DNA from: Ideonella alba
GTDB taxonomy: Bacteria; Pseudomonadota; Gammaproteobacteria; Burkholderiales; Burkholderiaceae_C
Length of the DNA stretch: 64,000 bases
Assembly (NCBI RefSeq): GCF_018069875.1
Contig: NZ_JAGQDF010000019.1
Location: 1-64,000, forward strand
Direction: 5' to 3'
Below the pieces are notes generated by a model. It did no database searches. It had not been told where the DNA came from and saw only the letters and a program-made list of their open reading frames with translations. Positions 1-64,000 of the stretch are shown in pieces (within the stretch, counting starts at the first letter, position 1; every line of letters starts with the position of its first letter). Position numbers and translations under genes: made by a program.

Positions 1-75
1 AGCGGATCAAGAGCTACTTCGAGCATGAGCCGGTTCGGTATGCGGCTTGAGTTCAACACTTTGATGCCGGCTCAA

Positions 76-354
76 TAGCTCGACGTTTCGATAGCACTCG
101 CGCTCGAGACGTCGGCTCGACTGCAGCCGGTTGAGGTAGCCATAGATGTAGATCTTCAGCAGAACGGCCGGGTGATACGACGGCCTACCCGTCAACGCCG
201 GTCTCGCCCCCTCGAAGCCGAGGACTTCGAGGTCGAGTTCATCGACGAACGCGTCGATCACTCTCACCGGGTTGTCCGCAGCGATGAAGTCATCGAGGGA
301 CTCGGGAAGCAGCGTGACCTGGTATCGGTCCTCGCCTTCGATGAACCTCGGCAT
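76..354 (-). pseudogene. IS1182-family transposase, N-terminal fragment
   Basis: The frame beginning MPRFIEGEDRYQ and running to the RNVEL motif is the conserved N-terminal part of IS1182-type DDE transposases, about 93 residues of a protein usually near 450-480 residues long. After RNVEL the frame leaves the family and soon stops, so the catalytic DDE region is missing. The in-frame extension upstream of the methionine at 354 does not resemble the family. The fragment cannot transpose and marks an old insertion at the left side of the window. A short plus-strand frame at 3-50 (ending HEPVRYAA) may be the tail of another gene entering from the left, but I cannot identify it. Confidence 0.75.
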
Positions 355-488
355 ACCGGCTCCCGCAGTCGATATGTCCACGACTCTAGGCAATCGATCG
401 CTTCTGCCAAGCCGGGTTTTCACACAGCCTCGCTGCAAAGCAGCCGCCCATCTGAAGTCCGAGTCCGGCGCAGCCATGACATCTCAGC

Positions 489-683
489 TCAAGCGATAGA
501 CCAATCTCTAGTCTGGCTCAAGTGCTGAGCTCGACGGCGGTTGTCCTCGTCGGAGAAGAACATCATGAAGAGAAGCCTGCCTTGGCCGATTGCAGCCTCG
601 AATGCGAGCGTGGGCTCCTCGTAGTCGTAGGCGGTGGCGTAGATGGCCGCGAGGCGGTTGAGGCTATACAACGGTGAACTCAT
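489..683 (-). CDS. small unknown protein (64 aa)
   Basis: The reading frame from an ATG at 683 encodes 64 residues with a mixed hydrophobic and acidic composition (AYDYEEP, FMMFFSDEDN). I do not recognise a family. There is no convincing ribosome binding site before the ATG, and the frame lies between a transposase fragment and an unknown gene, so it may be the remnant of a longer gene. It has no signal peptide or membrane segment. Confidence 0.3.
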   Translation of the reverse strand: MSSPLYSLNRLAAIYATAYDYEEPTLAFEAAIGQGRLLFMMFFSDEDNRRRAQHLSQTRDWSIA

Positions 684-837
684 CGGACAACCCTAGTGCA
701 ATCGGTAGCTCATCAAATGACCTAGCGACAATCTCGTGACGGTGCCCTAACAACGGGCACCGTCACGCTCACCGGCGGATGGATAGGTGGGGTCTGGGGC
801 GTACTTTGCGATGCCGGAGCCGCCCCTCGAGCGGCCG

Positions 838-1779
838 TCACGCAGCCTTGCGGCCGGCGTCGAGAACCGCATCGAGCGCGTCGAACCAGGCGCGCGTATG
901 GACGATGCGAGCCTTGTGCGCCCGGGCATCCAGGATTTCCGCCTTCGACATCTGGGACACCGTCTCCCACGACTCCATCGGCAGCACGTAGGTGGCGTTA
1001 TTGACCTGCGGGCATTCGAGGACGCACAGCCCCTGCTCGACGAAACCGAAAACGCAGTAGCCCTCGAAGCCACCGACGCCGATGGCCACGAAGTCGGGCT
1101 TCTTTTCGCCCACCGCGGACATGCGAGCTCGCAGCACACCCTGGTTGCCGGCAGGAGCACGCTCGACCATCTGCTCGAGCGCCGGAACCGCCGACTGCCA
1201 CGGGTTCTTGCCGGGCGGCAGCAGCTGCCAGTAAAGGCGTCGCACCGGGGCGCTGACCCAGTTGGTCGGGTCCTTGTCCAGAACCTCGAAGCCGCCGAGG
1301 GCTTCCCGCATCATGTTAGCGGTGTTCGTGGCGACGACAACGCTGGCCTCGTCGTTCGAGAACGGGCCGGCGACCACGTAGACCTGGCCATCACCGCGTA
1401 CCTTGACTTCCAGCTCGAAGCTGTAGGGCGGAACGTGAGTGCGCGGGTAGCGCTGGTAGGGCACGTCCACCAGCTTTTCCATCTCTTCGGTTTGGCGACC
1501 GGCGAACTGGGTCCAGCGCCAGACGACCTGGCGGTAGGAAGTCTCCATGGGCTGGTCACGGTGGATGATGTCGTAGCCTTCAGCGTTGCGGCGGGACGCA
1601 GGCCCCCTTCGAGCCGGCGCCAGCAGGCGCTGACCGGGCACGAGCGGGCTATCGAAGCCGAGCGCCGCGAGGCGGCCTTCGACGCCGGGGTGGACGGCCA
1701 GACCGAGCACGTACAGCTCGGACGGCTGGAGATGCTTCAGGTACTTGGAGATGTTGCGGGTTTTACGGTTAATCTGCAT
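838..1779 (-). CDS. unknown 313-aa protein
   Basis: A good AGGAG site lies just before the ATG at 1779. I recognise no catalytic motif. The N-terminus is basic (INRKTRNISKYLKHLQ); the middle (about residues 85-160) is rich in beta-type sequence, including YSFELEVKVRGDGQVYVV; the C-terminal half has alternating hydrophobic stretches (PDFVAIGVGGFEGYCVFGF). There is no signal peptide or membrane segment. It is transcribed away from the sigma-like/ImmA operon across a 165-bp intergenic region that must hold both promoters. It may belong functionally with that operon or be an independent cargo gene. Confidence 0.65.
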   Translation of the reverse strand: MQINRKTRNISKYLKHLQPSELYVLGLAVHPGVEGRLAALGFDSPLVPGQRLLAPARRGPASRRNAEGYDIIHRDQPMETSYRQVVWRWTQFAGRQTEEMEKLVDVPYQRYPRTHVPPYSFELEVKVRGDGQVYVVAGPFSNDEASVVVATNTANMMREALGGFEVLDKDPTNWVSAPVRRLYWQLLPPGKNPWQSAVPALEQMVERAPAGNQGVLRARMSAVGEKKPDFVAIGVGGFEGYCVFGFVEQGLCVLECPQVNNATYVLPMESWETVSQMSKAEILDARAHKARIVHTRAWFDALDAVLDAGRKAA

Positions 1780-1944
1780 GTTTAGGACTCCTTTTAGGCT
1801 GTTGGGGGGGATGGCGCAGAACCGTCCCCTTACCCAGAAGGACTCCCGAGAACGGCGCCGTGGACGCCGGCATCAAAAAATATTTTTCGTCGCTTGGTGT
1901 CCACGGCCGCTTGCTGGAGAGTCCCAGGGAGGGAGGCCCCGTCT

Positions 1945-2529
1945 ATGTCTGCGATTCCCGAACCCCCAAAACCCCTGACGCCCGCCGAGGTCGAGGCCAC
2001 CATCAGCGCCTTCAGCGCAGCCGACTGGAAGCGTGCGGAGCACATCGCCGCCAGCTTTTGCGGCGGTCTGACCGGGTGGATGCCGATGGACCTGCTGCAA
2101 GAGACCCTGACCAGCTTGGTGGCCGGTACCCGCAGCTGGCCGGGTGGCCTGCACCCGCTCGTGGTGCTCAAGACCGCGATGCGCAGCGTGGCCAGCAACA
2201 CTCGCAAGCACAACAAGGCCAGCCCCATCGACGAGAACGTGGTCGTCGAACCCTTCGAGGCTGAGGAAGCCGATAAAACGCCGGTGGCCCATGGCCAGGC
2301 CACCGTGACGCCGGAAGACGAAGTTTCCGGCAAGCAGCAGATGGCCGCCGTCTACGCGGCGCTTGGCGGCGACCAGGAACTGGAGTACCTCGTTATGGTG
2401 TGGGCCGACGGCCTGCGCGGTGCCGAGGCGAGAGAGGCATTGGGCTGGGACGCGAAGAAATATGACGCCGCTCGAAACAGGTTGCTGCGCAGGTTGGCAG
2501 CGCTGGACCCCGACCGGAGACCGAAATGA
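1945..2529 (+). CDS. sigma-70-like regulatory protein
   Basis: The 194-residue protein starts at the ATG at 1945, which has a GGGAGG site about 8 bases upstream; longer in-frame starts upstream lack this. Its layout resembles a small sigma factor. A helical region at about residues 15-90 (DWKRAEHIAASFC, MDLLQETLTSLV) recalls region 2. A C-terminal helix-turn-helix at about 150-190 (GAEAREALGWDAKKYDAARNR) recalls region 4. The similarity is by pattern only. Its stop overlaps the next start by four bases (ATGA), and an ImmA/IrrE protease gene follows, so transcriptional control by a proteolytic switch is plausible. Confidence 0.6.
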   Translation: MSAIPEPPKPLTPAEVEATISAFSAADWKRAEHIAASFCGGLTGWMPMDLLQETLTSLVAGTRSWPGGLHPLVVLKTAMRSVASNTRKHNKASPIDENVVVEPFEAEEADKTPVAHGQATVTPEDEVSGKQQMAAVYAALGGDQELEYLVMVWADGLRGAEAREALGWDAKKYDAARNRLLRRLAALDPDRRPK

Positions 2530-2915
2530 CCAAGCCAAAGAACGAATTTGATACCTTCATCGACGCCTTGACCGATGAACTCATTGCGACGCCCGACGAG
2601 CACTTGCTGGAAGGGCACGATCCAGCGGCGGTTCAGGCAAACGGCCTGCGGCTGCTTCAATCGGCCAAAGCTGCCGCTGGCCGCTCAAGGATGGCTGCAG
2701 CTCGAGCTGGCTACGCGAACCTGAAGTCTCGACCGCACGCAGATGCCCCAGTCGTGTCCGCCGCGGAAGCTCGTCGGTTCATTGCTCAGGCATCCAACGA
2801 CGTGAGATTTACCGTGGCTGCACGTAACCTTGGCGACCTATCGGACGACGAGGCCATCAAGTTGTACGCAAAGCTCAGGTCTCTGCAACCAGGCGACGAT
2901 GGAACAATGAAGTGA
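2526..2915 (+). CDS. unknown 129-aa protein between the sigma-like protein and the protease
   Basis: The gene overlaps both neighbours by a few bases, so it is almost certainly translated from the same messenger. The protein is soluble and helical, with an acidic N-terminus (NEFDTFIDALTDELIA), a central basic alanine-rich stretch (AAAGRSRMAAARAGYA) and a C-terminal segment FIAQASNDVRFTVAARNL. I recognise no domain. In ImmA/IrrE operons the partner upstream of the protease is usually its substrate, a DNA-binding or anti-sigma protein. That role is an inference from position only. Confidence 0.6.
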   Translation: MTKPKNEFDTFIDALTDELIATPDEHLLEGHDPAAVQANGLRLLQSAKAAAGRSRMAAARAGYANLKSRPHADAPVVSAAEARRFIAQASNDVRFTVAARNLGDLSDDEAIKLYAKLRSLQPGDDGTMK

Positions 2916-3754
2916 TGACTCCCGGCGAACGCGCTGAGGCACTTGTCTCAGAGCTAGGCATCAGCACTCCCGGCGAGCTCGACGTCGAGGCGATTGCCTT
3001 TGATTCAGGTGTTGAAGTCGTCTACGAGGAAATGACGGGTTGCGAAGCCTCGCTGGCAGGCTTCGAGGACCGTGCCATTGCGACCATCAATCCGTCTGGC
3101 GTGCGCGGCCGGGAACGCTTTTCGGTGGCACACGAGCTTGGACACTGGCACCTTCACAGAGGCCGCTCCTTCCAGTGTCGTGTTGATGACCCGAGCGCAA
3201 ACCTCGCGTCGAACAAGGCGTTCGAGAAGGAGGCCGATGCGTTCGCCGCCCATCTGCTGATGCCACGCCCCATCTTCAATCCGCTGGTCGCACAGCTCGG
3301 GCAGCCTACGTTTCAGCAGCTCACCAAATTGGCGGGTGAGTTCGACACTAGCATCATGGCCACGTCCTTGCGGTTGGCTGGCATCAACACGCTGCCGGTT
3401 ATCGTCGCTTGCTACGACAAGGGTGGGCGACGCTGGGCCATACCTGCGGCCGATGTTCCGCGGCGTTGGATTCTCAACGACAAGCTCGACGAGGACTCGT
3501 TCACGTACGACTTCCTTAACCACGGGAAGGAGTGCCGCGGCCTCGGAAAGCAATCGGCCGATGCATGGTTCCAGAACGATGACGCTGAAAAGTACGAAGT
3601 TCGGGAACAGTGCATTGCCAGCACCGCCGGAACTGCGCTTGTTCTCATCTACCTGCAGTCCGACATGCTCTACGTTCGCCCTGATTGGGATGCCGGCCGG
3701 AAGTACGACGCCCGCGGCTCGTACGTCTCAAAGCGTGGTGCGTACTCGAAGTAG
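2915..3754 (+). CDS. ImmA/IrrE-family zinc metallo-endopeptidase
   Basis: This is an M78-family peptidase of about 279 residues. The zinc motif HELGHWHLHRG lies near residue 75, and the third ligand region EKEADAFAAHLLMP follows about 35 residues later, as in ImmA and IrrE. These proteases cleave a partner repressor or anti-sigma protein in response to DNA damage or mobile-element signals. The C-terminal 130 residues are an extra domain of unknown role. A GTG at 2912 overlapping the previous stop is an alternative start. It is the last gene of a three-gene operon; its substrate is probably one of the two upstream proteins. Confidence 0.85.
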   Translation: MTPGERAEALVSELGISTPGELDVEAIAFDSGVEVVYEEMTGCEASLAGFEDRAIATINPSGVRGRERFSVAHELGHWHLHRGRSFQCRVDDPSANLASNKAFEKEADAFAAHLLMPRPIFNPLVAQLGQPTFQQLTKLAGEFDTSIMATSLRLAGINTLPVIVACYDKGGRRWAIPAADVPRRWILNDKLDEDSFTYDFLNHGKECRGLGKQSADAWFQNDDAEKYEVREQCIASTAGTALVLIYLQSDMLYVRPDWDAGRKYDARGSYVSKRGAYSK

Positions 3755-3789
3755 GTGACGACGGCCAAGGAACCGCAACCGAGCGAGAG

Positions 3790-4371
3790 CTAGCCAGGCG
3801 TGGTGAGTACGCCCGCAATCTCCGCTGCCACTTCAGCCGCAGTCTTGCCTTCGACGAACACTATGGCGTCCGCGACGTCCCTCAACCCACGGGAAGCCAC
3901 CTCGTTCGGATGCTGTATCGCCATGTCATACGGCGTTGCTCCCAAATATTCCTCCCCAGCGAGCATGCGGCTTTCGAATCTCGCCCGCAGCGTGCACTCC
4001 GATGCGTCGAGATGAACATGGAACACCGAGCCCGAAATGGCTCGCCTGAAATGCTCAACCTGCTGCTGTTTGCGAACAGCGTCGATGAGCCACCTCTGCT
4101 GGTCAGCTCGCTCCCGCAAGGTCGGGAGTGCCACTTCATCGACCAGCCAACGGTAGTCGGTGGCCTCATCGAGTTCGTCGCCGAGCGCTTGCAGGCCTGC
4201 GCGGTCAGACGCCCGATGGAGTTCCACGGCTCGCCTCTGTAGAAACGCGCCAGACCTCACACGTTCGAAATCAAACGCCGCCACAAGCTCTGTGGCTACG
4301 CTCGACTTTCCGACCGCCACTGGTCCGCTGAGCAAGAGAACCACTCGGTCGCCTCCCGCACCAGCGCTCAT
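3790..4371 (-). CDS. P-loop nucleotide/nucleoside kinase-like protein
   Basis: The 193-residue protein opens with a Walker A loop GPVAVGKSS at about residues 16-24. It continues with LIDAVRKQQQ near residue 95 and an arginine-rich lid region (RARFESRMLAG) near 130, the layout of small NMP or nucleoside kinases. Its C-terminal half aligns by eye with residues 1-92 of the PurZ-like protein encoded at 5035-6399: D-A/S-V-R, then H-V-H-L, then a lid arginine pair, then ADxVI. The two kinase domains therefore look paralogous. It is the last gene of a tight minus-strand operon, 3 bases after the DUF7002-like gene. The substrate is unknown; a purine nucleotide is an inference from the neighbour. Confidence 0.75.
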   Translation of the reverse strand: MSAGAGGDRVVLLLSGPVAVGKSSVATELVAAFDFERVRSGAFLQRRAVELHRASDRAGLQALGDELDEATDYRWLVDEVALPTLRERADQQRWLIDAVRKQQQVEHFRRAISGSVFHVHLDASECTLRARFESRMLAGEEYLGATPYDMAIQHPNEVASRGLRDVADAIVFVEGKTAAEVAAEIAGVLTTPG

Positions 4372-4374
4372 GCT

Positions 4375-5028
4375 TCACCGAGGAATCTGCCGCAACACAA
4401 CCTCGCCGCGCATCCTGCGAACGTCAACGACGTGAGCAGCGATATCCGGCACGCCTTGCAACACAGTTAGTTCCACAACAGGTTTGCGAGGATGGCCGCG
4501 GGTGTTCATCTCGTAGGCAGCCAGCTCCTTGAAGATTTCCGGGCCACGTCTGGTCATGGCCGGAAATGTGTTGCCAGAGTTCATGTGGCAAAGGCGAATC
4601 CGGTCGCCGTGGGCGGCAACGAGCGAAGCCGTGTTGAGAGTCAAGACGTCGTGTTCGAGGTGGCCATATTGCCGGCCGTTTAGCAGACGGTGCAAGCGTT
4701 CCTCAGCCGTCCAGAAGAAAACGCGCTCGTTGATGAGCTCGTACCAGTCGGCAGCCGATACGCCTTCTGGAAGGGCCCGCTGAATGCGTGCGGGCTCCAT
4801 CGGAATTTGGTCACGCAATACGATTGTTCCGATGCCAGGCACGTCCACGGGCACCTTCTGAGCACGATGCCCACGACGCAGATGCGTTGCCGCTGGGTCA
4901 GTAGCGCCCGATAGCCGAGTCACCTCATTGGAGCTGAGCAACCCGTGCTCACGGATACTGGGCCAACTGCCTGCTTCCGCCATGTGATAGACGCGCGGAT
5001 AGAGTGCGATAAGTTGTTCAGGAGTCAC
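4375..5028 (-). CDS. DUF7002-like protein, possibly ADP-ribosyltransferase-like fold
   Basis: The 217-residue protein starts with GTG at 5028, six bases after the stop of the PurZ-like gene. The opening YPRVYHMAEAGSWPSI followed by REHGLLS is characteristic of DUF7002 as I recall it. It resembles the beginning of DarT and Tpt1/KptA-type proteins (YHxTxxxNLxSILxxGLL), which transfer ADP-ribose or remove 2'-phosphate. A second typical element, ERVFFWTAEERL, is near residue 105. The ART-like assignment is an inference from these short patterns. Given its place between two nucleotide-handling enzymes it could be the effector of a small system, or could act on a nucleotide or nucleic acid. Confidence 0.6.
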   Translation of the reverse strand: MTPEQLIALYPRVYHMAEAGSWPSIREHGLLSSNEVTRLSGATDPAATHLRRGHRAQKVPVDVPGIGTIVLRDQIPMEPARIQRALPEGVSAADWYELINERVFFWTAEERLHRLLNGRQYGHLEHDVLTLNTASLVAAHGDRIRLCHMNSGNTFPAMTRRGPEIFKELAAYEMNTRGHPRKPVVELTVLQGVPDIAAHVVDVRRMRGEVVLRQIPR

Positions 5029-5034
5029 GAGTGG

Positions 5035-6399
5035 CTACCAAAGACGCCGGTCGATGACGTTACGGTCATTGAACGCGGTAGAAATGAGAGAGACGGGCAC
5101 GCCGGAAACCTTTTCGACTTCCTCAACGAAGCGAAGGGTCTCTTCGTTCAGCTGCTCGTATCGGTAGGCTTCGCGGTTTTCCACGCCCAAATAGTCCGCA
5201 AACGTGAGCGCTATATCGGTGGGACCGTTCAGGAGCAACGACCGCCGAAGCTGCGCCCAATCGAACTCGGCGATACGACGAGGCCTGTTTGTCGTCGACG
5301 TGCGCTCTGTCCTCTCAAGCTCCTTGAGGGGAATGCGCGAGCGCTGGTGGATGACTTTCAAATTGATGGGCGCGCTCATGGGCCCAGAGGTCTTGCCGGT
5401 GTCGGTGTCGCCCACGCGAATCGGGTAGGTGCGACACACCATCACGACCTTGCGCACATGACGCGCAGACAAGCCCGCCTCAGCGAGGCAGCCTGGCGCG
5501 CTGGTGACCCGCGAGGTCACGTGCGGATACGGCCCGTGGTGGATGCCCAGCGATGTGCCCTGAGTGCCTTCGAGCATGATGCGCTTGCCCTCCGACAAGC
5601 ACTGCGCGAAAAACTCAATCGTATCGCCGACATAGTGTTCGAGCGCAGGGACGTCCTTAACAAGGCGCACATCGCTGTTCGGATAGCGGTGCATGATTTT
5701 GCGAGCGGTCGCCTTGCCGACACCCTGCGCAGTCGATGCAATCTCGTTGCGCAACTGGGCGTTCTCCCAGGCAACATCCTCATCCTCAATGACCATCGCC
5801 CGTGGGTCAATCATCAACCTATTGATGTCCAGGCCAAGTTTTGCAATCTCTGTTCTCAAGACGGTGAGGCTGACAACCGCACCAGCACCAATAATGAGCT
5901 TGGCACTCGGGTTTGCAATCGCCCCTGATGGAACCTGATGGAAGGTGAACGCCTCTCCCCCGCGCTGCCAGACTTTGTGTCCCGCATTGGGTCCACCAAC
6001 TCGCACGAGCACGTCGTACTCGGGCGCAAGGAAATGAACGATGTTTCCCTTGCCTTCGCTCCCGTATTGACCGCCAATCAACACGTCGACCAGTGGAGCC
6101 GCAGTGACTGGTCGCGTCTCTAAGCGCGAAGCGACCCGAGCGTAGACGTCGTCAAGGTTGCATCTGTCCGTATTGATGACAACGTCCGCGGTCTTTCCCA
6201 GCTCCTCGACGTTACGCTCGGTCTCGCTCTCAGATAGCGCCGCATAGGAGCCGAGCTCCCTTGCCTTGTTACGCCGCTTCCCATACCGCTTGGCAAGCAC
6301 TTCCTGCGCCGCAGTTAGGTGAACGTGAGTCACTTGCCAGCCACTATGCCGGATAGCCTGAATCTGGGCCTCAAGGCGGACAGAGTCGACGACCACCAT
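5035..6399 (-). CDS. PurZ-like adenylosuccinate-synthetase homologue fused to a kinase fragment
   Basis: Residues about 103-454 form a compact adenylosuccinate-synthetase domain of the short archaeal/phage type. The P-loop is GGQYGSEGKG (109-118), followed by GGPNAGH (135-141), GVGKATARK (226-234), EGTQGTSLGIHHGPYPHVTS (277-296), RTYPIRVGDT (323-332) and RPRRIAEFDW (372-381). PurA uses Asp (Asp13 in E. coli) in this P-loop as catalytic base; here it is Ser114 (codon AGC, 6058-6060). From memory, phage PurZ enzymes, which join dGMP and aspartate on the 2-aminoadenine route, also lack this Asp. Lys117 and His141 are kept. Residues 1-92 are the C-terminal half of a kinase whose P-loop half is missing, because IS91-type DNA begins immediately upstream with an in-frame stop. 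The intact protein was probably about 90-110 residues longer; the present product may be damaged. Confidence 0.8.
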   Translation of the reverse strand: MVVVDSVRLEAQIQAIRHSGWQVTHVHLTAAQEVLAKRYGKRRNKARELGSYAALSESETERNVEELGKTADVVINTDRCNLDDVYARVASRLETRPVTAAPLVDVLIGGQYGSEGKGNIVHFLAPEYDVLVRVGGPNAGHKVWQRGGEAFTFHQVPSGAIANPSAKLIIGAGAVVSLTVLRTEIAKLGLDINRLMIDPRAMVIEDEDVAWENAQLRNEIASTAQGVGKATARKIMHRYPNSDVRLVKDVPALEHYVGDTIEFFAQCLSEGKRIMLEGTQGTSLGIHHGPYPHVTSRVTSAPGCLAEAGLSARHVRKVVMVCRTYPIRVGDTDTGKTSGPMSAPINLKVIHQRSRIPLKELERTERTSTTNRPRRIAEFDWAQLRRSLLLNGPTDIALTFADYLGVENREAYRYEQLNEETLRFVEEVEKVSGVPVSLISTAFNDRNVIDRRLW

Positions 6400-6755
6400 T
6401 GTTTAGGGTTGTGGGATACCTGCCCGCGCAGGCGGCGGCGCATCGAGCCGATGCTGACCTGAGGGCAGGTGTCGCACAAGCCTCGAGGGAGGAAACCGCG
6501 GCGCATGCCACGGGCGTTGATTTGACGCGTCGGCCTATGGGGATTGCAGGTTCGGCACGTTCACTGGATGGCGCCGGCAGTGGCCTGGTGGTGTCCATTG
6601 CACGGCTGCCTTCTTGCGCTGAGGCCTGACCGAGCAAGCTTCAAGAAGCGTCTTGAGGCCCGTGGAAGGCTTGCACGAACTGGCGGCGCAGGCTATCCCG
6701 GCCGAGGCGCGTCTGCGGCTTGTCGACATCTCAACGAGGGTCGTGTTGCGGCGGT

Positions 6756-7949
6756 TCATGATGTCGGCGGCCCGCGGATGGTCTCTGCGCGCAGGCAGGT
6801 CTGTGCGCGCAGGAAGGTCTGTACCACCTGCATGGGGCCAGCACAGTGGCGACACACGAAGACAGGTGATGGCGTAGCCAGCGCCACGGCATCTTGCGCT
6901 GCAGGCTTGGGCTCTACTTGTAGCGCCTGGCGCACCTTGGCCAGGTCGGCTCGGCGGCTGCCATTGGCCAGAAGTCCGTAGTGCCGGATGCGGTGGAAGC
7001 CACCGGGCAGCACGTGCAGCAGGAAGCGGCGCATGAACTCCTGCGGCGACAGCGTCATGGTCTTGTAGCGCGTGCGGCCCTTGGCCCGGTAGTCCTTCCA
7101 GCGCAAGTGCACGCCGTGGTCATCCATGGCCACGAGTCGGCGGTTGGAGATCGCCACCCGGTGGGTGTAGCGCGAGAGGTAGGCCAGCACCGCCTGCGGC
7201 CCGGCGAAGGGCCGCTTGGCATAGACCACCCACTCGATGCGGCGCAGCGGCGCCAGCCAAGCGCGGAACTCGGCGGCGTCGACCAGACTGGCGTGTTCAC
7301 CGAAGAACTTCAACCGGCCAGCCTGATGCAGCCGCAGCAGCTCCTCCAGGAAGCGACGCCGGAACAGCCGAGACAGCACCCTCACCGGCAGGAAGAACCC
7401 CGGCCGGCAGGCCAGCCATGTCGTGCCATCCGGCGCGAGCCCGCCTCCCGGGACGATGCCATGCACATGCGGGTGGTGCGTCAACGCCGAACCCCAGGTG
7501 TGCAGCACCAGCGTGGCGCCGATCCTGGCGCCCAGGTGTTTGGGATCCATGGCGATGGTCTGCAACACCTCGGCGGCCATGTCGAACAGCAGCCCGTAGA
7601 CGGCGGCCTTGTTCGTGTAGGCGATGTCGGCGATGGGTGCTGGCAGCGTGAAGACTACGTGGTAGTACTCCACCGGCAGCAGGTCAGCCTGCCGGGCGTC
7701 GAGCCAGCGCTGCGCAGCTGAGCTCTGGCACTTCGGGCAGTGCCGATTGCGGCAGGAGTTGTACGAGACCTGCTCGGTGCCGCAGGCCTCGCAGCGCAAT
7801 ACATGGCCGCCCAGTGCCGCGGTGCGGCATTGGGTGATGGCCGACATGACCTTGAGCTGCGCCAGGCTCAGGTGGCCGCGTTGCGCCTCGCGCCAGGCTG
7901 GGCCGTGCTCTCGGAAGATGTCGGCGACCTCCAGACAAGGCCGCTGCAC
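6756..7949 (-). CDS. IS91-family HUH transposase
   Basis: The 397-residue protein has an N-terminal zinc-binding region (CEACGTEQ, then CRNRHCPKCQ, about residues 52-76). The HUH motif HPHVHGIV lies near 158, and a catalytic tyrosine follows in YLSRYTHRVAISNRR near 257. This is the standard order for IS91 and ISCR transposases, which nick single strands and move by rolling circle. Length is normal for the family and the frame is intact. The start is GTG at 7949, ten bases after the stop of the recombinase gene. It probably caused the insertion that truncated the PurZ-like gene. Confidence 0.9.
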   Translation of the reverse strand: MQRPCLEVADIFREHGPAWREAQRGHLSLAQLKVMSAITQCRTAALGGHVLRCEACGTEQVSYNSCRNRHCPKCQSSAAQRWLDARQADLLPVEYYHVVFTLPAPIADIAYTNKAAVYGLLFDMAAEVLQTIAMDPKHLGARIGATLVLHTWGSALTHHPHVHGIVPGGGLAPDGTTWLACRPGFFLPVRVLSRLFRRRFLEELLRLHQAGRLKFFGEHASLVDAAEFRAWLAPLRRIEWVVYAKRPFAGPQAVLAYLSRYTHRVAISNRRLVAMDDHGVHLRWKDYRAKGRTRYKTMTLSPQEFMRRFLLHVLPGGFHRIRHYGLLANGSRRADLAKVRQALQVEPKPAAQDAVALATPSPVFVCRHCAGPMQVVQTFLRAQTCLRAETIRGPPTS

Positions 7950-7959
7950 TGCCGCCGTC

Positions 7960-8835
7960 TCAGGCGGGCGGCGTCTGCTCCAGCGGGCCGAGCACCTCGC
8001 GCAGCAAGTCGGTGGCTACGTGGGCGTAGATCGATGTGGTCTCCAGGCGCTTGTGGCCAAGCAGTACCTGGATCACGCGGATGTCGACCTTGCGCTCCAG
8101 CAAGTGGGTGGCGAACGAATGGCGCAGCGTGTGTGTCGTCACGCGCTTGGTGATGCCGGCGGCCGCTGTAGCGTCGTGCACCGCACGGTTGAGCTGGCGG
8201 ATCGTCAGCGGATCCATTGGGTCCAGACCAGGGAAGAGCCAGCCGCCGGGCAGCATCTTGCCCTGAGCACGGCCCACTCGCCACCAACTGCGCAGCCGTG
8301 CCAGCACCACTGGGCTGAGCATGGCGTAGCGATCCTTGGCGCCCTTGCCCTGCTCGACGCGCAGTGCCATGCGCTGGCTGTCCACGTCACCGACCTTGAG
8401 TCGACACACCTCGCTGGCGCGCAGGCCAGCGCCGTAAGCCACCGACAGCGCCGCCTGATGCTTTATGTTGCGAGTGGCTGCCAACAGCGCTGCGGCCTCC
8501 TGCACGCTGAGCACTGCCGGCACCGTGCGCGGCAGCTTCACTGGCTGCATGCGCACCATCAGCTCGCTGCGCCCCAGCGTCGTGTCGAAGAAGAACTTCA
8601 AGCCCGTCAGCGTCGCGTTGAGCGTGATGGGCGAGGTGCCGGTGTCGACAAGATGCAGCTGGAAATTGCGCAGATCCTCGACCGTGGCCGTGTCGGGCGA
8701 GCGCTTAAGGAACGCACTCAGCTTGCGCACGGCACGGATGTAGGCTTCCTGGGTCCTGGGTTCCAGCTTGCGCATGCGCATGTCTTCGAGCATGCGTTGA
8801 CGCAGCGGCGAGACCGCCGGGGTGGTGGTGTCCAT
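7960..8835 (-). CDS. tyrosine recombinase associated with the IS91-type element
   Basis: The protein of about 291 residues has the phage-integrase layout: an N-terminal SAM-like core-binding domain (YIRAVRKLSAFLKRSPD) and a catalytic domain with GAGLRASEV (first Arg), HTLRHSFATHLL (His-x-x-Arg) and LGHKRLETTSIYAHV (nucleophile Tyr). The ATG at 8835 has a GGAG site upstream; an in-frame TTG at 8865 is a weaker start. XerC/D-like genes of this kind regularly precede IS91-family transposases as part of the same insertion sequence. It is therefore part of the IS, not the integrase of the large element. Confidence 0.9.
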   Translation of the reverse strand: MDTTTPAVSPLRQRMLEDMRMRKLEPRTQEAYIRAVRKLSAFLKRSPDTATVEDLRNFQLHLVDTGTSPITLNATLTGLKFFFDTTLGRSELMVRMQPVKLPRTVPAVLSVQEAAALLAATRNIKHQAALSVAYGAGLRASEVCRLKVGDVDSQRMALRVEQGKGAKDRYAMLSPVVLARLRSWWRVGRAQGKMLPGGWLFPGLDPMDPLTIRQLNRAVHDATAAAGITKRVTTHTLRHSFATHLLERKVDIRVIQVLLGHKRLETTSIYAHVATDLLREVLGPLEQTPPA

Positions 8836-9061
8836 GGTTGCAGCTCCGTTGATCAACGAGGCCAATCGCCTCGCTATTCAACTTCGCACAACCCAATGCC
8901 GCGACCACCGTCTCAACGCATCGAGGTCGCCTACCGCGAGAGCGGTTTAGTCCTCCGCTGCATCGCCGCCTTTGGGTCGAGCAGACGTGTACGGCAATGC
9001 TGGAGAGCGGGGAGGACGCCTCTTCAGCGCCCTCCCTACCCACCCGCCGCGGATCTCCCGA

Positions 9062-10480
9062 TCAGGCGGCAATGCTGTCGAACTCGACAGTGGCGCAAGG
9101 CTTGCCGACTGCGGGCTCTGCCATGGTGGCCAGCGCGCGGCCGAGCCATCGACCGAGCGCACGGACAGGCCTGGTGTCCACCGCTTGCCCCAGTGCCTCG
9201 TGGGTCGCGGTGGCCGATAGGCCGCCGATCAGGTGCTCGGGCACGCCCTTGATCCGGGCGTGCTCTCTCGGTGTCAACAAGCGCGAGAGCCCTGGGTCGC
9301 TTGGGTGCAGCAACCTTGGATCGGTGGATCCACCCTTGTGGTAACCCTTGCGCAGCGTGGGCACTCGGGTCGACTGCGGCGTGAGCCACTGCATCGAGAA
9401 GCCGCTGCCCTTGTCGGCGTCGCGCTGCTCCTTGCTCTTCAGGTAGACCACCGGCCGCCAGCATGGGTCATCACCAGGTACGGCATCCAGCAGTGCTTCC
9501 AGTTTCCCAGCAGACCGCGATTGCGATGCCAGGTCATGCAGTTGCAAGGCCAGTTCTGCAGGGCCGGCCACAAGGAACCAGCGTCGCCGGCCTTCCACGC
9601 TGCCAAAGTCCACCGCATCCAGCACGGCCTCGTGAACCACATAGCCCGCATCGCGCAGCCAGGACCTCAGGATGGAGGCGCTGGCCGTGCGTTGGTAGTC
9701 GGGCACGTTCTCTGCGAAGAAGATGGCCGGCTGCAGCGCGGCAATCCACTGGATGACAGCGGCCACCAGGTGGCCCACCAGCGGGTGATCCTCCATCCGC
9801 TGCAGGCCTCTCTTGGACACGCCGGCGCGCGAGGCGCCCGAGCAGGGGATACCTGCTTCGAGAACGTCGACATGGCCGATACGCTGCAACAGCCATGCGT
9901 CCGCCACGGCATCTTGCATGGGTGCGTTGACCACCACGGTGTCCCCGTCCATCAGTGGATGGACCCGGATCCCGTGATCTACCAGATCTTCGTCGATCTC
10001 ATTGGCAAGGCGGAGTGACGCTCGCACGCCGGCATCAGCCAAGCCCTCGTGCAGAGCCCAACTCGTGATGCCTACGCCGAAGGCGATGCTGGCACAGCTG
10101 AGAGGCTGGCCGTCCCGCAGGCGCATAAACAGACGCAGGGCGCGCTCATGGCTTCGGGCATGGCATGCCGTGGCCAGGATATGGATGGCGCGCTGCTGGA
10201 AGACCACTCGCACGATTCCGTAGCCAGCGATCGGCCCGAGATCCACTTGGCTGTTGAGGTCGATCACTGGCACCAGGGTCTCGGCGTGCCCACGGGTCTT
10301 TCGGGAGACGCGTCGGTCGCCATCGTCACAGACCTCTACCACCACGCGTGCGTTTTCGGGGTCGGATCGGACTCGGATCGAGGCTCCCGGCAGGAAGCCG
10401 GCTCGCGACAGCGCTGGGGTGTCCAGGTAGAGGCGCGGCGCGCCGCGGTGCAGGCCGAGCCTGCGAGTGAAGATGTCCAT
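9062..10480 (-). CDS. C5-cytosine DNA methyltransferase
   Basis: The ATG at 10480 is chosen because AAGGAG lies directly upstream; the product has 472 residues. The first 150 residues are an extra N-terminal domain resembling a small beta-barrel (PGASIRVRSDPENARVVVEV). Methyltransferase motifs follow: motif I FGVGITSW, the Pro-Cys loop AGIPCSGAS with the catalytic Cys, motif VI ENVPDYQ and motif VIII RRRWF. It should transfer methyl groups from SAM to cytosine C5. No restriction nuclease is adjacent, so it is an orphan enzyme, probably protecting the mobile element during transfer. A palindromic hairpin (10515-10536) lies in its leader. Confidence 0.85.
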   Translation of the reverse strand: MDIFTRRLGLHRGAPRLYLDTPALSRAGFLPGASIRVRSDPENARVVVEVCDDGDRRVSRKTRGHAETLVPVIDLNSQVDLGPIAGYGIVRVVFQQRAIHILATACHARSHERALRLFMRLRDGQPLSCASIAFGVGITSWALHEGLADAGVRASLRLANEIDEDLVDHGIRVHPLMDGDTVVVNAPMQDAVADAWLLQRIGHVDVLEAGIPCSGASRAGVSKRGLQRMEDHPLVGHLVAAVIQWIAALQPAIFFAENVPDYQRTASASILRSWLRDAGYVVHEAVLDAVDFGSVEGRRRWFLVAGPAELALQLHDLASQSRSAGKLEALLDAVPGDDPCWRPVVYLKSKEQRDADKGSGFSMQWLTPQSTRVPTLRKGYHKGGSTDPRLLHPSDPGLSRLLTPREHARIKGVPEHLIGGLSATATHEALGQAVDTRPVRALGRWLGRALATMAEPAVGKPCATVEFDSIAA

Positions 10481-10554
10481 GATGGCTCCTTGAAGTCGGG
10501 ACCCCAAGGCGCCACCCCGAGGGGCGGCCCTCGGGGCAGGTCAGTCGAAAGGGT

Positions 10555-11142
10555 TCAGCCGGCGCTGTTGGGTGCCCGCTCGTCTTCGGGCACGTGGGCC
10601 CAGGCCAGAACGTAGGCGCCGTCGCCTTCGTCCCTGCTGACCACGGTGGTGGTCTCGATCTCGATGTCACCTTCCTGGTGGATGAGGCGACGAGCCAGCC
10701 CGACGGCCGGATCCTGTTGCTCGGTCACGCCGAAGGCTTGCACGCAGTCCCCGAAGCTCAGACCGTCGCGCACCAGGTGTGCGAGACGTGCCTTCAGGCG
10801 ATCCGACACCTTGTCCTGGCCAGCCTCGCCTGGCGCGCGCTCATCCAGAACTCGGACGCACACGTCCAGCTCGCGAACCGCCTCGGCCAGGTCGCCACGT
10901 TCCCAGCGTCCAATGACTGCCTTGGCTGCGCTGAGCAGGTCCTCGATGTGATCGAACAGCCCTTGCAGGGCTGCGCCGCAGGCCTCGGCCGCTGAGTCGA
11001 AGTAGGTACCCTGGTTGGTGTGTACCGTTGAGTGACCGCGGCGGATCGTGAAGCCATCTTCATCGTCGCCGGTCACTTCGAGGGAGAGTCGATCGAGCAG
11101 ACGATCAACGTCAGCCTGAAGATCGCAAGCGCTGTAGCTCAT
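10555..11142 (-). CDS. unknown ICE protein (195 aa)
   Basis: AAGGA precedes the ATG at 11142. The protein is acidic and soluble, with a short N-terminal segment DLQADVDRLLDRLS and a helical centre (LFDHIEDLLSAAKAVIGRWE). The C-terminal part, EIETTTVVSRDEGDGAYVLAWAHV, may be a small beta sheet. I recognise no family. It is part of the long minus-strand gene series and has its own short leader with a GC hairpin (11168-11194). Confidence 0.65.
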   Translation of the reverse strand: MSYSACDLQADVDRLLDRLSLEVTGDDEDGFTIRRGHSTVHTNQGTYFDSAAEACGAALQGLFDHIEDLLSAAKAVIGRWERGDLAEAVRELDVCVRVLDERAPGEAGQDKVSDRLKARLAHLVRDGLSFGDCVQAFGVTEQQDPAVGLARRLIHQEGDIEIETTTVVSRDEGDGAYVLAWAHVPEDERAPNSAG

Positions 11143-11218
11143 GGTGCTGGTCCTTTGCATGAAGGACGGGGCGAGGCCTGACGGCGCTCGCCCCAAGGGT
11201 TGGTGATCTCGAAGGGGC

Positions 11219-11782
11219 TCAGGAGCCCGGCATCAGGTGGATGTGACCCGTCGACCAGGGCGACAGGCTGAAGTCGTCCAGGTAGGGCCCCAGCAGCTCG
11301 AAGTACCGTGCCCACTGGTCCCGCCAGGTCGGAATCAACTTGACGAAGTCTTCGCCGAAGCGCCGTTCTGGGAAGTAGCTGAAGCCTGGTTCCTCGGCAC
11401 CGCTGACCAGCGGATGAGCCGCTGGAAGGCGGGCGCCCAGACCCAGGTGACCCAGCGTCCAGGACGGACCCTTGGGCGTCTTCAGCAGGCGGCGGATGCG
11501 CCGGATGTAGGCCTCCGGCGTGCATGTCCTCCCCCGGGGTCTGAGCATCGCGCCCTCGCAGGCGCTGGCGAACCGCGTGGTCTGTCGCAAGATCTGTCGC
11601 TCGGTGCCGATCATGCCGATTTCCCACTCGCGCGAACGCCGCTCGCGTCCGTCGCGGTCCACGGTAGTCAGGTTGTTGCAGCCGCCTTCGATCGCGATGA
11701 CGTAGTGCGTCTCAGACAGACCCTCCGCGAAGTTCGCGGTGATCGGAAGGCACATCCATTGGTACTCGATGCGATAGCTCAT
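11219..11782 (-). CDS. unknown ICE protein (187 aa)
   Basis: The ATG at 11782 follows AGGAG at a normal distance; a GTG codon directly before it is less likely. The N-terminus reads MSYRIEYQWMCLPI and lacks a signal sequence. The protein contains RRSREWEIGMIG and several aromatic residues towards the C-terminus (EEPGFSYFPERRFGEDF). No domain is recognised. It begins 21 bases after the stop of the next upstream gene, so the two are probably co-transcribed. Confidence 0.65.
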   Translation of the reverse strand: MSYRIEYQWMCLPITANFAEGLSETHYVIAIEGGCNNLTTVDRDGRERRSREWEIGMIGTERQILRQTTRFASACEGAMLRPRGRTCTPEAYIRRIRRLLKTPKGPSWTLGHLGLGARLPAAHPLVSGAEEPGFSYFPERRFGEDFVKLIPTWRDQWARYFELLGPYLDDFSLSPWSTGHIHLMPGS

Positions 11783-11803
11783 CACACGTCTCCTTTCATG
11801 CCG

Positions 11804-12511
11804 TCAGGCGGCCTTGGTCAGACACTGCGGCTCCAGGGTCGTGGCCATGGGGTTCAGAAAGCTCGGTGCCCAGGTTCTCTCGCGCACCGACGTGGCCGCC
11901 GGGAACTCGATCGACACCTTGAGCGGGTACGGGTTCTCGCCGCGCGGACGCAGGTAGTCCTGCAGCCACCAGGCGTGCTGCGAGCCGAGATCGGTGGTCA
12001 GATCCACGGCGACGCGCAAGGCGTCGGGGGGATCGACGGGCTCGCCATCGCGAACCCAGCTGACGGGGGTCGTGGAGTCGGCGTAGAGATCGAGCAGGTT
12101 GGCCAGGCCGCCCTCGGGCTCGTTCGACCATAAGCAGCGCGCCAGCGCGATCGCGCGGCGATCGAACTCGAAGAGCGCGGTGGGCTGCACCCCCTTGTTC
12201 GCACCGACCGCACGGATGTCCATGCTGTGCGCGATCGCGTCGCGCCACCGAGCGATGTAGCGCTCGGGGGATATGCGACGCTCGCCGTGCACCGACAGGG
12301 ACCCATCGACCACGTCAACCGCGCGGCCTGCGCAGATGTTGCGGATGACCTCGCCCGCGTACATCCAGTGGATGCCGGGGCACAGGGCTGACCATCGGCG
12401 GCCCTCATCGCGAACAATGGGCAGGTAGTAGTGCTCTCCGGGGAGGCCTCTGGGACGGCCTCCCTCAGGCAGGCGCAGGACAAGCGCCTGCAGCTCTTGG
12501 ACTTGGGGCAT
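11804..12511 (-). CDS. unknown ICE protein (235 aa)
   Basis: GGAGG lies at a good distance before the ATG at 12511. The protein has a tryptophan-rich first half (GRRWSALCPGIHWMYAGE) and a helical middle (RYIARWRDAIAHSM). A C-terminal stretch HAWWLQDYLRPRGENPYPL follows. I recognise no catalytic motif. A perfect 8-bp hairpin (12540-12558) sits in its leader just before the ribosome binding site, the arrangement seen before most genes of this block. Confidence 0.65.
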   Translation of the reverse strand: MPQVQELQALVLRLPEGGRPRGLPGEHYYLPIVRDEGRRWSALCPGIHWMYAGEVIRNICAGRAVDVVDGSLSVHGERRISPERYIARWRDAIAHSMDIRAVGANKGVQPTALFEFDRRAIALARCLWSNEPEGGLANLLDLYADSTTPVSWVRDGEPVDPPDALRVAVDLTTDLGSQHAWWLQDYLRPRGENPYPLKVSIEFPAATSVRERTWAPSFLNPMATTLEPQCLTKAA

Positions 12512-12618
12512 GGTGCCTCCTTGAATAGGGAAGCAGGGGCAGCCCCTTGCAGGGGCTGGTTGTTCCCTGCTGGGTTGAAAGTAGCCCGCTCAAGGTCGGG
12601 CGGTTGGCGGATGCTGGC

Positions 12619-13086
12619 TCAGTCGATGGCGCGCAGGATCTGGCGGCTCTCGCGGTGCTCGATCGCGAAGTCGCGCAGCTTGTAGAAGGCGTCTTCCAGG
12701 TGGTCGGCGCCCTTCCAGATCAGGCTGTTGATCGCGTACAGCGTGGCGGTGATGCCGGCGGCGTTGTAGCTCATCGTTTCCTCAAAGCCGTTCGGCGCAC
12801 GAACGACGAAGACGGGACCGGCCTGGTCGGCTGTGACCTTGGCCTCGGGCGCCAGGTAGAAGCCGCCGTTGGACAGGTCATAGAACTGCCAATAGCCGCC
12901 GTGGTACTCGGGGCAGAGGTTGCCCATCCAGCCGTACACCTCGGCTTCAGCCTGGCCGTAGTGTCGCGGTCCGAAGACGCGTGGCAAGAATGCCAAGCGC
13001 AGGTGGCCAGGCACGAGTGTCGGGAGGATGGTGCGTTGATCGTCGGCAGGCGACGCGGACGCAAGGCAGAGGGCTGTGTCAGCCAT
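12619..13086 (-). CDS. ArdB/KlcA-family antirestriction protein
   Basis: The 155-residue protein matches the ArdB/KlcA family in length and motifs: LPRVFGPRHYGQAEAEVYGW, LCPEYHGGYWQFYDLSNGGF and a helical C-terminus. These proteins block type I restriction enzymes of the recipient cell shortly after conjugation. The start at 13086 has AGGAG upstream. Its long leader (13087-13353) contains the conserved hairpin described separately, so expression may be tied to the same control as other genes of this block. Confidence 0.85.
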   Translation of the reverse strand: MADTALCLASASPADDQRTILPTLVPGHLRLAFLPRVFGPRHYGQAEAEVYGWMGNLCPEYHGGYWQFYDLSNGGFYLAPEAKVTADQAGPVFVVRAPNGFEETMSYNAAGITATLYAINSLIWKGADHLEDAFYKLRDFAIEHRESRQILRAID

Positions 13087-13353
13087 GGAGGGCTCCTTTC
13101 GGGGGATGAAAGAAAGAAGCCGAGAGCATCCCCAAACCGGGATGGACTCCCGGCGCGGGTTGCGATCACACCTTCGAGCTGATCGGGGAGATCAACTGCC
13201 GCACTTCTCAGAAGGCCTGTGCGGTCGGGGCGACGGTGACGCGGTCAGCGGCTCAAAGATTGGCATGAGCGAGCCAGAAATTACCACACGTGCGGGCCGC
13301 TGCCAATGGGCAGAGGCATGAGCGAGTGGCGATGCTCTTCGAGCTGGTTCGAC
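13087..13353 (-). promoter_or_regulatory. multi-hairpin leader, copy G
   Basis: This intergenic region lies upstream of the ArdB/KlcA-like gene. It contains the family hairpin H1: stem CCGCAC (13199-13204) with GTGCGG (13219-13224) and a 14-base loop TTCTCAGAAGGCCT. Next to it is a weaker GACGG-type hairpin at about 13231-13246. Closer to the gene a long hairpin pairs GGGGATG (about 13102) with CATCCCC (about 13127). The loop is one base away from copy F, while the surrounding sequence differs. Confidence 0.5.
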
Positions 13354-13728
13354 CTATCCCAGCAGGACCTCCAGCAGGGGAACGCGCCGCTCGTCGCGTC
13401 GCCGTCCCTGCATGGACGAGTGCTTGTCCACCTGCTCAAGCAGGCAGGCCAGCAGCATGCACAGCCCGGTGGGCTCGGTCACCGAGCGGCGCCTGTTGCG
13501 TCCGTAGTGGGGCAGCGCGCCGGCGATCAATCCTTCAAAGGCCAGCACACGCCAGGGATCAGCGCCCAGCTCCGCCAGGCTCAGCTCAGCGCCGAAGCGG
13601 GTTCGGATTTCTCCCACCAGGTCTTGGCGCGAGACGGCAGCGTAAAAGGCCTCGGACGTGAAATCACGGCCGAGGCCCCGGTCGATGGCGGCTGCTACAT
13701 GGATAGCCATTCTGATCAGCTCAGCCAT
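13354..13728 (-). CDS. unknown ICE protein (about 124 aa)
   Basis: The ATG at 13728 gives 124 residues; a TTG at 13794 in the same frame would add 22 and cannot be excluded because neither start has a strong ribosome binding site. The protein is helical (AELIRMAIHVAAAIDRGLGR, DPWRVLAFEGLIAGALPHYG) and ends in a basic segment (QGRRRDERRVPLLEVLLG). I recognise no family. The 240 bases upstream, towards the LuxR gene, are richer in A and T and may hold its promoter. Confidence 0.5.
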   Translation of the reverse strand: MAELIRMAIHVAAAIDRGLGRDFTSEAFYAAVSRQDLVGEIRTRFGAELSLAELGADPWRVLAFEGLIAGALPHYGRNRRRSVTEPTGLCMLLACLLEQVDKHSSMQGRRRDERRVPLLEVLLG

Positions 13729-14036
13729 CGAAATCGTAGAGTTCAACTCTATTTTCCCAGTCGACGTCAGCCCAAGAAAAAGAGGCCCGGACAAGTATTC
13801 AACTCGCCGGGCAAATGTTCCTGGCGCGATGCCAGGAGGAGGGATTCGGCGGTTTCTCCCTGCGCCACAGGTTGGTTATTCTGTTTACCAGCCCCCACCG
13901 CGGGGAAGGTCGCAGAGATATTCCATGATGATTGCAAACAGATCCATTTCACCCTCACAGAGTTAATCCCGAACCGGGCATGGGGTGAATTACATCAATT
14001 CGGTGCCCACCGGTGCACTACCCAACTAGGTAGGTC

Positions 14037-14750
14037 CTAGCGTGGGTCCAACAATCCCAAGCGAGATGCTTTGACTGCTGCGGTGTGCTTGCTGGCGCAG
14101 TCGAGCTTGGCGGTAACGTTCTTCAAATGGAACTTGACCGTGTTGGCCGAGATCGAGAGTATTTGACCGATCTCCCAGGTTGACTTGCCCTCCATCGTCC
14201 ACTTCAGGATTTCGACTTCGCGGGGGGTCAAGGTGCTGACCGGGGCCGCCTCCACGCCCAGCAGCCTGACGGCGGCGTCCTGGGCGTAGGCGAGCGTGAG
14301 CTGGAGGTCTGCAATCAGCCGGGTCAGCTCGGCGTCGGAGTTGGGCAGAGGATCCGACCGGTCCACGCCCACGAGCAGATGCTGGCCGTTGGGCAGGTGG
14401 GTGGCAATGGCCACGCCATGCCGATAGCCCCATGCGGACTGCTCCTCGAACAGATCGTGGGCACCCGCCTCCTCGTACGTCCGGCGGTCCCACAGCACCG
14501 GTGTACTGACCCGTTTGAGCGCGGCCAGCACCGGATCGCGGCGTGAGGACGCCACGTTCGTGTACGCCTTCAGGAAACCTTCCGGCGTATTGCCTATCGA
14601 CCGAAAAGCCGGCGGGCCGACGGGCTTCTCCACGACCAGAACGGCGGTGATGGTTGCAAACTGGAAGTCGTGTGCAAACGCAACAAGGCGTTCTTGCAAC
14701 TCAGCAATCGAGGATGACCTTGCCAGCTGCAAAAAGTCGGAAAAAAGCAC
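14037..14750 (-). CDS. LuxR-type transcriptional regulator with autoinducer-binding-like domain
   Basis: Residues about 1-165 look like an autoinducer-binding domain: SSRRDPVLAALKR and TPVLWDRR carry the Asp-Pro and Trp positions of the acyl-homoserine lactone pocket. Residues about 172-237 are a GerE/LuxR helix-turn-helix (LTPREVEILKWTMEGKS, SANTVKFHLKNVTAKL). The GTG at 14750 has GGGAG upstream; the TTG at 14765 does not. No LuxI synthase is in the window, so it is a solo regulator that may sense host or neighbour signals. Its domain closely resembles that encoded at 55666-56358. Confidence 0.85.
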   Translation of the reverse strand: MLFSDFLQLARSSSIAELQERLVAFAHDFQFATITAVLVVEKPVGPPAFRSIGNTPEGFLKAYTNVASSRRDPVLAALKRVSTPVLWDRRTYEEAGAHDLFEEQSAWGYRHGVAIATHLPNGQHLLVGVDRSDPLPNSDAELTRLIADLQLTLAYAQDAAVRLLGVEAAPVSTLTPREVEILKWTMEGKSTWEIGQILSISANTVKFHLKNVTAKLDCASKHTAAVKASRLGLLDPR

Positions 14751-14869
14751 CGCGAACTCCCACAAAGGCGAACCGCCCTACCTACTCGGGCGGGTTGACC
14801 GAGGTCGAATTGTCAAGCAATCTGCCCAGACCGTGGCCACAAACCACAGGACATCAGGAAGGAAATTCC

Positions 14870-15283
14870 TTGAACCTACTTGCCTTCGCCAAGAGCGACC
14901 TCAACACCTATGCTGAAACCCTCTTCCAGCTTGAATTCAATCATGTCGACACCGACGTGAATCCTGACGACCCGGACGCCGAAATACCCTACGGTTTCAC
15001 GCTGTGGCGCTCGGGCGACGTTCACCTTGGCTGGGACTGGGTGACGCATGGCGAGATCCTGTTGCTCTTGGCACCGATGAACATCGTAACGAACACCAAG
15101 GTGCTGGGGAATGACGGCTGCACGTTGGCTGAGCGCGAGCAGATCCTCCTCCTCAATGCCATCGTTCACCGACTGCCCTGGCAAGCCACGGTCCGACAGC
15201 AGATGTGGGGTGACAGCGCGGCGCCGCCGGCAAGAAGCCGGGCGCTGCAAGGGCAAGCGCTCCTGGCCAGGGCCGGCAGGTGA
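14870..15283 (+). CDS. unknown protein (137 aa), divergent from the LuxR gene
   Basis: AGGAAGGA stands 7-10 bases before a TTG at 14870, which makes this start convincing. The first 100 residues are acidic and aromatic (NHVDTDVNPDDPDAEIPYGF, RSGDVHLGWDWV). The C-terminal tail is alanine/arginine rich and may be poorly conserved. No family is recognised. It is one of the few plus-strand genes in this block and is divergent from the LuxR-type gene, which may control it. Confidence 0.5.
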   Translation: MNLLAFAKSDLNTYAETLFQLEFNHVDTDVNPDDPDAEIPYGFTLWRSGDVHLGWDWVTHGEILLLLAPMNIVTNTKVLGNDGCTLAEREQILLLNAIVHRLPWQATVRQQMWGDSAAPPARSRALQGQALLARAGR

Positions 15284-15296
15284 GCCGGCGCCGTGA

Positions 15297-15333
15297 AAAG
15301 AGGAGGGCCGTGGGGATGGTTCCTCCACGGCCC
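15297..15333 (-). terminator. rho-independent terminator after the SNF2-like gene
   Basis: A perfect 9-bp stem pairs GGGCCGTGG (15305-15313) with CCACGGCCC (15325-15333). On the minus strand it is followed by CCTCTTTTC, a modest T-rich tract. It lies just beyond the stop of the helicase gene. Confidence 0.65.
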
Positions 15334-15338
15334 GAGCC

Positions 15339-17642
15339 TCAGGCCAGCAACTGCTTGGCCAGCGCCACCTCAATCGAGTCTCCCGACTGATTGAGGACAT
15401 CCAGGCCGGAGTCCGGCATGTCGCCAGAGGTGGACTGCGACACCGAGATCTTCTTGGCCATCAGGGACAGGCACTCCATCTGGGCGCATCCCTCGTAGCC
15501 GAGGAAATGCACCTCGACGTTGACCCGCTGGCCAATGCGCCACGAGCGCCGGCTGGCTTGCTGCAAGGTGTAGACGTTGTAGCCCGACTGCATGAACACG
15601 ATGGTGGGGAACTCCAGCATGTCCAGGCCGGTCTTCACCAGCTCCGGGTTGGTCACGATCACATCGACCTGGCGGTCGACCTGTTCCATCAGCCAGTCTT
15701 CGCGCTTGGCTGCCTCGACGCCGGCCCGCAGCACCGCGACCTTGAAACCTTCAGCCTCCAGCAGAGCCTTGAGCCGCGCCGAGGTGTCTCGGGTCCCCGT
15801 GTAGACGGTGTAGACCAGGGCGCGCCGTCCAGCTCGCTTGGCCTTCCGACACAGCGCCAGCAGCTTGCGCTCCTTGGGCATGGGGGTGAGCTCATCGAAC
15901 AAGGCCGGTACGCTGGCCAGCGTGGTCTTGCGGTGCGGGTGCAGCACGGTCTCCGGACGGAAACAGCAGTCCGGCCACGCCAGAAGCGCATTGAGCACGA
16001 CCCCCAGAAGACTCTGGTCGCCGGCCCGCAGCGCCTGTCGCAGCGCCTCCTTCAATGAGTTCGCCAGTCCGCGGTAGGCCGCTTCCTGCTCCGGCGTCAT
16101 GGGCACACCGGTGTAGAACTCGTCGTAGGGAGGCAGCACATTGCCGCCGATCTCCCTGAGCTTCAAAAAGGCCGTGCAGGGCAGCACGTAGCGCATCACG
16201 CCCAGTGGTCCGAACCCGGGTGCCTTGGCTTCGCGATGCGTCACGCTCTTTCCTTTGGCCGTTCGGTGCGATCGTTCGTCCGCTGCACTGCTGGTCTTGT
16301 AGATGTCCTTGACCACGCCGTGGGTGCGCATGAATGCCCAGCTCGCCGATCCCAGTGAACCTCGCTGGTACCGAAAGCCGTCGTGGACCATGGCCGCCGG
16401 GTTCATCCGGAACAGCAGGTAGAACAGGTCATCGGCATAGCCGCCCATCAGCGTGCCCGTCAGCAACAGCGTCTTGCGGCACTGGCTGGCCAGCACACCG
16501 AAGGCTTGACCTTGGGCGCTGCCGTCGTTCTTGAACTCGTGGCCCTCATCTGCCACCATCAATCCGAAAAAGCCCCTGGGCAGGTAGCGCTTGATGAACT
16601 CGGTGGGCTGGTAGCCTCCCTGACCAAACGAGAACTCCATGTTGGCCATGGCCCGCTCCATGCGCCGCGCCTGCCGGTCACTGAAGAACAGATCGCCCCG
16701 GTCGTCCATCAGGTTGATGAACTCGTAGACGTTGTCTTCCAGCATCCCGCCGAGCATGTCCTCCCCGAAGGCGTCGATCAGCTTGTCGGCCGTCTTGTCC
16801 CCGATGGTGGGCAGCTGGGTGATGGAGTCCTTCAGGATCTCGCGCCGGGTCCTCGGTGCCGTGCCAGGACGAACGAGCGACCACAGCGCGGCATGGCAAT
16901 GCGCGCAGCGCATCTGGCGGACATTGAGCCGCGACGAGGCCTCCTCAGGAGCAAGCGGCCGGTCCGTGCCATCGGTGTCTGGCACGGTGATCGGCTCGTA
17001 GCAATCCGGACAGGCAGCCACAGAGGACGTGGCCTTGGCCAGACGCTCCGGGCCGATCATCTCCAGGTCGATCAGTCGCCGCTTCACAAAAACCGGCACC
17101 CAGTTGAAGCCCATGCGCATGCGCACACGGCCCATGACGTAGAACTCAGGGGCCGCAGCGCGGCCACTGACCAGACGCAGTTGCAGGAGCTTCTTCAGGG
17201 TATCCGGACCGTTAAGGATCCAGACCGTGGCGCCGGGCACCGTCTGCTTGATCTCGCGCCGCCACTTGTAGACCAGGTGGGGAGGGCAGATCACCAGCGT
17301 GCGTGGGAAACCCAGGTGGTGCATCAGCCAGGCCGTGGCGATGGCCATCATCGTCTTGCCGGTCCCCATCTCGGCGTTGATCACGGCGGAAGGGTGGCCA
17401 GCATCGACGAGGAGTCGGCAGACCGCATGCACGACGTCCCGCTGCGCAGCAAATGGTGCCCGGGTCAGCTGGTCCAGCATGGCATTGAGCGACGGGCTCT
17501 GCTGCCCATCGTAGATCGGCGGGTTCTGGACTCGGACGGCATCGACGAGGCTGCTGCGGTACTCCCGCACGAAGTCGCCAATGGACATGGACTCACCCGC
17601 ACTTGCGGTGGCGGGCTGTTCGATCAGATCGGTATCAGACAT
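15339..17642 (-). CDS. SNF2/DEAD-like helicase with zinc-binding insertion
   Basis: The 767-residue protein has a complete helicase core: Walker A EMGTGKT near residue 92, VICPPHLVYKW (Ia), VADEGHEFKN (Walker B), LLTGTLMGG (III), ALVYTVYTGTRDTSARL (IV) and YTLQQASRRSWRIGQ (VI). A zinc-binding insertion (CPDCYEP and CAHCHAAL) splits the first RecA-like half, and extra length separates the halves. The ATG at 17642 follows GGAG. Such proteins are regular members of clc/PFGI-1-type elements and probably act on element DNA during replication or transfer, but the exact role is unknown. Confidence 0.8.
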   Translation of the reverse strand: MSDTDLIEQPATASAGESMSIGDFVREYRSSLVDAVRVQNPPIYDGQQSPSLNAMLDQLTRAPFAAQRDVVHAVCRLLVDAGHPSAVINAEMGTGKTMMAIATAWLMHHLGFPRTLVICPPHLVYKWRREIKQTVPGATVWILNGPDTLKKLLQLRLVSGRAAAPEFYVMGRVRMRMGFNWVPVFVKRRLIDLEMIGPERLAKATSSVAACPDCYEPITVPDTDGTDRPLAPEEASSRLNVRQMRCAHCHAALWSLVRPGTAPRTRREILKDSITQLPTIGDKTADKLIDAFGEDMLGGMLEDNVYEFINLMDDRGDLFFSDRQARRMERAMANMEFSFGQGGYQPTEFIKRYLPRGFFGLMVADEGHEFKNDGSAQGQAFGVLASQCRKTLLLTGTLMGGYADDLFYLLFRMNPAAMVHDGFRYQRGSLGSASWAFMRTHGVVKDIYKTSSAADERSHRTAKGKSVTHREAKAPGFGPLGVMRYVLPCTAFLKLREIGGNVLPPYDEFYTGVPMTPEQEAAYRGLANSLKEALRQALRAGDQSLLGVVLNALLAWPDCCFRPETVLHPHRKTTLASVPALFDELTPMPKERKLLALCRKAKRAGRRALVYTVYTGTRDTSARLKALLEAEGFKVAVLRAGVEAAKREDWLMEQVDRQVDVIVTNPELVKTGLDMLEFPTIVFMQSGYNVYTLQQASRRSWRIGQRVNVEVHFLGYEGCAQMECLSLMAKKISVSQSTSGDMPDSGLDVLNQSGDSIEVALAKQLLA

Positions 17643-17737
17643 GGCATCTCCAGCAGAGGAAACAAGAAGGGGCAAGGCCCGCCTCGGTTGAGGCAGGCCC
17701 TGCGGGGGAGGAAGAGACAGGGGCGCAGCCCAGTGGG

Positions 17738-17938
17738 TCAGTCGAGACGACAGCCGTCGGCATCGAAGGCAGCGAGCACGGTGGCGCCGAGCCACCAGGT
17801 GTCCAGGTCGTCCTCGCAGGCGACGGCGTAGGTGCCATCACCTTCGTGAACGACGTAGCGCTCCTGCCCAGACCGCCGGGCGCGTGCCGAGGCTTTCGCG
17901 CAGGCCTGCTCAAAGCTCAGGTGGTCCAACGTGGCCAT
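17738..17938 (-). CDS. small unknown protein (66 aa)
   Basis: The start at 17938 has GAGGTG upstream. The protein is acidic and includes FEQACAKASARARRSGQERY followed by a compact beta-type segment (VVHEGDGTYAVACEDDLDTW). It has no membrane segment. It starts 7 bases after the stop of the preceding gene, which implies co-transcription. No family is recognised; small proteins with this layout are common on mobile elements. Confidence 0.55.
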   Translation of the reverse strand: MATLDHLSFEQACAKASARARRSGQERYVVHEGDGTYAVACEDDLDTWWLGATVLAAFDADGCRLD

Positions 17939-17945
17939 GGGCACC

Positions 17946-18611
17946 TCAGGCGGCATGGAACAGCGCCACCTGTCCAGGTGTAGCGACTCCTTGACGAGCA
18001 GAAGGGGCCGTCTCAGGCAGCAGGCCATGGCGGACTTGCTCCGACACCCAGGACATGAAGTCCTGCGGCAACTCGATCCGCAAGGCGGACACGGGACCGG
18101 CGCTGGCAGGCCTCACGAGTGCCTGGACCGTCTGCAGGTGCGCGAGCACCGTCAGCATCCAGTGGTCCAGCAGCGGCACCGGTGACAGCTCCTGGATCAT
18201 TCGCCAGGCCTGTGCGGCTTCATGGGCGGCTTGGTGACCTTTGGGCCAGTCGCCTTGCAGGTGTTCCAGCAGCCAACCCGAGCCGGTGGCTGGATCGATT
18301 TTGAGCAGCGTCGGATCGAAGATCCAGGCGTGGAGCAGATTGCCGAGCAGACCCGATCGCGGCAGGCGTCCGGTGATCTTGTCCAAGCGCGCTGGATCGC
18401 CTACCAGAACCCGCATCACCTCGGCGCGCGAAGCGGGATCCTGCAGGGTCAGATCGTCTACACCGCCCTGGTCTGGCCGCTGATGAAGCCGCGCCATGAG
18501 CTGCTGGATCGAGGTGTCCCGGCCATAGACCGAGAGGAAGAGCATTTGGGAGCGATGGTCGGCGACGAGCGCGTCGACAAACACGTCCGACTGTTGTTCG
18601 AGAACGAACAT
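17946..18611 (-). CDS. unknown ICE protein (221 aa)
   Basis: The protein has an N-terminal half with VFVDALVADHRSQMLFLSVY and a tryptophan-containing middle (LLHAWIFDPTLLKIDPATGS). Its C-terminus (LPQDFMSWVSEQVRHG) appears helical. I recognise no domain or catalytic motif. A strong perfect hairpin, CCAGGCGGG paired with CCCGCCTGG (18650-18671), lies in its leader. Confidence 0.6.
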   Translation of the reverse strand: MFVLEQQSDVFVDALVADHRSQMLFLSVYGRDTSIQQLMARLHQRPDQGGVDDLTLQDPASRAEVMRVLVGDPARLDKITGRLPRSGLLGNLLHAWIFDPTLLKIDPATGSGWLLEHLQGDWPKGHQAAHEAAQAWRMIQELSPVPLLDHWMLTVLAHLQTVQALVRPASAGPVSALRIELPQDFMSWVSEQVRHGLLPETAPSARQGVATPGQVALFHAA

Positions 18612-18689
18612 GAGAACCTCCAGGTTTGAAGTGGAGGCGGGCTCCCGCGCCAGGCGGGAGAACCCGCCTGGCGGCAGTGAGATGAACGA

Positions 18690-19280
18690 TCAGATCAGGC
18701 CGCGTTCAGCCATGGAGCGGTGTCCGCTGGCGCCGACCACGACGTGGTCCAGAACGCGCACGTCGACCAGCGCCAAGGCTGACTTGAGGGCCTGGGTCAG
18801 GTGCTCGTCCGCGCGGGACGGCTCCAGGCTGCCCGAGGGGTGGTTGTGCGACAGGATCACGGCGCCAGCGCCATGGGCCAGCGCCCGCTTGACCACTTCC
18901 CTCGGGTAGACCGAGGTCTGTGTCAGCGTGCCCCGGAACATCTCCTCGATCGCGATCAGGCGGTGCTGGGCGTCAAGGAACATCACGACGAAGGCCTCGA
19001 AGTCATAGCCCTCGAAGTGCTGGACGAGGTAGGTCCCCACATCCGACGGCGACGTCAGATGGGGCTTGTGCCGCAGATCCTTGGCGGCCTGGCGCACGAG
19101 GAGTTCGCGTGCGCAGCTCATCAGGCTGGCGAGGGCCGCACGCCGATACTGAGGCGTGCAGCTGTAGCGCGGCATGACTTCCGCGCAGGTACTGGCTGTG
19201 GCCGCGTGCAGGCCGCGGGCACCGGCCAGCAGCAGATCTTCAAGGAGGTTGTCCGACAACCCTTTGGGATGCGAAATCAT
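18690..19280 (-). CDS. RadC-like JAB-domain protein
   Basis: The start at 19280 has AAGGA upstream and gives 196 residues. The protein lacks the helix-hairpin-helix part of chromosomal RadC but has the JAB/MPN metalloprotease-like core. The zinc motif HNHPSG is present in [16 protein letters not shown] (about residues 140-155), together with an upstream glutamate (AIEEMFRG) and a downstream Asp region ([14 protein letters not shown]). RadC-like proteins are frequent on plasmids and ICEs. Their molecular function is unsettled, with DNA repair suggested and disputed. Confidence 0.85.
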
Positions 19281-19379
19281 GATGGGTCCTTTCCATAGAC
19301 GAAGTCGCTGCCACTGGGCAGCTGTGTTCAAGAGGAAGACGGCTGGCCAGCCCTGGGCCGGCCGGCAGCCTGTCTCGCG

Positions 19380-19703
19380 CTAGATCGATGCGCTTTCGAA
19401 CTGACCGTCGGCCTGGTAGGTCACTCGCCGGTTGCCCGTTGAGAAGACCTGGTCCAGATAGACCTGCTCAAACATCTCGGGAGGAACCGAGATGCCCAGC
19501 TCCGTCAGCTTGGCCTGGAAGAAGTCCAGGTCCAGCTCAAAGGCGTTCGGCTCGTCGAGGTTGACGTAGAGGTAGTCCTCCTGGTCCGGCCGGGGATCGT
19601 CTCGCTCCACCACCATGAAGAAGTGGCCGAGTGGTCGGTCCCAGCCCAGCAGGACGGTGACAGCTTCACCCTGGCGCTGTGTGCTGAAGTAGTGCTGGCT
19701 CAT
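19380..19703 (-). CDS. unknown conserved-type plasmid/ICE protein (107 aa)
   Basis: The product is acidic and aromatic, with SQHYFSTQRQGEAVTVLLGW at the start and LGHFFMVVERDD in the middle. It overlaps the stop of the upstream gene by four bases (ATGA), so the two are translationally coupled. I recall similar small proteins on large betaproteobacterial plasmids, but I know of no function. It has no signal peptide or membrane segment. Confidence 0.6.
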   Translation of the reverse strand: MSQHYFSTQRQGEAVTVLLGWDRPLGHFFMVVERDDPRPDQEDYLYVNLDEPNAFELDLDFFQAKLTELGISVPPEMFEQVYLDQVFSTGNRRVTYQADGQFESASI

Positions 19704-20203
19704 CGTGTGGCTCCTGATGGGCTCTGGCGCGCCGTCTCGGCACGCTGCAAGCTGTTCAAGTCCAGTTGATCGCTGGTCTTCGCAGGCTGATCAACACCTT
19801 CCAACATCACGGCGAACTCCACTTCACCGTTGGCATAGACCGTCGCACCCACCGTGAGCACGGCAGGCAGCGGGACATCACAGTCACAGCTGAGCTGCGC
19901 AGAGGTCTTGAGTGACCAGTCGCCGATCTCGTCGGCCTGCAGGATCAGCAGGGTGTTCCACAGGTCAAAGAGCCTGCGAAGAACCACCTGATCCAGAGAG
20001 ATCGCAACGCAGATCGGCAGCGCTGATTCCTCAGGCTGAGAGAACGCCAGCAGGGAGTGAACCTGCAGCGGTGCATGGAGTGGCTTGGGGTAGCGCAGAT
20101 CGATCATGTCGGTGCTCCTGGCGGTATGGACGTAAGCGGCCAATGCCGAAGTGACACCTTCAGGTTGCCCGCCTACCGGCGGGTGCTTGGGGGGTGCATT
20201 CAC
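19700..20203 (-). CDS. unknown ICE protein (167 aa)
   Basis: The gene is the first of a two-gene unit and has a long leader (20204-20593) with the recurrent hairpins. The N-terminal 30 residues are proline-rich and probably disordered. The middle has a regular alternation of hydrophobic and polar residues (LPICVAISLDQVVLRRLFDL) and two cysteines in LSCDCDVPLP. I recognise no family. Confidence 0.55.
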   Translation of the reverse strand: MNAPPKHPPVGGQPEGVTSALAAYVHTARSTDMIDLRYPKPLHAPLQVHSLLAFSQPEESALPICVAISLDQVVLRRLFDLWNTLLILQADEIGDWSLKTSAQLSCDCDVPLPAVLTVGATVYANGEVEFAVMLEGVDQPAKTSDQLDLNSLQRAETARQSPSGATR

Positions 20204-20593
20204 GGTGACTCCTTTCGGGATGAAGAGGGCCGTGCATCACCCTCCCCGTCGGGCTGGTGAGCCCGGCAGGGACAAGTTCTCGATCGAACCCCCACGCAGG
20301 CAGTGCCGGGTGGGCAACTGCCTGCGGCCGCACTTCTCAGGAGGCCTGTGCGTTCGTGGCGACGGTTACGCCGTCAGCGGCTCGTATCCCCGAGCAACGG
20401 GTAGGGAATCAGCTCTGCAGGCCTGCACATCAGGCCTGCAAGGCACCACAGGGGCTTTCTGAAGGGGTCGGGGTGCGACGCCTTCAAAAAGCCCCCTGGG
20501 CGGGGATCGCGGAGCGACCCGGCTCAGGGGAAACCCACCCGGAGGTGGGCAGGGAGGATGCGAATCAGCGCCTTGCCAGGATCTGGCCAGTGC
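20204..20593 (-). promoter_or_regulatory. multi-hairpin leader, copy F (gene-free 390 bp)
   Basis: This gap contains no gene I can support. Hairpin H1 is CGCAC (20329-20333) with GTGCG (20348-20352) and loop TTCTCAGGAGGCCT. H2 is GACGG (20361-20365) with CCGTC (20371-20375). A perfect 10-bp stem pairs 20416-20425 with 20431-20440. A further long hairpin pairs GGGGCTTT (about 20452) with AAAGCCCC (about 20487) and has an inner GAAGG/CCTTC stem. Confidence 0.6.
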
Positions 20594-21700
20594 CTACTGG
20601 ATCGTCACGATCTGGCCCAGGGTCACGCCAGGCGTGAGATCAAGGCCGCGGATCACCGTGACGAAGCGGTCGACAAGCACACGGGTCTCGGTGATCGAGC
20701 CGTCCTCAGCCGTCTCGGTCAGCACCTGGGTGTCTTTCACCTTGTGGGTTCGGCCTTTGACCAGCAAGCGGCGGCCTGCCTCCGACGTCACGACGCCAGA
20801 GACCTGTCCGGCCGCCAGCGCCAGTGCGAGGTGCCAGTCGGTCATCGCGCGCAGCGGTGGCCGCATGTCACCCAACCTGGGCTTCATGTGCAGGTCGAAT
20901 CTTGGCCACAAGCTGTGCCTGGCCAGACCGCCATCAAGCTCCGCGCGAAGTTGCCGGGCATCCAGGCGAACCACGGTCATGTTGAACTCATCGCCCGGCC
21001 TGATCGCCGGCACTTCATAGGGTTCCGTCGGCCAGATCTGGGGCAGTTCGCGCTGGTCGTCGCCGGCAGCAAAGGCCACCAGGCGCTTGACGATGCCTGC
21101 GTCCGGTGTGGCGGGTCGACGTTTGCGTCCCATCACCACGCACTGCTGGAACTGCTGCTCAGGCGCCAGGTGGACGCTCACGTCTTCGAAGTGGCGGGAG
21201 ACCAGGGAAGAAAGCTCCTGGTCCAGCACGTAGTACGGAACGATCAGTACCAGGATGCCGCCCGGCTGCAGGAGGTTGAACGTGCGCCGGCAGAAGATCT
21301 TCTCGTGGCGCAGGCGACCCATCGGGCGGTCTCCTGAGCCGACGGCATCGGTCACCAGGTCTCCGTAGGGCGGGTTCAGGAAGAGCAGTCCGAAGCTGCG
21401 GTCTGTCACACGCACTTCGTGCACGTCCGCGTGAGCGACGGTGCCGAGCACAGACTTGGCATGCCAGGCGCGTTCTTCATCCAACTCGACGCCGTAGCTG
21501 CTCACCACCGCGCCGCGGGACTGCAGGTGTTCGCTCAAGGCCAGCAGTGCAGCGCCCTCGCCGCAGCACGGGTCGATGATGCGAACGGGCTCCGGTGGAG
21601 CATCCAGCGCCGCGGCGATGCGCGCGAGCGTGTCGTTGTCAGTGGGGAAGTACCCGTTCTTGATGAAGTTCTGCGCGATGCGCGGGAAGATCAGGGCCAT
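20594..21700 (-). CDS. DUF6094-type N6-methyltransferase-like protein
   Basis: The 368-residue protein begins at the ATG at 21700, with GGAG about 8 bases upstream. The N-terminal half has the class I methyltransferase layout: SAM-binding motif IDPCCGEGAAL near residue 42 and catalytic NPPYGD near residue 110. This is the NPPY type of N6-adenine enzymes. The C-terminal 170 residues are a separate domain. I recall this arrangement as DUF6094, common on ICEs and plasmids. The substrate is inferred to be DNA of the element; there is no restriction partner. Confidence 0.75.
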   Translation of the reverse strand: MALIFPRIAQNFIKNGYFPTDNDTLARIAAALDAPPEPVRIIDPCCGEGAALLALSEHLQSRGAVVSSYGVELDEERAWHAKSVLGTVAHADVHEVRVTDRSFGLLFLNPPYGDLVTDAVGSGDRPMGRLRHEKIFCRRTFNLLQPGGILVLIVPYYVLDQELSSLVSRHFEDVSVHLAPEQQFQQCVVMGRKRRPATPDAGIVKRLVAFAAGDDQRELPQIWPTEPYEVPAIRPGDEFNMTVVRLDARQLRAELDGGLARHSLWPRFDLHMKPRLGDMRPPLRAMTDWHLALALAAGQVSGVVTSEAGRRLLVKGRTHKVKDTQVLTETAEDGSITETRVLVDRFVTVIRGLDLTPGVTLGQIVTIQ

Positions 21701-21794
21701 GGGGCAACTCCGAAGGAGAGGGACCCCAGGGCCTCTCGGGCGCTGAGGCCCGGTGGGCAAGAGGAGGGAGCCGACCAGCGACGCCAGGTGGACA

Positions 21795-22118
21795 CTACGC
21801 TGCCAGCGGCAAGGTCGGTCGCGCGGTGCGCTCGACTCTCCAGCCGGCACTTTCCAGATGCCACAGCAGGCCCATTGGCAGCAGGTCCATCGTCGACGGA
21901 TCCGGCAGCGCAGCGCCGATGGCCTGGTGGATGGGCCGGACATGCTGGGCATGCGGCTCCAGGGCCTGGGCGAGTAACGCAAGATCAGCGTCGTCGGCAT
22001 CGGACTGCCAGCTCAGGTAAGCACGCCAGAAGGCTTGCCGATTGGCTTCGATGGACAAGGTCGGTGACAAGGCCACGGGGGCGCGCAGCGGCGTCGCGGC
22101 CAGATCAATAGGGCGCAT
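21795..22118 (-). CDS. unknown small ICE protein (107 aa)
   Basis: The frame starts at an ATG at 22118 and is helical throughout (IEANRQAFWRAYLSWQSDAD, DADLALLAQALEPHAQHVRP). It has no recognised motif. In the 140 bases before it there are two palindromes: CGTCCC-TGCA-GGGGACG near 22151 and a CCGAGG/CCTCGG pair near 22198. This is the short type of leader seen before other genes of the block. Confidence 0.5.
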   Translation of the reverse strand: MRPIDLAATPLRAPVALSPTLSIEANRQAFWRAYLSWQSDADDADLALLAQALEPHAQHVRPIHQAIGAALPDPSTMDLLPMGLLWHLESAGWRVERTARPTLPLAA

Positions 22119-22261
22119 CGGGCATCTCCGATAGAGAAACTCAGGCGGAGTGCGTCCCTGCAGGGGACGAACGCCCCTGATGGGTGAAGAAGAGGGCCGA
22201 GGACCGAGGCACCAGGGCCTCGGATCGCTCGGCAAGTCATGACATAGGCGGGGAGCCTTGA

Positions 22262-22717
22262 TCAACGCATGACGATGTAGACCGCCGTGGCCGCCAGAAG
22301 CGCAAACGCCTCGGGCTGAGACAACAGTGCCCGGCGCAGCGCACCGAGGTGCTGGCTCAAGGCCTGGACCACCGAACGCAGGCCGCGCGATTGCTCGCGG
22401 GCCTTCGTCAGGGCCGCCTGAGCGGTGGCATAGGCCACCGCCTGGCGCTTGAGCGTGATCTTCGCGCGCAGGTACAGCGCGAAGGCGTCCACGTCGATCT
22501 TGTCGCTGTGCAAGTCCTTCGGGCAGCTGTCGAAGTGATCGACGATGGCCTTGGCCACCTCGAACTCGTCGATGTGCTCCACAAAGTACTGCCACATGTC
22601 CATGGTCTCGGCGTCGCCAGGGGCGGTGCCGGCCAGGAGCACGGGGGACGAGGCCAACGGTTCAGCGTGGTCAGGGATGACGACGCCGTCGAGGCCCGTG
22701 ATGGGAGGGAAGTTCAT
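22262..22717 (-). CDS. unknown ICE protein with C-terminal hydrophobic segment (151 aa)
   Basis: The ATG at 22717 follows TTTTGGAG. The acidic N-terminal half (MDMWQYFVEHIDEFEVAKAI) precedes a basic helical segment (LYLRAKITLKRQAVAYATAQ). The last 25 residues include LLSQPEAFALLAATAVYIVM, which could anchor the protein in the inner membrane. Function is unknown. The ribosome binding site lies in the loop of a possible hairpin between GGTGCGTC and GACGCACC at the start of the leader, which could limit translation. Confidence 0.55.
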   Translation of the reverse strand: MNFPPITGLDGVVIPDHAEPLASSPVLLAGTAPGDAETMDMWQYFVEHIDEFEVAKAIVDHFDSCPKDLHSDKIDVDAFALYLRAKITLKRQAVAYATAQAALTKAREQSRGLRSVVQALSQHLGALRRALLSQPEAFALLAATAVYIVMR

Positions 22718-23040
22718 GGTGCGTCTCCAAAAGAAATGGGGACGCACCAAACCCCAGGCTGGGGATGGATGACATCCCCACGAGGGTTGATGAGAGAAAA
22801 AACTCCAGGTCGACAACTTGGGGTTGCCGATCCACCGTTCTTGCAGGAGCCTATCGGTGTTTGAGGGCGTGGCGTCACGAGCCACAGTCGGACCGATTGA
22901 GTCGGTCAGGCGGGAACCGTCTCGATTCTGTTCTTCAAGCCCTCGTCAGGTCAAGACCGATCGTCGAAGGGCTTGAAGAACCCGGCTGCCAAGAAAGGCC
23001 TCACTGAAAGGCCAGCCGGGTGCGCCGCGGGTGCGACGTG
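22718..23040 (-). promoter_or_regulatory. multi-hairpin leader, copy A (gene-free 323 bp)
   Basis: No gene is seen here. From the gene outward: palindrome GGGGAT...ATCCCC (about 22760-22778); H1 CACCG/CGGTG (22833-22837 with 22855-22859, loop with TTGCAGGAGCC); H2 GTGGC/GCCAC (22869-22873 with 22881-22885); H3 GACCGA/TCGGTC (22891-22896 with 22902-22907). Then H4 TTCTTCAAGCCCT (22931-22943) pairs perfectly with AGGGCTTGAAGAA (about 22968-22980), and H5 CCCGGCTG pairs with CAGCCGGG. Copy D repeats this order. Confidence 0.65.
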
Positions 23041-23613
23041 TCAATGATCAGAGCGTTGGGTCCAGTGGCCCGTGTCCAGAGCGCGCTGCGCCTGTTCACG
23101 CTGGGGCCAGTACTCCTGCGATTCGCGGGTGTAAGGCCCTTCGTCGTTGTAGGTGCCCAGGTAGAAGCCGGCAGCGCTGTAGCAGATCTCCAGCGGCAGG
23201 TCCTGCCCCGAGCGCTGGGCCAGCAGTCCGAGCGGTGGCCGCTGGGCCTCGCCCTGCGTTTCAGGTGCAGGGCGTGACACGGTCGGCGACGCAGGCCCGC
23301 TCAGTGTGAGGGCACGCTGCAGCAGCGCTCCGCGCAGCTGAGTCCAGTGCTTCCCGAGTGGCGCCATCGCGGCGTCGGGCAGACGGTCGAGCAAGGCAAC
23401 GGCGTTCTGGGCCAGGTCAGCAATCTGGGCCATCCGCACCAGGTGGGTTTCCACCATCCTCTGGCCCTCTGCCGTGGCGTGCAAATGTGCGGCCAGCAAC
23501 AGCCGAACCGCTTCGTCCCAGCTGCGCAGGCCGAGGTCGATGGTGCTAAGTTGCTCGCCAGCGCGGACGTGGGCTTGGCCGCTGATGGTGACGTGATGAG
23601 GGTGCATGGACAT
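23041..23613 (-). CDS. unknown ICE protein (190 aa)
   Basis: AAGGAG precedes the ATG at 23613; a second ATG two codons on is possible. The first 110 residues are helical (DEAVRLLLAAHLHATAEGQ, VETHLVRMAQIADLAQNAVA). A proline-rich linker follows, then a C-terminal part with YSAAGFYLGTYNDEGPYTRE. I recognise no family. It lies between leaders A and B and is therefore likely to be transcribed or processed as its own unit. Confidence 0.55.
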   Translation of the reverse strand: MSMHPHHVTISGQAHVRAGEQLSTIDLGLRSWDEAVRLLLAAHLHATAEGQRMVETHLVRMAQIADLAQNAVALLDRLPDAAMAPLGKHWTQLRGALLQRALTLSGPASPTVSRPAPETQGEAQRPPLGLLAQRSGQDLPLEICYSAAGFYLGTYNDEGPYTRESQEYWPQREQAQRALDTGHWTQRSDH

Positions 23614-24135
23614 CTCCTTGTCAAAGAAAAAGGTGGCCGCACCCCATGTCCGGGGTGAACGACCCCGGGGGTGGTTGAACGATCACACTCCAGGCACCTG
23701 GCGGCGCCCGCGAGCCCTTTCAGGAGCCAGCTCGCGTATGGGCGCGTCGTGACGTGACGCATTCGGACCGAAACCGACGGTCGGCGGTAGAAAAGCGCAA
23801 AAGGTTCCTTCAGGGCTCCATCCCCTCATGGTGAGAGGCGCAAGCACTCAAGGAACCCGGCCAATGGACCGGGCTCAGGATCGACTACGTCTGCTCTACC
23901 TGCTGGCCCATCCCCAGGCCCGCGTGCGGCGTGTCCGAACTCGCAGACGACGGACACCACTTCGATCCTCTTCACCGCTGCAACAGCAAAACGGCACCAC
24001 GCATGGGGGGCGTGGCCACCCAGGAATCATCTACCGCCAGTACTGCGCGGGCTTGCCGAAGCGCCCCGTTAGGCGCTCTGGAAAGCCCGCACGAGGCGGG
24101 CGTTGGAGCGATCGAGCCTTGTGGGCTCAGAACGC
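23614..24135 (-). promoter_or_regulatory. multi-hairpin leader, copy B (gene-free 522 bp)
   Basis: No gene is seen here. H1 is GCGAGC (23710-23715) with GCTCGC (23730-23735) and a loop containing TTTCAGGAGCC. H2 is GCGTC/GACGC (23744-23748 with 23756-23760), and H3 is GACCG/CGGTC (23766-23770 with 23778-23782). H4 pairs GGTTCCTT (23803-23810) with AAGGAACC (23850-23857) and is followed by CCCGG...CCGGG. All stems differ from copy A while the H1 loop is kept. The stretch 23880-24135 has no clear feature. Confidence 0.6.
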
Positions 24136-24729
24136 TCAGACTGGCACGTCGCTGGACCAGGTCTGGCTCTTCACGTCGAAGGTGTAGCCCAGCGCCTTGA
24201 GCCGGTCCCGCTGCTGCCGGAACTGCATGCGATCGATCGTCGGGTCGAGCTTCATGGCTTGCCGCTGTTCCAGCAGCGGGTACAGCTCAGCACCGAACAG
24301 GGCCTGGTCGTCGGGCGCGGGCTCATCCGCCGGTGCAGCGCGAGGCCGTCGCGCTGCAGACGGACTTCCCTGGTCAACCGCTTCGACAGTGGCGGCTCGC
24401 TCGTCGCGTGGCGGCGTGGGATCCGCAGGATCGGGCTCAGGCGGCAGCGCCGTTTGAGCAGCGTCCGGCGTCTCATCGGCCTCGTCGATGTAGATCGCCT
24501 CCAGGTTCGCACGGACCTTGACGAAGACCTTGCCGCGCCAGGAGAACGAGTCGGGCTCGATCCACTTGATGACGAACTCGCCGGTGTATTTGCCGGGCTC
24601 GAACTCTTCGATCAGGGCGTCCTTGACCTCGAACTCACCGATCTCGGTGCACAGGTCGCCAATGTTGAACTCACCCTTGCGGCCGCGCTTGCGCGTGACG
24701 ACGAGTGTGCCTCGGACTGAGATGGGCAT
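24136..24729 (-). CDS. DUF3275-family ICE protein
   Basis: The ATG at 24729 has AAAGGAG upstream and gives 197 residues. The N-terminal 85 residues form a beta-rich domain (ISVRGTLVVTRKRGRKGEFN, FEPGKYTGEFVIKWIEP), which I recall as DUF3275. A long acidic, proline- and alanine-rich linker (about 85-145) follows, and then a C-terminal helical piece ending in FDVKSQTWSSDVPV. DUF3275 proteins belong to PFGI-1/clc-type elements; their role in element maintenance is unproven. Confidence 0.7.
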   Translation of the reverse strand: MPISVRGTLVVTRKRGRKGEFNIGDLCTEIGEFEVKDALIEEFEPGKYTGEFVIKWIEPDSFSWRGKVFVKVRANLEAIYIDEADETPDAAQTALPPEPDPADPTPPRDERAATVEAVDQGSPSAARRPRAAPADEPAPDDQALFGAELYPLLEQRQAMKLDPTIDRMQFRQQRDRLKALGYTFDVKSQTWSSDVPV

Positions 24730-25211
24730 AGCTAAGCTCCTTTGGGGCTGAGATGAAGCCTCGAAGGACGTGCCAGGCCCCTGGCGGGACTGGGGGTCCC
24801 GCGAAGCGGTTGGGGAACTGTGCCGGCTTGGCTGGCGAACTGGATGCGCCGTTCCTGGAAAAGACCGCGCGAGGCCGAAGCCCCGCGGTCCAGGAAGCAC
24901 GGTGCCTGCAGGGTTCAGCCGCAGGCGATTCGGCGGTTGGCCATCAGGCGCCGCCATGACGAGGCCCGGCCGAGCCGGGCAGCTTGCATCAATCGCACTC
25001 CAGGCCGTCAGCCAAGGCTGTCGGTGCACCGCTCTTGCAGGAGCCTTGCGGTGTCAGGGCGTGCGTCTTGGGAAAACGCACAAACCAGGCGCGGCTTGAT
25101 TGCCAAGAAGCCGCCACTCGGGAACAAACGTGAAACCTTGGCTTTCTGCACCGGCGGCCCGCGCCGGTCTAGAAAGCCGCCCCTAGGAAGGGGCAGGCTC
25201 AGGGAGGCTGG
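24730..25211 (-). promoter_or_regulatory. multi-hairpin leader, copy C (gene-free 482 bp)
   Basis: No gene is seen here. H1 is CACCG/CGGTG (25027-25031 with 25049-25053, loop TCTTGCAGGAGCC). H2 is GTGCGT/ACGCAC (25061-25066 with 25076-25081). Then GCGGCTT pairs with AAGCCGC (25091-25097 with 25108-25114), and GGCTTTCT pairs with AGAAAGCC (about 25140 with 25171) around an inner ACCGGC stem. GCCCCT/AGGGGC follows. Near the gene a GCGGGAC/GTCCCGC hairpin lies at about 24785. Confidence 0.6.
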
Positions 25212-25346
25212 TCAGTGGCTTGAAGTTGACCGCCGTTCACGATCGACGCGCTTGTCGGTCCAATGGACCCAGTACGCGACGGCCGCGGCGATGGCGATCA
25301 TTCCCCAGCCGATGACGACGGAGGCGATTTGCTGCTCAGTGCTCAT
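25212..25346 (-). CDS. very small membrane protein (44 aa)
   Basis: Translating the minus strand from the ATG at 25346 gives a 44-residue protein with one membrane helix (ASVVIGWGMIAIAAAVAYWV, residues about 8-27) followed by a basic tail (HWTDKRVDRERR). The start lies inside the last codons of the upstream gene (11-base overlap), so translation is coupled. Its size and layout fit a small inner-membrane partner of the next protein. The function is unknown. Confidence 0.5.
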   Translation of the reverse strand: MSTEQQIASVVIGWGMIAIAAAVAYWVHWTDKRVDRERRSTSSH

Positions 25347-25536
25347 CTTCGGGCTCCTTCAAAATCCAGACGGCCAGAGCCTCGAAGACCACGAATGCCA
25401 GGATGGCATGCGCGAAAACGAGGTACTGACCTGCTGACCACGCAGTGTAGCCAACCACCGCGAAGTACGCGATGGCGGCCTTGTCGATCACCCCGGCAAC
25501 GTGTTTGCGTTGCTCGGGATTGAGCTTGCGCTTCAT
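25336..25536 (-). CDS. small membrane protein (66 aa)
   Basis: The protein has a basic N-terminus (KRKLNPEQRKHVAGV) and two likely membrane helices, one around AAIAYFAVVGYTAWSAG and one around FAHAILAFVVFEALAVWIL. It ends in an acidic tail. Its start overlaps the stop of the DUF3577-like gene by four bases and its stop overlaps the next small membrane protein, so the three genes form a tightly coupled set. Confidence 0.6.
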   Translation of the reverse strand: MKRKLNPEQRKHVAGVIDKAAIAYFAVVGYTAWSAGQYLVFAHAILAFVVFEALAVWILKEPEDEH

Positions 25537-26009
25537 CAGGCCTCTGCCGGTTCGTGCCGCTGAGCACCACCGGCTTCGGCCGACTCATCGGCGCGTTGCG
25601 GGCGCTCGACCACAGGAATGTCCACCTTCTGGCCGTCGACCTTCGCAAAGGTCAACTGCAGCAGGCGGGCCTTGAGGCCTTCGCGCTGGACCACCTCGCC
25701 GGTGTTGCTGTCAGTGAACTCGTAGAAGTCAGGCTTGGGGTCACCGGCACGGAAGCCGACGATCACCTTCTGCTTGGCCTTCACCGCGTCCGCCAACTGC
25801 TGAACCGCTTCGAGCGCTTGCTTGCCGACGATGCGGCAATCGATCGAGACGTACTCGACAGCTGTGGACTCCCCCATCATCGCGTTGATGGTGCACGCCA
25901 GGTAGGCGGGCCCCTTCTTCGGCGTGACGGAGCGAACCCGGTTGAGGTAGCCGACACCTTCGACGATCAGGTTGAACATCGAGACGGTTTGGGCTTGTGC
26001 TTCAGGCAT
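25536..26009 (-). CDS. DUF3577 / STY4534-type ICE replication-associated protein
   Basis: The start at 26009 gives 157 residues. The sequence SMFNLIVEGVGYLNRVRSVT near the N-terminus, followed by KGPAYLACTINAMMGES and VEYVSIDCRIVGKQALEA, matches my recollection of the DUF3577 family, annotated as STY4534-type in PFGI-1/SPI-7-class elements. These resemble single-strand-binding or replication accessory proteins in their beta-rich core, but the biochemical role is not established. It is preceded by leader copy D and starts a coupled three-gene set. Confidence 0.75.
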   Translation of the reverse strand: MPEAQAQTVSMFNLIVEGVGYLNRVRSVTPKKGPAYLACTINAMMGESTAVEYVSIDCRIVGKQALEAVQQLADAVKAKQKVIVGFRAGDPKPDFYEFTDSNTGEVVQREGLKARLLQLTFAKVDGQKVDIPVVERPQRADESAEAGGAQRHEPAEA

Positions 26010-26283
26010 GGTGCATCTCCAGTGACAAGAAAAGGGGACGCACCCAGCCCCGCCGGGGATGGATGACATCCCCAGGGGGTTGATGGAACTGAACTCCAGG
26101 CTGCCGGCTTGAGGGCCGGCAGGTCCACCGCTCTTTCAGGAGCCTTTCGGTGTCTGGGCGTGGCGTAACGTGCCACGGTCGGACCGATTGAGTCGGTCAG
26201 GCAGGGAAACCTGGTTCTTCAAGCGCCCGGTGCAGTACTCAAGCGCTTGAAGAACCCGGCCTCAAGCCGGGGTCCACAGGAAG
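26010..26283 (-). promoter_or_regulatory. multi-hairpin leader, copy D
   Basis: The palindrome GGGGATGGATGACATCCCC lies at about 26056-26074, identical to copy A. It is followed by CTGCCGGC/GCCGGCAG (26101-26122). H1 is CACCG/CGGTG (26126-26130 with 26148-26152, loop TCTTTCAGGAGCC). H2 is GTGGC/GCCAC (26160-26164 with 26172-26176) and H3 is GACCGA/TCGGTC (26182-26187 with 26193-26198). H4 is TTCTTCAAGCGC (26215-26226) with GCGCTTGAAGAA (26243-26254), and H5 is CCCGGC/GCCGGG. Confidence 0.65.
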
Positions 26284-26469
26284 TCACAGACTCGCCTCGG
26301 CAACGAGACGACGCACTTCCATGATGCGATCGATGTCACGCTCCGAAAAGCGCGTCAGTCTGCGACCGATGAGGTGATACCACCACGCGGTCTCAAAGGG
26401 GACGCCGGCGGATGCCATGCGTTCGGGCGTGGCCTCATCGTGGCCAGGGAGGACGGCAGCGTGTGCCAT
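26284..26469 (-). CDS. small unknown protein (61 aa)
   Basis: The ATG at 26469 follows AGGAG. The protein reads as a compact helical domain (VPFETAWWYHLIGRRLTRFS, then RDIDRIMEVRRLVAEASL). It has no membrane segment and no recognised motif. It lies between leaders D and E at the edge of the minus-strand block, next to the plus-strand defence cargo. Confidence 0.5.
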   Translation of the reverse strand: MAHAAVLPGHDEATPERMASAGVPFETAWWYHLIGRRLTRFSERDIDRIMEVRRLVAEASL

Positions 26470-26700
26470 GGGGGCTCCTGTGTGCGCGGGCGACATTGCC
26501 CCCCGAGGACACACACGGCGGGTGCGCTCGGGGGCAATGCCACTCGGCAAGAGGAGATTCAACTCCCGAGTCCGGGCCTGACGGCTGGACCCCATCGCTA
26601 TTGCAGGAGCCTGACGATGTTGAGGGCGTGGCGTTTCGTGCCACTACCGGGCTGCAGGGCAGCCAGCAAGCAGATGGATTGTGAGCCTGCTGGCGGGCCA
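26470..26700 (-). promoter_or_regulatory. multi-hairpin leader, copy E
   Basis: A 13-bp stem pairs CATTGCCCCC-CGAG (about 26494-26507) with CTCG-GGGGCAATG (about 26527-26539) just before the small gene. H1 is CATCG/CGATG (26593-26597 with 26615-26619, loop TATTGCAGGAGCC), which differs from CACCG/CGGTG by paired changes. H2 is GTGGC/GCCAC (26628-26632 with 26640-26644). A GCCAGCA/TGCTGGC stem follows. The region 26701-26872 then holds the promoter side of the plus-strand cargo. Confidence 0.6.
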
Positions 26701-26817
26701 ACGTCAACCGGCCATATTGCCCAACCAAGTGTGAGCCCAACCGCGACACAGATGAGGGCGTGGCCCGCCGGGATCGGGCCCTTCCCGAGCCGGCCACTGG
26801 GCCCTGACTACAAAATA

Positions 26818-26833
26818 GGATGGTGTGACATCC
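26818..26833. promoter_or_regulatory. possible operator before the DUF1778 gene
   Basis: GGATG and CATCC face each other across six bases, 40 bases before the ATG at 26873. TACAAAAT just upstream is a fair -10 candidate without a clear -35. Ribbon-helix-helix proteins usually bind such inverted repeats in their own promoters. The same GGATG...CATCC arms occur in the palindromes of leaders A and D. Confidence 0.35.
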
Positions 26834-26872
26834 GACTCTGACATTGCGGATTCAGCAGAAGAAGGGCGCTTC

Positions 26873-27199
26873 ATGGGCCAAACTAGATCAAAGGAACTGG
26901 TCAAGATCAGTATCCGCTGCAAAGCGTGGCAGCGAAACCTGATCAGCCAAGCGGCCGACCGTTTAGGCTGCACCCGTTCGGACTTCGTACTTGAATCGGC
27001 TTGCCGGCGGGCCGAAGAAGTGTTGCTGGACCAAACCTTCTTCGCGCTTGATGCCAAGGGCTTTGCTGCCCTTCAGGCCATGCTCGACCAGCCGCTCGCG
27101 CCCAATGACTGCCTGCGCCGCACCCTGAAGGCGCGCTCACCCTGGGGCACTACCGCCGCGGACGCATCCGTAGCTTCCGACGGCGAACGCATGAAGTGA
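26873..27199 (+). CDS. DUF1778 (TacA-like) antitoxin-type protein
   Basis: Residues about 1-60 read as a ribbon-helix-helix DNA-binding domain (KELVKISIRCKAWQRNLISQ, then CTRSDFVLESACRRAEEVLL). They are followed by the DUF1778 tail FALDAKGFAALQAMLDQP, which in TacA-type antitoxins covers a GNAT acetyltransferase toxin. The ATG at 26873 is preferred over an earlier start for its AAGAAGG site. No GNAT toxin follows; the next gene is another ribbon-helix-helix protein. It is therefore an orphan antitoxin or a regulator of the defence cluster. Confidence 0.75.
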   Translation: MGQTRSKELVKISIRCKAWQRNLISQAADRLGCTRSDFVLESACRRAEEVLLDQTFFALDAKGFAALQAMLDQPLAPNDCLRRTLKARSPWGTTAADASVASDGERMK

Positions 27200-27331
27200 C
27201 TGGGAAACGCTCTCGGCGAATCGTCCGCTGGGTGTTTGGCAGATACGGCGAGCACGCAAGTACCAAGCTGGCCTACTCGCAGTCTGTGGCTGCTTGATGC
27301 AGTACATTTGCAGTCCCGACAAGAGGACGCC

Positions 27332-27532
27332 ATGGCTGCCAGCAAGACCGCCACTCTAACGCTTCGCATCGGACCAGAGATCAAGGAAGCGCTGCAGCGG
27401 GCTGCCGAGTTGGAACACCGCTCCATCGCCAACATGGTCGAGGTGATGATCCGCGAGCATTGCAGGGTCAAGGGCATCGCCACAGATGCGTCCACCAGCA
27501 ACAAGCGCGCGGCCAAGGGAGCCTCTTCGTGA
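27332..27532 (+). CDS. ribbon-helix-helix regulator of the defence cluster
   Basis: The 66-residue protein has AAGAGGA before its ATG at 27332. The sequence KTATLTLRIGPEIKEALQRA followed by EHRSIANMVEVMIREHC is a clear Arc/CopG-type ribbon-helix-helix. Its stop overlaps the GTG start of the DUF499 gene (GTGA), so the regulator and the defence genes are translated together. It probably represses its own promoter in the 130 bases upstream. Confidence 0.75.
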   Translation: MAASKTATLTLRIGPEIKEALQRAAELEHRSIANMVEVMIREHCRVKGIATDASTSNKRAAKGASS

Positions 27533-30500
27533 TCAAGACCGTCAAGCAGGCCTGCCGCTTCAGCGCGGCCATCTACGACTACCGGATGAGCCAGGGTATC
27601 GAGAACCTGGCCGACCTCATTCACGACGCCGGGGATGGGCGCGAGTTCTTTTCGCGCAACTTCGTCACCCACGGCATGGCGCAGTTGTTCCGCGAGGGCC
27701 TTCTGCGACTGTCTGGAAAGTCGGATCAAGCGGTATTCGAATTGACCCAGGCGATGGGCGGCGGCAAGACGCACATGATGATCGCGCTGGGACTGCTGGC
27801 GCGCCACCCGAACCTGCGGCAGGAAGTACTGCCGGCCGACCTGAAGGACCGTATCGACTTCGGCCAGGCACGCATCGCAGCCTTCAATGGCCGCAACACG
27901 CCCGACAACTACATCTGGGGGGATATCGCCACGCAGCTGGGCGAGCCCGAAGCGATCAAGCCCTACTGGGCCAACGGCCCGAAGTCCGTCGACCAGGCGA
28001 AGTGGAAAGAGATCATCGGCGACAAGCCGACCCTGATCCTTCTTGACGAGTTGCCGCCCTACCTGGACAACGCTAGCACCCAGGTCTTCGGGCAAGGCAC
28101 CCTGGCGAACATGGTGGTGTTCTCGCTGGCCACCCTGATGAGTGCGGCGCTGGAACTGCCCAATTGCTGCATCGTCGTCGCCAACCTGTCTGGCAGCTAC
28201 CAGGCGCAGACCAAGGCGTTGACCGACGCTATCTCGAACCTTCAGCAGGAGACGCGCCGTCAAGCGATGACGATCACTCCGGTACAGCTGGCCGGCAACG
28301 AGATCTACGAGATCTTGAAGACACGTCTCATCGACGAGATGCCCAGCGAGCGCGTCATCTCCGACGTGGCCGAGGAGTACGCACAACAGGTCAAGAAGGC
28401 CGAGGACGCAGGCTACATCGTCGCGGCCAGCATCGAGCAGATTGCCGAACAGGTCCGGGAGACCTACCCTTTCCATCCATCTTTCAAGCACCTCGTCGCC
28501 CTGTTCAAGGAGAACGAAGGTTTCCGACAGACCCGCGGGCTGATGCAGTTCACCGCGCGGCTGCTCAAGAGCGTGGCGCAGCGCGAAGACGATGATGTCC
28601 ACCTCATTGGCGCCCAGCATCTCGCCCTCAACGATGACCAGGTACGCGACGAGATCGAGCGCATCGCCCCCAAGCTGCTGCCGGCAGTCACGCGGGACAT
28701 CGCTGACAAAGGCAACGCAATCGCCGAGACCATCGACGCCGAGCTCGATACCGACGCATCCCGCCAGGTGATGACGCTGCTGCTGGCGTCGTCGCTGTCC
28801 CGCGCAGTGGGCGGTCGCATCGGACTTTCAGAGAGCGAGGTCATTGAGTTTCTCGCCGCACCTGGCCGCAAGCCCGACGAGTTCCTGCAGGTCCTGCAGA
28901 GGCTGCGCGAGCAAGCCTGGTATCTGCACCGCGAGGACCAGCGTCTCTTCGTCAAGGAGACCGAGAACCTCTCGCGCCAGATCGAGCGCAACGCCAAAGA
29001 GGTGCCACAGCCCAAGATCGACCAGGCGCTTATTAACCGGCTCACCGGCATCCTCCAGCCGGACAGGCGACAGGCCTACCAAGACGTGCAGGTGCTGCCC
29101 CGCCTCGACGAGATCCGCCTGAGCGGCCCACGCACCCTCATCGTCATCAAGCCGGACGGCAAGGTCCCGCCCAGCGAGTTGCAGAACTTCTTCGACTACC
29201 AACAGGAGAAGAACAATCTGCTGGTGCTGACGGGGCAAGACAGTCACTTGGCCGACGCTGTGGAAGACCGCCTGCGTGAGCTCTACGCCATCGAGCAAAT
29301 CCACAAGCGCCTGAAGGCTGGCGACACCCTGTTCGAGGAGGCGCGTGACCGGCTCGAAGAAGCGGAAGGCCGCTTTGCCAAGGCGCTCTCCGCTGCCTAC
29401 AACCGGGTCTACTTCCCGAGCTCCGATCCCATCGACGGCCGGCACTTCCTGGCCAACGTCACCATCGACAACGGCCTCAAGCTCGGCAAGGGCGAGCAGT
29501 CCGCCGAGGCTCAGATCGAGACGCTGCTGGCCAGCCCGCGCGCCAACTACAAGCTGGCCGCCAACCTGACAGACAGCTTCGGCGAATACTTCGCCATGGC
29601 GGAAGAAGTTCTGTGGCCTTCGGGCAAGGACAACCGCCGCACGCCGTGGAAAGACGTGGTCGCGCGTGCCAAGAGCAACCCCGACTGGCCCTGGATGCCT
29701 GGCTCAGGTGGCATGGACACGCTGAAGACCGAGGCCCTGAAGCAAGGCCGCTGGCGCCTGGGTGAAGACGGGTACATCGAGAAGGGGCCGTTCCCAAAGG
29801 ACAAGACTACGGTCAACGTGTCGGTCATTGGCACCCAGCCTGACACGGGCGCCACCATCCTGAGTCTCACGCCGCGCCACGCGGGCGAAAGCCCGGTGGT
29901 GGTGTACGCCACCCGCCCCGAGGGGCTGGTGAACGGGCAGTCAGTCGAGGACCTCGACAGTTTCACCACGACGGAAGGCACGCTGTACTTCCTCGCCCGA
30001 GACACCACGGGCCACTATGAGACCGGCACGCCCGTTCGCTGGACCGCCGAGCTGAAGATCCGCCACCAGGTGGAGCCCGCCGCCGACAAGCGCCGCGTCA
30101 CGTTGGCGTGCGCGCCCAAGGCCACGCTGACCTACACGTTGGACGGCTCCAACCCGCGCGACGGCTTGGCCTACGAAGGGCCGTTCGAGATTGGCGCCAC
30201 CGCAGCCCGACTGCTCGTTCATGCCCGCGCCGGCGAGGCTATCAAGACGGCAGACTTCCACATTCCGGCCAGCGGCGACAAGACCGTCCAAATCAACGAC
30301 ACCAAACCCGTCAAACTGCAACCCAAGCGCATCAGCCTGGACACCACCGACCGCGTGTTTGGTGTCATCAACCGTTTCCGAGATCTACCTGGAACTCTTT
30401 TCAAGGGCGTGCGCATCGAGATCGGTGAGGGAGAGAATACTGTGACCGTGCGCTTCCAGGAGCGCGAGGTCACTGCCAGCGTGATTGAGGGCGTGATCAA

Positions 30501-30651
30501 CAGCCTGCGCCGGCTGCTGGCCGAAGACCAAGCGCCAGTGGTCGTGAACGTCAGCGACGGCGCCCACTTCGACACCGGCTTCGCAGCCAAGGAGTTTGCG
30601 AAGCTGGTGGGACTGGAGCTGAGGCCCGGTGACGTTGTCCAGGAGGACTGA
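27529..30651 (+). CDS. DUF499-family anti-phage ATPase
   Basis: The 1040-residue protein starts with GTG at 27529, overlapping the regulator gene. Walker A is QAMGGGKTHMM near residues 73-83 and Walker B is LILLDELPPYL near 170-180, the pattern of DUF499 (COG1483) AAA-type ATPases. The last 350 residues form additional beta-rich domains (VNVSVIGTQPDTGATILSLT; ATLTYTLDGSNPRDG). DUF499 genes occur with DUF1156 methyltransferases and helicases in defence islands. The ATPase probably drives recognition or translocation on invading DNA. It is the first large gene of the five-gene cluster. Confidence 0.85.
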   Translation: MIKTVKQACRFSAAIYDYRMSQGIENLADLIHDAGDGREFFSRNFVTHGMAQLFREGLLRLSGKSDQAVFELTQAMGGGKTHMMIALGLLARHPNLRQEVLPADLKDRIDFGQARIAAFNGRNTPDNYIWGDIATQLGEPEAIKPYWANGPKSVDQAKWKEIIGDKPTLILLDELPPYLDNASTQVFGQGTLANMVVFSLATLMSAALELPNCCIVVANLSGSYQAQTKALTDAISNLQQETRRQAMTITPVQLAGNEIYEILKTRLIDEMPSERVISDVAEEYAQQVKKAEDAGYIVAASIEQIAEQVRETYPFHPSFKHLVALFKENEGFRQTRGLMQFTARLLKSVAQREDDDVHLIGAQHLALNDDQVRDEIERIAPKLLPAVTRDIADKGNAIAETIDAELDTDASRQVMTLLLASSLSRAVGGRIGLSESEVIEFLAAPGRKPDEFLQVLQRLREQAWYLHREDQRLFVKETENLSRQIERNAKEVPQPKIDQALINRLTGILQPDRRQAYQDVQVLPRLDEIRLSGPRTLIVIKPDGKVPPSELQNFFDYQQEKNNLLVLTGQDSHLADAVEDRLRELYAIEQIHKRLKAGDTLFEEARDRLEEAEGRFAKALSAAYNRVYFPSSDPIDGRHFLANVTIDNGLKLGKGEQSAEAQIETLLASPRANYKLAANLTDSFGEYFAMAEEVLWPSGKDNRRTPWKDVVARAKSNPDWPWMPGSGGMDTLKTEALKQGRWRLGEDGYIEKGPFPKDKTTVNVSVIGTQPDTGATILSLTPRHAGESPVVVYATRPEGLVNGQSVEDLDSFTTTEGTLYFLARDTTGHYETGTPVRWTAELKIRHQVEPAADKRRVTLACAPKATLTYTLDGSNPRDGLAYEGPFEIGATAARLLVHARAGEAIKTADFHIPASGDKTVQINDTKPVKLQPKRISLDTTDRVFGVINRFRDLPGTLFKGVRIEIGEGENTVTVRFQEREVTASVIEGVINSLRRLLAEDQAPVVVNVSDGAHFDTGFAAKEFAKLVGLELRPGDVVQED

Positions 30652-30655
30652 ATCG

Positions 30656-31336
30656 ATGGCAAAACCCAGGCCCACCCGCACTGCCGCAGCGCTCAATGCC
30701 AACGTCACGGCGTCCGCAACCACCTCGAGCGGAGCATTCGCTGATGTACGGCCGACACTGGGCTTCGGAGTGCCAGCTACCTCGGACCCGCATCACTTCA
30801 AGGTGTTTGTCCCGCGTAGCAACACCGCTCCCGTGCAGCTGAGCGAGTACCTCGGCCTGCAGGCCCTGAGCAACGAGCACTCTGTGATTGATCGGGCGGT
30901 GCTCGACCGGGCGCGCTGGACCGCCATTCGCGCCGAAGCGCAACGCGCCTTCAATGCCCGTCTCGGAGCGCACCACCTTAAGCCCAGCGCCTGGAAGGCT
31001 GGCGACAACCCAGTCGATCGGCTGCTGGGCAAGGAGCTGTGCGTGTTGGTCTGGGCGGTTGAGCACATGGAGATGGAGAAGATCCCCGTCGCTGTGCGCA
31101 ACTGGCTCGCGCTGCGCCCCGAAGAACGTTGGTGGCTTTTCGGCATGACCGCGATGAGCACCGGCGGCATCGGAGACGGTGACAAGGGTTGGCGGTTGGC
31201 CCTGCGCCATGCGCTGGGCGACGTGGCGCAGAGCGAGCTGCTGTCACCGCGCGCGCGCCGCGCGCTTGTCACCCGTGACAGCGGTGTCGTGGGCCAGCGG
31301 CTGACGCTCGACCTTTTCAGCGACGGTACGGAATGA
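30656..31336 (+). CDS. DUF3780-family defence protein
   Basis: The ATG at 30656 has AGGAGG nine bases upstream and gives 226 residues. After a basic N-terminal tail (AKPRPTRTAAALNANV) the protein has GFGVPATSDPHHFKVFVPR, a helical stretch, and WKAGDNPVDRLLGKELCVLV and LRPEERWWLFGMTA near the C-terminus. This arrangement and its place between DUF499 and DUF1156 identify it as DUF3780, a family known to me only from these clusters. Its stop overlaps the next start by four bases. It has no recognisable catalytic motif and may be a structural or specificity subunit. Confidence 0.75.
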   Translation: MAKPRPTRTAAALNANVTASATTSSGAFADVRPTLGFGVPATSDPHHFKVFVPRSNTAPVQLSEYLGLQALSNEHSVIDRAVLDRARWTAIRAEAQRAFNARLGAHHLKPSAWKAGDNPVDRLLGKELCVLVWAVEHMEMEKIPVAVRNWLALRPEERWWLFGMTAMSTGGIGDGDKGWRLALRHALGDVAQSELLSPRARRALVTRDSGVVGQRLTLDLFSDGTE

Positions 31337-33288
31337 CCGCTCAGGAGCTGCTCGAACGCCTGCAGCTGCTCGACGAAACCGAGCGTATCGAAGCCAAGGC
31401 GGGCTCCGACGTGGGCAAGTCGGTCATGGAAACCGTCTGTGCCTTCGCCAACGAACCCGGCATGGGCGGCGGCTGGCTGCTGCTGGGCGTAGTGCGCGAG
31501 GAGATGGCGCTCTTTCCCGGCTACTCGGTGGAGGGCGTGGAGCAGCCCGAGCGCGTGGGCACCGACCTCGCCACCCAGGCGGCCAGCATGTTCAACCAGC
31601 CCGTGCGGCTGGAAGTGCGTACCGAGCAGCTCGAAGGCAAAGTGGTGCTCGTGGTGTTCGTGCCCGAGGCGGCACCGCAGGACAAACCGGTCTACCTGAA
31701 GGCCCAGGGCCTGCCGCGCGGAGCCTTCCGCCGCATCTGCAGCACCGACCAGCGCTGCACCGAGGACGACCTGATCGCGCTGTACCAGGCCCGCCAGGTG
31801 GAGAGCTTCGACTCCGGCCTGGTGCCCGACACCACGCTCGACGACCTGTCCCCCGAAGCCATCGCCGACTACCGCGTCGCCCGCCGCGAGGCCAACCCCG
31901 ACGCCGAAGAGTTGCGCTGGTCCGACGAAGAGCTGCTGCAGGCCTTGGGTGCCGTGCGCCGCAACGCGCAGGGGGCCTGGCAGCCCACAGTGGCCGGCCT
32001 GGTGCTGCTGGGCAAGCCCGTGGCGCTGCGCCGTTGCTTCCCGATGACGCGCGTGGACTACATCCGCGTGCCCGGCCGCGACTGGGTGCCCGACCCGGAC
32101 CGCCGCTTCGACACCGTCGAGCTGCGCGACCCCTTGTTCCGCCTGATCCGCCGCGCACAGGCCGCCATCCTTGACGACCTGCCCAAAGCCTTCGGCCTGG
32201 CCGAGGGCGAACTGCAGCGGCAGGACAGCCCACTCGTCCCCCAGCGAGTGATCCGCGAAGCCGTCGTCAACGCGCTGATGCACCGCAGCTACCGGCTGCA
32301 GGCGCCGGTGCAGATCATTCGCTACAGCAACCGGCTGGAGATCCGCAACCCGGGCTTCTCGCTCAAGTCGCCCGATCACCTGGGCGAACCCGGCTCGGTA
32401 CCGCGCAACCCCAAGGTGGCCGCCGCGCTGTACGACACCCGCTTTGCCGAGACCAAGGGCAGCGGCGTGCGGGTGATGCGAGAGATGTGCGAGCGCGCCG
32501 GCCTGGCGCCGCCGCTCTTCGAGTCTGACCGCGGGCAGGACCAGTTCACGCTGCGCCTCTTCTTCCACCACTTCCTGGGGCCGGACGACCTGGCCTGGCT
32601 GGCGCGGTTCAAGGAGCTGCAGCTCTCCGAGGCCGAGGCGCGCGCGCTGGTGGTGGCCCGCGAGGCCGGGGCCATGGACAACCAGACCTACCGCGAGATC
32701 AACAAGGTGGACACCCTGGCCGCGAGCAAGGCGCTGCGCCGGCTGCGCGACGCCGGCCTCTTCACCCAGAAGGACCGCGGATCGGCCACCTGGTACCAGC
32801 CCACCGCCCGGATGCTCGGCCGCAATGACCATGATGGCGGCCAGGACGGCGCGGCCCAGAATGCCGGAGAACTTGCTGCCCAAGGCTCGGGCAGGACCGG
32901 CTTGTCTAGTAACCCCCTCGGCTTATCTAGTAACCCCGGCGCCTTGTCTAGCAACCTCAGCTCCCAGGACAGTAACCCTCGACAACCCGAACCTCGGGAT
33001 GACCCGCTGGCCGACCCGCGCCGCCAGGCCTTGCTGAACGAGCTGCCCGGCGGCCTGGCCGCCCGGGTGGGCGCCATCGGCCAGCGCCGCCCGCCGCAGG
33101 AGGTGCAAGACCTGGTGGTAGCGCTCTGCGAACTGCGCCCCTGGCGGGCCGAGGAGATCGCGGCCCTGCTGGGCCGCAACGCTGAGACCGTGCGCCAGAA
33201 CTACCTGCGCCCGCTGCTGCGCGCCGGCCGGATCGCTATGACCCGGCCCGACAAACCCAATGACCCGGACCAGGCCTACCGTGCCTGA
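31333..33288 (+). CDS. AlbA_2 (Schlafen-like) ATPase-type regulator in the defence cluster
   Basis: The 651-residue protein has an N-terminal AlbA_2 domain (ETERIEAKAGSDVGKSVMET, then GGGWLLLGVVREE). A GHKL-like ATP-binding segment lies at about 310-380 (REAVVNALMHRSYRLQAPVQ, TKGSGVRVMREMCERAGL). Winged-helix regions follow. It is the layout of RecG-like or Schlafen-type transcription/nucleic-acid factors. Near residues 520-545 a LSSNP-type segment repeats three times (GLSSNPLGLSSNP, GALSSN), probably a flexible linker. ATGA overlap couples it to DUF3780. It may regulate the cluster or act as a nuclease-like effector. Confidence 0.8.
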   Translation: MTAQELLERLQLLDETERIEAKAGSDVGKSVMETVCAFANEPGMGGGWLLLGVVREEMALFPGYSVEGVEQPERVGTDLATQAASMFNQPVRLEVRTEQLEGKVVLVVFVPEAAPQDKPVYLKAQGLPRGAFRRICSTDQRCTEDDLIALYQARQVESFDSGLVPDTTLDDLSPEAIADYRVARREANPDAEELRWSDEELLQALGAVRRNAQGAWQPTVAGLVLLGKPVALRRCFPMTRVDYIRVPGRDWVPDPDRRFDTVELRDPLFRLIRRAQAAILDDLPKAFGLAEGELQRQDSPLVPQRVIREAVVNALMHRSYRLQAPVQIIRYSNRLEIRNPGFSLKSPDHLGEPGSVPRNPKVAAALYDTRFAETKGSGVRVMREMCERAGLAPPLFESDRGQDQFTLRLFFHHFLGPDDLAWLARFKELQLSEAEARALVVAREAGAMDNQTYREINKVDTLAASKALRRLRDAGLFTQKDRGSATWYQPTARMLGRNDHDGGQDGAAQNAGELAAQGSGRTGLSSNPLGLSSNPGALSSNLSSQDSNPRQPEPRDDPLADPRRQALLNELPGGLAARVGAIGQRRPPQEVQDLVVALCELRPWRAEEIAALLGRNAETVRQNYLRPLLRAGRIAMTRPDKPNDPDQAYRA

Positions 33289-33297
33289 AGCCGCCGC

Positions 33298-36200
33298 ATG
33301 ACCAACCGCCCCAACCTCACCCCCGGCGCACTGCGCGACACACCGGCACTGATCGAATCGGTGTTCCCGGTGCAGAAGGTCTCGCATGAAGCTCAACGCG
33401 AGCGGAAGGCCAACCTCTACCAAACGCTGACCGGCCTGGGGTCCTACTGGAAGGGACGCAAGCCGTTGATCCTTGTAAGGGCCATCGTGCTCGGTGTGCT
33501 GCTACCGCAGACCGACGACGCCGAGCGGGACCTTGACGTTTTCGAGAAGCTGATGGGCTTTGACCCAGAGGGCTTGGCTCGCCGGGCGTTTGTCGCTGAC
33601 GGCGTGAAGCCACACGATATGGCCAAGCGCATCTCTTTGGCTAATCCATGGGCCTTCTTCACTGCAAAGGTGAAGGGCGAGGAGCCAGAGGAGGGGCAGC
33701 TGGCGTACTGGACCTTCCCGCTCGATTGCGATGAGAGAGGCATCACGCTGCGCTGGCGGCGCGACATCGAACCTGAACAGAAGTTGGAGCTGTATCGCCG
33801 CTACATCGCAACGCTAGATTCGTACGAGCAACGCTCGGATCTGGGCAAGCGGCCGGAGGAGGTCGACGACGAATGGCTGTTCGAGCCGATCTGGGCCGAT
33901 GTGAACCGGCACTACGCGCACCTTGGGATCGACGCCCGCAGCATCCCCGAACTCGTAGGGCAGCTGGGCCAGCTCCGCTACGGCCGACGTGCGCGCGTGG
34001 GGGACACCTTCGCCGGTGGTGGCTCCATCCCTTTTGAAGCAGCCAGGATCGGTTGCGATGCGTTCGCGTCGGACCTGAATCCCATCGCCTGCATGCTCAC
34101 CTGGGGTGCCTTGAACATCGTCGGCACAGACGCAGCCAGGCACGCCGAACTCGAGCGCCAGCAAAGGGCAGTTGCCAAGGCGGTCAAGGAGTCCGTTCGC
34201 AAGCTGGGCATCGAGCGCGACTCATCTGGCAACCAAGCCAAGGTCTATCTGTACTGCTTGGAGACACGCTGCCCCGAGAGTGGCTGGCTCGTACCCCTCC
34301 TGCCGTCACTGGTCATCTCCAAGAACGGTAACGTCATCGCTAAGCTCGTTCCGAACGAGGCGGAGCAGCGCTTCGACATCCGAGTCGTCAACGGTGCATC
34401 AGCAGCAGAGATGAAGGCCGCTGCAAACGGCACCGTGAGGGACGGGGCCCTGGTCTACGAGCTGAACGGCAAGACCTACCGCATTCCCATCCGTACGTTG
34501 CGGGGCGACTATCGCGACGCCGATGGCACCACCCAGAACAAGCTGCGCCGATGGGGACGTGAAGACTTCGGCCCGCTCCCGGGCGACACGCTTCAAGAGC
34601 GGGTGTACGCGATCCAGTGGATCGACGGCACGACCGTCTCAGACCCACGCCCCCGCACCTACTTCGCGGCGCCAACGGACGAGGACCTGGAGCGCGAAGC
34701 TGAAGTGCAGCGAATCGTTGCGCGCAACCTGGCGGCGTGGCAAGCCGAAGGGATCGTGCCCGACATGGTGATTGAGGCTGGAGACGAGACCGCCAGGCTT
34801 GGAAGGGAACGCGGTTGGACTCACTGGCATCACCTCTTCAACGCACGGCAGCTGCTCCTGTACGCCGAGCTGCGCAGGCACGCGACAGCAGAGCTCTGTC
34901 TCAAGGCATGCCAGATGATCAACACCAGCGCCCGCCTCACCCGCTGGTCCACTGGCGACGGAGACGGCCGCAGCGGCGGCACCAAGCAGGTGTTCGACAA
35001 CCAGGCGCTGAACGTTCTCTACAACTACGGGTGCCGGGCTTCGAGTTGCCTACTTGACCCACTGGACGGCGAGAACGCCCATGCGCCCATCCCCGCGGGC
35101 GTCACCCACACGCTGCGGAACCACCCCGCACACGAGGTCTCCGAGGCCTGCGACCTCTGGATCACCGATCCACCCTACGCGGACGCTGTCAACTACCACG
35201 AGATCACCGAGTTCTTCATCGCTTGGCTGCGTCGCAACCCACCGGCTCCGTTCGACTCCTGGGTGTGGGACTCCAGGCGCGCGCTGGCCATACAAGGCTC
35301 TGGCGAAGACTTCCGCCGCAACATGGTGGCGGCCTACACCGCGATGGCGACACACATGCCCGACAACGGCATGCAGTGCGTGATGTTCACGCACCAGGAC
35401 ACCGGTGTCTGGAGTGATCTCGTTGGCATCTTCTGGGCCGCGGGGCTGCAGGTGGTGGCAGCCTGGTACATCGCCACCGAGACCACGTCCGAACTGAAGA
35501 AGGGCGGCTACGTGCAAGGCACGGTGACGCTGATGCTGCGCAAGCGCCCGGCCGGTGACCGGCCTGCCTTCAAGCAGCGCCTTCTGCCCGCCGTGCGGCA
35601 GGAGGTGGATCGGCAGATCCGGACCATGATGCACCTGAACACCGCGGTGAAGGCCCACCACGGCGAGCCTGTGTTCAACGACTCCGACCTGCAGATGGCC
35701 GGCTACGCCGCGGCACTGAAGGTGCTGACCGGCTACACCCATATCGGAGGCGAAGACGTGACCAGCTTCGCGCTGCGCCCGCGGGTGAAGGGCGAGTTCA
35801 CGGTGGTGGACGAGATCGTTCAACAGGCCGCCGAAGCGGCCAGCAACCTGCTGGTACCCGAGGGCTTGGCGGCAGACACCTGGGGCAAGCTGTCCGGCAT
35901 AGAGCGCTTCCTGCTGCGCATGATGGACATGGAGACCACGGGCGCCCGCAAGCTGGACAACTACCAGAACTTCGCCAAGGCCTTCCGCGTGCAGGACTAC
36001 GCCCGCGTGATGGCCAGCATGGCGCCCAACGAGGCAAGGCTGAAGCAAGTGACCGAGTTCGCCTCGCGCGACCTAACCGACAGCACCGAGCTCGGCGCCA
36101 CGCGCCTGGGCCGGCTGGTGATTGCGCTGCAGCAGATGCGCGCCGACCTGGAGCCGCAGACCATCATCAGCCAGCTGCAGGCCGAGATGCCCGACTTCCT

Positions 36201-36324
36201 GGAAGCCCGCCCGCTGCTGGTGGACCTGCTGGCCTTCGTGGAGCGCAACGCTTCCGAGGTCGATGTGCGCACGGCAGCTGAGGTGCTGGGCGCCCGGCTG
36301 AAGAACCAGCGCTTCGGGATCTGA
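33298..36324 (+). CDS. DUF1156 DNA methyltransferase of the defence cluster
   Basis: The 1008-residue protein has the DUF1156 N-terminus (ALIESVFPVQKVSHEAQRER). A SAM-binding region TFAGGGSIPFEAARIGCDAF lies near residue 240, with NPIACMLTWGALN just after. The catalytic motif TDPPYADAVNYHE is near residue 622, so the chemistry should be N6-adenine or N4-cytosine methylation. A long insertion separates the motifs, as is usual in COG1743. In the cluster it probably marks self DNA while DUF499 and the helicase attack unmodified DNA. It starts 9 bases after the AlbA_2 gene. Confidence 0.85.
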   Translation: MTNRPNLTPGALRDTPALIESVFPVQKVSHEAQRERKANLYQTLTGLGSYWKGRKPLILVRAIVLGVLLPQTDDAERDLDVFEKLMGFDPEGLARRAFVADGVKPHDMAKRISLANPWAFFTAKVKGEEPEEGQLAYWTFPLDCDERGITLRWRRDIEPEQKLELYRRYIATLDSYEQRSDLGKRPEEVDDEWLFEPIWADVNRHYAHLGIDARSIPELVGQLGQLRYGRRARVGDTFAGGGSIPFEAARIGCDAFASDLNPIACMLTWGALNIVGTDAARHAELERQQRAVAKAVKESVRKLGIERDSSGNQAKVYLYCLETRCPESGWLVPLLPSLVISKNGNVIAKLVPNEAEQRFDIRVVNGASAAEMKAAANGTVRDGALVYELNGKTYRIPIRTLRGDYRDADGTTQNKLRRWGREDFGPLPGDTLQERVYAIQWIDGTTVSDPRPRTYFAAPTDEDLEREAEVQRIVARNLAAWQAEGIVPDMVIEAGDETARLGRERGWTHWHHLFNARQLLLYAELRRHATAELCLKACQMINTSARLTRWSTGDGDGRSGGTKQVFDNQALNVLYNYGCRASSCLLDPLDGENAHAPIPAGVTHTLRNHPAHEVSEACDLWITDPPYADAVNYHEITEFFIAWLRRNPPAPFDSWVWDSRRALAIQGSGEDFRRNMVAAYTAMATHMPDNGMQCVMFTHQDTGVWSDLVGIFWAAGLQVVAAWYIATETTSELKKGGYVQGTVTLMLRKRPAGDRPAFKQRLLPAVRQEVDRQIRTMMHLNTAVKAHHGEPVFNDSDLQMAGYAAALKVLTGYTHIGGEDVTSFALRPRVKGEFTVVDEIVQQAAEAASNLLVPEGLAADTWGKLSGIERFLLRMMDMETTGARKLDNYQNFAKAFRVQDYARVMASMAPNEARLKQVTEFASRDLTDSTELGATRLGRLVIALQQMRADLEPQTIISQLQAEMPDFLEARPLLVDLLAFVERNASEVDVRTAAEVLGARLKNQRFGI

Positions 36325-36337
36325 GGGCGACAACGTC

Positions 36338-39085
36338 ATGTCCATCCGGCGGTTCTCGTCACGCACGCACCGGCTGGACGCCAGCTTTCTGCTGGAGCAC
36401 CTGAAAGGAGCGCACAGCTACCGGCGCATCGCGGGCTACTTCACCAGCTCGCTGTTCGAGGTGGCGCACGAGCTGCTGGAGGGCATTCCTCACGTCCGCA
36501 TCGTCTGCAACGTCGACATCCACCCCGACGACCTGAAGGTGGCTCAGCTGCGCGAGGCCCGCATGATGGGCCGCTGGAACGAGAAGGCCATCGAGGCCGA
36601 GGCACTGCTTAACCGCGACCGCTACCGCCGACTGGATGCCTTCCTGCAGCGGCACGGCCAGGCGGTGCGCGTGGCGCCCGACAGCGTGTGCGGCTTCGTG
36701 CACGGCAAGGCCGGCGTCATCGAGCTGGCCGATGGGCGCAAGCTGGGCTTCATCGGCTCGATGAACGAAACCCGCAGCGGCTGGCAGCGCCACTACGAGA
36801 TCCTGTGGGAAGACGAGTCTCCCGAGGGTGTGGCCTGGATCGAGAGCGAATTCGACTTCCTGTGGAACGCCTCGCGCCCTCTGCCCGAAGCGGTGATCCG
36901 CGAGGTGCACCGGCGGGGCTACCGCCGCGAGGTGGTGTTCGACGAGATCGACGACGAAGGCGACGTGGCGCCGGCCGCGCTGATCGAGTCGCCGCTGTAC
37001 CGCGAAGGCCTGGCCCTGCAGCCATGGCAGCAAGGCTTCGTAACCGAGTGTCTGCGCCACCACCAGATGCACAAGGTGGTGCGCCTGCTGCTGGCCGATG
37101 AGGTGGGCCTGGGCAAGACGCTGTCACTCGGCACCGCAGCGCTGACGCTGTGCCTGCTGGCCGACCGTGAGCAGCAAGCCCGGCGGCCGGTGGTGATCTT
37201 TGCGCCGGCCACGCTGTGCGAGCAATGGCAGACCGAGATGCTGGACAAGCTGGGCATTCCGTGCGCGCGCTGGGACACGGTGCGCAAGGTGTGGCTCGAT
37301 GATCAGGAGCGGGCCATCTCGCCCGCGGGCCGTGAGCACATCGCCCGTTGCCCACTGCGCATCGGCATCGTCTCGACCGGGCTGATGATGCGGCAATCGG
37401 CCGAGAAGCAGCACCTGCTGGGCCTGCGTTTCGGCCTGGTGATCCTGGACGAGGCACACAAGGCCCGCACGCGGCAGGGCTTCGGTGCCGACGCGGGCAC
37501 GCCGAACGAGCTGCTGGCCTTCATGCGCGAGATCGCGGCCCGGTCGGAGCATGTGCTGCTGGGCACGGCGACGCCCATCCAGACGCAGCCGCAGGACCTG
37601 TGGGACCTGATCGGCATCCTGCACCAGGGGCGCGGCAACTTTGTGTTGGGCAACGACTTTGCGGCCTGGCACCGGGCCGGCGAGGTGCTGGAGATTCTGT
37701 CCGGCCGGCAGGAGGTGACTTCCGCCGAGCATGCGTGGGAGCTGCTGCGGTCCCCGCTGCCGCTGGTGGACTCCACGCGCGAGCCGCGCGCAAGGCGGCT
37801 GTTCAGTGCAATCCGCCAGGACCTGGGGCTGGTGAACGGCGAGACCCAGACCGCCCGGTCGTTGGCCGACCTGAGCGAGGACACGCGCGAGATCCTGGAA
37901 GACGAACTGCACCGTCAGGTGTCCGGCGCCACCTTCTTCCAACGCGAGAACCCCTTGGTGCGCCACGTGGTGCTGCGCAAGCGCGTCAGCCTGGAGGACG
38001 CCGGCCTGCTGGCCCGGGTGGGCGTGGACGTTCACCCTGATCGCCAGCTGATCCGAGAGCCCCACGGCTTCGATGCCTTGTTCGAGGCCAAGGCCCTGCG
38101 CACCAGCGAAGACTTTCGGGAGGCCTACCGTGAGGCACGCGCCTTCGGCAAGGCCTTGAGCGCGCGTGGCCAGGGTCGCGCGGGTGGCGGCGGGTTCATG
38201 AAGAACCTGGTCGAGCAGCGCATCTGCTCGTCCATCCACGCGGGCCTGAACACGGTGCGAGCGCTGCTTCAGGGCCAGACACTGCGCGACGAGGAAGACG
38301 AGGGCGACGCGGAGCTGGCCGTTGAAAACACCGACGAACGCGAGGCCCTGGAGCGGCTGCTGAACCGGCTGGAGCGGATCGCGTCCGACCCCAAGCTGGC
38401 GGCACTTCTGTACTACCTGGACCGCGAGAAGTGGCTGGAGCTGGGCGTGATCATCTTCAGCCAGTACTACGACACCGCGCGCTGGGTGGCGGAACAACTC
38501 GCACAGCGCTACCCCGATGAAGCGATCGGCCTTTACGCCGGTGCGGGCCGCAGCCGGCTCTACCAACGTGGCGACAGTGTGTCGTGCGAACGCGAGACGC
38601 TGAAGAAGATGGTGGCCGAGCACCAGATCCGGATCATGGTGGCCACGGATGCGGCCTGCGAAGGCCTCAACCTTCAGACCCTGGGCACGCTGGTGAACGT
38701 CGACCTGCCCTGGAACCCGACGCGGCTGGAGCAGCGTATCGGCCGCATCAAGCGCTTCGGCCAGAAGCGTGACACCGTGGACATGCTCAACCTGGTCAAC
38801 GAGCAGACCGTCGACGAGAAGATCTACGACCGCCTCTCGGACCGCATGCGCGACCGCTACGACCTGTTCGGGTCCGTCCCGGACACGATCAAGGACGAGT
38901 GGATCGACGACATCGAGGCACTGGGCCTGAAGATGGACGAGTACATCAACGTCCAGCGCGAGGCCACCGGCTTCGACCTTCGCTACACCGCCACGATGGC
39001 GCCGCCAGAAAAGGACTGGCGCGATTGCACGGCCGTTCTGTCGCGGCGCGACTTCGCCCAATTGATGACAGCTGCCTGGAGCTGA
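36338..39085 (+). CDS. phospholipase D-like nuclease fused to SNF2-type helicase
   Basis: The first 200 residues are a PLD-like nuclease half: VHGKAGVIELADG with the H-x-K pair near residue 120 and GSMNETRSGW near 142. Residues about 225-850 are a helicase: LLADEVGLGKTLSLG, LVILDEAHKARTRQG, LLGTATPIQTQ, and C-terminal VATDAACEGLNLQ and RLEQRIGRIKRFGQ. DNA cleavage coupled to translocation is the expected activity. It is the last gene of the five-gene set, 13 bases after DUF1156. I see no frameshift, so the set appears functional. Confidence 0.85.
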   Translation: MSIRRFSSRTHRLDASFLLEHLKGAHSYRRIAGYFTSSLFEVAHELLEGIPHVRIVCNVDIHPDDLKVAQLREARMMGRWNEKAIEAEALLNRDRYRRLDAFLQRHGQAVRVAPDSVCGFVHGKAGVIELADGRKLGFIGSMNETRSGWQRHYEILWEDESPEGVAWIESEFDFLWNASRPLPEAVIREVHRRGYRREVVFDEIDDEGDVAPAALIESPLYREGLALQPWQQGFVTECLRHHQMHKVVRLLLADEVGLGKTLSLGTAALTLCLLADREQQARRPVVIFAPATLCEQWQTEMLDKLGIPCARWDTVRKVWLDDQERAISPAGREHIARCPLRIGIVSTGLMMRQSAEKQHLLGLRFGLVILDEAHKARTRQGFGADAGTPNELLAFMREIAARSEHVLLGTATPIQTQPQDLWDLIGILHQGRGNFVLGNDFAAWHRAGEVLEILSGRQEVTSAEHAWELLRSPLPLVDSTREPRARRLFSAIRQDLGLVNGETQTARSLADLSEDTREILEDELHRQVSGATFFQRENPLVRHVVLRKRVSLEDAGLLARVGVDVHPDRQLIREPHGFDALFEAKALRTSEDFREAYREARAFGKALSARGQGRAGGGGFMKNLVEQRICSSIHAGLNTVRALLQGQTLRDEEDEGDAELAVENTDEREALERLLNRLERIASDPKLAALLYYLDREKWLELGVIIFSQYYDTARWVAEQLAQRYPDEAIGLYAGAGRSRLYQRGDSVSCERETLKKMVAEHQIRIMVATDAACEGLNLQTLGTLVNVDLPWNPTRLEQRIGRIKRFGQKRDTVDMLNLVNEQTVDEKIYDRLSDRMRDRYDLFGSVPDTIKDEWIDDIEALGLKMDEYINVQREATGFDLRYTATMAPPEKDWRDCTAVLSRRDFAQLMTAAWS

Positions 39086-39427
39086 CATAGACCGTTGTCA
39101 CGCCAGGGCGCCCGAGTCACCGCCTGGCAAGAAGAACACAAGTCGAGGCAAGGCGGCTTTCAAGCGTAGCTGAACGCGCCGCGACCGTTCGTGGCCCATA
39201 CGCGCTTTTCGCAAGCTTGGCATCGCCGATCTGAGCGTGTCGACAGCTGGACCGGGATAGCCTCTGCTGGAATTTCAGCCAAGAGGACTTGCGCACGAGC
39301 GCGATACGAATGATCGAGTCCGCCAAACTGTGCGGGCCAACCGGTGTCGAAGGGCTGTCCTGCGGGCCGTCCGCCATGTTGTCTGCCGCCTCGGCCTGTG
39401 TCAGCGGGGCCTTGCTGGATCTGGGTG
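39086..39427. other. gene-free 342-bp region between convergent cargo modules
   Basis: The region separates the end of the plus-strand defence cluster from the end of the minus-strand membrane-protein gene. Several open frames are present on both strands, but none has a start site or composition I would support. I see no strong terminator hairpin. Confidence 0.4.
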
Positions 39428-39907
39428 CTACGCGATCCAAGCCAGCACAGACTGCCAAGTGGTCAACCCCTGCGCGCGGTCTTCGTCCCCAAGCTGTATC
39501 ACGAGACGATTCCACGCAACCGGACCCAAGCCGTCCAGCCCAATAGGGGCGGCAGCCTCCAAGCGCGCGCGCTCTGCGTCGACCTCACCAACCTGCATCG
39601 ACCAAGCGCGCCCCAGCAGGTTCAAGTAGCCGATACGCGCTTCACGGAACTGCGACGCTTTTTGGCCGGGCCGCAACACCAAGCCCAATACGCCAGCGAG
39701 CGCGAGAACGGCTCCGGCTACTGCATTGGCCAAGTTGGACTGCGCCAGGAATGTCGCCACCGCCGCTGAGCCACCGATGGCACTGACGAGGCTCAACGCC
39801 GTGTCGATTCGGGTCCAGAAGCGCTCATTCAGCTCACCGTAGATCACAGCGTAACGCACATCAGAAACGGCGGCGCCAAGCTCTCGGGTGGCGGAGGTGG
39901 TGGGCAT
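39428..39907 (-). CDS. SLATT-like membrane protein (159 aa)
   Basis: Two adjacent hydrophobic helices lie at about residues 37-76 (LSLVSAIGGSAAVATFLA; NAVAGAVLALAGVLGLVL). They are flanked by an N-terminal helix ending in YGELNERFWTRID and a C-terminal coiled-coil-like segment (ARIGYLNLLGRAWSMQVGEV, then EVDAERARLEAAA). This is the pattern of SLATT-type two-helix proteins, proposed to be membrane-perturbing effectors of bacterial conflict systems. The family call is by layout only. It starts 16 bases after the polyproline frame, and both may form one unit. Confidence 0.6.
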   Translation of the reverse strand: MPTTSATRELGAAVSDVRYAVIYGELNERFWTRIDTALSLVSAIGGSAAVATFLAQSNLANAVAGAVLALAGVLGLVLRPGQKASQFREARIGYLNLLGRAWSMQVGEVDAERARLEAAAPIGLDGLGPVAWNRLVIQLGDEDRAQGLTTWQSVLAWIA

Positions 39908-39923
39908 CGAGCGCTACTTTCTG

Positions 39924-40106
39924 TCACGTCGAGGGTGGCGGTGGCGGTGGCGGTGGCGGTGGCGGTGGCGGTGGCGGTGGCGGTGGCGGTGGCGGTGGCG
40001 GCGGTGGCGGCGGTGGCGGTGGCGGGCTCGGCGGTGGAGGCGCTGGCGGGTTCCAACTCCTTCTTTCGATGCCAACTGTCCCTGTGGTGAGTATGCGCTT
40101 GTTCAA
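39924..40106 (-). CDS. polyproline mini-protein (60 aa) upstream of the SLATT-like gene
   Basis: A GGAGG stands five bases before a TTG at 40106. The frame reads about 20 ordinary residues (NKRILTTGTVGIERRSWNPP) and then about 36 residues that are almost all proline, before stopping 16 bases ahead of the SLATT-like start. Translation of such a tract stalls ribosomes unless EF-P helps. The other frames of the same repeat give Thr-Ala or Arg-His repeats, so the coding claim rests on the start site, the position and the non-repetitive N-terminus. Confidence 0.4.
   Translation of the reverse strand: MNKRILTTGTVGIERRSWNPPAPPPPSPPPPPPPPPPPPPPPPPPPPPPPPPPPPPPPST
39934..40024. repeat. GGCGGT hexanucleotide tandem repeat
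   Basis: The plus strand carries about 11 uninterrupted copies of GGCGGT (about 39934-40000) followed by variants with an extra GGC. The period of six keeps any frame when copies are gained or lost, so slippage would change the length of an encoded tract but not its frame. Confidence 0.95.
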
Positions 40107-40168
40107 CTTCTCCTCCGATTGCTTGATGGACTGAGAACCGCGGTCGCGGGAGTCAATGATCGCCGAGG

Positions 40169-40438
40169 TCAGTGCGTACGGTCCGACTGAGCTTCAAGGT
40201 CAGCCAGCCACCGATCAGCCAGCGGGAAGTGCCGGCCGCCGTGCCGCAGGTGGTGCCGGTACCACTCTGCCGCGATCGTCGTGGCGGTCTGCCGGTCGAG
40301 ATCCTCCTCGGGGATGCCGCAGGCCTCAGCCGCGGCTCGGATGGGCTCCATCAGGAAGTAGAAGCGCCCGCGCATGTCCTGGCGCAGCCAGATGTCGGGC
40401 CACTCGAAGGCAGCCGGCGGGGTGAAGACGTAGGGCAT
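40169..40438 (-). CDS. unknown protein (89 aa)
   Basis: The ATG at 40438 opens a frame with a plausible protein-like composition: TPPAAFEWPDIWLRQDMRGR, EPIRAAAEACGIPEEDLDRQ and AAEWYRHHLRHGGRHFPLAD. It is helical and soluble and has no recognised family. It lies about 60 bases upstream of the polyproline frame on the same strand and could be co-transcribed with it. Confidence 0.4.
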   Translation of the reverse strand: MPYVFTPPAAFEWPDIWLRQDMRGRFYFLMEPIRAAAEACGIPEEDLDRQTATTIAAEWYRHHLRHGGRHFPLADRWLADLEAQSDRTH

Positions 40439-40510
40439 CGCGCGAGCGTCGCGCGGCGGCACGGCGGTGTGAATCCCCCTGAAGGGGGGGATGTAGTTCT
40501 ATATGTATGC

Positions 40511-41443
40511 CTACCCTAAAATCAACGATTCCCTCAGTGTATTAGCGCAGTCTGAATTGAACATTCTGTCCCGGTAGTAACTCGTCCACTTGTTATGGCA
40601 GATCGACCTGAGGGCCTTTTCTGTCTCGGCCTTTGTTAAGTGAAAAGCCGAGGCGGCAAAATGCGTCTCCCCACCTGATCCCAAGATTGATTCTCCTCCG
40701 AGGCGTCGTACGTTCGTTTCATCGAACCCGAACCCCAGAAAGCAAATGGCATCTGCACGGGAAATGAGCGCCTGTGCTTCGGAGAACGTATCGCTGCCGT
40801 CACGTCCTTCAGGGATTACCTGAATCCCCTGCATTGCACGAAAGAGGAAACGCGTGTCCATTGGGTTGCTGTGCGCACCGTATTGAACAAAGGAAGGGTC
40901 GTCAGGGTTTAGCGAGCCTAGTTGCCCGTAGGCGTGCACGATGGGAAACTCCTTCATCAGCACCTCCACCTCGTTTGGAGTCTTTCCGTGGCGATATTGC
41001 AGGGCCGTCGACAAGGCAAATTCAAGCGACCTATCGTAGTTGAACGTGACAAAAGATATTCTGTTCTGGTTCATCTGATCCCATGGAGCGTCCATTGCGT
41101 GCAAAAGGTCTGAAAACCAGCGTCCCGGCGCCAGACCTTCGTAAATAACCCCCGGTTGTTCCAGCTTAAGTATTTGGATCGCTATCGCGAGTTTTCCCAG
41201 GTCGGAGAACTCACTTCTACGAGCCAAGAAGGCGTCTATGCTTTTCGCTTGCGAGCGGTTGAACGAAAAAAGGAATTCGTCAGCTCTGTTATTCCTTGCA
41301 CGGGAATCCTCGCTTATAGGAACCATTTCGAGTTCAGATGCCTTCATGGCCCTGATGAGCTTGGTCAAATCTAAACCGCTCGGAAAGCCATACGGAATGC
41401 TCGCTCCTGCACCTAGGATCAGGACAGTTTTCCTGGTAATCAA
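40511..41443 (-). CDS. SIR2-like domain protein, putative NAD-consuming defence effector
   Basis: The 310-residue protein opens with LILGAGASIPYGFPSG, the glycine-rich NAD-binding start of SIR2-like domains. It continues with SFVTFNYDRSLE near residue 134, HAYGQLGSL near 172 and ICFLGFGFDETN near 237. This is the signature of SIR2-like NADase domains in anti-phage systems, which deplete NAD after infection. It stands alone without an obvious partner ATPase. The gene is visibly poorer in G and C than its neighbours, pointing to recent acquisition. The TTG start overlaps the stop of the upstream gene, so translation may be coupled. Confidence 0.75.
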   Translation of the reverse strand: MITRKTVLILGAGASIPYGFPSGLDLTKLIRAMKASELEMVPISEDSRARNNRADEFLFSFNRSQAKSIDAFLARRSEFSDLGKLAIAIQILKLEQPGVIYEGLAPGRWFSDLLHAMDAPWDQMNQNRISFVTFNYDRSLEFALSTALQYRHGKTPNEVEVLMKEFPIVHAYGQLGSLNPDDPSFVQYGAHSNPMDTRFLFRAMQGIQVIPEGRDGSDTFSEAQALISRADAICFLGFGFDETNVRRLGGESILGSGGETHFAASAFHLTKAETEKALRSICHNKWTSYYRDRMFNSDCANTLRESLILG

Positions 41444-41688
41444 GATAGGACCCCTACTTGCAAACAGTAATAATTTTGCACGACTGTGGGGGGCCCTGGC
41501 TCATCGTCGGCGCCGGGATCGCGCTGCCAGCCAGCGCACCCTCGCTCAGGCATCGCCCGCACCGCGGAGTGGTTCGGGCGGGTGCACCGGCCGGCGGGCC
41601 CGCCCCATGCCCAACCTCCCCAGGCTGAGCAGTGCCAGCAGGGGCGGTCGGGCGCCTGAAGAGTGGGACGGATGTGGGCTGTGTCCAT
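41440..41688 (-). CDS. small cysteine-containing protein, 3' end altered
   Basis: The frame encodes CWHCSAWGGWAWGG, then CTRPNHSAVRAMPERGCAGW and QRDPGADDEPG, which resembles a small conserved cysteine protein I recall from betaproteobacterial genomes. The last 14 residues (VVQNYYCLQVGVLS) fall in AT-rich DNA and do not fit. The original gene probably ended near 41490 and was joined to the incoming SIR2 segment there. Four cysteines could bind a metal. Confidence 0.4.
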   Translation of the reverse strand: MDTAHIRPTLQAPDRPCWHCSAWGGWAWGGPAGRCTRPNHSAVRAMPERGCAGWQRDPGADDEPGPPTVVQNYYCLQVGVLS

Positions 41689-41725
41689 CCGGCGATGGTG
41701 GCGCGCCAGTGGCTCAGGGCATGAG

Positions 41726-42010
41726 CTAGAAATCGCAACCCATGCGGGCGGCTATGCTGAGCAAGTGGCCTGCATCTTCTCGAACCTCGCGCTCAAGCGA
41801 GATCATTTCCTCCTCGGGGATGGTGATGCCTTTCTTGTCGTGCCTGATGACAGCCCGCGGCGTGTTCCGCCCATCGGCGCTGAAGGTGTACACGATCAGT
41901 AGAGGGTATTGAGCGGCCGCCCGCCGCCTCACTCTACCAACCGCCCATAGACGATTGCGTGAAGCGCGTCCCCAGATTGGTCTTGAATCGTCGGGTGGCG
42001 GCGCTACCAT
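41726..42010 (-). CDS. unknown protein (94 aa), divergent from the H-NS-like gene
   Basis: The frame from 42010 has a basic N-terminal half (GRASRNRLWAVGRVRRRAAA). The more ordinary C-terminal half (LLIVYTFSADGRNTPRAVIR, then PEEEMISLEREVREDAGHLL) looks coding. No family is recognised. The N-terminal start is uncertain and the true gene may begin further in. Confidence 0.3.
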   Translation of the reverse strand: MVAPPPDDSRPIWGRASRNRLWAVGRVRRRAAAQYPLLIVYTFSADGRNTPRAVIRHDKKGITIPEEEMISLEREVREDAGHLLSIAARMGCDF

Positions 42011-42038
42011 GACGCCTCCTAGAGCATTCACCCTTGCA

Positions 42039-42344
42039 ATGTCCACACTCCAAGACCTAATCGCCCAGAAGGACGCCCTTGATCGGCAGATAGCCGAGAT
42101 GCAACGCACCGCCCGCGCCGACGCCATCAGCAAGGTCAAAGCCCTGATGGCCGAGTACGGCCTCACCGCAGCTGATCTGGCACATCGCGCCGGCGACGGC
42201 GTCAAGAAGGCCGCTGGCACCAAGGTGGCCGCCAAGTACCGAGACCCAGCATCCGGCCAGACCTGGTCGGGCCGCGGGCTGAAGCCGAAGTGGCTGCAGA
42301 CGCAGCTTGCGGCAGGTCGGGCGCTCATCGACTTCGCGATCTGA
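42039..42344 (+). CDS. H-NS-like nucleoid protein
   Basis: The 101-residue protein has a coiled-coil oligomerisation half (DLIAQKDALDRQIAEMQRTA) and a C-terminal DNA-binding half YRDPASGQTWSGRGLKPKWL, the conserved core of betaproteobacterial H-NS/BpH3-type proteins. Such proteins silence AT-rich acquired DNA and are often carried by mobile elements. The ATG at 42039 fits the family start. It lies next to the AT-rich SIR2 segment, which it may silence. Confidence 0.9.
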   Translation: MSTLQDLIAQKDALDRQIAEMQRTARADAISKVKALMAEYGLTAADLAHRAGDGVKKAAGTKVAAKYRDPASGQTWSGRGLKPKWLQTQLAAGRALIDFAI

Positions 42345-42351
42345 ACGGGCC

Positions 42352-42371
42352 GCGGTGCGCTGGCGCACCGC
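42352..42371. terminator. hairpin between convergent H-NS-like and helicase genes
   Basis: GCGGTGCG (42352-42359) pairs perfectly with CGCACCGC (42364-42371), with GGGC/GCCC extending the stem partly. There is no T tract on either side, so it may be a factor-dependent or bidirectional terminator. Confidence 0.45.
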
Positions 42372-42442
42372 CCTAGCTGCTTGTCACTGCGAAACCCCAG
42401 CTGAGCCCGCTGCTTACTCCCTCATGCGCGAGCCCGAACCAC

Positions 42443-44395
42443 TCAACCCACCCCCACCCGATTCGCCTCAACGATCGACATTTCGATGTCGCGCTTGGCC
42501 TCGAGCAAGGCATAGATCTGCTCGTCGATCGTTCCGGCCACCAGGGGTGTGATGACGAACACATCGCGGGTGTTGCCGCTGCGGTAGGCCCTGTCCTCCG
42601 CCTGACGCTTGAGCGCCGGCGTCCAAGGCAGCGATGCGAAGAAGACGTAGTTGGCCGCAGTGAGCGTGATGCCCACCCCGGCCGCCATCGTGGTGCCGAT
42701 GAAGACCTGCACCGCAGGGTCCCGCTGAAACGCGTCCACCGCCGCCATGCGCTTCTTGGGTGGGTCTGAGCCCACCAGGCTGACACAGCGCACGCCGTCG
42801 CTGGCCAGGGCCTCCTTGAGCTGGTCCACGGTGTCCATGTACTCGCAGAAGATCAGCGCCTTGCCGTTCTGGGGCAGGCATCGGACCGAGTCGATCAGGA
42901 AGTCGACCTTGGAGGCCTCCAGATGCTGACGCAGCTTGGTGAGCTTGGGCATCGTCTGCAGGCTGGGATCGGCCAGGATGCTGCGGTACACCGCCAGCTT
43001 GTCCGGCGCCTGCAGGACTCTGGTCTGGTGCAGCTTGTCTCCCAGATCCTTGAGCACGTCCTTGCCCCGGCGCAGCATCCACTCGCTGACGCGCTCGGCG
43101 AGCTGGGCGCGCTTGCCAGCGTCGCCGGCGAATTGTTTGCGGAACTCCACCAGCGGCATCCGGCCCAAGGGATGCCCCGAGAGTCGCAGCAGGGTGTGGA
43201 CCTCGATCTCGCGGTTGAGCACAGGTGTGCCGGTCAGCAAAAACCGCCGCGGTACACGCTCAGCCAGCAAGAACGCATTGCGGGTGCGTCCGGCCTGGTG
43301 CTCCTTGAGGTAGTGAGCCTCGTCCACCAACATGACCGCCAGTCGCAGGCTGGCCTCGCGCACCAGGCCACCCAGGCGCTCGTAGTTCGCGATGATCCAG
43401 TCCGCTGCGCGGACCTGCACCATCGGGTGCTGACCCACCAGCGCGATGCGGGCGTTCGGGTATACCGCGCGGATCTCACGCTCCCAATTCAGCGCCAGGC
43501 TGGCAGGGCAGGCGACCAGCACCTGGTCAGCACCGGCAGCGAGCCGACCGGCCACGACGGCCTGCCTGGTCTTGCCCAGACCCATGTCATCCGCCAACAG
43601 GCCACTGGAGAGGCCCAGCAGATGCCTCACGCCGGCCACCTGGTAGTCACGCAGGCCGCATTCGCGCGCGGCCCTGGCCAGCGCCTTCTCGTCCACGGCC
43701 AAGCGCACCAGCGGCGTGCCCAGCGCAGACACAAAACCGGCGCCCAAGGGCATGGCTGTCTCCGCCTGTTCACCGCCACCTGTCGCCGGCGGAGCGGCGC
43801 CAGGCACAGCGATCGGCACCTCGCTCCTGGCAGCGGCCACCAGGTCTTCCAGCAGCAGCGCTCCTTCGTGCACGAACACGACGGTCTCGTCGACCCCGGC
43901 CACCTCGTGCAGCACACGAAGGATCTCCTGCCGATCGCGCCTGACCTCCCAGGCCCGCGCGGGCTTGTGGAATCGTCCCCCCAGCCGCTTCAGCGCCCGC
44001 ACCACCAGCGGATCGAAGGCCGATGACACCGCGTAGCCGCCCTTGGCCAAGGGCATCACTTGCACATCGAGCAGCGAGGTGAAGTAGTCGGTCTGAGGGT
44101 TCTGCCAGGCCGCCACTGCCAGCGCCCGCGCATCGTCGAACGAGAAGGCCGGCAGACGAGCGGCCGCGCGCTGCAGACCGTCCAGCAGTTCGCGCAGGCC
44201 GTCGACCTCGCACAGCCACATGCGGCGGTAGGGCGTCCAGCTGGCACCCAGGGAGCGCATCAGCGCGCTCACCTCGTCCCCGAACGGCGTGGCCAGGCCC
44301 ATGCGCCGACCGTCGCAAGCGGCGCGCTGGACAAACGGTCGCAAGGCGGGCGCGACCGGCGCGAAGGAAGGCCGCTCGGTGACATCGGTGGACAT
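42443..44395 (-). CDS. SNF2-family helicase with HARP-like N-terminus
   Basis: The start at 44395 (AGGTGA about 7 bases upstream) gives 650 residues. The N-terminal part has MRSLGASWTPYRRMWLCEVD, which resembles the HARP module of SMARCAL1-type annealing helicases. The helicase core is intact: LLADDMGLGKTRQAVV, VLVACPASLALNWERE, LVDEAHYLKEHQ, LLTGTPVLNRE, and C-terminal GVGITLTAANYVFFASLPW and RQAEDRAYRSGN. It likely remodels forks or single-strand regions during ICE replication. It closes the backbone block that begins with ParA. Confidence 0.85.
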   Translation of the reverse strand: MSTDVTERPSFAPVAPALRPFVQRAACDGRRMGLATPFGDEVSALMRSLGASWTPYRRMWLCEVDGLRELLDGLQRAAARLPAFSFDDARALAVAAWQNPQTDYFTSLLDVQVMPLAKGGYAVSSAFDPLVVRALKRLGGRFHKPARAWEVRRDRQEILRVLHEVAGVDETVVFVHEGALLLEDLVAAARSEVPIAVPGAAPPATGGGEQAETAMPLGAGFVSALGTPLVRLAVDEKALARAARECGLRDYQVAGVRHLLGLSSGLLADDMGLGKTRQAVVAGRLAAGADQVLVACPASLALNWEREIRAVYPNARIALVGQHPMVQVRAADWIIANYERLGGLVREASLRLAVMLVDEAHYLKEHQAGRTRNAFLLAERVPRRFLLTGTPVLNREIEVHTLLRLSGHPLGRMPLVEFRKQFAGDAGKRAQLAERVSEWMLRRGKDVLKDLGDKLHQTRVLQAPDKLAVYRSILADPSLQTMPKLTKLRQHLEASKVDFLIDSVRCLPQNGKALIFCEYMDTVDQLKEALASDGVRCVSLVGSDPPKKRMAAVDAFQRDPAVQVFIGTTMAAGVGITLTAANYVFFASLPWTPALKRQAEDRAYRSGNTRDVFVITPLVAGTIDEQIYALLEAKRDIEMSIVEANRVGVG

Positions 44396-44459
44396 GGCAC
44401 CGGTCACCTGGGCAGTGCCTGACGAGCTGGCCAGGCTCGGCCGCACGACCGCGATCGCC

Positions 44460-44960
44460 TCAGAGGTGATAGCCGCACGTGCAGTAGTGTTCGTCAATGC
44501 CGGTTCGGCTGCAGTAGCCGGGCCCCAGATCGGGTGAGACATAGCCCGGCTCGTAGCCTCGCGCCAGCAAGGCCTGTACGGTGCGCTGGCGGTGCTGCGC
44601 CGGGGCCCTGGCCAGGATGCCTGCGTAGTAGGCCTGCACCCGCTGCTCCCAGAGCCAATCCGACAGGCCACAGCCCGCAAAGGCCTTGTCCTCAGCGGCC
44701 TGGATGAGCGCATCGCAGTCGTAGGGCTGGTCCTGCGCTGCTGCGTCCGGGCGGGCACCGGCCTCGTCCTCTGCCTGCGCTGACGTCGGCGGCGAAGGCG
44801 TCGTCACTGCCGCTGGCTGGGACCGCTTGCCCGCCACCGGCTCTCCATTGATCCACACCGTGCCGTCGACACAGGTCTCGATCAGCATGTCACCGAAGCG
44901 GCCGTACCAAACCTGCGCGGTGACCACCGCAGCGCGTTGCACACCCGACTCAGCCGCCAT
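44460..44960 (-). CDS. unknown ICE backbone protein (166 aa)
   Basis: The N-terminal 45 residues form a beta-type segment (VVTAQVWYGRFGDMLIETCV). A proline/alanine-rich linker follows, then a helical part with ALIQAAEDKAFAGCGLSDWL. The C-terminus has cysteines and histidines (GYCSRTGIDEHYCTCGYHL) that could bind zinc. No family is recognised. It overlaps the next upstream gene by 11 bases and is followed after 64 bases by the helicase. Confidence 0.55.
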   Translation of the reverse strand: MAAESGVQRAAVVTAQVWYGRFGDMLIETCVDGTVWINGEPVAGKRSQPAAVTTPSPPTSAQAEDEAGARPDAAAQDQPYDCDALIQAAEDKAFAGCGLSDWLWEQRVQAYYAGILARAPAQHRQRTVQALLARGYEPGYVSPDLGPGYCSRTGIDEHYCTCGYHL

Positions 44961-45213
44961 GATCCCGTTCCTCTGTCAGCGAAGACACGAAGGTGACCTC
45001 GGCCGGCGCTGCGCCGCGGCGCATGCTAAGCCGAACGAAGGCCCAGGGCGCACTGGCGCGAGGGGTGCCGAGGCGCTGGGCCAGCAGCTGCACGCCTTGC
45101 ACCCTCAGGCTGGCGCGCCCGGAGCGCGCCGCCAGGTGCACGACATCGAAGGCGCAGGCGCGCACCGCGCGCCAGGCAGACTCGGCCAGATCCGGGGGCG
45201 TTCTGTGATGCAT
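44950..45213 (-). CDS. unknown ICE backbone protein (87 aa)
   Basis: The frame encodes PDLAESAWRAVRACAFDVVH, RASLRVQGVQLLAQRLGTPR and a C-terminus VTFVSSLTEERDHGG. It is basic, has no recognised motif, and overlaps the following gene. Its place between Ssb and an unknown backbone gene is the main support. Confidence 0.45.
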   Translation of the reverse strand: MHHRTPPDLAESAWRAVRACAFDVVHLAARSGRASLRVQGVQLLAQRLGTPRASAPWAFVRLSMRRGAAPAEVTFVSSLTEERDHGG

Positions 45214-45296
45214 GCATTGCTCCTGTCGTGTGCTGTCCGGCGGCTAGGCCGCGCGCGCTGTCAGACGGCCAACCGACCCAGCCGGCCGTGCCCGTC

Positions 45297-45707
45297 TCAG
45301 CCCGCCGCGGCCTCCTCGGCCTCCTGTGTGCGGCGCGAGGGCGCGAAGGCGATCGACTCGATGCGCGCCAGCACCAGCGTCACGCTGTCGGCGTTCATCT
45401 GCAGGCCGGCGCGCGGCTCACCGGTCTCGCGGTCCTTGTAGCGGTGCAGGTACATCGCCCCCTTGGCCTCCACACGGCTGCCCTTGCGCAGGTGGCCCAT
45501 CACCTGCTCACCCAGCCGCTCGGACCAGATCGTGACGTCGACGCCCACGCAGCGGTCGTCGTCCTGGATGAGTTGTTCCCCTTCGCGCCGGTACTCGTCG
45601 CTGAAGATGCGGATGTCGACCACCCGCCGGCTTTCGCCATTCACCTTGACTTCGCGGGCTTCGGGATCCTTGGTCAGATTGCCGCGGACGATGGATTCAA
45701 TGGACAT
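45297..45707 (-). CDS. ssb: single-stranded DNA-binding protein
   Basis: The 136-residue protein has the OB-fold layout of bacterial SSB: SIESIVRGNLTKDPEAREVK at the start, RRVVDIRIFSDEYRREGEQL, then DVTIWSERLGEQVMGHLRKG and VEAKGAMYLHRYKDRETG. It lacks the acidic DDDxPF tip of chromosomal SSB, which is common in element-encoded versions. It should coat single-stranded DNA during rolling-circle replication and transfer of the element. It belongs to the ParA-to-helicase backbone. Confidence 0.85.
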   Translation of the reverse strand: MSIESIVRGNLTKDPEAREVKVNGESRRVVDIRIFSDEYRREGEQLIQDDDRCVGVDVTIWSERLGEQVMGHLRKGSRVEAKGAMYLHRYKDRETGEPRAGLQMNADSVTLVLARIESIAFAPSRRTQEAEEAAAG

Positions 45708-45815
45708 GGTGTCCCCTTTGTCGATCAGCTTCCTCTTGGGGTGTGTCCGGGGAGATGCGCCTTTGCGGCTGCTGGTGTTGTCTGTGTCGATGCGCTGGAT
45801 GCCCAGCGCGATCCG

Positions 45816-46088
45816 CTACCGGATGCGCAGCTCGGTTCGCAGCCGGACCAGATGACGCCTTCTCAGCAGGAACCACTGCAGACGGGTCAGCGAGCCCTGC
45901 GCGGCCAGGCGCTGCTGCTGCGCCAGCGGCTCCCACCGAAGCGCCTCGATCACCTGATGGGTCCCGAAGTGATGGATCGGCAGCCGCCGGATGAGCACCT
46001 GCCACAGCAGGTAGCCACAACCGAGGGCCACAGCGACAGCCACGAGGACCAGAAGGGGTTGGGCGGCAACGGTGCCAAACATGTTCAT
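45816..46088 (-). CDS. small membrane-anchored ICE protein (90 aa)
   Basis: The ATG at 46088 follows GGAGG at a good distance. One membrane helix spans about residues 8-30 (AQPLLVLVAVAVALGCGYLL). A basic cytoplasmic tail follows (LTRLQWFLLRRRHLVRLRTE). No family is recognised; single-helix proteins at this place are usual in such backbones. Confidence 0.6.
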   Translation of the reverse strand: MNMFGTVAAQPLLVLVAVAVALGCGYLLWQVLIRRLPIHHFGTHQVIEALRWEPLAQQQRLAAQGSLTRLQWFLLRRRHLVRLRTELRIR

Positions 46089-46138
46089 GTGCCCTCCAGG
46101 GCGATGCATTGGAATACTAGCGACGCGCCAGGCCACTG

Positions 46139-46594
46139 TCACCCGGCGCCGTGTTCGCCGCCGTGCTGCGCCCGGCTGCCGAGCAACCTGGCAATCGTCT
46201 TGAGCTCGTAGCGCGCCACCTGCTCCTGGTGGTTGAGCAGCACGGCCGAGTCCTGCGTTTCCCGCAACCACTGCGCCAGGCCGGGGGCCAGCTGCGACAG
46301 CTCAGGCTCGATGCACTCCCACACCGTGTGCGACCGAGGCGGCGACACCTCTCGCCAGCGCAACTGCCGCGCCGTGTCCCGCAGCCTGTGCACCTGCAGA
46401 CTCCAGCGCCGGCCTTGGACCTCCCGTGTGGCCTGCGCCAGCACCTGCATGGCGTGATGCACTGTCGCGAGCTTGTGTGCGGCCTGCCGGTGCCACTGCG
46501 CCAGGGCTCCGCCCTTACCCTTTAAAGGCCCTTTGCGGTCCACCCCCTGTGTGACCCCCATCTGCCCCGCCGGCACATCCATCAGCGTTTCCAT
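46139..46594 (-). CDS. DUF3158-like ICE protein
   Basis: The 151-residue protein has LKGKGGALAQWHRQAAHKLA near its start. A helical middle (TREVQGRRWSLQVHRLRDTA) and a C-terminal stretch LRETQDSAVLLNHQEQVARY follow. Its size and its place between the TIGR03761-like protein and Ssb fit the DUF3158 family of PFGI-1/clc-type elements. The family call relies on this context as much as on sequence. The function is unknown. Confidence 0.6.
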   Translation of the reverse strand: METLMDVPAGQMGVTQGVDRKGPLKGKGGALAQWHRQAAHKLATVHHAMQVLAQATREVQGRRWSLQVHRLRDTARQLRWREVSPPRSHTVWECIEPELSQLAPGLAQWLRETQDSAVLLNHQEQVARYELKTIARLLGSRAQHGGEHGAG

Positions 46595-46790
46595 CCAAAA
46601 ACCCCTGCCACTGAATCAGCATGCCGCCTCGGGCTCCGCCGCTGCCACAGCCCCATCACCCACGGGATCCACCACTGTCACAGCCCTTTGCGCTCGCCAT
46701 CCCCGCCGCAGGCGCAGCCCTTGCCGCCCCATGCCCCGGGCAGGATGGCCGCGCCGCCACTGGCGCAGCGCAGGCCACCACGGCGGGCCC

Positions 46791-47894
46791 TCACTGCAGA
46801 CCCTCGGTGGCAGCCACCAGCTGAGCGTCATCGCCCGCCAAGGGCACCTCGTTGAGCAGGCGCAGCTCTTCCGCCGAGACGTCCAGATGCCGTCGCGTGT
46901 GACGCGGCCGCACATCGCCGTTGAAGACGCCCCGCGGCAGCTCACCAAACAAGGCCACCGCCGCCTGAACGCGTTTTTTCGCCAGCTCGTCCGCGCTGGC
47001 CAGCCAGTCCCTGCGCGAGAGCGGGCGCAGCTCGTCTCTCAACAAGTAGCGCTGGAGCCAGACCACCCGCTCAAAGATCCTGCGGCTGTGACGGGTCATC
47101 GTGTAGATGTCCTCGTACCCCTCCTTGTCGGACAACAGGTCCTTGCGCACCAGCGTCTTGACCATCCGCACGAAGTAGTCGAAGGTCGAGATCAAACGAA
47201 CCACCGAGTAGCCGTAGGGACTGCGAAATCCCAGCTCCACGCTGACGGGCGGGTCCGCCCGAACAATCGAGAAGGACAGACCGCGGCGCTGCATCCTGTG
47301 CAGGCGGCGGTCCATGCCGTCGATGCGCCGCTCCAGCTCAGCGATCACGTTCTCCATTGAGGTCCAGGTCTCGATCAGCGCAAAGTCCGCATACGGGTTG
47401 TCGTTGCCCGAGAGGTACCAGATGGCCCGCATCGCAGCGCCGACCTTCTTGCCCCCCGACTGACCGACGCCCGTCTCACCCGGCAGCATCGCCCGGCCGA
47501 TGAAGAGCCGCGACGCCTCTCTGGTATGGATGGTCATCGAATCGTCGGCCTCGTCCGTCAGGCGACCTAGGTCGTTCTTGACCGCGACGGCCTCACGGTA
47601 GGGCACGACATCCCTTTGCGCACCGCCCGTCGCGTGGTGCTCGGACTGCATGCTGCGCAGCAGCGCTTCTCGCCGCTCGAGCTCGGCATAGCGCTGGAAC
47701 CTCGGATCCGCCATGTCCAGGTCATCGGCCTCGACCAGGTCCTTCAAGGCATGGCGCTCGGCCACGATGTCATAGCCGTCCGGAAATGGGGACGACCTGG
47801 ACACCGGAAACGGAGGTGCATGCCGGGGATGGCGGGGACCGCGTCGACTGGCGTCATGGGCGCCATAGGAATCATGGGAGTCACTGGGAGCCAT
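46791..47894 (-). CDS. TIGR03761-type integrating conjugative element protein
   Basis: The ATG at 47894 has AGGAGG just upstream; upstream frame is GC-rich non-coding. The 367-residue protein contains TIHTREASRLFIGRAMLPGE, GGKKVGAAMRAIWYLSGNDN and PPVSVELGFRSPYGYSVVRL, the core of the TIGR03761 family, followed by LRDELRPLSRRDWLASADEL. The family is specific to PFGI-1/clc-class ICEs and is proposed to be involved in their replication or maintenance. It lies in the expected order after the STY4528-like gene. Confidence 0.85.
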   Translation of the reverse strand: MAPSDSHDSYGAHDASRRGPRHPRHAPPFPVSRSSPFPDGYDIVAERHALKDLVEADDLDMADPRFQRYAELERREALLRSMQSEHHATGGAQRDVVPYREAVAVKNDLGRLTDEADDSMTIHTREASRLFIGRAMLPGETGVGQSGGKKVGAAMRAIWYLSGNDNPYADFALIETWTSMENVIAELERRIDGMDRRLHRMQRRGLSFSIVRADPPVSVELGFRSPYGYSVVRLISTFDYFVRMVKTLVRKDLLSDKEGYEDIYTMTRHSRRIFERVVWLQRYLLRDELRPLSRRDWLASADELAKKRVQAAVALFGELPRGVFNGDVRPRHTRRHLDVSAEELRLLNEVPLAGDDAQLVAATEGLQ

Positions 47895-48129
47895 GGAAAT
47901 CCTCCTCACTGATGGTTGTGGTTGATCGAGGTGTCTGCGGGCGAAGCGGCGCTGCGGCGGCGCCGCATGGCCGGCCCTCGGTCCGCCCTGCGCGGGCCGC
48001 GTCCCGGCGAGGTGGCGCCGCTGCCCCAGCGCCCGCTTTGGCAGCCGCCGCACCCTGACGGCCCAGTCGGGTCCGTCTGTCTTGCAGCAAGACAGACAAG
48101 TTCACTCGGGCTTTGGCTGTGACAGCGCC

Positions 48130-49845
48130 TCATGCTGGCCACCGCCGCCTCTTCACTTCCTGGCGCAGAGCATCGAACTTGGCGCGTACCTCAGCCGATG
48201 GCGCGCAGCTCGCGGCTGCCTCGGGAGATGCCGCCGCTGCGAGCGCAGCCTGATCGCGCTGGCGCCGGGCACTGGCAATGCGGTGCGCACCGTCAGCAGC
48301 GAACTCCCCCTCAGCCGCCTTGCGGCACAGGGTGCGCAGCAGTCCCACCGGCGAGCGCACAGTCCCTTGCGAGGCCCGCCAGGCGACCTCGTCCAGGAGG
48401 GTCTGTTGCATGACCCGATCCAGGCCCGCCAGGTGCCTGGCCGCGGCCTCGCGGTCCCCCTCTTGGGCGCCAAAGGGAGCCGGCCATACCAGCCCGGGCT
48501 CCACGAGCGCCACCTCATCACCGCAGGATGTCGAGTGCGCGCCGCTGCCAGCCTGGCCGGGCCACTCTGCAGGCCACCCACCCCCACCCCAGTCGGGCGT
48601 GGACGGGTCGACCCCTCCGCCTCGTGTGCTCGGCCCAGGCTGTGGCGGTAGTGGTAGTTGTGGTTGTGGTTGAACCTGTAGTGATTCCTGGAGATAAAGG
48701 CCGGAATGGTCGATCGCTGTGGGTCGGTTCGGTCGACACCTGTCGGCCGGTTCGGTCAACGCAGCAGGTCGCTTTGGTGGGTGTGCGTTGCCACCGGTCT
48801 GTTTCGCCCAAACCGACCCAGCTTCAGATTGGGGACCCAGGGCGTCAAGCCCAGAGGCCATCGGCGCAGCTGTCGCACAAGCCAGCAAGGACGCGGTGGC
48901 CACCGGATCGATGCTGAGGTCGACGCGGCGCGGGAAGTTGTGTTGGCGCTCCAGCAACAGCCCCAGCGCCTGGAGATCGCGGCGGGCGGTCTGCCACTGG
49001 TGGCGGGTCAGGCCGGTCTCGCGCCGCCAGGCCTCCCGGGAGAGCTGCACGTACTTGAGCCGGGCCGGCCGCGCGCGCAGGTCGCCCTGTGCCGAGAGCA
49101 GGCGCGAGGCCATCATGGCCGCCGGCACCGACATGTGGGCCGTCAGGGCCGTGTGGAACAGGAACGAGCGACCCAGCAGTCGGCCCAGGATCGGACTGTC
49201 ACGATCGACGAACCAGGACAGGTCGATCGCGGGCATCTCGATCTCGCTGCGCTCGGCCATCAGCGGCACGAACGCACGGAGATTGAGACGGAAGGCCAGG
49301 CTCGCGGGCATGGCCTGAAGCCGCTCCTCCAACAGGCCACTGTCGAGCAGGATCTTGCGCGCGCGACGCTGCATCTTCCAGCTCAGGCCGGTCTCGATCT
49401 CCCACTCTCTGGCGGACTTGTGGATCCAGCCGTCTCGCGCGACCACATCGCGGCCGCGTCGCGTCCAGTAGATCAGCTGCGACAACAGCACCGCCGAGCA
49501 GGTGTCGTCCACCAACTCGACGACGCGGCTGGCCACAGCGATCGAACACGACAGTTGGCTGCGCGCGGTACCGGGTGGCACCACGGTTCGGTCCCGCGAC
49601 GCGATGCGAGGCACTCGCGGCGTCTCGGCCAGGTCGGACGCGAAGTGCCGGGCCGGCTCAAGCGACGGCAGTGGCGCGCCTTGCGCTGGGTGGGCCAAGG
49701 GCCCGGCAAGACTTCCCAGCAACACGACGGTGCGCCTGGCGGGCTGCGCCAATGTCTCGGCACGCCCTGCCTCCACCGCCAGCGTCGCCAGCGGGGTGCC
49801 CGCCCTGGCAGAGGCCTTCGGGGATCTGGGCAGGAACAAGGCCAC
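48130..49845 (-). CDS. STY4528-type ICE replication protein
   Basis: The start is GTG at 49845 with GAGGAG about nine bases before it; the product has 571 residues. Two winged-helix-like segments recur: DGWIHKSAREWEIETGLSWK (near residue 140) and QLSREAWRRETGLTRHQWQT (near 268), a layout seen in initiator-like replication proteins. A proline/glutamine-rich linker (QVQPQPQLPLPPQPG) precedes a C-terminal helical domain. Position and pattern fit the STY4528 family of pathogenicity-island replication proteins. Confidence 0.7.
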   Translation of the reverse strand: MALFLPRSPKASARAGTPLATLAVEAGRAETLAQPARRTVVLLGSLAGPLAHPAQGAPLPSLEPARHFASDLAETPRVPRIASRDRTVVPPGTARSQLSCSIAVASRVVELVDDTCSAVLLSQLIYWTRRGRDVVARDGWIHKSAREWEIETGLSWKMQRRARKILLDSGLLEERLQAMPASLAFRLNLRAFVPLMAERSEIEMPAIDLSWFVDRDSPILGRLLGRSFLFHTALTAHMSVPAAMMASRLLSAQGDLRARPARLKYVQLSREAWRRETGLTRHQWQTARRDLQALGLLLERQHNFPRRVDLSIDPVATASLLACATAAPMASGLDALGPQSEAGSVWAKQTGGNAHPPKRPAALTEPADRCRPNRPTAIDHSGLYLQESLQVQPQPQLPLPPQPGPSTRGGGVDPSTPDWGGGGWPAEWPGQAGSGAHSTSCGDEVALVEPGLVWPAPFGAQEGDREAAARHLAGLDRVMQQTLLDEVAWRASQGTVRSPVGLLRTLCRKAAEGEFAADGAHRIASARRQRDQAALAAAASPEAAASCAPSAEVRAKFDALRQEVKRRRWPA

Positions 49846-49856
49846 CGGATGGCTCC

Positions 49857-50468
49857 TCAGCAGGGATAGCCAGGCAATGAGCCACCCGCGTCAACACCGC
49901 CCTTGAGCTGGCGACGGATGTCATCGCGGACCTGACCCTTGGCCCGAGAGAAGGCATCCGGCAGGAACTGGATCTGGGTGATGATCTCGCTGCGATCCAG
50001 GTCATAGCGGCGCCGCTCCTCGATCAGATCCAGCGCTCGCAGCTCACCACGGGCCTGGACCCACTGCGCTTCATCGAGCTTGGTCAGGTACAGCCACGCG
50101 CTTTGGTCCAGGTGGACCCAGGGGTCACCGCGCTCCAGGTACTGCCCCTCGCTGCGGGCCTCGATCTGGTAGAGCGCCACCGCCGCCGCGATCGAGTGGG
50201 CGATGTAGATGTAGATCATCGGCACCGCGAGGCACACTTGCTCGGCACGGTCCATGTACCAGTCCACCGCCTGGGCCACACGGGCGCGTTCTTTCTGCTT
50301 GGCCCGCCGCACAGCGGCCAGATCGGTGAGGACGGCGCCGCCCTGGGCGGGCGCGGTTGAGCGGCGTGCGTTGACGCCAGGCGTGGCCGCGGAGGCGGCA
50401 AGCGCCGTGGTGCGTAGCGCCGGCTCAGGAATAGGGCAGGGGGGCTTGTGAGGGGTCGTCTGGCTCAT
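49857..50468 (-). CDS. unknown ICE backbone protein (203 aa)
   Basis: A disordered N-terminus of about 45 residues precedes a basic helical part (AAVRRAKQKERARVAQAVDW), a hydrophobic stretch (VCLAVPMIYIYIAHSIAAAV) and a C-terminal half with DQSAWLYLTKLDEAQWVQAR and LIEERRRYDLDRSEIITQIQ, which could be a winged helix. It ends 11 bases before the STY4528-like gene and probably works with it. No family name is certain. Confidence 0.6.
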   Translation of the reverse strand: MSQTTPHKPPCPIPEPALRTTALAASAATPGVNARRSTAPAQGGAVLTDLAAVRRAKQKERARVAQAVDWYMDRAEQVCLAVPMIYIYIAHSIAAAVALYQIEARSEGQYLERGDPWVHLDQSAWLYLTKLDEAQWVQARGELRALDLIEERRRYDLDRSEIITQIQFLPDAFSRAKGQVRDDIRRQLKGGVDAGGSLPGYPC

Positions 50469-50564
50469 GGCAGGTGCCTCGTCACGGTGTCGGGCGGCCT
50501 CACAGGGGATCGCCCTGTGCTGGCCGAGGAAGTGGTCGCCCAGTGGGGCGACGAAGAGCGTTCA

Positions 50565-51197
50565 TCAGGCCTGGGGGCTGCTGCGCCAGGCGCCGGTGAC
50601 CTGGGGCAGGATCACCAGCTCCAGCGACGCAATCACCTGGGTCGCGAAGCGTTCGTGCAAGCGGCGGATGCGCGCCCTGGGGCACGGCTCGGCCGCGAGC
50701 TCGGCCCAGACGCGCTCGATCTCGTCGCGCATCTCGTCTGGGGGCAGTCTGGGGCGCCCACCGGTGGCCACATCGGGCGCCAGCACGCGCCGCAGGCGCC
50801 GCGCGTCGGACTGCGACAGCGTGAACAGCTGCGTCAGCAGCCGCGGCGACGCGCCATGGCGCACCAGGTATTCCAGGGCCTCGCGGTCCGCCTTGGCGCG
50901 GTCGATGCGCTGCAGCTGCGCACGCATGGCCGCGGTATCGACTGCGATCGCCAGGCCGCACTGACCCACGGCGAAGCGCAAGGCCTCGTTCAGTGGCATG
51001 GAGCGCAGCCGGTCCAGCAGCTCTGGCGTCATGCCGGCGCCGAGCATCTGGTGCAGCACCTGGGGATCGGCGTCCTCCATGGCTGCGATCAGCCGGGTGA
51101 GGGCGAACATCTGGACAGCGGGATCCCGCAGTGTCACGGTCGACGGGCTCCGGTGGGCCTCGCCAGGGTGGCCGGGCACAGTTCCTCGTTGGTGCAT
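50565..51197 (-). CDS. DUF2857-family ICE protein
   Basis: The ATG at 51197 gives 210 residues. The core AVQMFALTRLIAAMEDADPQ, EALRFAVGQCGLAIAVDTAA and LEYLVRHGASPRLLTQLFTL is the pattern I recall for DUF2857 (STY4526-type), with a helix-turn-helix-like segment SDARRLRRVLAPD. Family members lie directly after ParB in PFGI-1-class elements, as here (17 bases). The role is thought to be in element replication or stability; no catalytic residues are evident. Confidence 0.75.
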   Translation of the reverse strand: MHQRGTVPGHPGEAHRSPSTVTLRDPAVQMFALTRLIAAMEDADPQVLHQMLGAGMTPELLDRLRSMPLNEALRFAVGQCGLAIAVDTAAMRAQLQRIDRAKADREALEYLVRHGASPRLLTQLFTLSQSDARRLRRVLAPDVATGGRPRLPPDEMRDEIERVWAELAAEPCPRARIRRLHERFATQVIASLELVILPQVTGAWRSSPQA

Positions 51198-51214
51198 GTC
51201 GGGGCGATCCTTGG

Positions 51215-53182
51215 TCAGTACGGGTTGCCGGACAGCAGCAGCTTCTGCAGCAGCATCCAGCGCTCGGGCAATTGCTCCATGACGGTCGCGGCCAGCTCCT
51301 CGACCGCCCGCAGTTGGGTCATGGCGGGCCGGATGAGGCCCGGGGTGACACGGGCCATCAGCAGCTCGACGGGCTCGGGCTGCACGGGCTCGATGTCCGT
51401 GCCTTCGAGGGGCGACTCCTCCCGCTCGACGGAGAAGCTCCGGTAGAAGGCGCTGGTGTGGTCGATGCAGTCGACGGCCCCTTCGAGCCACTGGCCGGAG
51501 ATCGTCGTCAGCGACCACCAGACGATGGTCTTCACCGTTCGCGCCTGGTCTTGCGGACTGCCGATCTGCACCGTCTGGCGTCTGTGGGTCTGCCGGTCGG
51601 GCAGGTCCAGGTAGAAGCCCAGCGGCATCTCGTCGCGCCAGCGCAGCACGTCGCTCAGTCCGGCGGTGGCCAGCAGCTCATCGACGGCGGAGTGCAGCGC
51701 GCCCAGAGGATCGGCCCGATCCGCCTGGCCCGCGCTGAACAGCGGACCGACCGATGCGCGCGGCGTCCCGGTTGCGCCGGTCGCCGGCCGGGCCGCATCC
51801 CCCTGTGGCTCGACAAGGCCTGAGCGGGCGGACGGGATCAGCGCGCCAGTGCCCGCCCCAGGCGGCGACCCCTGGATCACCGTGGTGAGGTTGAGCGGCC
51901 GCTGTTGGCTGGGTGACGGCTCGACAGGCTGCTCTACAGGCTGCTCGACAGGGTGCCGGACTGGCTGTCCTGTGCTGGCGCTGTCCTGCAGGGGCCCGCC
52001 GGCGGAGGACGCCGGTGGTGTGGCGATCAGGTTGGGGGAGGGCTGCCGCAGCTCAGCCATCGTGAGCTTCGGATTCAGCTTGAGCAGCGAGAGCATGTGG
52101 CGCACGGACTCGATCGACTCCGAGGCACGCTTGGCCAGGGCTGCTTCGACCTGATCCGCGACCTCATGGGGGTCGAAGGCCTGCACGTCGTGCGCTGAGG
52201 TGGTATACAGCCGCAGCTCCTTGGCGACCAGGTCGTCCCAGAACGCGGCTTCGTCCATGCCCAGGCGCGTGGCCAGCGCCAGCAGAGCGTTCAGCCGGGG
52301 CTGCAGGATGCCCTGCACCCCACGGTGGGTCAGATGGGCGCTGGCGCTCCCCAGCGGCGCCAGCCGGCTGGTGGCAAAACGCCAGATGGTCACCAGCGAC
52401 TTGTCTGCCTTCAGGCCACGGGCGGCCAGTGCCTCGCTGGCCTCGCGAACGGCCATGGGCTTGGCGCCTGGATCGTGTTGGCGTCGCTCTTCCTCGATCA
52501 GCCCAAGCAGCTCACACATGCCCACGGCGACTTCCCAGAACTTCATGTCGCCACGGTTCAGGTTCTCGCCGAGGTGCTGAGACAGCAGCGTGGTCTCGCC
52601 CTGGTAGGGCTGGTAGATGCAGTTGACCCACAGGAAGCGCTCGTCGCCGGTCTGGGCATAGAGCTCCTGCAAGAGCTCGAGCGTCGTGTTGGAGCCCGCC
52701 GCCAGCATGTACGGCTCGCCAGCGTGCCTGCGCGTCACCTGCAGCGTGCCCTGATAGCCATTGGCCTTCAGGCTGTGGCGGATGTCCTCTCGCTTCTCGT
52801 TGGCATAGAGCCGTGGGTTGTGGTCGTAGCGGACGATGTCGACCGACTTGAGCAGCATGGGGCCCGGCAAGTCCCGGCGCAGGTCGATCTTGGACGGCGC
52901 GGTGTCGCCCACGGCGTAGCTGGCCTTGAACTCGGCCTCGTCACGCTGCGCTCTGCTGGGGGTCTTGCCAGGAGGACCGAGGCTGTCTGGGCTGGCGGCG
53001 CCAAAGGGCGTCGGCATGGTCGAGTCGTGCGGGCGAAGCATGGCAGTGTTGGGTCGGTTCCTGCGCGCAGCGGCGCGGGCGGTGGCGGCGGCCAGGTTCT
53101 CGATGGCCTGCCCGACGGGGATGGTCAGCGGCAGCCCGTCGGTGAGCGGGTTGAAGCCCTGGCGCTTCCTGGAGGTGTTCAT
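51215..53182 (-). CDS. parB: ParB-family partition protein of the element
   Basis: The 655-residue protein is long for ParB, as in PFGI-1-class ICEs. The ParB/Srx-type domain contains KSVDIVRYDHNPRLYANEKR (near residue 115), MLAAGSNTTLELLQELYAQ and SQHLGENLNRGDMKFWEVAV, corresponding to the NPR and ENxxRxD boxes. The region around 220-260 is a DNA-binding helix-turn-helix candidate (REASEALAARGLKADKSLVT). A proline-rich linker of about 100 residues separates a C-terminal domain. Start and ParA stop overlap by four bases. Confidence 0.85.
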   Translation of the reverse strand: MNTSRKRQGFNPLTDGLPLTIPVGQAIENLAAATARAAARRNRPNTAMLRPHDSTMPTPFGAASPDSLGPPGKTPSRAQRDEAEFKASYAVGDTAPSKIDLRRDLPGPMLLKSVDIVRYDHNPRLYANEKREDIRHSLKANGYQGTLQVTRRHAGEPYMLAAGSNTTLELLQELYAQTGDERFLWVNCIYQPYQGETTLLSQHLGENLNRGDMKFWEVAVGMCELLGLIEEERRQHDPGAKPMAVREASEALAARGLKADKSLVTIWRFATSRLAPLGSASAHLTHRGVQGILQPRLNALLALATRLGMDEAAFWDDLVAKELRLYTTSAHDVQAFDPHEVADQVEAALAKRASESIESVRHMLSLLKLNPKLTMAELRQPSPNLIATPPASSAGGPLQDSASTGQPVRHPVEQPVEQPVEPSPSQQRPLNLTTVIQGSPPGAGTGALIPSARSGLVEPQGDAARPATGATGTPRASVGPLFSAGQADRADPLGALHSAVDELLATAGLSDVLRWRDEMPLGFYLDLPDRQTHRRQTVQIGSPQDQARTVKTIVWWSLTTISGQWLEGAVDCIDHTSAFYRSFSVEREESPLEGTDIEPVQPEPVELLMARVTPGLIRPAMTQLRAVEELAATVMEQLPERWMLLQKLLLSGNPY

Positions 53183-54066
53183 GCGGCCCTTGCAGCGGCG
53201 TGGGCGGTCTGCGAGGGTCCGAAGACCTCACGGGGGTCGCCGCGCAGGCGGCCTGCAAAGTGCCCGTAGAGCTGCGGCTGCAGCTCCCAGACGATCCTGT
53301 GCATCACTTCATAGCCCGACGGACACCGGGTGCCGCCCTGGCGGTTGAGCTGATGCACCGGCCTCCGGGCGGTGAACGCGTCCTTGTAGGCGACGGCGCT
53401 GGGAATCACCGTGTCCAGGATGGTGACCCGGTCGCCAACGTCGAACTCGGCGCGCAGCTCACCGAGCAGCTGGCGGGCGTTTCGGGTGTACTCGTGACGG
53501 CAGATGACGGCCTGGATGGGAGCCAGCGCGGCCTGCGGCTCGTTGGGGTCCTGCTCCAGCCGCTGGAGCACGCGCAAGGTCCCTGAGCGGAACTCCCGCA
53601 CCGACGGGGTGTCCGGGGGAAGCGGTGATACCAGGGTGTCTGCGGCAAAAGCAGCAGCGGTCTGCAGCGGCCCGATCGCGCCCTGGGTGTCGATCAGGAT
53701 GAAGTCGTAGTGTTCCTGGACGTAGGGGTTGCGCAATGCGCGGGCCAGCCGGGTGCGGGCGTCCGGCCGTCCATGCAGCCAGTGCTGCAGTTGAGCTTCG
53801 CCATCGTTGGAGCGCACCAGGTCCAGCCCAGGCACCGAGGTTCGCGAAATGCAGGCCGGCGTGACCGTGCCCTGGGTGACCACCTCGACCAGGCCCTGCG
53901 GCGCCTCATCGGCCAGGGCGAAGTACTTGGTGAGACTGGGTTGCGGGTCGGCGTCCACCAACAGGGTGCGCGCACCCATGTCGGCCAGCAGACCGCCCAG
54001 GTTCGCCAGAAAGGTGGTCTTGCCGACGCCCCCTTTGGAGTTCAGCGCGGCGATGGTCTGAGTCAT
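53179..54066 (-). CDS. parA: ParA-family partition ATPase
   Basis: The start at 54066 places the deviant Walker A motif LNSKGGVGKTTFLANLGG right at the N-terminus, as in type Ib/Soj-like ParA proteins of about 295 residues. Walker A' continues with TLLVDADPQPSLTKYF, and Walker B-like FILIDTQGAIGPLQTA follows near residue 120. It should form nucleoprotein-dependent gradients with ParB that stabilise the excised circular element. ParA is normally the first backbone gene near one attachment end of PFGI-1-class elements. Confidence 0.9.
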   Translation of the reverse strand: MTQTIAALNSKGGVGKTTFLANLGGLLADMGARTLLVDADPQPSLTKYFALADEAPQGLVEVVTQGTVTPACISRTSVPGLDLVRSNDGEAQLQHWLHGRPDARTRLARALRNPYVQEHYDFILIDTQGAIGPLQTAAAFAADTLVSPLPPDTPSVREFRSGTLRVLQRLEQDPNEPQAALAPIQAVICRHEYTRNARQLLGELRAEFDVGDRVTILDTVIPSAVAYKDAFTARRPVHQLNRQGGTRCPSGYEVMHRIVWELQPQLYGHFAGRLRGDPREVFGPSQTAHAAARAA

Positions 54067-54089
54067 GCGCGGGTCTTCCAAGTGGGTGG

Positions 54090-54458
54090 TCAAGCACGGG
54101 CTGCCGGCGGCTGCGGCCACAGCATGGCGACCGTGACCTCGGTTGCGCCAAGGCGGCGCATGTAGGCAGCCACGCTGTCGAGGCTGGCCCATTCGCGCGG
54201 CGCGCCCCGCGCGCCGGTCAGCACATGGTTGCGCTGGGCGAACTGCACGACCAGCCGATAGCGACCGGGCTCGATCTCACTGGCGGTGAAGACCTTGACA
54301 CCCTTGGCGGCCACTAGGTGACGCAGCTCGGGCGTCTTGATGGGCGGCATGCCCTCCTGGCGCTCGCGGGCACGCCCACGCGGCTCGGTCGCGTGAGCGC
54401 GTACCATGGCGGCCGAAGTGCCCGGCGGCCCTCCGCCCTGATCGCCAGAATAAGTCAT
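54090..54458 (-). CDS. unknown protein (122 aa), divergent paralogue A
   Basis: The ATG at 54458 shares its bases with the start of the plus-strand gene (CATG at 54456-54459). After a polar tail, residues about 45-122 read KVFTASEIEPGRYRLVVQFA and LDSVAAYMRRLGATEVTVAM. This matches in pattern the C-terminal half of the divergent protein (LDTLAGYLRDIGAQHFEVEL). It precedes parA by 23 bases and is likely co-transcribed with it. Its role is unknown; a partition-associated or regulatory role fits the position. Confidence 0.55.
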   Translation of the reverse strand: MTYSGDQGGGPPGTSAAMVRAHATEPRGRARERQEGMPPIKTPELRHLVAAKGVKVFTASEIEPGRYRLVVQFAQRNHVLTGARGAPREWASLDSVAAYMRRLGATEVTVAMLWPQPPAARA

Positions 54459-54729
54459 GTCGTCGTCCAAAAGTGTATGTCTTGGCGAGCCAATATTACG
54501 TATTTTGGTTGCCACAGGCAAGGCTGGTCGGCTCGTGGCCCGTGGAACGGCCTCGGGCTTCGTCCTGCTATTGCGCGATGGGGATCAAGAGCTGACGCTG
54601 GAGGCCCGGCGCGGTAACGTGCGCTACTTCAAGAAGCTGGACACCCTCGCGGGCTACCTCCGAGACATCGGCGCCCAGCACTTCGAGGTCGAGCTCGGTG
54701 ACTGGGGCGACCGGCCCGAGACAAACTGA
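54457..54729 (+). CDS. unknown protein (90 aa), divergent paralogue B
   Basis: The 90-residue protein reads GEPILRILVATGKAGRLVAR, then FVLLLRDGDQELTLEARRGN and KKLDTLAGYLRDIGAQHFEV. It is probably homologous to the neighbouring divergent protein. The two genes are head to head and their start codons overlap, so both promoters must lie inside the opposite coding sequence. No family name is known to me. Confidence 0.5.
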   Translation: MSSSKSVCLGEPILRILVATGKAGRLVARGTASGFVLLLRDGDQELTLEARRGNVRYFKKLDTLAGYLRDIGAQHFEVELGDWGDRPETN

Positions 54730-54868
54730 AGAGATTGGCCCGACAAACGCTGACTCCTGTCGTTGCAACAGGATCAATTCGACCGCAGCACCCTGCCTGT
54801 CGAGTAGGAAGGAATTTCTTCTTTCTGGCACCCGCCGGTGCACCCCTGGCGGCCTGGCCGGCTTGACG

Positions 54869-55669
54869 TCAGGGTGCGTCGATCACACCCAATGACACCG
54901 CTCGGCAGGCGGCCGCCACGGTCGTCGCGCAGCCCAGTTTGTCTCGTGCCGCCACCAGTGCGCGCTCCACGACAGAGCGGGAGACAAACTGCTCCTTGGC
55001 AATCTCGGTCAAGCTCAGTCCGTTGGCCGCATATTGCAGGGTGAGCATTTCGCGCTGAGAGAGCGCAGGCGCCGCGTCGCGATCGGCACCCGGCGCAGCC
55101 CGCTTGGACAGCAGCCGGTGCGTGGCTTCACTGGCCAGGGTCGTGAACAGCTGCCCCCACATCAAGACCTGGGACAAATCGACGCTTGGCTGATGCGCGG
55201 ACAAGCCCAGGTCGAGGACCACCAGCCCCCTGTCGCCTAGCGGTGACACAAAGGCCAGACCACGGGTCAACCCAGCCTGCTCATACGCGCGCCAACGTGA
55301 TGGCGTGCCCGCCAGTACGAAAAGCTCGTGACCCCAACGCAGCGGCTCAACGCGCCCGTCCAGGAAGGTCTGAAGTACAGGGCACGAAGCCATGCTGTCG
55401 GACAAGGCCGCGCTCCAGCCAGCCGGCCCCGAATGAATGGAATCGAGCTCCCAATGCGCCCGGTGAATGCGCGAGGCCGTCCCCCCTCGGGGGCGTGCCA
55501 GCGTCAAGATGAACGAACTGATGCCGTACCGCTGCGCGAAGTCGTGGCACGCGCTCTCCAGAGCGGCCAAGGATCGGGCGTTCACGGCGTCATCGAAGAT
55601 CGGGCCGTACTGTTGGCAAACACTGGGTGCCAGGCCAGCCGCGGCCTCTCCTGCCAAGTCCGTGCTCAT
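54869..55669 (-). CDS. LuxR-type regulator with degenerate ligand domain
   Basis: The 266-residue protein has a C-terminal LuxR helix-turn-helix (LSQREMLTLQYAANGLSLTE, then VSRSVVERALVAARDKLGCA). Its N-terminal domain follows the autoinducer-binding layout (SSFILTLARPRGGTASRIHR, PLRWGHELFVLAG), but the usual Asp-Pro of the pocket is replaced by Cys-Pro (SCPVLQTF). Ligand binding may thus be altered or lost. Its start overlaps the stop of the second LuxR gene, so the two regulators are made together. Confidence 0.8.
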   Translation of the reverse strand: MSTDLAGEAAAGLAPSVCQQYGPIFDDAVNARSLAALESACHDFAQRYGISSFILTLARPRGGTASRIHRAHWELDSIHSGPAGWSAALSDSMASCPVLQTFLDGRVEPLRWGHELFVLAGTPSRWRAYEQAGLTRGLAFVSPLGDRGLVVLDLGLSAHQPSVDLSQVLMWGQLFTTLASEATHRLLSKRAAPGADRDAAPALSQREMLTLQYAANGLSLTEIAKEQFVSRSVVERALVAARDKLGCATTVAAACRAVSLGVIDAP

Positions 55670-56358
55670 GACAAGGCCCCCTCCTCATCCACCAGAATGC
55701 GCTGTGCGTCGTGAATGGTCTGCGCGGTTGACAGGCCGAGCCGCGCAGAGACCGCCTTGACATGAGCCAGAACGGTCCGACGTGAGAGCCCGAGGGCTGC
55801 CGCCGTGTCCTGCAGCGAGAGACCGGCGGACAGTCTTTCCATGACCGTGCGCTCACGCTCATTGAGCCTGCTGCGCATCCTGGCCGGCGCCAGCCGGAGA
55901 ACGTGGGGGAAACAGGCGTTGGCAACGGACACGAGCTCGGCGCAAACCCGTCCCGGCTGGCTGCGCCACGCCCGCTCAGAGCCATCAAAGCCCACGAACA
56001 GACGCCGTCGCTTGGGCAGGTGCAGCGCGAGCGCAGCGCCCCCGGCGATGCCCCAGGGCTCCTGTTCCTCATAGAGATCAATCGCGCCCGCCTGCTCATA
56101 GATCTTGCGCCCCCACAACAGGGGAAGCGACGAGCGCTTCATGTGCCGCAGCACGGGGTCGCGCTGCCATGAGTCGGGTTTCTGCGCGAGGACGAACGCC
56201 GGCGGCAGGTTATTCAGTTCGTAGTATTCGGCCGAGGTGCCGCGGTGAACTGAGAGAGACAGTGTGGCGAACCTGAAGTCCAGGGCGTTGGCACACTGAA
56301 GCACAGCGGCGAAGAGTTCATCTTCATCGCCGACACGGTCGAAGTTTCTCGCGGACAT
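55666..56358 (-). CDS. LuxR-type regulator with autoinducer-binding-like domain
   Basis: The 230-residue protein has the ligand-domain pattern PDSWQRDPVLRHMKRSSLPL and LLWGRKIYEQAGAIDLYEEQ, very similar to the regulator encoded at 14037-14750. A helix-turn-helix follows (LNERERTVMERLSAGLSLQD, then SRRTVLAHVKAVSARLGL). The Asp-Pro and Trp of the acyl-homoserine lactone pocket are present. No synthase is nearby. It is upstream of, and coupled to, the second regulator gene. Confidence 0.85.
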   Translation of the reverse strand: MSARNFDRVGDEDELFAAVLQCANALDFRFATLSLSVHRGTSAEYYELNNLPPAFVLAQKPDSWQRDPVLRHMKRSSLPLLWGRKIYEQAGAIDLYEEQEPWGIAGGAALALHLPKRRRLFVGFDGSERAWRSQPGRVCAELVSVANACFPHVLRLAPARMRSRLNERERTVMERLSAGLSLQDTAAALGLSRRTVLAHVKAVSARLGLSTAQTIHDAQRILVDEEGALS

Positions 56359-56547
56359 GGCGCAGTCATTGATTGACTTATTTTTTGGCGCCGATGTACT
56401 GCTCTATGGCACCCCCCTTGGTACTGCTCACTACTGCTCTCGCCAGCGTGTCGTTTACTCATTGCCGCCGGTTGTTTCCAAGTGTAGATCAGCGGAAAAG
56501 CCGCTGCCAAGCCCCCAGCGCCCCAGTTACTTGCGCTGGCTCATCCC

Positions 56548-56823
56548 ATGAGCCACAGTAACGCTACAGTGGTCGTCATGCCCGTGGATTCCGATTTCTT
56601 CACCCTTCCCGCGTTGGCCTGGAATTCCCCGACGAGGTACTACGCCGCGGAAGTCCGGCGCAACCTCTTCGGGGATCTGGAGTTCTTTCGCGCGTGGGGT
56701 GGACGCGGCAGCCGGCGCGGCGGCCACAAGGCGGAGCCGCTCAGCTCGTTGGAAGCAGGCAGGGATCGCCTGAACCGCGAGGATGCGCGTCGGGCGCGCC
56801 GCGGGTACGTCCGTCAGACCTGA
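56548..56823 (+). CDS. small WGR-domain protein
   Basis: Residues about 28-88 match the WGR pattern: RYYAAEVRRNLFGDLEFFRA, WGGRGSRRGGHKAE and LNREDARRARRGYV, with Trp-Gly-Gly-Arg in place of the name-giving W-G-R. WGR domains bind nucleic-acid ends in PARPs and occur as lone small proteins on mobile elements. The ATG at 56548 lacks a good ribosome binding site; an ATG at 56578 is an alternative. It is divergent from the LuxR pair across a 190-bp region. Confidence 0.7.
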   Translation: MSHSNATVVVMPVDSDFFTLPALAWNSPTRYYAAEVRRNLFGDLEFFRAWGGRGSRRGGHKAEPLSSLEAGRDRLNREDARRARRGYVRQT

Positions 56824-56889
56824 ATCCACCGACTGGCAGACTGGCACACGACCCGTATAGGAGGAGCGCCACCAAGGCGGCGCGTCCGC

Positions 56890-57843
56890 TCAATTCAACG
56901 GCTGCTGAGTGATCCGACCAAAAAACTCCAGCGGCTCCTCGTCAAGCGCACGCAGGGCTTCGTCCAGGGCCTGCTGGTCGGTCTCGAAATGCTCTTCCCA
57001 TACATGCGAGGCGTTTTCGGCATCCACGACCTCAAGAATCCAACGGTCGTGGGAGTCGCCGTAGATCTCAATCCGAACAGTGACGCCGTGGCGCGTCACC
57101 TGCTGGCTGAGTGGCGACTCGATGATGTCGGGCACACTGTCGTCGGCATGGGCCACATCGCCATCGTCGTCATCGTCGCCATCAGTCATGGTCTTCCTGG
57201 ACATCACCATGGCCATGGACGCCTGGTGCTGGCCACGGGCGCGCTTGCAGGACTGCACGACCTTGTTGATGTACTCGTCGGCCGCGATGGTCATGTGCTG
57301 CAGGTTGCGCAGCAGCGCCTTCAGTTCCGGCTCTGACGCCGGCGTCGTGTCGTCAGCGAGAACGCCGGCGGCACCATCGAACATCGCGTGCAGTTCAGAC
57401 AGGGCCCCCATGGACACGTCCGCCTTCTGCGGAAGCAGCATCTCGTCTTCGGTGCCGAACAGCCCGTCCACAAACCCCTTCAGCTCCTGTGCGCGCACGC
57501 GAGCGAGATCAAGCAGGGCCTGTCGGCTGGGCGCCACTTCGTAGCGCGTCAGCCGAAACGGGTTGCGCGAGCTCTGGTGCTCAGACAGGCGGTTCCACAG
57601 ACCGCGCACGAGAACCTGCATCACCTCCTCGGCCTCGTCAGCGGAGGCGAACTCGGGCAACTCGCCACCCCAAGCCTGAGCCAGTGCAGCCAATGGTGAG
57701 ACGGACGGCTGCGGGCTGCTGATGTGGCCCAGCACCAGCGTGCGCAGTGCATGCAAGGGAGTTGGGCACCGCAGGCGTTGCAGCAGGGCTTGCAGGTCCT
57801 TGTCGGAAGGGTTCTGGCCAGGGGGCGACTTGGGAGAGCTCAT
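56890..57843 (-). CDS. unknown ICE-end protein (317 aa)
   Basis: The ATG at 57843 gives a mostly helical protein. The first half has LHALRTLVLGHISSPQPSVS and EAEEVMQVLVRGLWNRLSEH, faintly like UPF0149-type helical domains. The middle contains an acidic run (DGDDDDDGD). The C-terminal 80 residues are a small alpha/beta domain (VTVRIEIYGDSHDRWILEVV, QQALDEALRALDEEPLEFFG). No family is certain. It follows the toxin gene after about 80 bases. Confidence 0.55.
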   Translation of the reverse strand: MSSPKSPPGQNPSDKDLQALLQRLRCPTPLHALRTLVLGHISSPQPSVSPLAALAQAWGGELPEFASADEAEEVMQVLVRGLWNRLSEHQSSRNPFRLTRYEVAPSRQALLDLARVRAQELKGFVDGLFGTEDEMLLPQKADVSMGALSELHAMFDGAAGVLADDTTPASEPELKALLRNLQHMTIAADEYINKVVQSCKRARGQHQASMAMVMSRKTMTDGDDDDDGDVAHADDSVPDIIESPLSQQVTRHGVTVRIEIYGDSHDRWILEVVDAENASHVWEEHFETDQQALDEALRALDEEPLEFFGRITQQPLN

Positions 57844-57921
57844 GACGACATGGAGCTGAATGCTGAAGTGGACGCCAACGCAAAGCACCAAGTCACTGCA
57901 CGGCCCTGCGCAACACTTGGC

Positions 57922-58224
57922 TCAAGGCGTCTGCTGTGAAGTGTGCTTGACGCGAACAATCTCGACGGTGCGCGACTGATCGAGCACGCGGTAGAAGGCG
58001 ATGTAGTGCGGGTGCAGGACAAGCTCACGAATCCCAGCTGGCAGGCCAGGGCGCCCCTCACGGCCAAGGCGCGGCTGCTGCGCCAGCGCTTGCACTTTGT
58101 CGCGCAGTCGCTTGCCGAACGCCCGCGCCCGTGTGGGGCTGTCCTGGGCAATGTAGCGAACGATGCTCAGAAGGTCCGCAGATGCCTTGGGGCGCCACAC
58201 GATGTCGTACTCGTCCGCCGACAT
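57922..58224 (-). CDS. RelE/ParE-family toxin
   Basis: The 100-residue protein has YDIVWRPKASADLLSIVRYI near the start, ARAFGKRLRDKVQALAQQPR, GREGRPGLPAGIRELVLHPH and a C-terminal YIAFYRVLDQSRTVEIVRVK, the full ParE/RelE pattern. ParE toxins poison gyrase and RelE toxins cut mRNA; the pattern is closer to ParE. Its start overlaps the stop of the DUF7673 gene by one base. The antitoxin would be expected just upstream; a candidate is the protein encoded at 58586-59053. Confidence 0.85.
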   Translation of the reverse strand: MSADEYDIVWRPKASADLLSIVRYIAQDSPTRARAFGKRLRDKVQALAQQPRLGREGRPGLPAGIRELVLHPHYIAFYRVLDQSRTVEIVRVKHTSQQTP

Positions 58225-58589
58225 CAATCACCGAGCTGCGGCAGCCATGCCTGAACGGGCGACTTGAACTCCGCCTCATAGCCCAGGCTGTCTGGGTATC
58301 GATGGACGCGGCCGATTAAGCCAAAGACCACGGTCATGTCGGCGACGATGGCAGTGTCCAGCGACCACAGCGCGGTCAGATCGAAGGCGCCACAACTGCC
58401 ACTGTTCCACCAGGCCAGAAGGAAGTCTGCGACCCGCCTGCTCTGCCCAGAATCGCGCTGTGCGTGGGCCAACAGACGTTCCAACGCGGCTGCTTCGTCG
58501 GCGGTGATGAGACTGGGCCGCGCCTCGTGCGCCGCGGCCAGCATCGCCTGGGCGATCAGGGCCTCTGGTTGCCGTGGTGGCCTGTTCAT
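58224..58589 (-). CDS. DUF7673-like protein inside the toxin operon
   Basis: The 121-residue protein contains LITADEAAALERLLAHAQRD, SRRVADFLLAWWNSGSCGAF and LIGRVHRYPDSLGYEAEF, the pattern I recall for DUF7673, a family frequent on ICEs and plasmids. It is soluble and has no known activity. Short overlaps on both sides couple it to the antitoxin-like and toxin genes, so it may be a third component. Confidence 0.65.
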   Translation of the reverse strand: MNRPPRQPEALIAQAMLAAAHEARPSLITADEAAALERLLAHAQRDSGQSRRVADFLLAWWNSGSCGAFDLTALWSLDTAIVADMTVVFGLIGRVHRYPDSLGYEAEFKSPVQAWLPQLGD

Positions 58590-59053
58590 GCACGCGCTCG
58601 ACGCACGGGCCTGGCGCGCCCCCTCCCGATGGCGTCGATCTCGGCGTCCATGGCTGCCATGACCTCGTCGTGCGGCGTGCTCGGCTGCGCATCGTCCAGA
58701 GACGCCTGGATCTCGGCGGCCAACCACCGGTTGTGGGCCACCGCCTGGTGGGCGACCCGCATCGCCTCTGCCTGGCTGGATCGGCTTCGGCTCATGTCCT
58801 TCTCGCTCGGATCCCAGTCGGTGGCGTCGAGCTGCGCTACTGCGATACCGACCTCGCGCAGCAGGATCATCGCGGAGGCAGGGTTGCCGAAACGACGCGG
58901 CTCGGTGCTGCGCGCCTTGGCCAGTACCGCATCCTGGCCGCTGCGGGTGGCAATGCGCAACATGAAGCCGCCGCCCTGACCCTTGAGGGTGACGCCGGCA
59001 ACACCACCGGCCGCCGCGGTGGCGCGCAGTTGCTCCAGGGTCATGCTGTACAT
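58586..59053 (-). CDS. unknown protein with PaaA2/ParD-like antitoxin tail (155 aa)
   Basis: The N-terminal 90 residues form a beta-type domain (GVAGVTLKGQGGGFMLRIAT, PASAMILLREVGIAVAQLDA). The C-terminal 45 residues, NRWLAAEIQASLDDAQPSTP and HDEVMAAMDAEIDAIGRGR, resemble the toxin-binding tail of ParD/PaaA2-type antitoxins, whose partners are ParE toxins. The toxin two genes downstream fits this reading. The start is uncertain: 59053 or 59044, neither with a strong ribosome binding site. Confidence 0.55.
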   Translation of the reverse strand: MYSMTLEQLRATAAAGGVAGVTLKGQGGGFMLRIATRSGQDAVLAKARSTEPRRFGNPASAMILLREVGIAVAQLDATDWDPSEKDMSRSRSSQAEAMRVAHQAVAHNRWLAAEIQASLDDAQPSTPHDEVMAAMDAEIDAIGRGRARPVRRARA

Positions 59054-59287
59054 AGGAGTGGTCGCATAGAAGACAAAAGAATTGTGCACGTTTGACAGAA
59101 CACATGCAACGTCATACCGGCGACATGGACAAGAAAAAAGTCACCGCCTCTGGCCGCCGCCCTGACGTCAATGTCGCCGAACGCAATAAGTGGCGACAAT
59201 CTTAATTATGTCAACTAGCCTGCGAAATAGAGGGTTTACCATTAACTCCGATGTGCAGCTGAGGTCGAGCCAGAATTTCGCTACAGC

Positions 59288-59323
59288 GGGGTCCCTTTGA
59301 ATTCAGTGCCAAAAATGACGGTT
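59288..59323. repeat. left terminal inverted repeat of the Tn3-like remnant
   Basis: Read inward it starts GGGGTCCCTTTGAATTCAG and ends in TGACGGTTC. It matches the right repeat with a few substitutions and one or two length differences. Confidence 0.7.
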
Positions 59324-59449
59324 CGTGCCTGTCCGCACAGTGAGCATTGACGCGAGGTTCGTTTTTCGGCCGCCGCCAAGTGCTTGTCAGGCAACGAGTT
59401 TCTGTTGGTCCTCTGATCGGCCGCTGAAGCCCTGTTTGCACGATCGGTT

Positions 59450-61758
59450 TCAGCCGACGGCGCTTGTTTTCGCTGTCGCCTGTGACGGCAGGATCTGCTG
59501 GGCGTAGCGCTCCAGCGGGAAGCGGAAGACGCCACGCAGGTTGATGCCCTCCAACCGTGTGGGTGCCACCCGGCCGATGAGCTCGGGCGGCACGATCTGG
59601 CGCCGGTTGGCCCAGCGATCCAGCACGGCCTGCATCTGCGCCGTGTTCCACGCCATCACGATGTTGTCCAGCAAGCTCAACGCATCGGAAACCGCCTGCA
59701 TCTCGTAGGCGCGCCGGGCCTGCGCTGGGCCGACGCGGCCGGTATAGATCGCTCGCTTCAGCGCATTGACCGCCTCACCGCGATTGAGCAGCCGGCGCAA
59801 CTCGCGGCGGAAGGCCTCGTTGACAAAGTAGTCGGCCAGGAATGCCGTGCGCAGCAGCTTGCCCAGTTGCACGCCGGCGTCATAAATCGGGTCGCCTCTG
59901 GCGGCCGAGCCGAACCGTGCCAGAGCGCTCACGGCGCTGGCATGCCCGCTCGACACCGAGGCCGCCAGGTGGACCAGACTGTCCCAGTGGGCTTCAATGA
60001 AAGAGGTGTCGATGCCGGCCTCACAGACCGCAGCGATCTCCTCGGGCACCTTCATGCCGCGCGGCACGAACAGACGTCGCTGCGTGAGCTCCTTGAGCCT
60101 GGGACACAGATCGAAGCCCAGCAGCCGGGCCAGGGTCATGGCGAAGTCGGTGTAGCCGTGGGTGTCCACCACCAGTTGCGTCGTCTCGACTCGCTCCTGC
60201 CGCACCACCCCCTCGATGGCCGCGCCGGCCTGACGTTCGTTGAGCACGATGGGCTGAGCGTGGAAGATGCCCCAGCGGTCACGCACGTGGCTATAGATGC
60301 CGATGGAGGCCGTCTGCCGCCTTGGATCCTGACGCGCCTGCCAAACCCGGCGGCTGGTCTCCAGGCTCATCCGGGATGAACAGCCGCTCCTGACCACGGA
60401 AGCTCAACGAATGCTCGACCCAGACAGAGCCATTGCGAACGGCGCGGCGCAAGGCCAACAGCGTGGCCACCTCCAGCGCCCGGAATGCCCGCTCCCGGTC
60501 GGCGTCGGCGATGTCCTGGCGCCAAGCCGCTCCCAGCCGTGCCGCCGTGAAGTCCTCCGGCAGGATCTTGTCGCCGCTCGCGTACTGCGTGCGCAAGGTG
60601 TCCAGTGCTTGCAGTGCAGGATGTTCACCCGTGGCCTTCCAGCTCAGGCTGCTGACGGCGACCAGGAGCGAGCGCACAGGGACGATGGTGGCGATCAGTT
60701 GCCGACGGATGCCCGACGCTCGACTCGGCGCCTTCTGTGCACGCCTGGCGGCAACCAGCTCAAGCAGCCTGGTGCGCAGTTCGACCGCAGCGGATTCGTC
60801 CTCGACCAGGTCCGTCAAATCCTCCAACAGCAATTGGTACTGCCTTGACCAGTCGACGGCGGCACCCGCCTCGTCGGCGCATTGGCGCCAGAAATCAGAA
60901 ACGCGGCGCTGGAACATGAGGATGAACTGGTTCGTTGCCGTGAGCGGGCATTAACGCAGGAAGCAGGCCGACTCGACGGCTCGTGCCGGCTCCGTGATGC
61001 GCTCGCTGACCGAGGGCGGACGTGTGGACATGCGCCAGGCGTAGCGGCGCACCAGGGTGTCGTTGAGCTCGCTCAGGTGGCGATCCAGGCCCAGCTCTTT
61101 GAGGAAGGCGATGCGCTCGTGCACTTCAGCGATCTGGCGCGTGTAATGCTTGGCAGGCGTGCTCCACAACCAGCTCTGACAGTGCTGGCCATCCGGCCGG
61201 CACGGAGATTCGGACGGATGCCGCAGTGGTGGCTTCGAGATCGGCAAGTGCCGCAGCCACCAGGGCACGAATGACGCGCTCGTGCACGATGATCAGCCGG
61301 TGCTCGTACAGCCAGTGGCGCGCCCGCAGCAGCAGTCGCTCCTAGTAGGCAGTGTGCGCCACTTCGTCGCGCAGTTCACGCACAAGCGCGCGGCGTTGGT
61401 GTTCGCTCATCCAGGCAAAGCCCAGGACCTCGCAAGCCTGTCGCTGGTGGTCGAACAGGGTGCGGCCTCGGGTGTACAGCGCACGCAACGAGGCCAGATC
61501 GGGCGTCTCGATGTCCAGCAGTTGGCCCAAGTGGCGCAGCAAGGCCACTGGCACGGCACGAACGCTGTTCAATGGCCACCCGCTCATGCGCAGGAAGCCG
61601 ATGTGCAGCGCCAGGCCGAGCTTGTGCTGGTCACCCCGGCGCCGCTCGATCAGCTCTTGTTCGGAGGGGCTGAAGCTGAAGAAGGCCTGCAGCTCAAAAG
61701 CAGAGATCTCGCGCGGCAGCTCACGCAGGCCCAGATAAGGTGCTTGCCAGCCCTGCAT
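59450..61758 (-). pseudogene. Tn3-family transposase, broken
   Basis: The coding sequence is spread over four frames: 61342-61758 (start MQGWQAPYLGLRELPREISA), about 60951-61268 (KHYTRQIAEVHERIAFLKEL), about 60291-60917 (QYQLLLEDLTDLVEDESAAV) and 59450-60397. The last holds the catalytic region (VVDTHGYTDFAMTLARLLGF, IEAHWDSLVHLA, LSLLDNIVMAWNTAQMQAVL). Stops and frameshifts separate them and about 200 residues of a usual 970-1000 are missing. The enzyme cannot be functional. Confidence 0.85.
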
Positions 61759-61875
61759 CGCCGCCGCTCCCCAAGAGTCGAAAGGCAGCCAAAGATACGC
61801 GAGGCCAGACCGAACAGCAAATCCAGTGGTATCAACGACTTACCGCTCAGGGCCCGCGCCGTTGCTGGGCAAACG

Positions 61876-61912
61876 AACCGTCAACTTTTTTGCACCGAAA
61901 TCAAAGGGCCCC
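61876..61912. repeat. right terminal inverted repeat of the Tn3-like remnant
   Basis: On the minus strand it reads GGGGCCCTTTGATTTCGG at the outer end and TTGACGGTTC at the inner end. It is the counterpart of the repeat at 59288-59323. Confidence 0.7.
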
Positions 61913-61914
61913 CG

Positions 61915-62634
61915 CGTTGGCCGGCGTGATCTTCAGCTCTCGGTTGAGCTTGTAGCGCCCATCCACGTTGCCGTGCAGCTTGTAGCCGTAGAAGGCCTTG
62001 CCGTGCTAAATCGTCCAGGGTGTGGGCCAGGCGCTTGGCGCTCTAGCCTTCCGGCGCATCGCCACGGTTGAGCGCCTCGCGTTCCTTGGCGTTGGCTTGC
62101 GCAATCGGGGCCTGCACGATGCTGGCGTCCACGATCTGACGGCCACGCGGAATCAGGCAATGCTGCTGCAGTTGCTGGCTCAGGGTCTCGAAGATGGCCT
62201 TGCCACCCAATCCACCTTGGGCCAGCCGCTGGCGAAACGCTCACAGTGTGCGGGCATCACGGATGCGCAGCACGCCGTCAAGTCGGCAGAAGCGCTGGAA
62301 GCTCAGCCGGTCAAGCACCTGATGTTCGCACTGTTCATCGGACAGGTTGTACAGGCCCTGCAGAAACACCATGCGCACCAGCGCTTCGGTGGGGTACGGC
62401 GGACGCCCACCCCTTGCTGCGGTCGGCCCTCGGGCATGCAGCGTCCACCGCTGCGGCCATCTCCGAGAAGTCGATCAGCTTGTCCATCGCCGCGAACGTC
62501 TGCACGTAGCCTTCGAGCTTGGCTTTGCGCCGGCGCACCAGGACCAGGTCCTCTGGGGCCTCTTCGGGGAAGAGGCTAAAGGGCTTGATGCGCGGCGTGA
62601 ACATCTCGCCATGTTGCCGCAGCCTACGCCGCAC
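61915..62634 (-). pseudogene. IS5-family transposase remnant
   Basis: The N-terminal part (FPEEAPEDLVLVRRRKAKLE, MDKLIDFSEMAAAVDAACP) and later pieces in shifted frames (a DGVLRIPDARTLW-like stretch, IVDASIVQAPIAQANAKERE and LHGNVDGRYKLNRELKIT by translation of the minus strand) belong to an IS5-group transposase. At least three frameshifts are needed to join them. The sequence breaks off at the right repeat of the Tn3-like remnant, and I do not find the rest on the other side. Confidence 0.7.
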
Positions 62635-62682
62635 GTGCGCGCGAAGGCTCGGCCATTAGAAGCACCCAAGAGGCGCGTGGCC

Positions 62683-63963
62683 TCATGCTGACGCGTCGCC
62701 GGTCGAGCGCCCAGCAATGATCACACGCCAGTCCGCGCCGGTGCGCGCCGTGAGTGTCTGTTTGATTCCATGCGCCAGCTGCCCGAGGCGATCATTGTCC
62801 AGCTCGTCGCCGTCCCGCAGCTGGGTATAGAGCGTGTGTGTCTCTCCGACTCTTTCGTAGCGATAAACTGGAAAGGCCCCCGCTTCCTGCAGTCCGACCG
62901 GAAACTGCGAATACACCGGGGTCCGCTGCAGGGCGGGATGCTCATCGAGAATGTCGTAGATTTCGTACTCGCCGATTACCCACGCGACGCCGGCAAGCAC
63001 CGATCGGTCGATCCGACCTAGTAATTCCATGCCCGGTCTGCCTGTCGGGCACGCTGATGCGAACAGCCGCACCGCGTCGCCGGTAGCGTAGCGGACGAAT
63101 GGGACGGCCTGCATGAACGGATAGTAGCCAGTGATCACGAGCCGTCCGACGCCGTCGGCAATCGGACGTCCAGTCTCGAAGGAAATCACCTCCGCGTAGC
63201 CGTACGGCTCAAGATGGTACCGTCGGCAGTGCAAGCACCGCCACGCGCCCACAATCGCCTCGCTGAGGCCGAATCGGTCGATCAAGTCGACGCCCCAAAA
63301 GCGCTCGATTTGCCGCCGCGCGTGGGCAGTGACGTATTCACTGGTCGACTGGAGTGTCAACAGCCGGGGCAGCACGGCCGCGTCGACCGACTGCTCGAGA
63401 TACGCCGTCAAGCGTCGCACGGAGATGAGTCCGCCGCCGATGCCGGAGATTCGGTTTTCACGTGAATCGTGCACGTACGTCCGCATCAGCAGTTTGGCCG
63501 CGGTTTTGAGGCCGCTCAATGTGGTTACGCTGACGGGAATGAAGTGATACTGGGAAGGGAACTCGAGCACACGCCCATGCCACGGCGTCACCAGTCGCAA
63601 CGCGAAGCGCTTGTCCGCCCGTTGCCTCGGCGGGGACATCGTCGATACGAACTCGTGGAGGTAGCGCTGTTCCTCTTCGCAGCGTTCGATGATGAGCGGC
63701 TCGCCGGAGGTCGTACCGCTAGTGAAGGTGGCGAAGGCGAAATTCGCCGTTGGCGTGCGGATCTCGTCGATGTGACGCGAGATGTCGTCGCGGTTCATGA
63801 TCGGAATCGACTCGAATTCCTCGATCGGCACCAGGCTGCCGCTGTTCGATAGACCCGGAAGCGACCGTCGATAGAACGGCGACGAGCGCGTCGCCCATTG
63901 GAGCGCCTCGTGCACCATCCGGTGATGCAGTTGTATCCCGAGCTCGGGGACCGCCTGACGCAT
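62683..63963 (-). CDS. PaaK-like adenylate-forming (acyl-CoA ligase/adenylation) enzyme
   Basis: The protein has the phenylacetate-CoA-ligase layout: SSPFYRRSLPGLSNSG near the start, the ATP-binding loop FATFTSGTTSGEPLIIE near residue 80, LIDRFGLSEAIVGAWRC near 230, FVRYATGDAVRLF near 310 and GRIDRSVL near 335. It would activate a carboxylic acid as an acyl-adenylate; the substrate is unknown. The ATG at 63963 is plausible, but the frame stays open to 64000, so the true start may lie outside the window. It lies beyond the transposon debris and probably belongs to the flanking replicon. Confidence 0.75.
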   Translation of the reverse strand: MRQAVPELGIQLHHRMVHEALQWATRSSPFYRRSLPGLSNSGSLVPIEEFESIPIMNRDDISRHIDEIRTPTANFAFATFTSGTTSGEPLIIERCEEEQRYLHEFVSTMSPPRQRADKRFALRLVTPWHGRVLEFPSQYHFIPVSVTTLSGLKTAAKLLMRTYVHDSRENRISGIGGGLISVRRLTAYLEQSVDAAVLPRLLTLQSTSEYVTAHARRQIERFWGVDLIDRFGLSEAIVGAWRCLHCRRYHLEPYGYAEVISFETGRPIADGVGRLVITGYYPFMQAVPFVRYATGDAVRLFASACPTGRPGMELLGRIDRSVLAGVAWVIGEYEIYDILDEHPALQRTPVYSQFPVGLQEAGAFPVYRYERVGETHTLYTQLRDGDELDNDRLGQLAHGIKQTLTARTGADWRVIIAGRSTGDASA

Positions 63964-64000
63964 GCGGCCCGCCAAGGCGAAGTAGCTAGCCAGCCGTGGC

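Follow-up and report, generated by a model that had tools for sequence, protein, structure and literature searches.

Putative pseudoknotted 5' leader RNAs ahead of seven core genes of a PFGI-1/ICEclc-like ICE

Results

Seven structured intergenic repeats, each ahead of an ICE gene

Seven minus-strand genes of a PFGI-1/ICEclc-like ICE are each preceded by one structured intergenic copy of a repeated element. We conclude, with a probability of about 0.68, that these repeats are cis-acting 5'-UTR RNA leaders of the seven ICE core genes and that they gate translation. The computed support consists of covariation in hairpins H1 and H2, the fit of a hairpin loop to a downstream arm, recurrence before the same genes elsewhere, and Shine-Dalgarno sequences predicted to be less accessible than those of control starts. 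The features lie in the window, the whole stretch of 64,000 nucleotides that was analyzed:

26561-26644, minus strand: leader of the 61-aa gene (26284-26469); H2 and H1 at 26593-26644, pseudoknot 3' arm GGAGTT at 26561-26566
26092-26176, minus strand: leader of the DUF3577 gene (25536-26009); H2 and H1 at 26126-26176, H0, pseudoknot arm at 26092-26097
26034-26073, minus strand: terminator-like hairpin followed by TTTTCTT in the DUF3577 leader, -28.4 kcal/mol; alternative to the Shine-Dalgarno hairpin
26010-26044, minus strand: predicted Shine-Dalgarno-burying hairpin GGTGCGTC..GATGCACC beside the ATG at 26009; paired variant GGTGCTTC..GAAGCACC in L061
24996-25081, minus strand: leader of the DUF3275 gene (start probably 24729); H2 and H1 at 25027-25081, pseudoknot arm at 24996-25001
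23686-23760, minus strand: leader of gene 23041-23613; H2 and H1 at 23709-23760, pseudoknot arm at 23686-23691
22801-22885, minus strand: leader of gene 22262-22717; H2 and H1 at 22833-22885, pseudoknot arm at 22801-22806
22739-22778, minus strand: terminator-like hairpin with T-rich tail in the leader of gene 22717
22718-22748, minus strand: predicted Shine-Dalgarno-burying hairpin GGTGCGTC..GACGCACC beside the ATG at 22717
20288-20375, minus strand: subtype II leader of gene 19700-20203; H2 at 20361-20375, H1 at 20329-20352 with loop AGGCCUCCUGAGAA, arm at 20288-20293
13170-13246, minus strand: subtype II leader of the antirestriction gene 12619-13086 (PF03230); H2 at 13232-13246, H1 at 13199-13224 with loop AGGCCUUCUGAGAA, pseudoknot arm GAAGGT at 13170-13175

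H1 starts at plus-strand positions 13199, 20329, 22833, 23709, 25027, 26126 and 26593. A preliminary description had placed all seven copies correctly, between called genes and each ahead of a minus-strand gene, and its reading of them as leaders is supported by their position and by pairing on the sense strand. Other parts of it need revision. The sense strand of the RNA is the minus strand, and the RNA loop therefore reads GGCUCCUG; the loop reported, CAGGAGCC, is its complement. That loop had been called constant and is present in five of the seven copies, with CAGAAGGCC in copy 13199 and CAGGAGGCC in copy 20329. The third hairpin, H3, occurs as quoted in three copies (22833, 23709 and 26126) and not in the remaining four. 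The loop octamer alone is at chance level (9 in the window against 5.65 expected, with at least 9 in 11 of 100 shuffles); what is not due to chance is the hairpin context rather than the frequency of the octamer.

The gene after copy 25027 is DUF3275. The motif AAAGGAG lies ahead of an ATG at 24729, and to judge from the sequence the gene probably starts there, rather than at 24957 or 25029. Methyltransferase-like, RadC and helicase genes also lie in this region.

Covariation of H1 and H2, and recurrence in other genomes

The alignment of H1 and H2, which was fitted to the structure, comprises 19 covariance-model matches (14 distinct rows), and 93.5% of its cells are paired. Eight of the ten pairs are changed on both sides, and the covariation score is 0.525, compared with a mean of 0.195 after shuffling; none of 500 shuffles scored as high, and sliding the alignment gave at most 0.166. 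The paired stem changes claimed earlier are thus real, and their occurrence in both hairpins across four genomes supports selection on structure. With 13 further pair types the alignment is unremarkable, since 86 of 500 shuffles reached as many. With the stems parsed by hand, H1 and H2 of the window-type copies contain one G.U and no A.C among 170 pairs; H1 as parsed in L016 and L132 requires one A.C mismatch.

Covariance-model searches, proposed earlier as a check, turned up additional copies in three genomes besides that of the window. At E <= 0.01 the family-wide search matched 14 of 399 genomes, and we accepted four of them (G000, G259, G159 and G681), the weakest accepted match scoring 32.3 bits. 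The other ten have one match each, at 24.8-28.4 bits. Five of these (L138-L142) and a separate match in the same genome as the window (L163) were inspected by eye; no pairing arm was seen, and all were treated as chance. At E <= 0.1 an order-wide search matched 51 of 300 genomes; outside the window leaders, no score exceeded 27.8 bits. The DUF3577 and DUF3275 genes are both led in L061 (G159) and in L164 (G681), and L164 also has a led homologue of the 61-aa protein, with 63% identity over 51 residues. Protein searches found one DUF3275 locus in genome contigs and no DUF3577 locus in viral contigs.

Loop-arm pairing

The H1 loop GGCUCC is complementary to GGAGU(U), which lies just 3' of the next hairpin (H0). 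The idea of a fixed loop was therefore incomplete, as it missed a downstream partner that tracks the loop in L162 and in copies 13199 and 20329. In L162, a relative found with a covariance model that lacked the pseudoknot, the loop is GGCCCC and the arm GGGGUU, such that a U-to-C change in the loop is matched by an A-to-G change in the arm. The sequences suggest that the loop is probably conserved because it base-pairs downstream as a pseudoknot.

The window-type pseudoknot is paired in every one of the 11 aligned copies, partly by construction because the pattern GG[AG]GT[TG] served to locate the arm; the alignment holds 11 of 12 listed copies and omits L150 1464, which is about the same as L136 1464. 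Four of the five loop-arm pairs are invariant and there is one compensatory event. Sliding the helix by one column gave more double-change pairs (4 vs 3) and far fewer paired cells. Across leader types, loops fit their own arms better than swapped ones (p = 4e-5 for 22 leaders, 2.4e-4 for 12 representatives and 0.0024 for 9), in permutation tests that ignore the relatedness of the leaders. H0 was set by folding alone in this comparison; it was misparsed in L062a and L020, which were kept as misses, and the best run differs from the proposed pairing in the leader of gene 26009 and in L061b. A position-free version was weaker (p = 0.007 for 19 leaders and 0.016 for 9). By itself, a descriptor of H1, H0 and arm is unspecific in this GC-rich DNA, with 16 and 20 matches on the two strands against 7-15 per shuffled sequence. 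Its counts in four plasmid ICEs (L130-L133) are likewise uninformative because there were 6 sense and 10 antisense matches; only arms of 7-8 pairs stood out there, all of them sense and inside radC RNA called by Rfam.

Predicted burial of ribosome-binding sites, and terminator-like hairpins

Predicted Shine-Dalgarno accessibility is 0.20 for six window leaders (p = 0.025) and 0.16 for 19 leaders of the radC type (p = 1.6e-5), compared to 0.41 for 45 control starts. Gene 23613 has no Shine-Dalgarno sequence by the rule used, and start-codon pairing energy did not differ between window leaders and controls (p = 0.46).

The main rival to translation gating is transcription attenuation, in which the leader would set a stop at an intrinsic terminator before the gene, or the 5' fold would act as an antiterminator. 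We consider this doubtful, although it has a real chance of being correct. Of 14 leaders scanned (the seven in the window, six window-type relatives and L132), eight carry a terminator-like hairpin followed by a T-rich tail in the stretch from pseudoknot to gene, compared to none of the 14 in antisense and to a mean of 0.85 (maximum 3) in 20 shuffled rounds. Across the region there were 18 terminator-like matches against 7.5 expected; 15 are on the sense strand, of which three fall between a pseudoknot and its gene and a fourth precedes the revised DUF3275 start. However, six of the 14 leaders lack such a hairpin, including three of the seven in the window, the T-rich tails contain C, and two of the eight positive leaders (L061a and L159) are near-identical. 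Only one of 19 radC-type leaders has one, and that at a laxer threshold.

Relation to radC RNA

The preliminary description did not recognize the motif. It has no match in Rfam at the gathering score in a scan of the window, and scans of 12500-27200 and of a single copy (22640-23000) at lax E-values gave only weak, unrelated matches; an architectural relative does exist, however, the radC RNA (RF01754). The radC covariance model does not match the window copies at a threshold of 40 bits, and its best match in the same genome (21.6 bits, 52713-52802) is not a leader. We therefore regard the window copies as lying outside RF01754 and place them beside radC as a new variant.

radC RNA is present in 11 of 250 genomes, with 3-8 copies each, and all 11 have a copy no more than about 2.1 kb from a DUF3275 match. 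It occurs in sister ICEs and, like the window leaders, precedes genes of the same ICE neighbourhood. Both RNAs have a hairpin, a CCCAG-like linker, a loop hairpin, another hairpin and then a segment that pairs with the loop, and both have a predicted buried Shine-Dalgarno sequence. In our reading, the HB loop of radC RNA pairs with the segment that follows HC; this pairing, which is not in the structure printed by the Rfam model, has its counterpart in the window leaders. Among 24 distinct loop/segment pairs from radC-type RNAs, gathered without use of this pairing, own pairs score 4.7 and swapped pairs 3.8 (permutation p = 2e-4); this pairing, equivalent to that of the window type, covaries. 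In the sense reading, the radC HB stems have eight G.U and no A.C (33 distinct instances).

The two RNAs also differ. The radC HB loop is CUUCAA, whereas window leaders have CCUGAAAG or similar; their loops read GGCUCCUG(C/A)AA, AGGCCUCCUGAGAA or AGGCCUUCUGAGAA, and CUUCAA is absent. radC RNA has a second pseudoknot unit, GCAUCC/GGAUGC, which a descriptor scan did not find in window leaders; 24 of the 31 radC instances could be parsed for it, and all 15 distinct rows among them contain it. The CAUG outer stem of radC HA is missing from the window copies; it does occur in two relatives of the window type, L061 14164 and, including one G.U, L150 320. H2 in the DUF3275 leaders of G159 and G681 (CATGTTCC..CATG or CGTG) resembles radC HA in L005 (CATGTTCC..CATG).

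Because the architecture is common to both, radC RNA and the window leaders probably represent two branches within a single, wider class of ICE leader, on the evidence of their sequences. We also entertain, tentatively and at somewhat less than even odds, a broader proposal in which radC, the window type and several other leader types of PFGI-1/ICEclc-like ICEs all belong to a single large class of pseudoknotted 5' leaders that diverges fast. Such a class would run a regulon at the RNA level, made up of genes for ICE replication and establishment, and each ICE lineage would co-evolve its own loop-arm pair.

Discussion

Based on our results, we favor leader RNAs that gate translation. From 5' to 3', a leader would consist of H2, a pseudoknot unit in which the H1 loop pairs with the segment just past H0, and, near most genes, a pairing that hides the ribosome-binding site. 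We postulate that the leaders are transcribed as RNA ahead of their genes and that the upstream fold decides whether the buried site opens, be it by the fold alone, through standby of the ribosome or S1, or with an ICE or host factor. The led genes might then constitute one post-transcriptional regulon.

Alternatively, the palindromes could be protein-binding DNA repeats, operator or promoter sites of an ICE regulon, which we think unlikely. A shared 27-bp promoter motif has been reported for ICEclc (PMC9286271); the portion of that paper available to us mentions no hairpin or leader, and the available portions of two other ICEclc papers (PMC7423338 and PMC13098234) contain none of the words searched. 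In 9 of 16 window-type copies, H2 is preceded at a distance of 12 bases by the 3' half of the H3 palindrome GACCG..CGGTC, and a motif search gave an LLR of 118.6 against a maximum of 96.6 in 15 shuffled sets, the copies being related. However, the stems vary and yet stay paired, and the loop changes in step with its downstream arm, neither of which is accounted for by a DNA site. Promoter-like words lie upstream of 3 of the 16 window-type copies, where shuffles averaged 0.75 and reached at most 3, and of 9 of the 18 radC leaders, where they averaged 0.93 and reached at most 5, which also argues against the repeats being the promoter sites.

Single-stranded-DNA promoters and CsrA-type sites fit the data less well than leader RNAs do, and we rejected both. 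A promoter of the Frpo/ssi type, in which the folded transferred strand recruits RNA polymerase for immediate expression of establishment genes in the recipient, would suit repeated hairpins ahead of antirestriction and other ICE genes, but it is improbable here: the H1 and H2 stems of 5-8 pairs appear too short for a -35/-10 duplex, the region has two sigma70-like sites against 1.5 expected with none in H1 or H2, and the G.U pairs fit the sense strand, whereas Frpo folds the template strand. CsrA prefers GGA in hairpin loops, and on a plus-strand reading GGA does fall within the loop CAGGAGCC; such Rsm-type hairpins are nevertheless very improbable, as the plus strand is antisense to all seven genes, the G.U bias favors the minus strand, and the loop of copy 13199 has no GGA.

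If the favored reading is correct, a widespread family of mobile elements controls core genes via RNA. A second leader that differs in sequence but shares the place, the ICE family and the loop-arm pairing shows which parts are kept, namely the pairing and the buried ribosome site, and comparing the two makes the function of radC-type RNAs testable. RF01754 is named in Weinberg et al. 2010 (PMC2864571) and in the CaCoFold paper (PMC7657543), which, in the text available, counts radC among the families whose published structure lacks covarying pairs; we found no paper on radC RNA that assigns it a function.

Several known systems resemble these leaders in part. One is STAXI, an Rfam family to which the window has no Rfam match. 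As far as the available text of Weinberg et al. 2010 describes it, the STAXI motif likewise consists of pseudoknots, in tandem, near ssb, topoisomerase, antirestriction and integrase genes. In the leading regions of plasmids, single-stranded promoters of the Frpo/ssi type lie ahead of anti-defence genes (PMC11541004, in the part available); they too are structured DNA ahead of establishment and anti-defence genes, whereas the window stems contain no promoter duplex and it is the sense strand that appears to fold. Lastly, the tisB mRNA, an E. coli toxin mRNA unrelated to the window leaders, likewise has a 5' pseudoknot far upstream of a sequestered ribosome-binding site, as is predicted for the window leaders, and according to the accessible part of PMC7708055 this 5'-proximal pseudoknot is required for standby translation of the sequestered site.

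Leader copies and covariation

The seven leader copies of the preliminary description are all present in the window sequence, and they belong to a real, covarying family. On the minus strand each copy consists of hairpin H2, a GCC linker, hairpins H1 and H0, and then a segment complementary to the H1 loop. The H1 loop is GGCUCCUG in five copies and AGGCCUUCUGAGAA or AGGCCUCCUGAGAA in the two (subtype II) ahead of the antirestriction gene and of gene 19700-20203; in the five main copies the complementary segment reads GGAGU.

Built on four copies of the window plus one relative, a covariance model (R1) recovers the fifth main copy at 46.4 bits. Searched at E <= 0.01, 4 of 399 family genomes were accepted as carriers, and ten others at this threshold were treated as chance. 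Copies occur in three further genomes: Ideonella aquatica 4Y11 (G259, locus L060), G159 (four) and G681 (four). DUF3577 and DUF3275 are led genes in both G159 and G681, and in G681 so is the gene for a protein homologous to the 61-aa one. In the alignment of 19 hits (14 distinct), which was fitted to the structure, stem covariation is far above shuffles and slid controls, and the count of further pair types is not beyond controls. Some rows place H1 with a shift, so the only departures at pairs 42-73 and 43-72 are unpaired ones.

The DUF3275 gene probably starts at 24729, where AAAGGAG precedes the ATG, rather than at the upstream starts offered by the open frame; between its leader and this start there is a UUCG hairpin (24887-24868) that resembles a terminator. 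Long inverted repeats, GTTCTTCAAGC..GCTTGAAGAAC, without a T tract, directly precede two leaders (22930-22983 and 26213-26259), and a similar one precedes the copy at 15489 in L061, a locus of G159.

The loop-arm pseudoknot

Pairing between the H1 loop and an arm downstream is well supported. The loop is complementary to GGAGU(U), located after H0; subtype II copies have loop GCCUUC or GCCUCC with arm GAAGGU or GGGGGU, and a second G259 locus (L162) has GGCCCC with GGGGUU. With arms located by pattern, the helix is paired in 11 of 11 aligned copies, one pair having changed on both sides and four being constant. Sliding by one column raised the double changes, counted across the whole structure, from 3 to 4, with under half the paired cells. 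Leaders of several types, 22 in all and with H0 set by folding alone, have loops that match their own arms better than swapped ones (p 4e-5; 2.4e-4 for 12 representatives, 0.0024 for 9; 0.007 and 0.016 in a freer test), p values that ignore the relatedness of leaders. The leaders were gathered by eye and from loop patterns in which the pairing played no part. Other leader types before ICE genes (L016, L017, L020, L062, L065, L066, L132) have different loops in a similar loop-arm arrangement.

The ICE and radC RNA in its sisters

The window belongs to an ICE of the PFGI-1/ICEclc kind. The PFL_4669 protein scores above its profile cut-off; PFGI-1 ParB and STY4534-like DUF3577 fall below NCBIfam cut-offs, with DUF3577 above Pfam's. 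The gene set also includes DUF3275, DUF6094, helicase, RadC, LuxR-type and antirestriction genes. All five plasmid-borne relatives retrieved (L130-L134) keep the order DUF3577, DUF3275, DUF6094, helicase. In the nearest named relative, I. aquatica 4Y11 (L060), DUF3275 is 97% identical; the L060 coordinates match those of G259, a genome listed as same genus, and the host is therefore probably an Ideonella. Other features are:

6756-8865, IS91-type transposase adjoining a phage-type integrase
14037-14765, regulator of LuxR type carrying an autoinducer-binding domain, inside the ICE
26825-39085 (+), TacA-like antitoxin, DUF499 protein and PLD-domain SNF2 helicase, perhaps defence cargo
59450-60397, part of a Tn3 transposase

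Rfam's radC RNA (RF01754) is found in sister ICEs, in 11 of 250 family genomes with 3-8 copies each, and in two scanned plasmid ICEs (L130, L131). In all 11 genomes a copy is found no more than about 2.1 kb from the DUF3275 match. A match in the window itself, at 52713-52802 (+), is sub-threshold (21.6 bits, E 0.11) and probably chance.

The radC RNA (L131 7548-7693 and others) appears to contain two pseudoknot units. The loop of hairpin HB fits the segment after hairpin HC (CGGUC/GACCG, CGAUC/GAUCG, CAGACC/GGUCUG and others); 11 of 24 distinct pairs reach a score of 5, compared with 20% of swapped ones (permutation p 2e-4). The second unit, GCAUCC/GGAUGC and variants, parsed in 24 of 31 instances, reaches 6-8 pairs in 14 of the 15 distinct rows and 5 pairs in the remaining row (p 0.0045). 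Neither unit is present in the structure printed by Rfam's model. A listing in the CaCoFold paper (PMC7657543) places radC among families with covarying pairs missing from their published structures.

Strand and proposed gene control

Folding of the sense strand is favoured. In the HB stems of radC RNA, the pairs that depart from Watson-Crick comprise eight G.U and no A.C, in rows required to have at least four Watson-Crick pairs with no G.U rule. The window-type part of this evidence is weak, because the count is 1 to 0 in stems parsed by hand and H1 as read in L016 and L132 requires one A.C mismatch. Of the two sigma70-like sites in the region, both on the sense strand, one stops 34 bases short of H2 in copy 26593 and the other 40 bases short of H2 in copy 22833; such sites are no commoner there than chance (2 found, 1.5 expected).

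The leaders would most likely gate translation of their genes through a ribosome site that is predicted to be buried. Translational gating is the preferred reading, with transcription attenuation the main rival, because of predicted Shine-Dalgarno accessibility, lower before window-type and radC-type genes than at 45 other window starts, and because of the terminator counts. Terminator-like hairpins with a T-rich tail, as attenuation would use, occur in 8 of 14 leaders (0 antisense, 0.85 in shuffles) but in only 1 of 19 radC-type leaders. They can form from the same arm as the predicted Shine-Dalgarno hairpin GGUGCGUC/GACGCACC, which has paired variants in L061 (GGUGCUUC/GAAGCACC) and L162 (CUGCUG/CAGCAG) and is broken in leader 1501 of L136. 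Start-region pairing energy differs from controls for radC leaders and shows no difference for window leaders. Gating and attenuation may both operate. Among the other leader types, L132 holds a strong terminator, and by eye others seem to. A worked precedent is tisB mRNA, where a 5' pseudoknot is needed for translation from a sequestered ribosome site (PMC7708055).

Comparison with radC RNA

Window leaders and radC RNA have a common order of hairpin, linker, loop hairpin, hairpin, pairing arm and buried Shine-Dalgarno. The linker GCCCAG is common to radC RNA and one window copy, and the radC hairpin CATGTTCC..CATG is also in two window-type relatives, one with a G.U pair; the window leaders lack the sequence constraints of Rfam's radC. 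Common descent is likely, and convergence in layout is possible. We conclude that the window leaders stand beside radC RNA, as a new variant and not a new kind.
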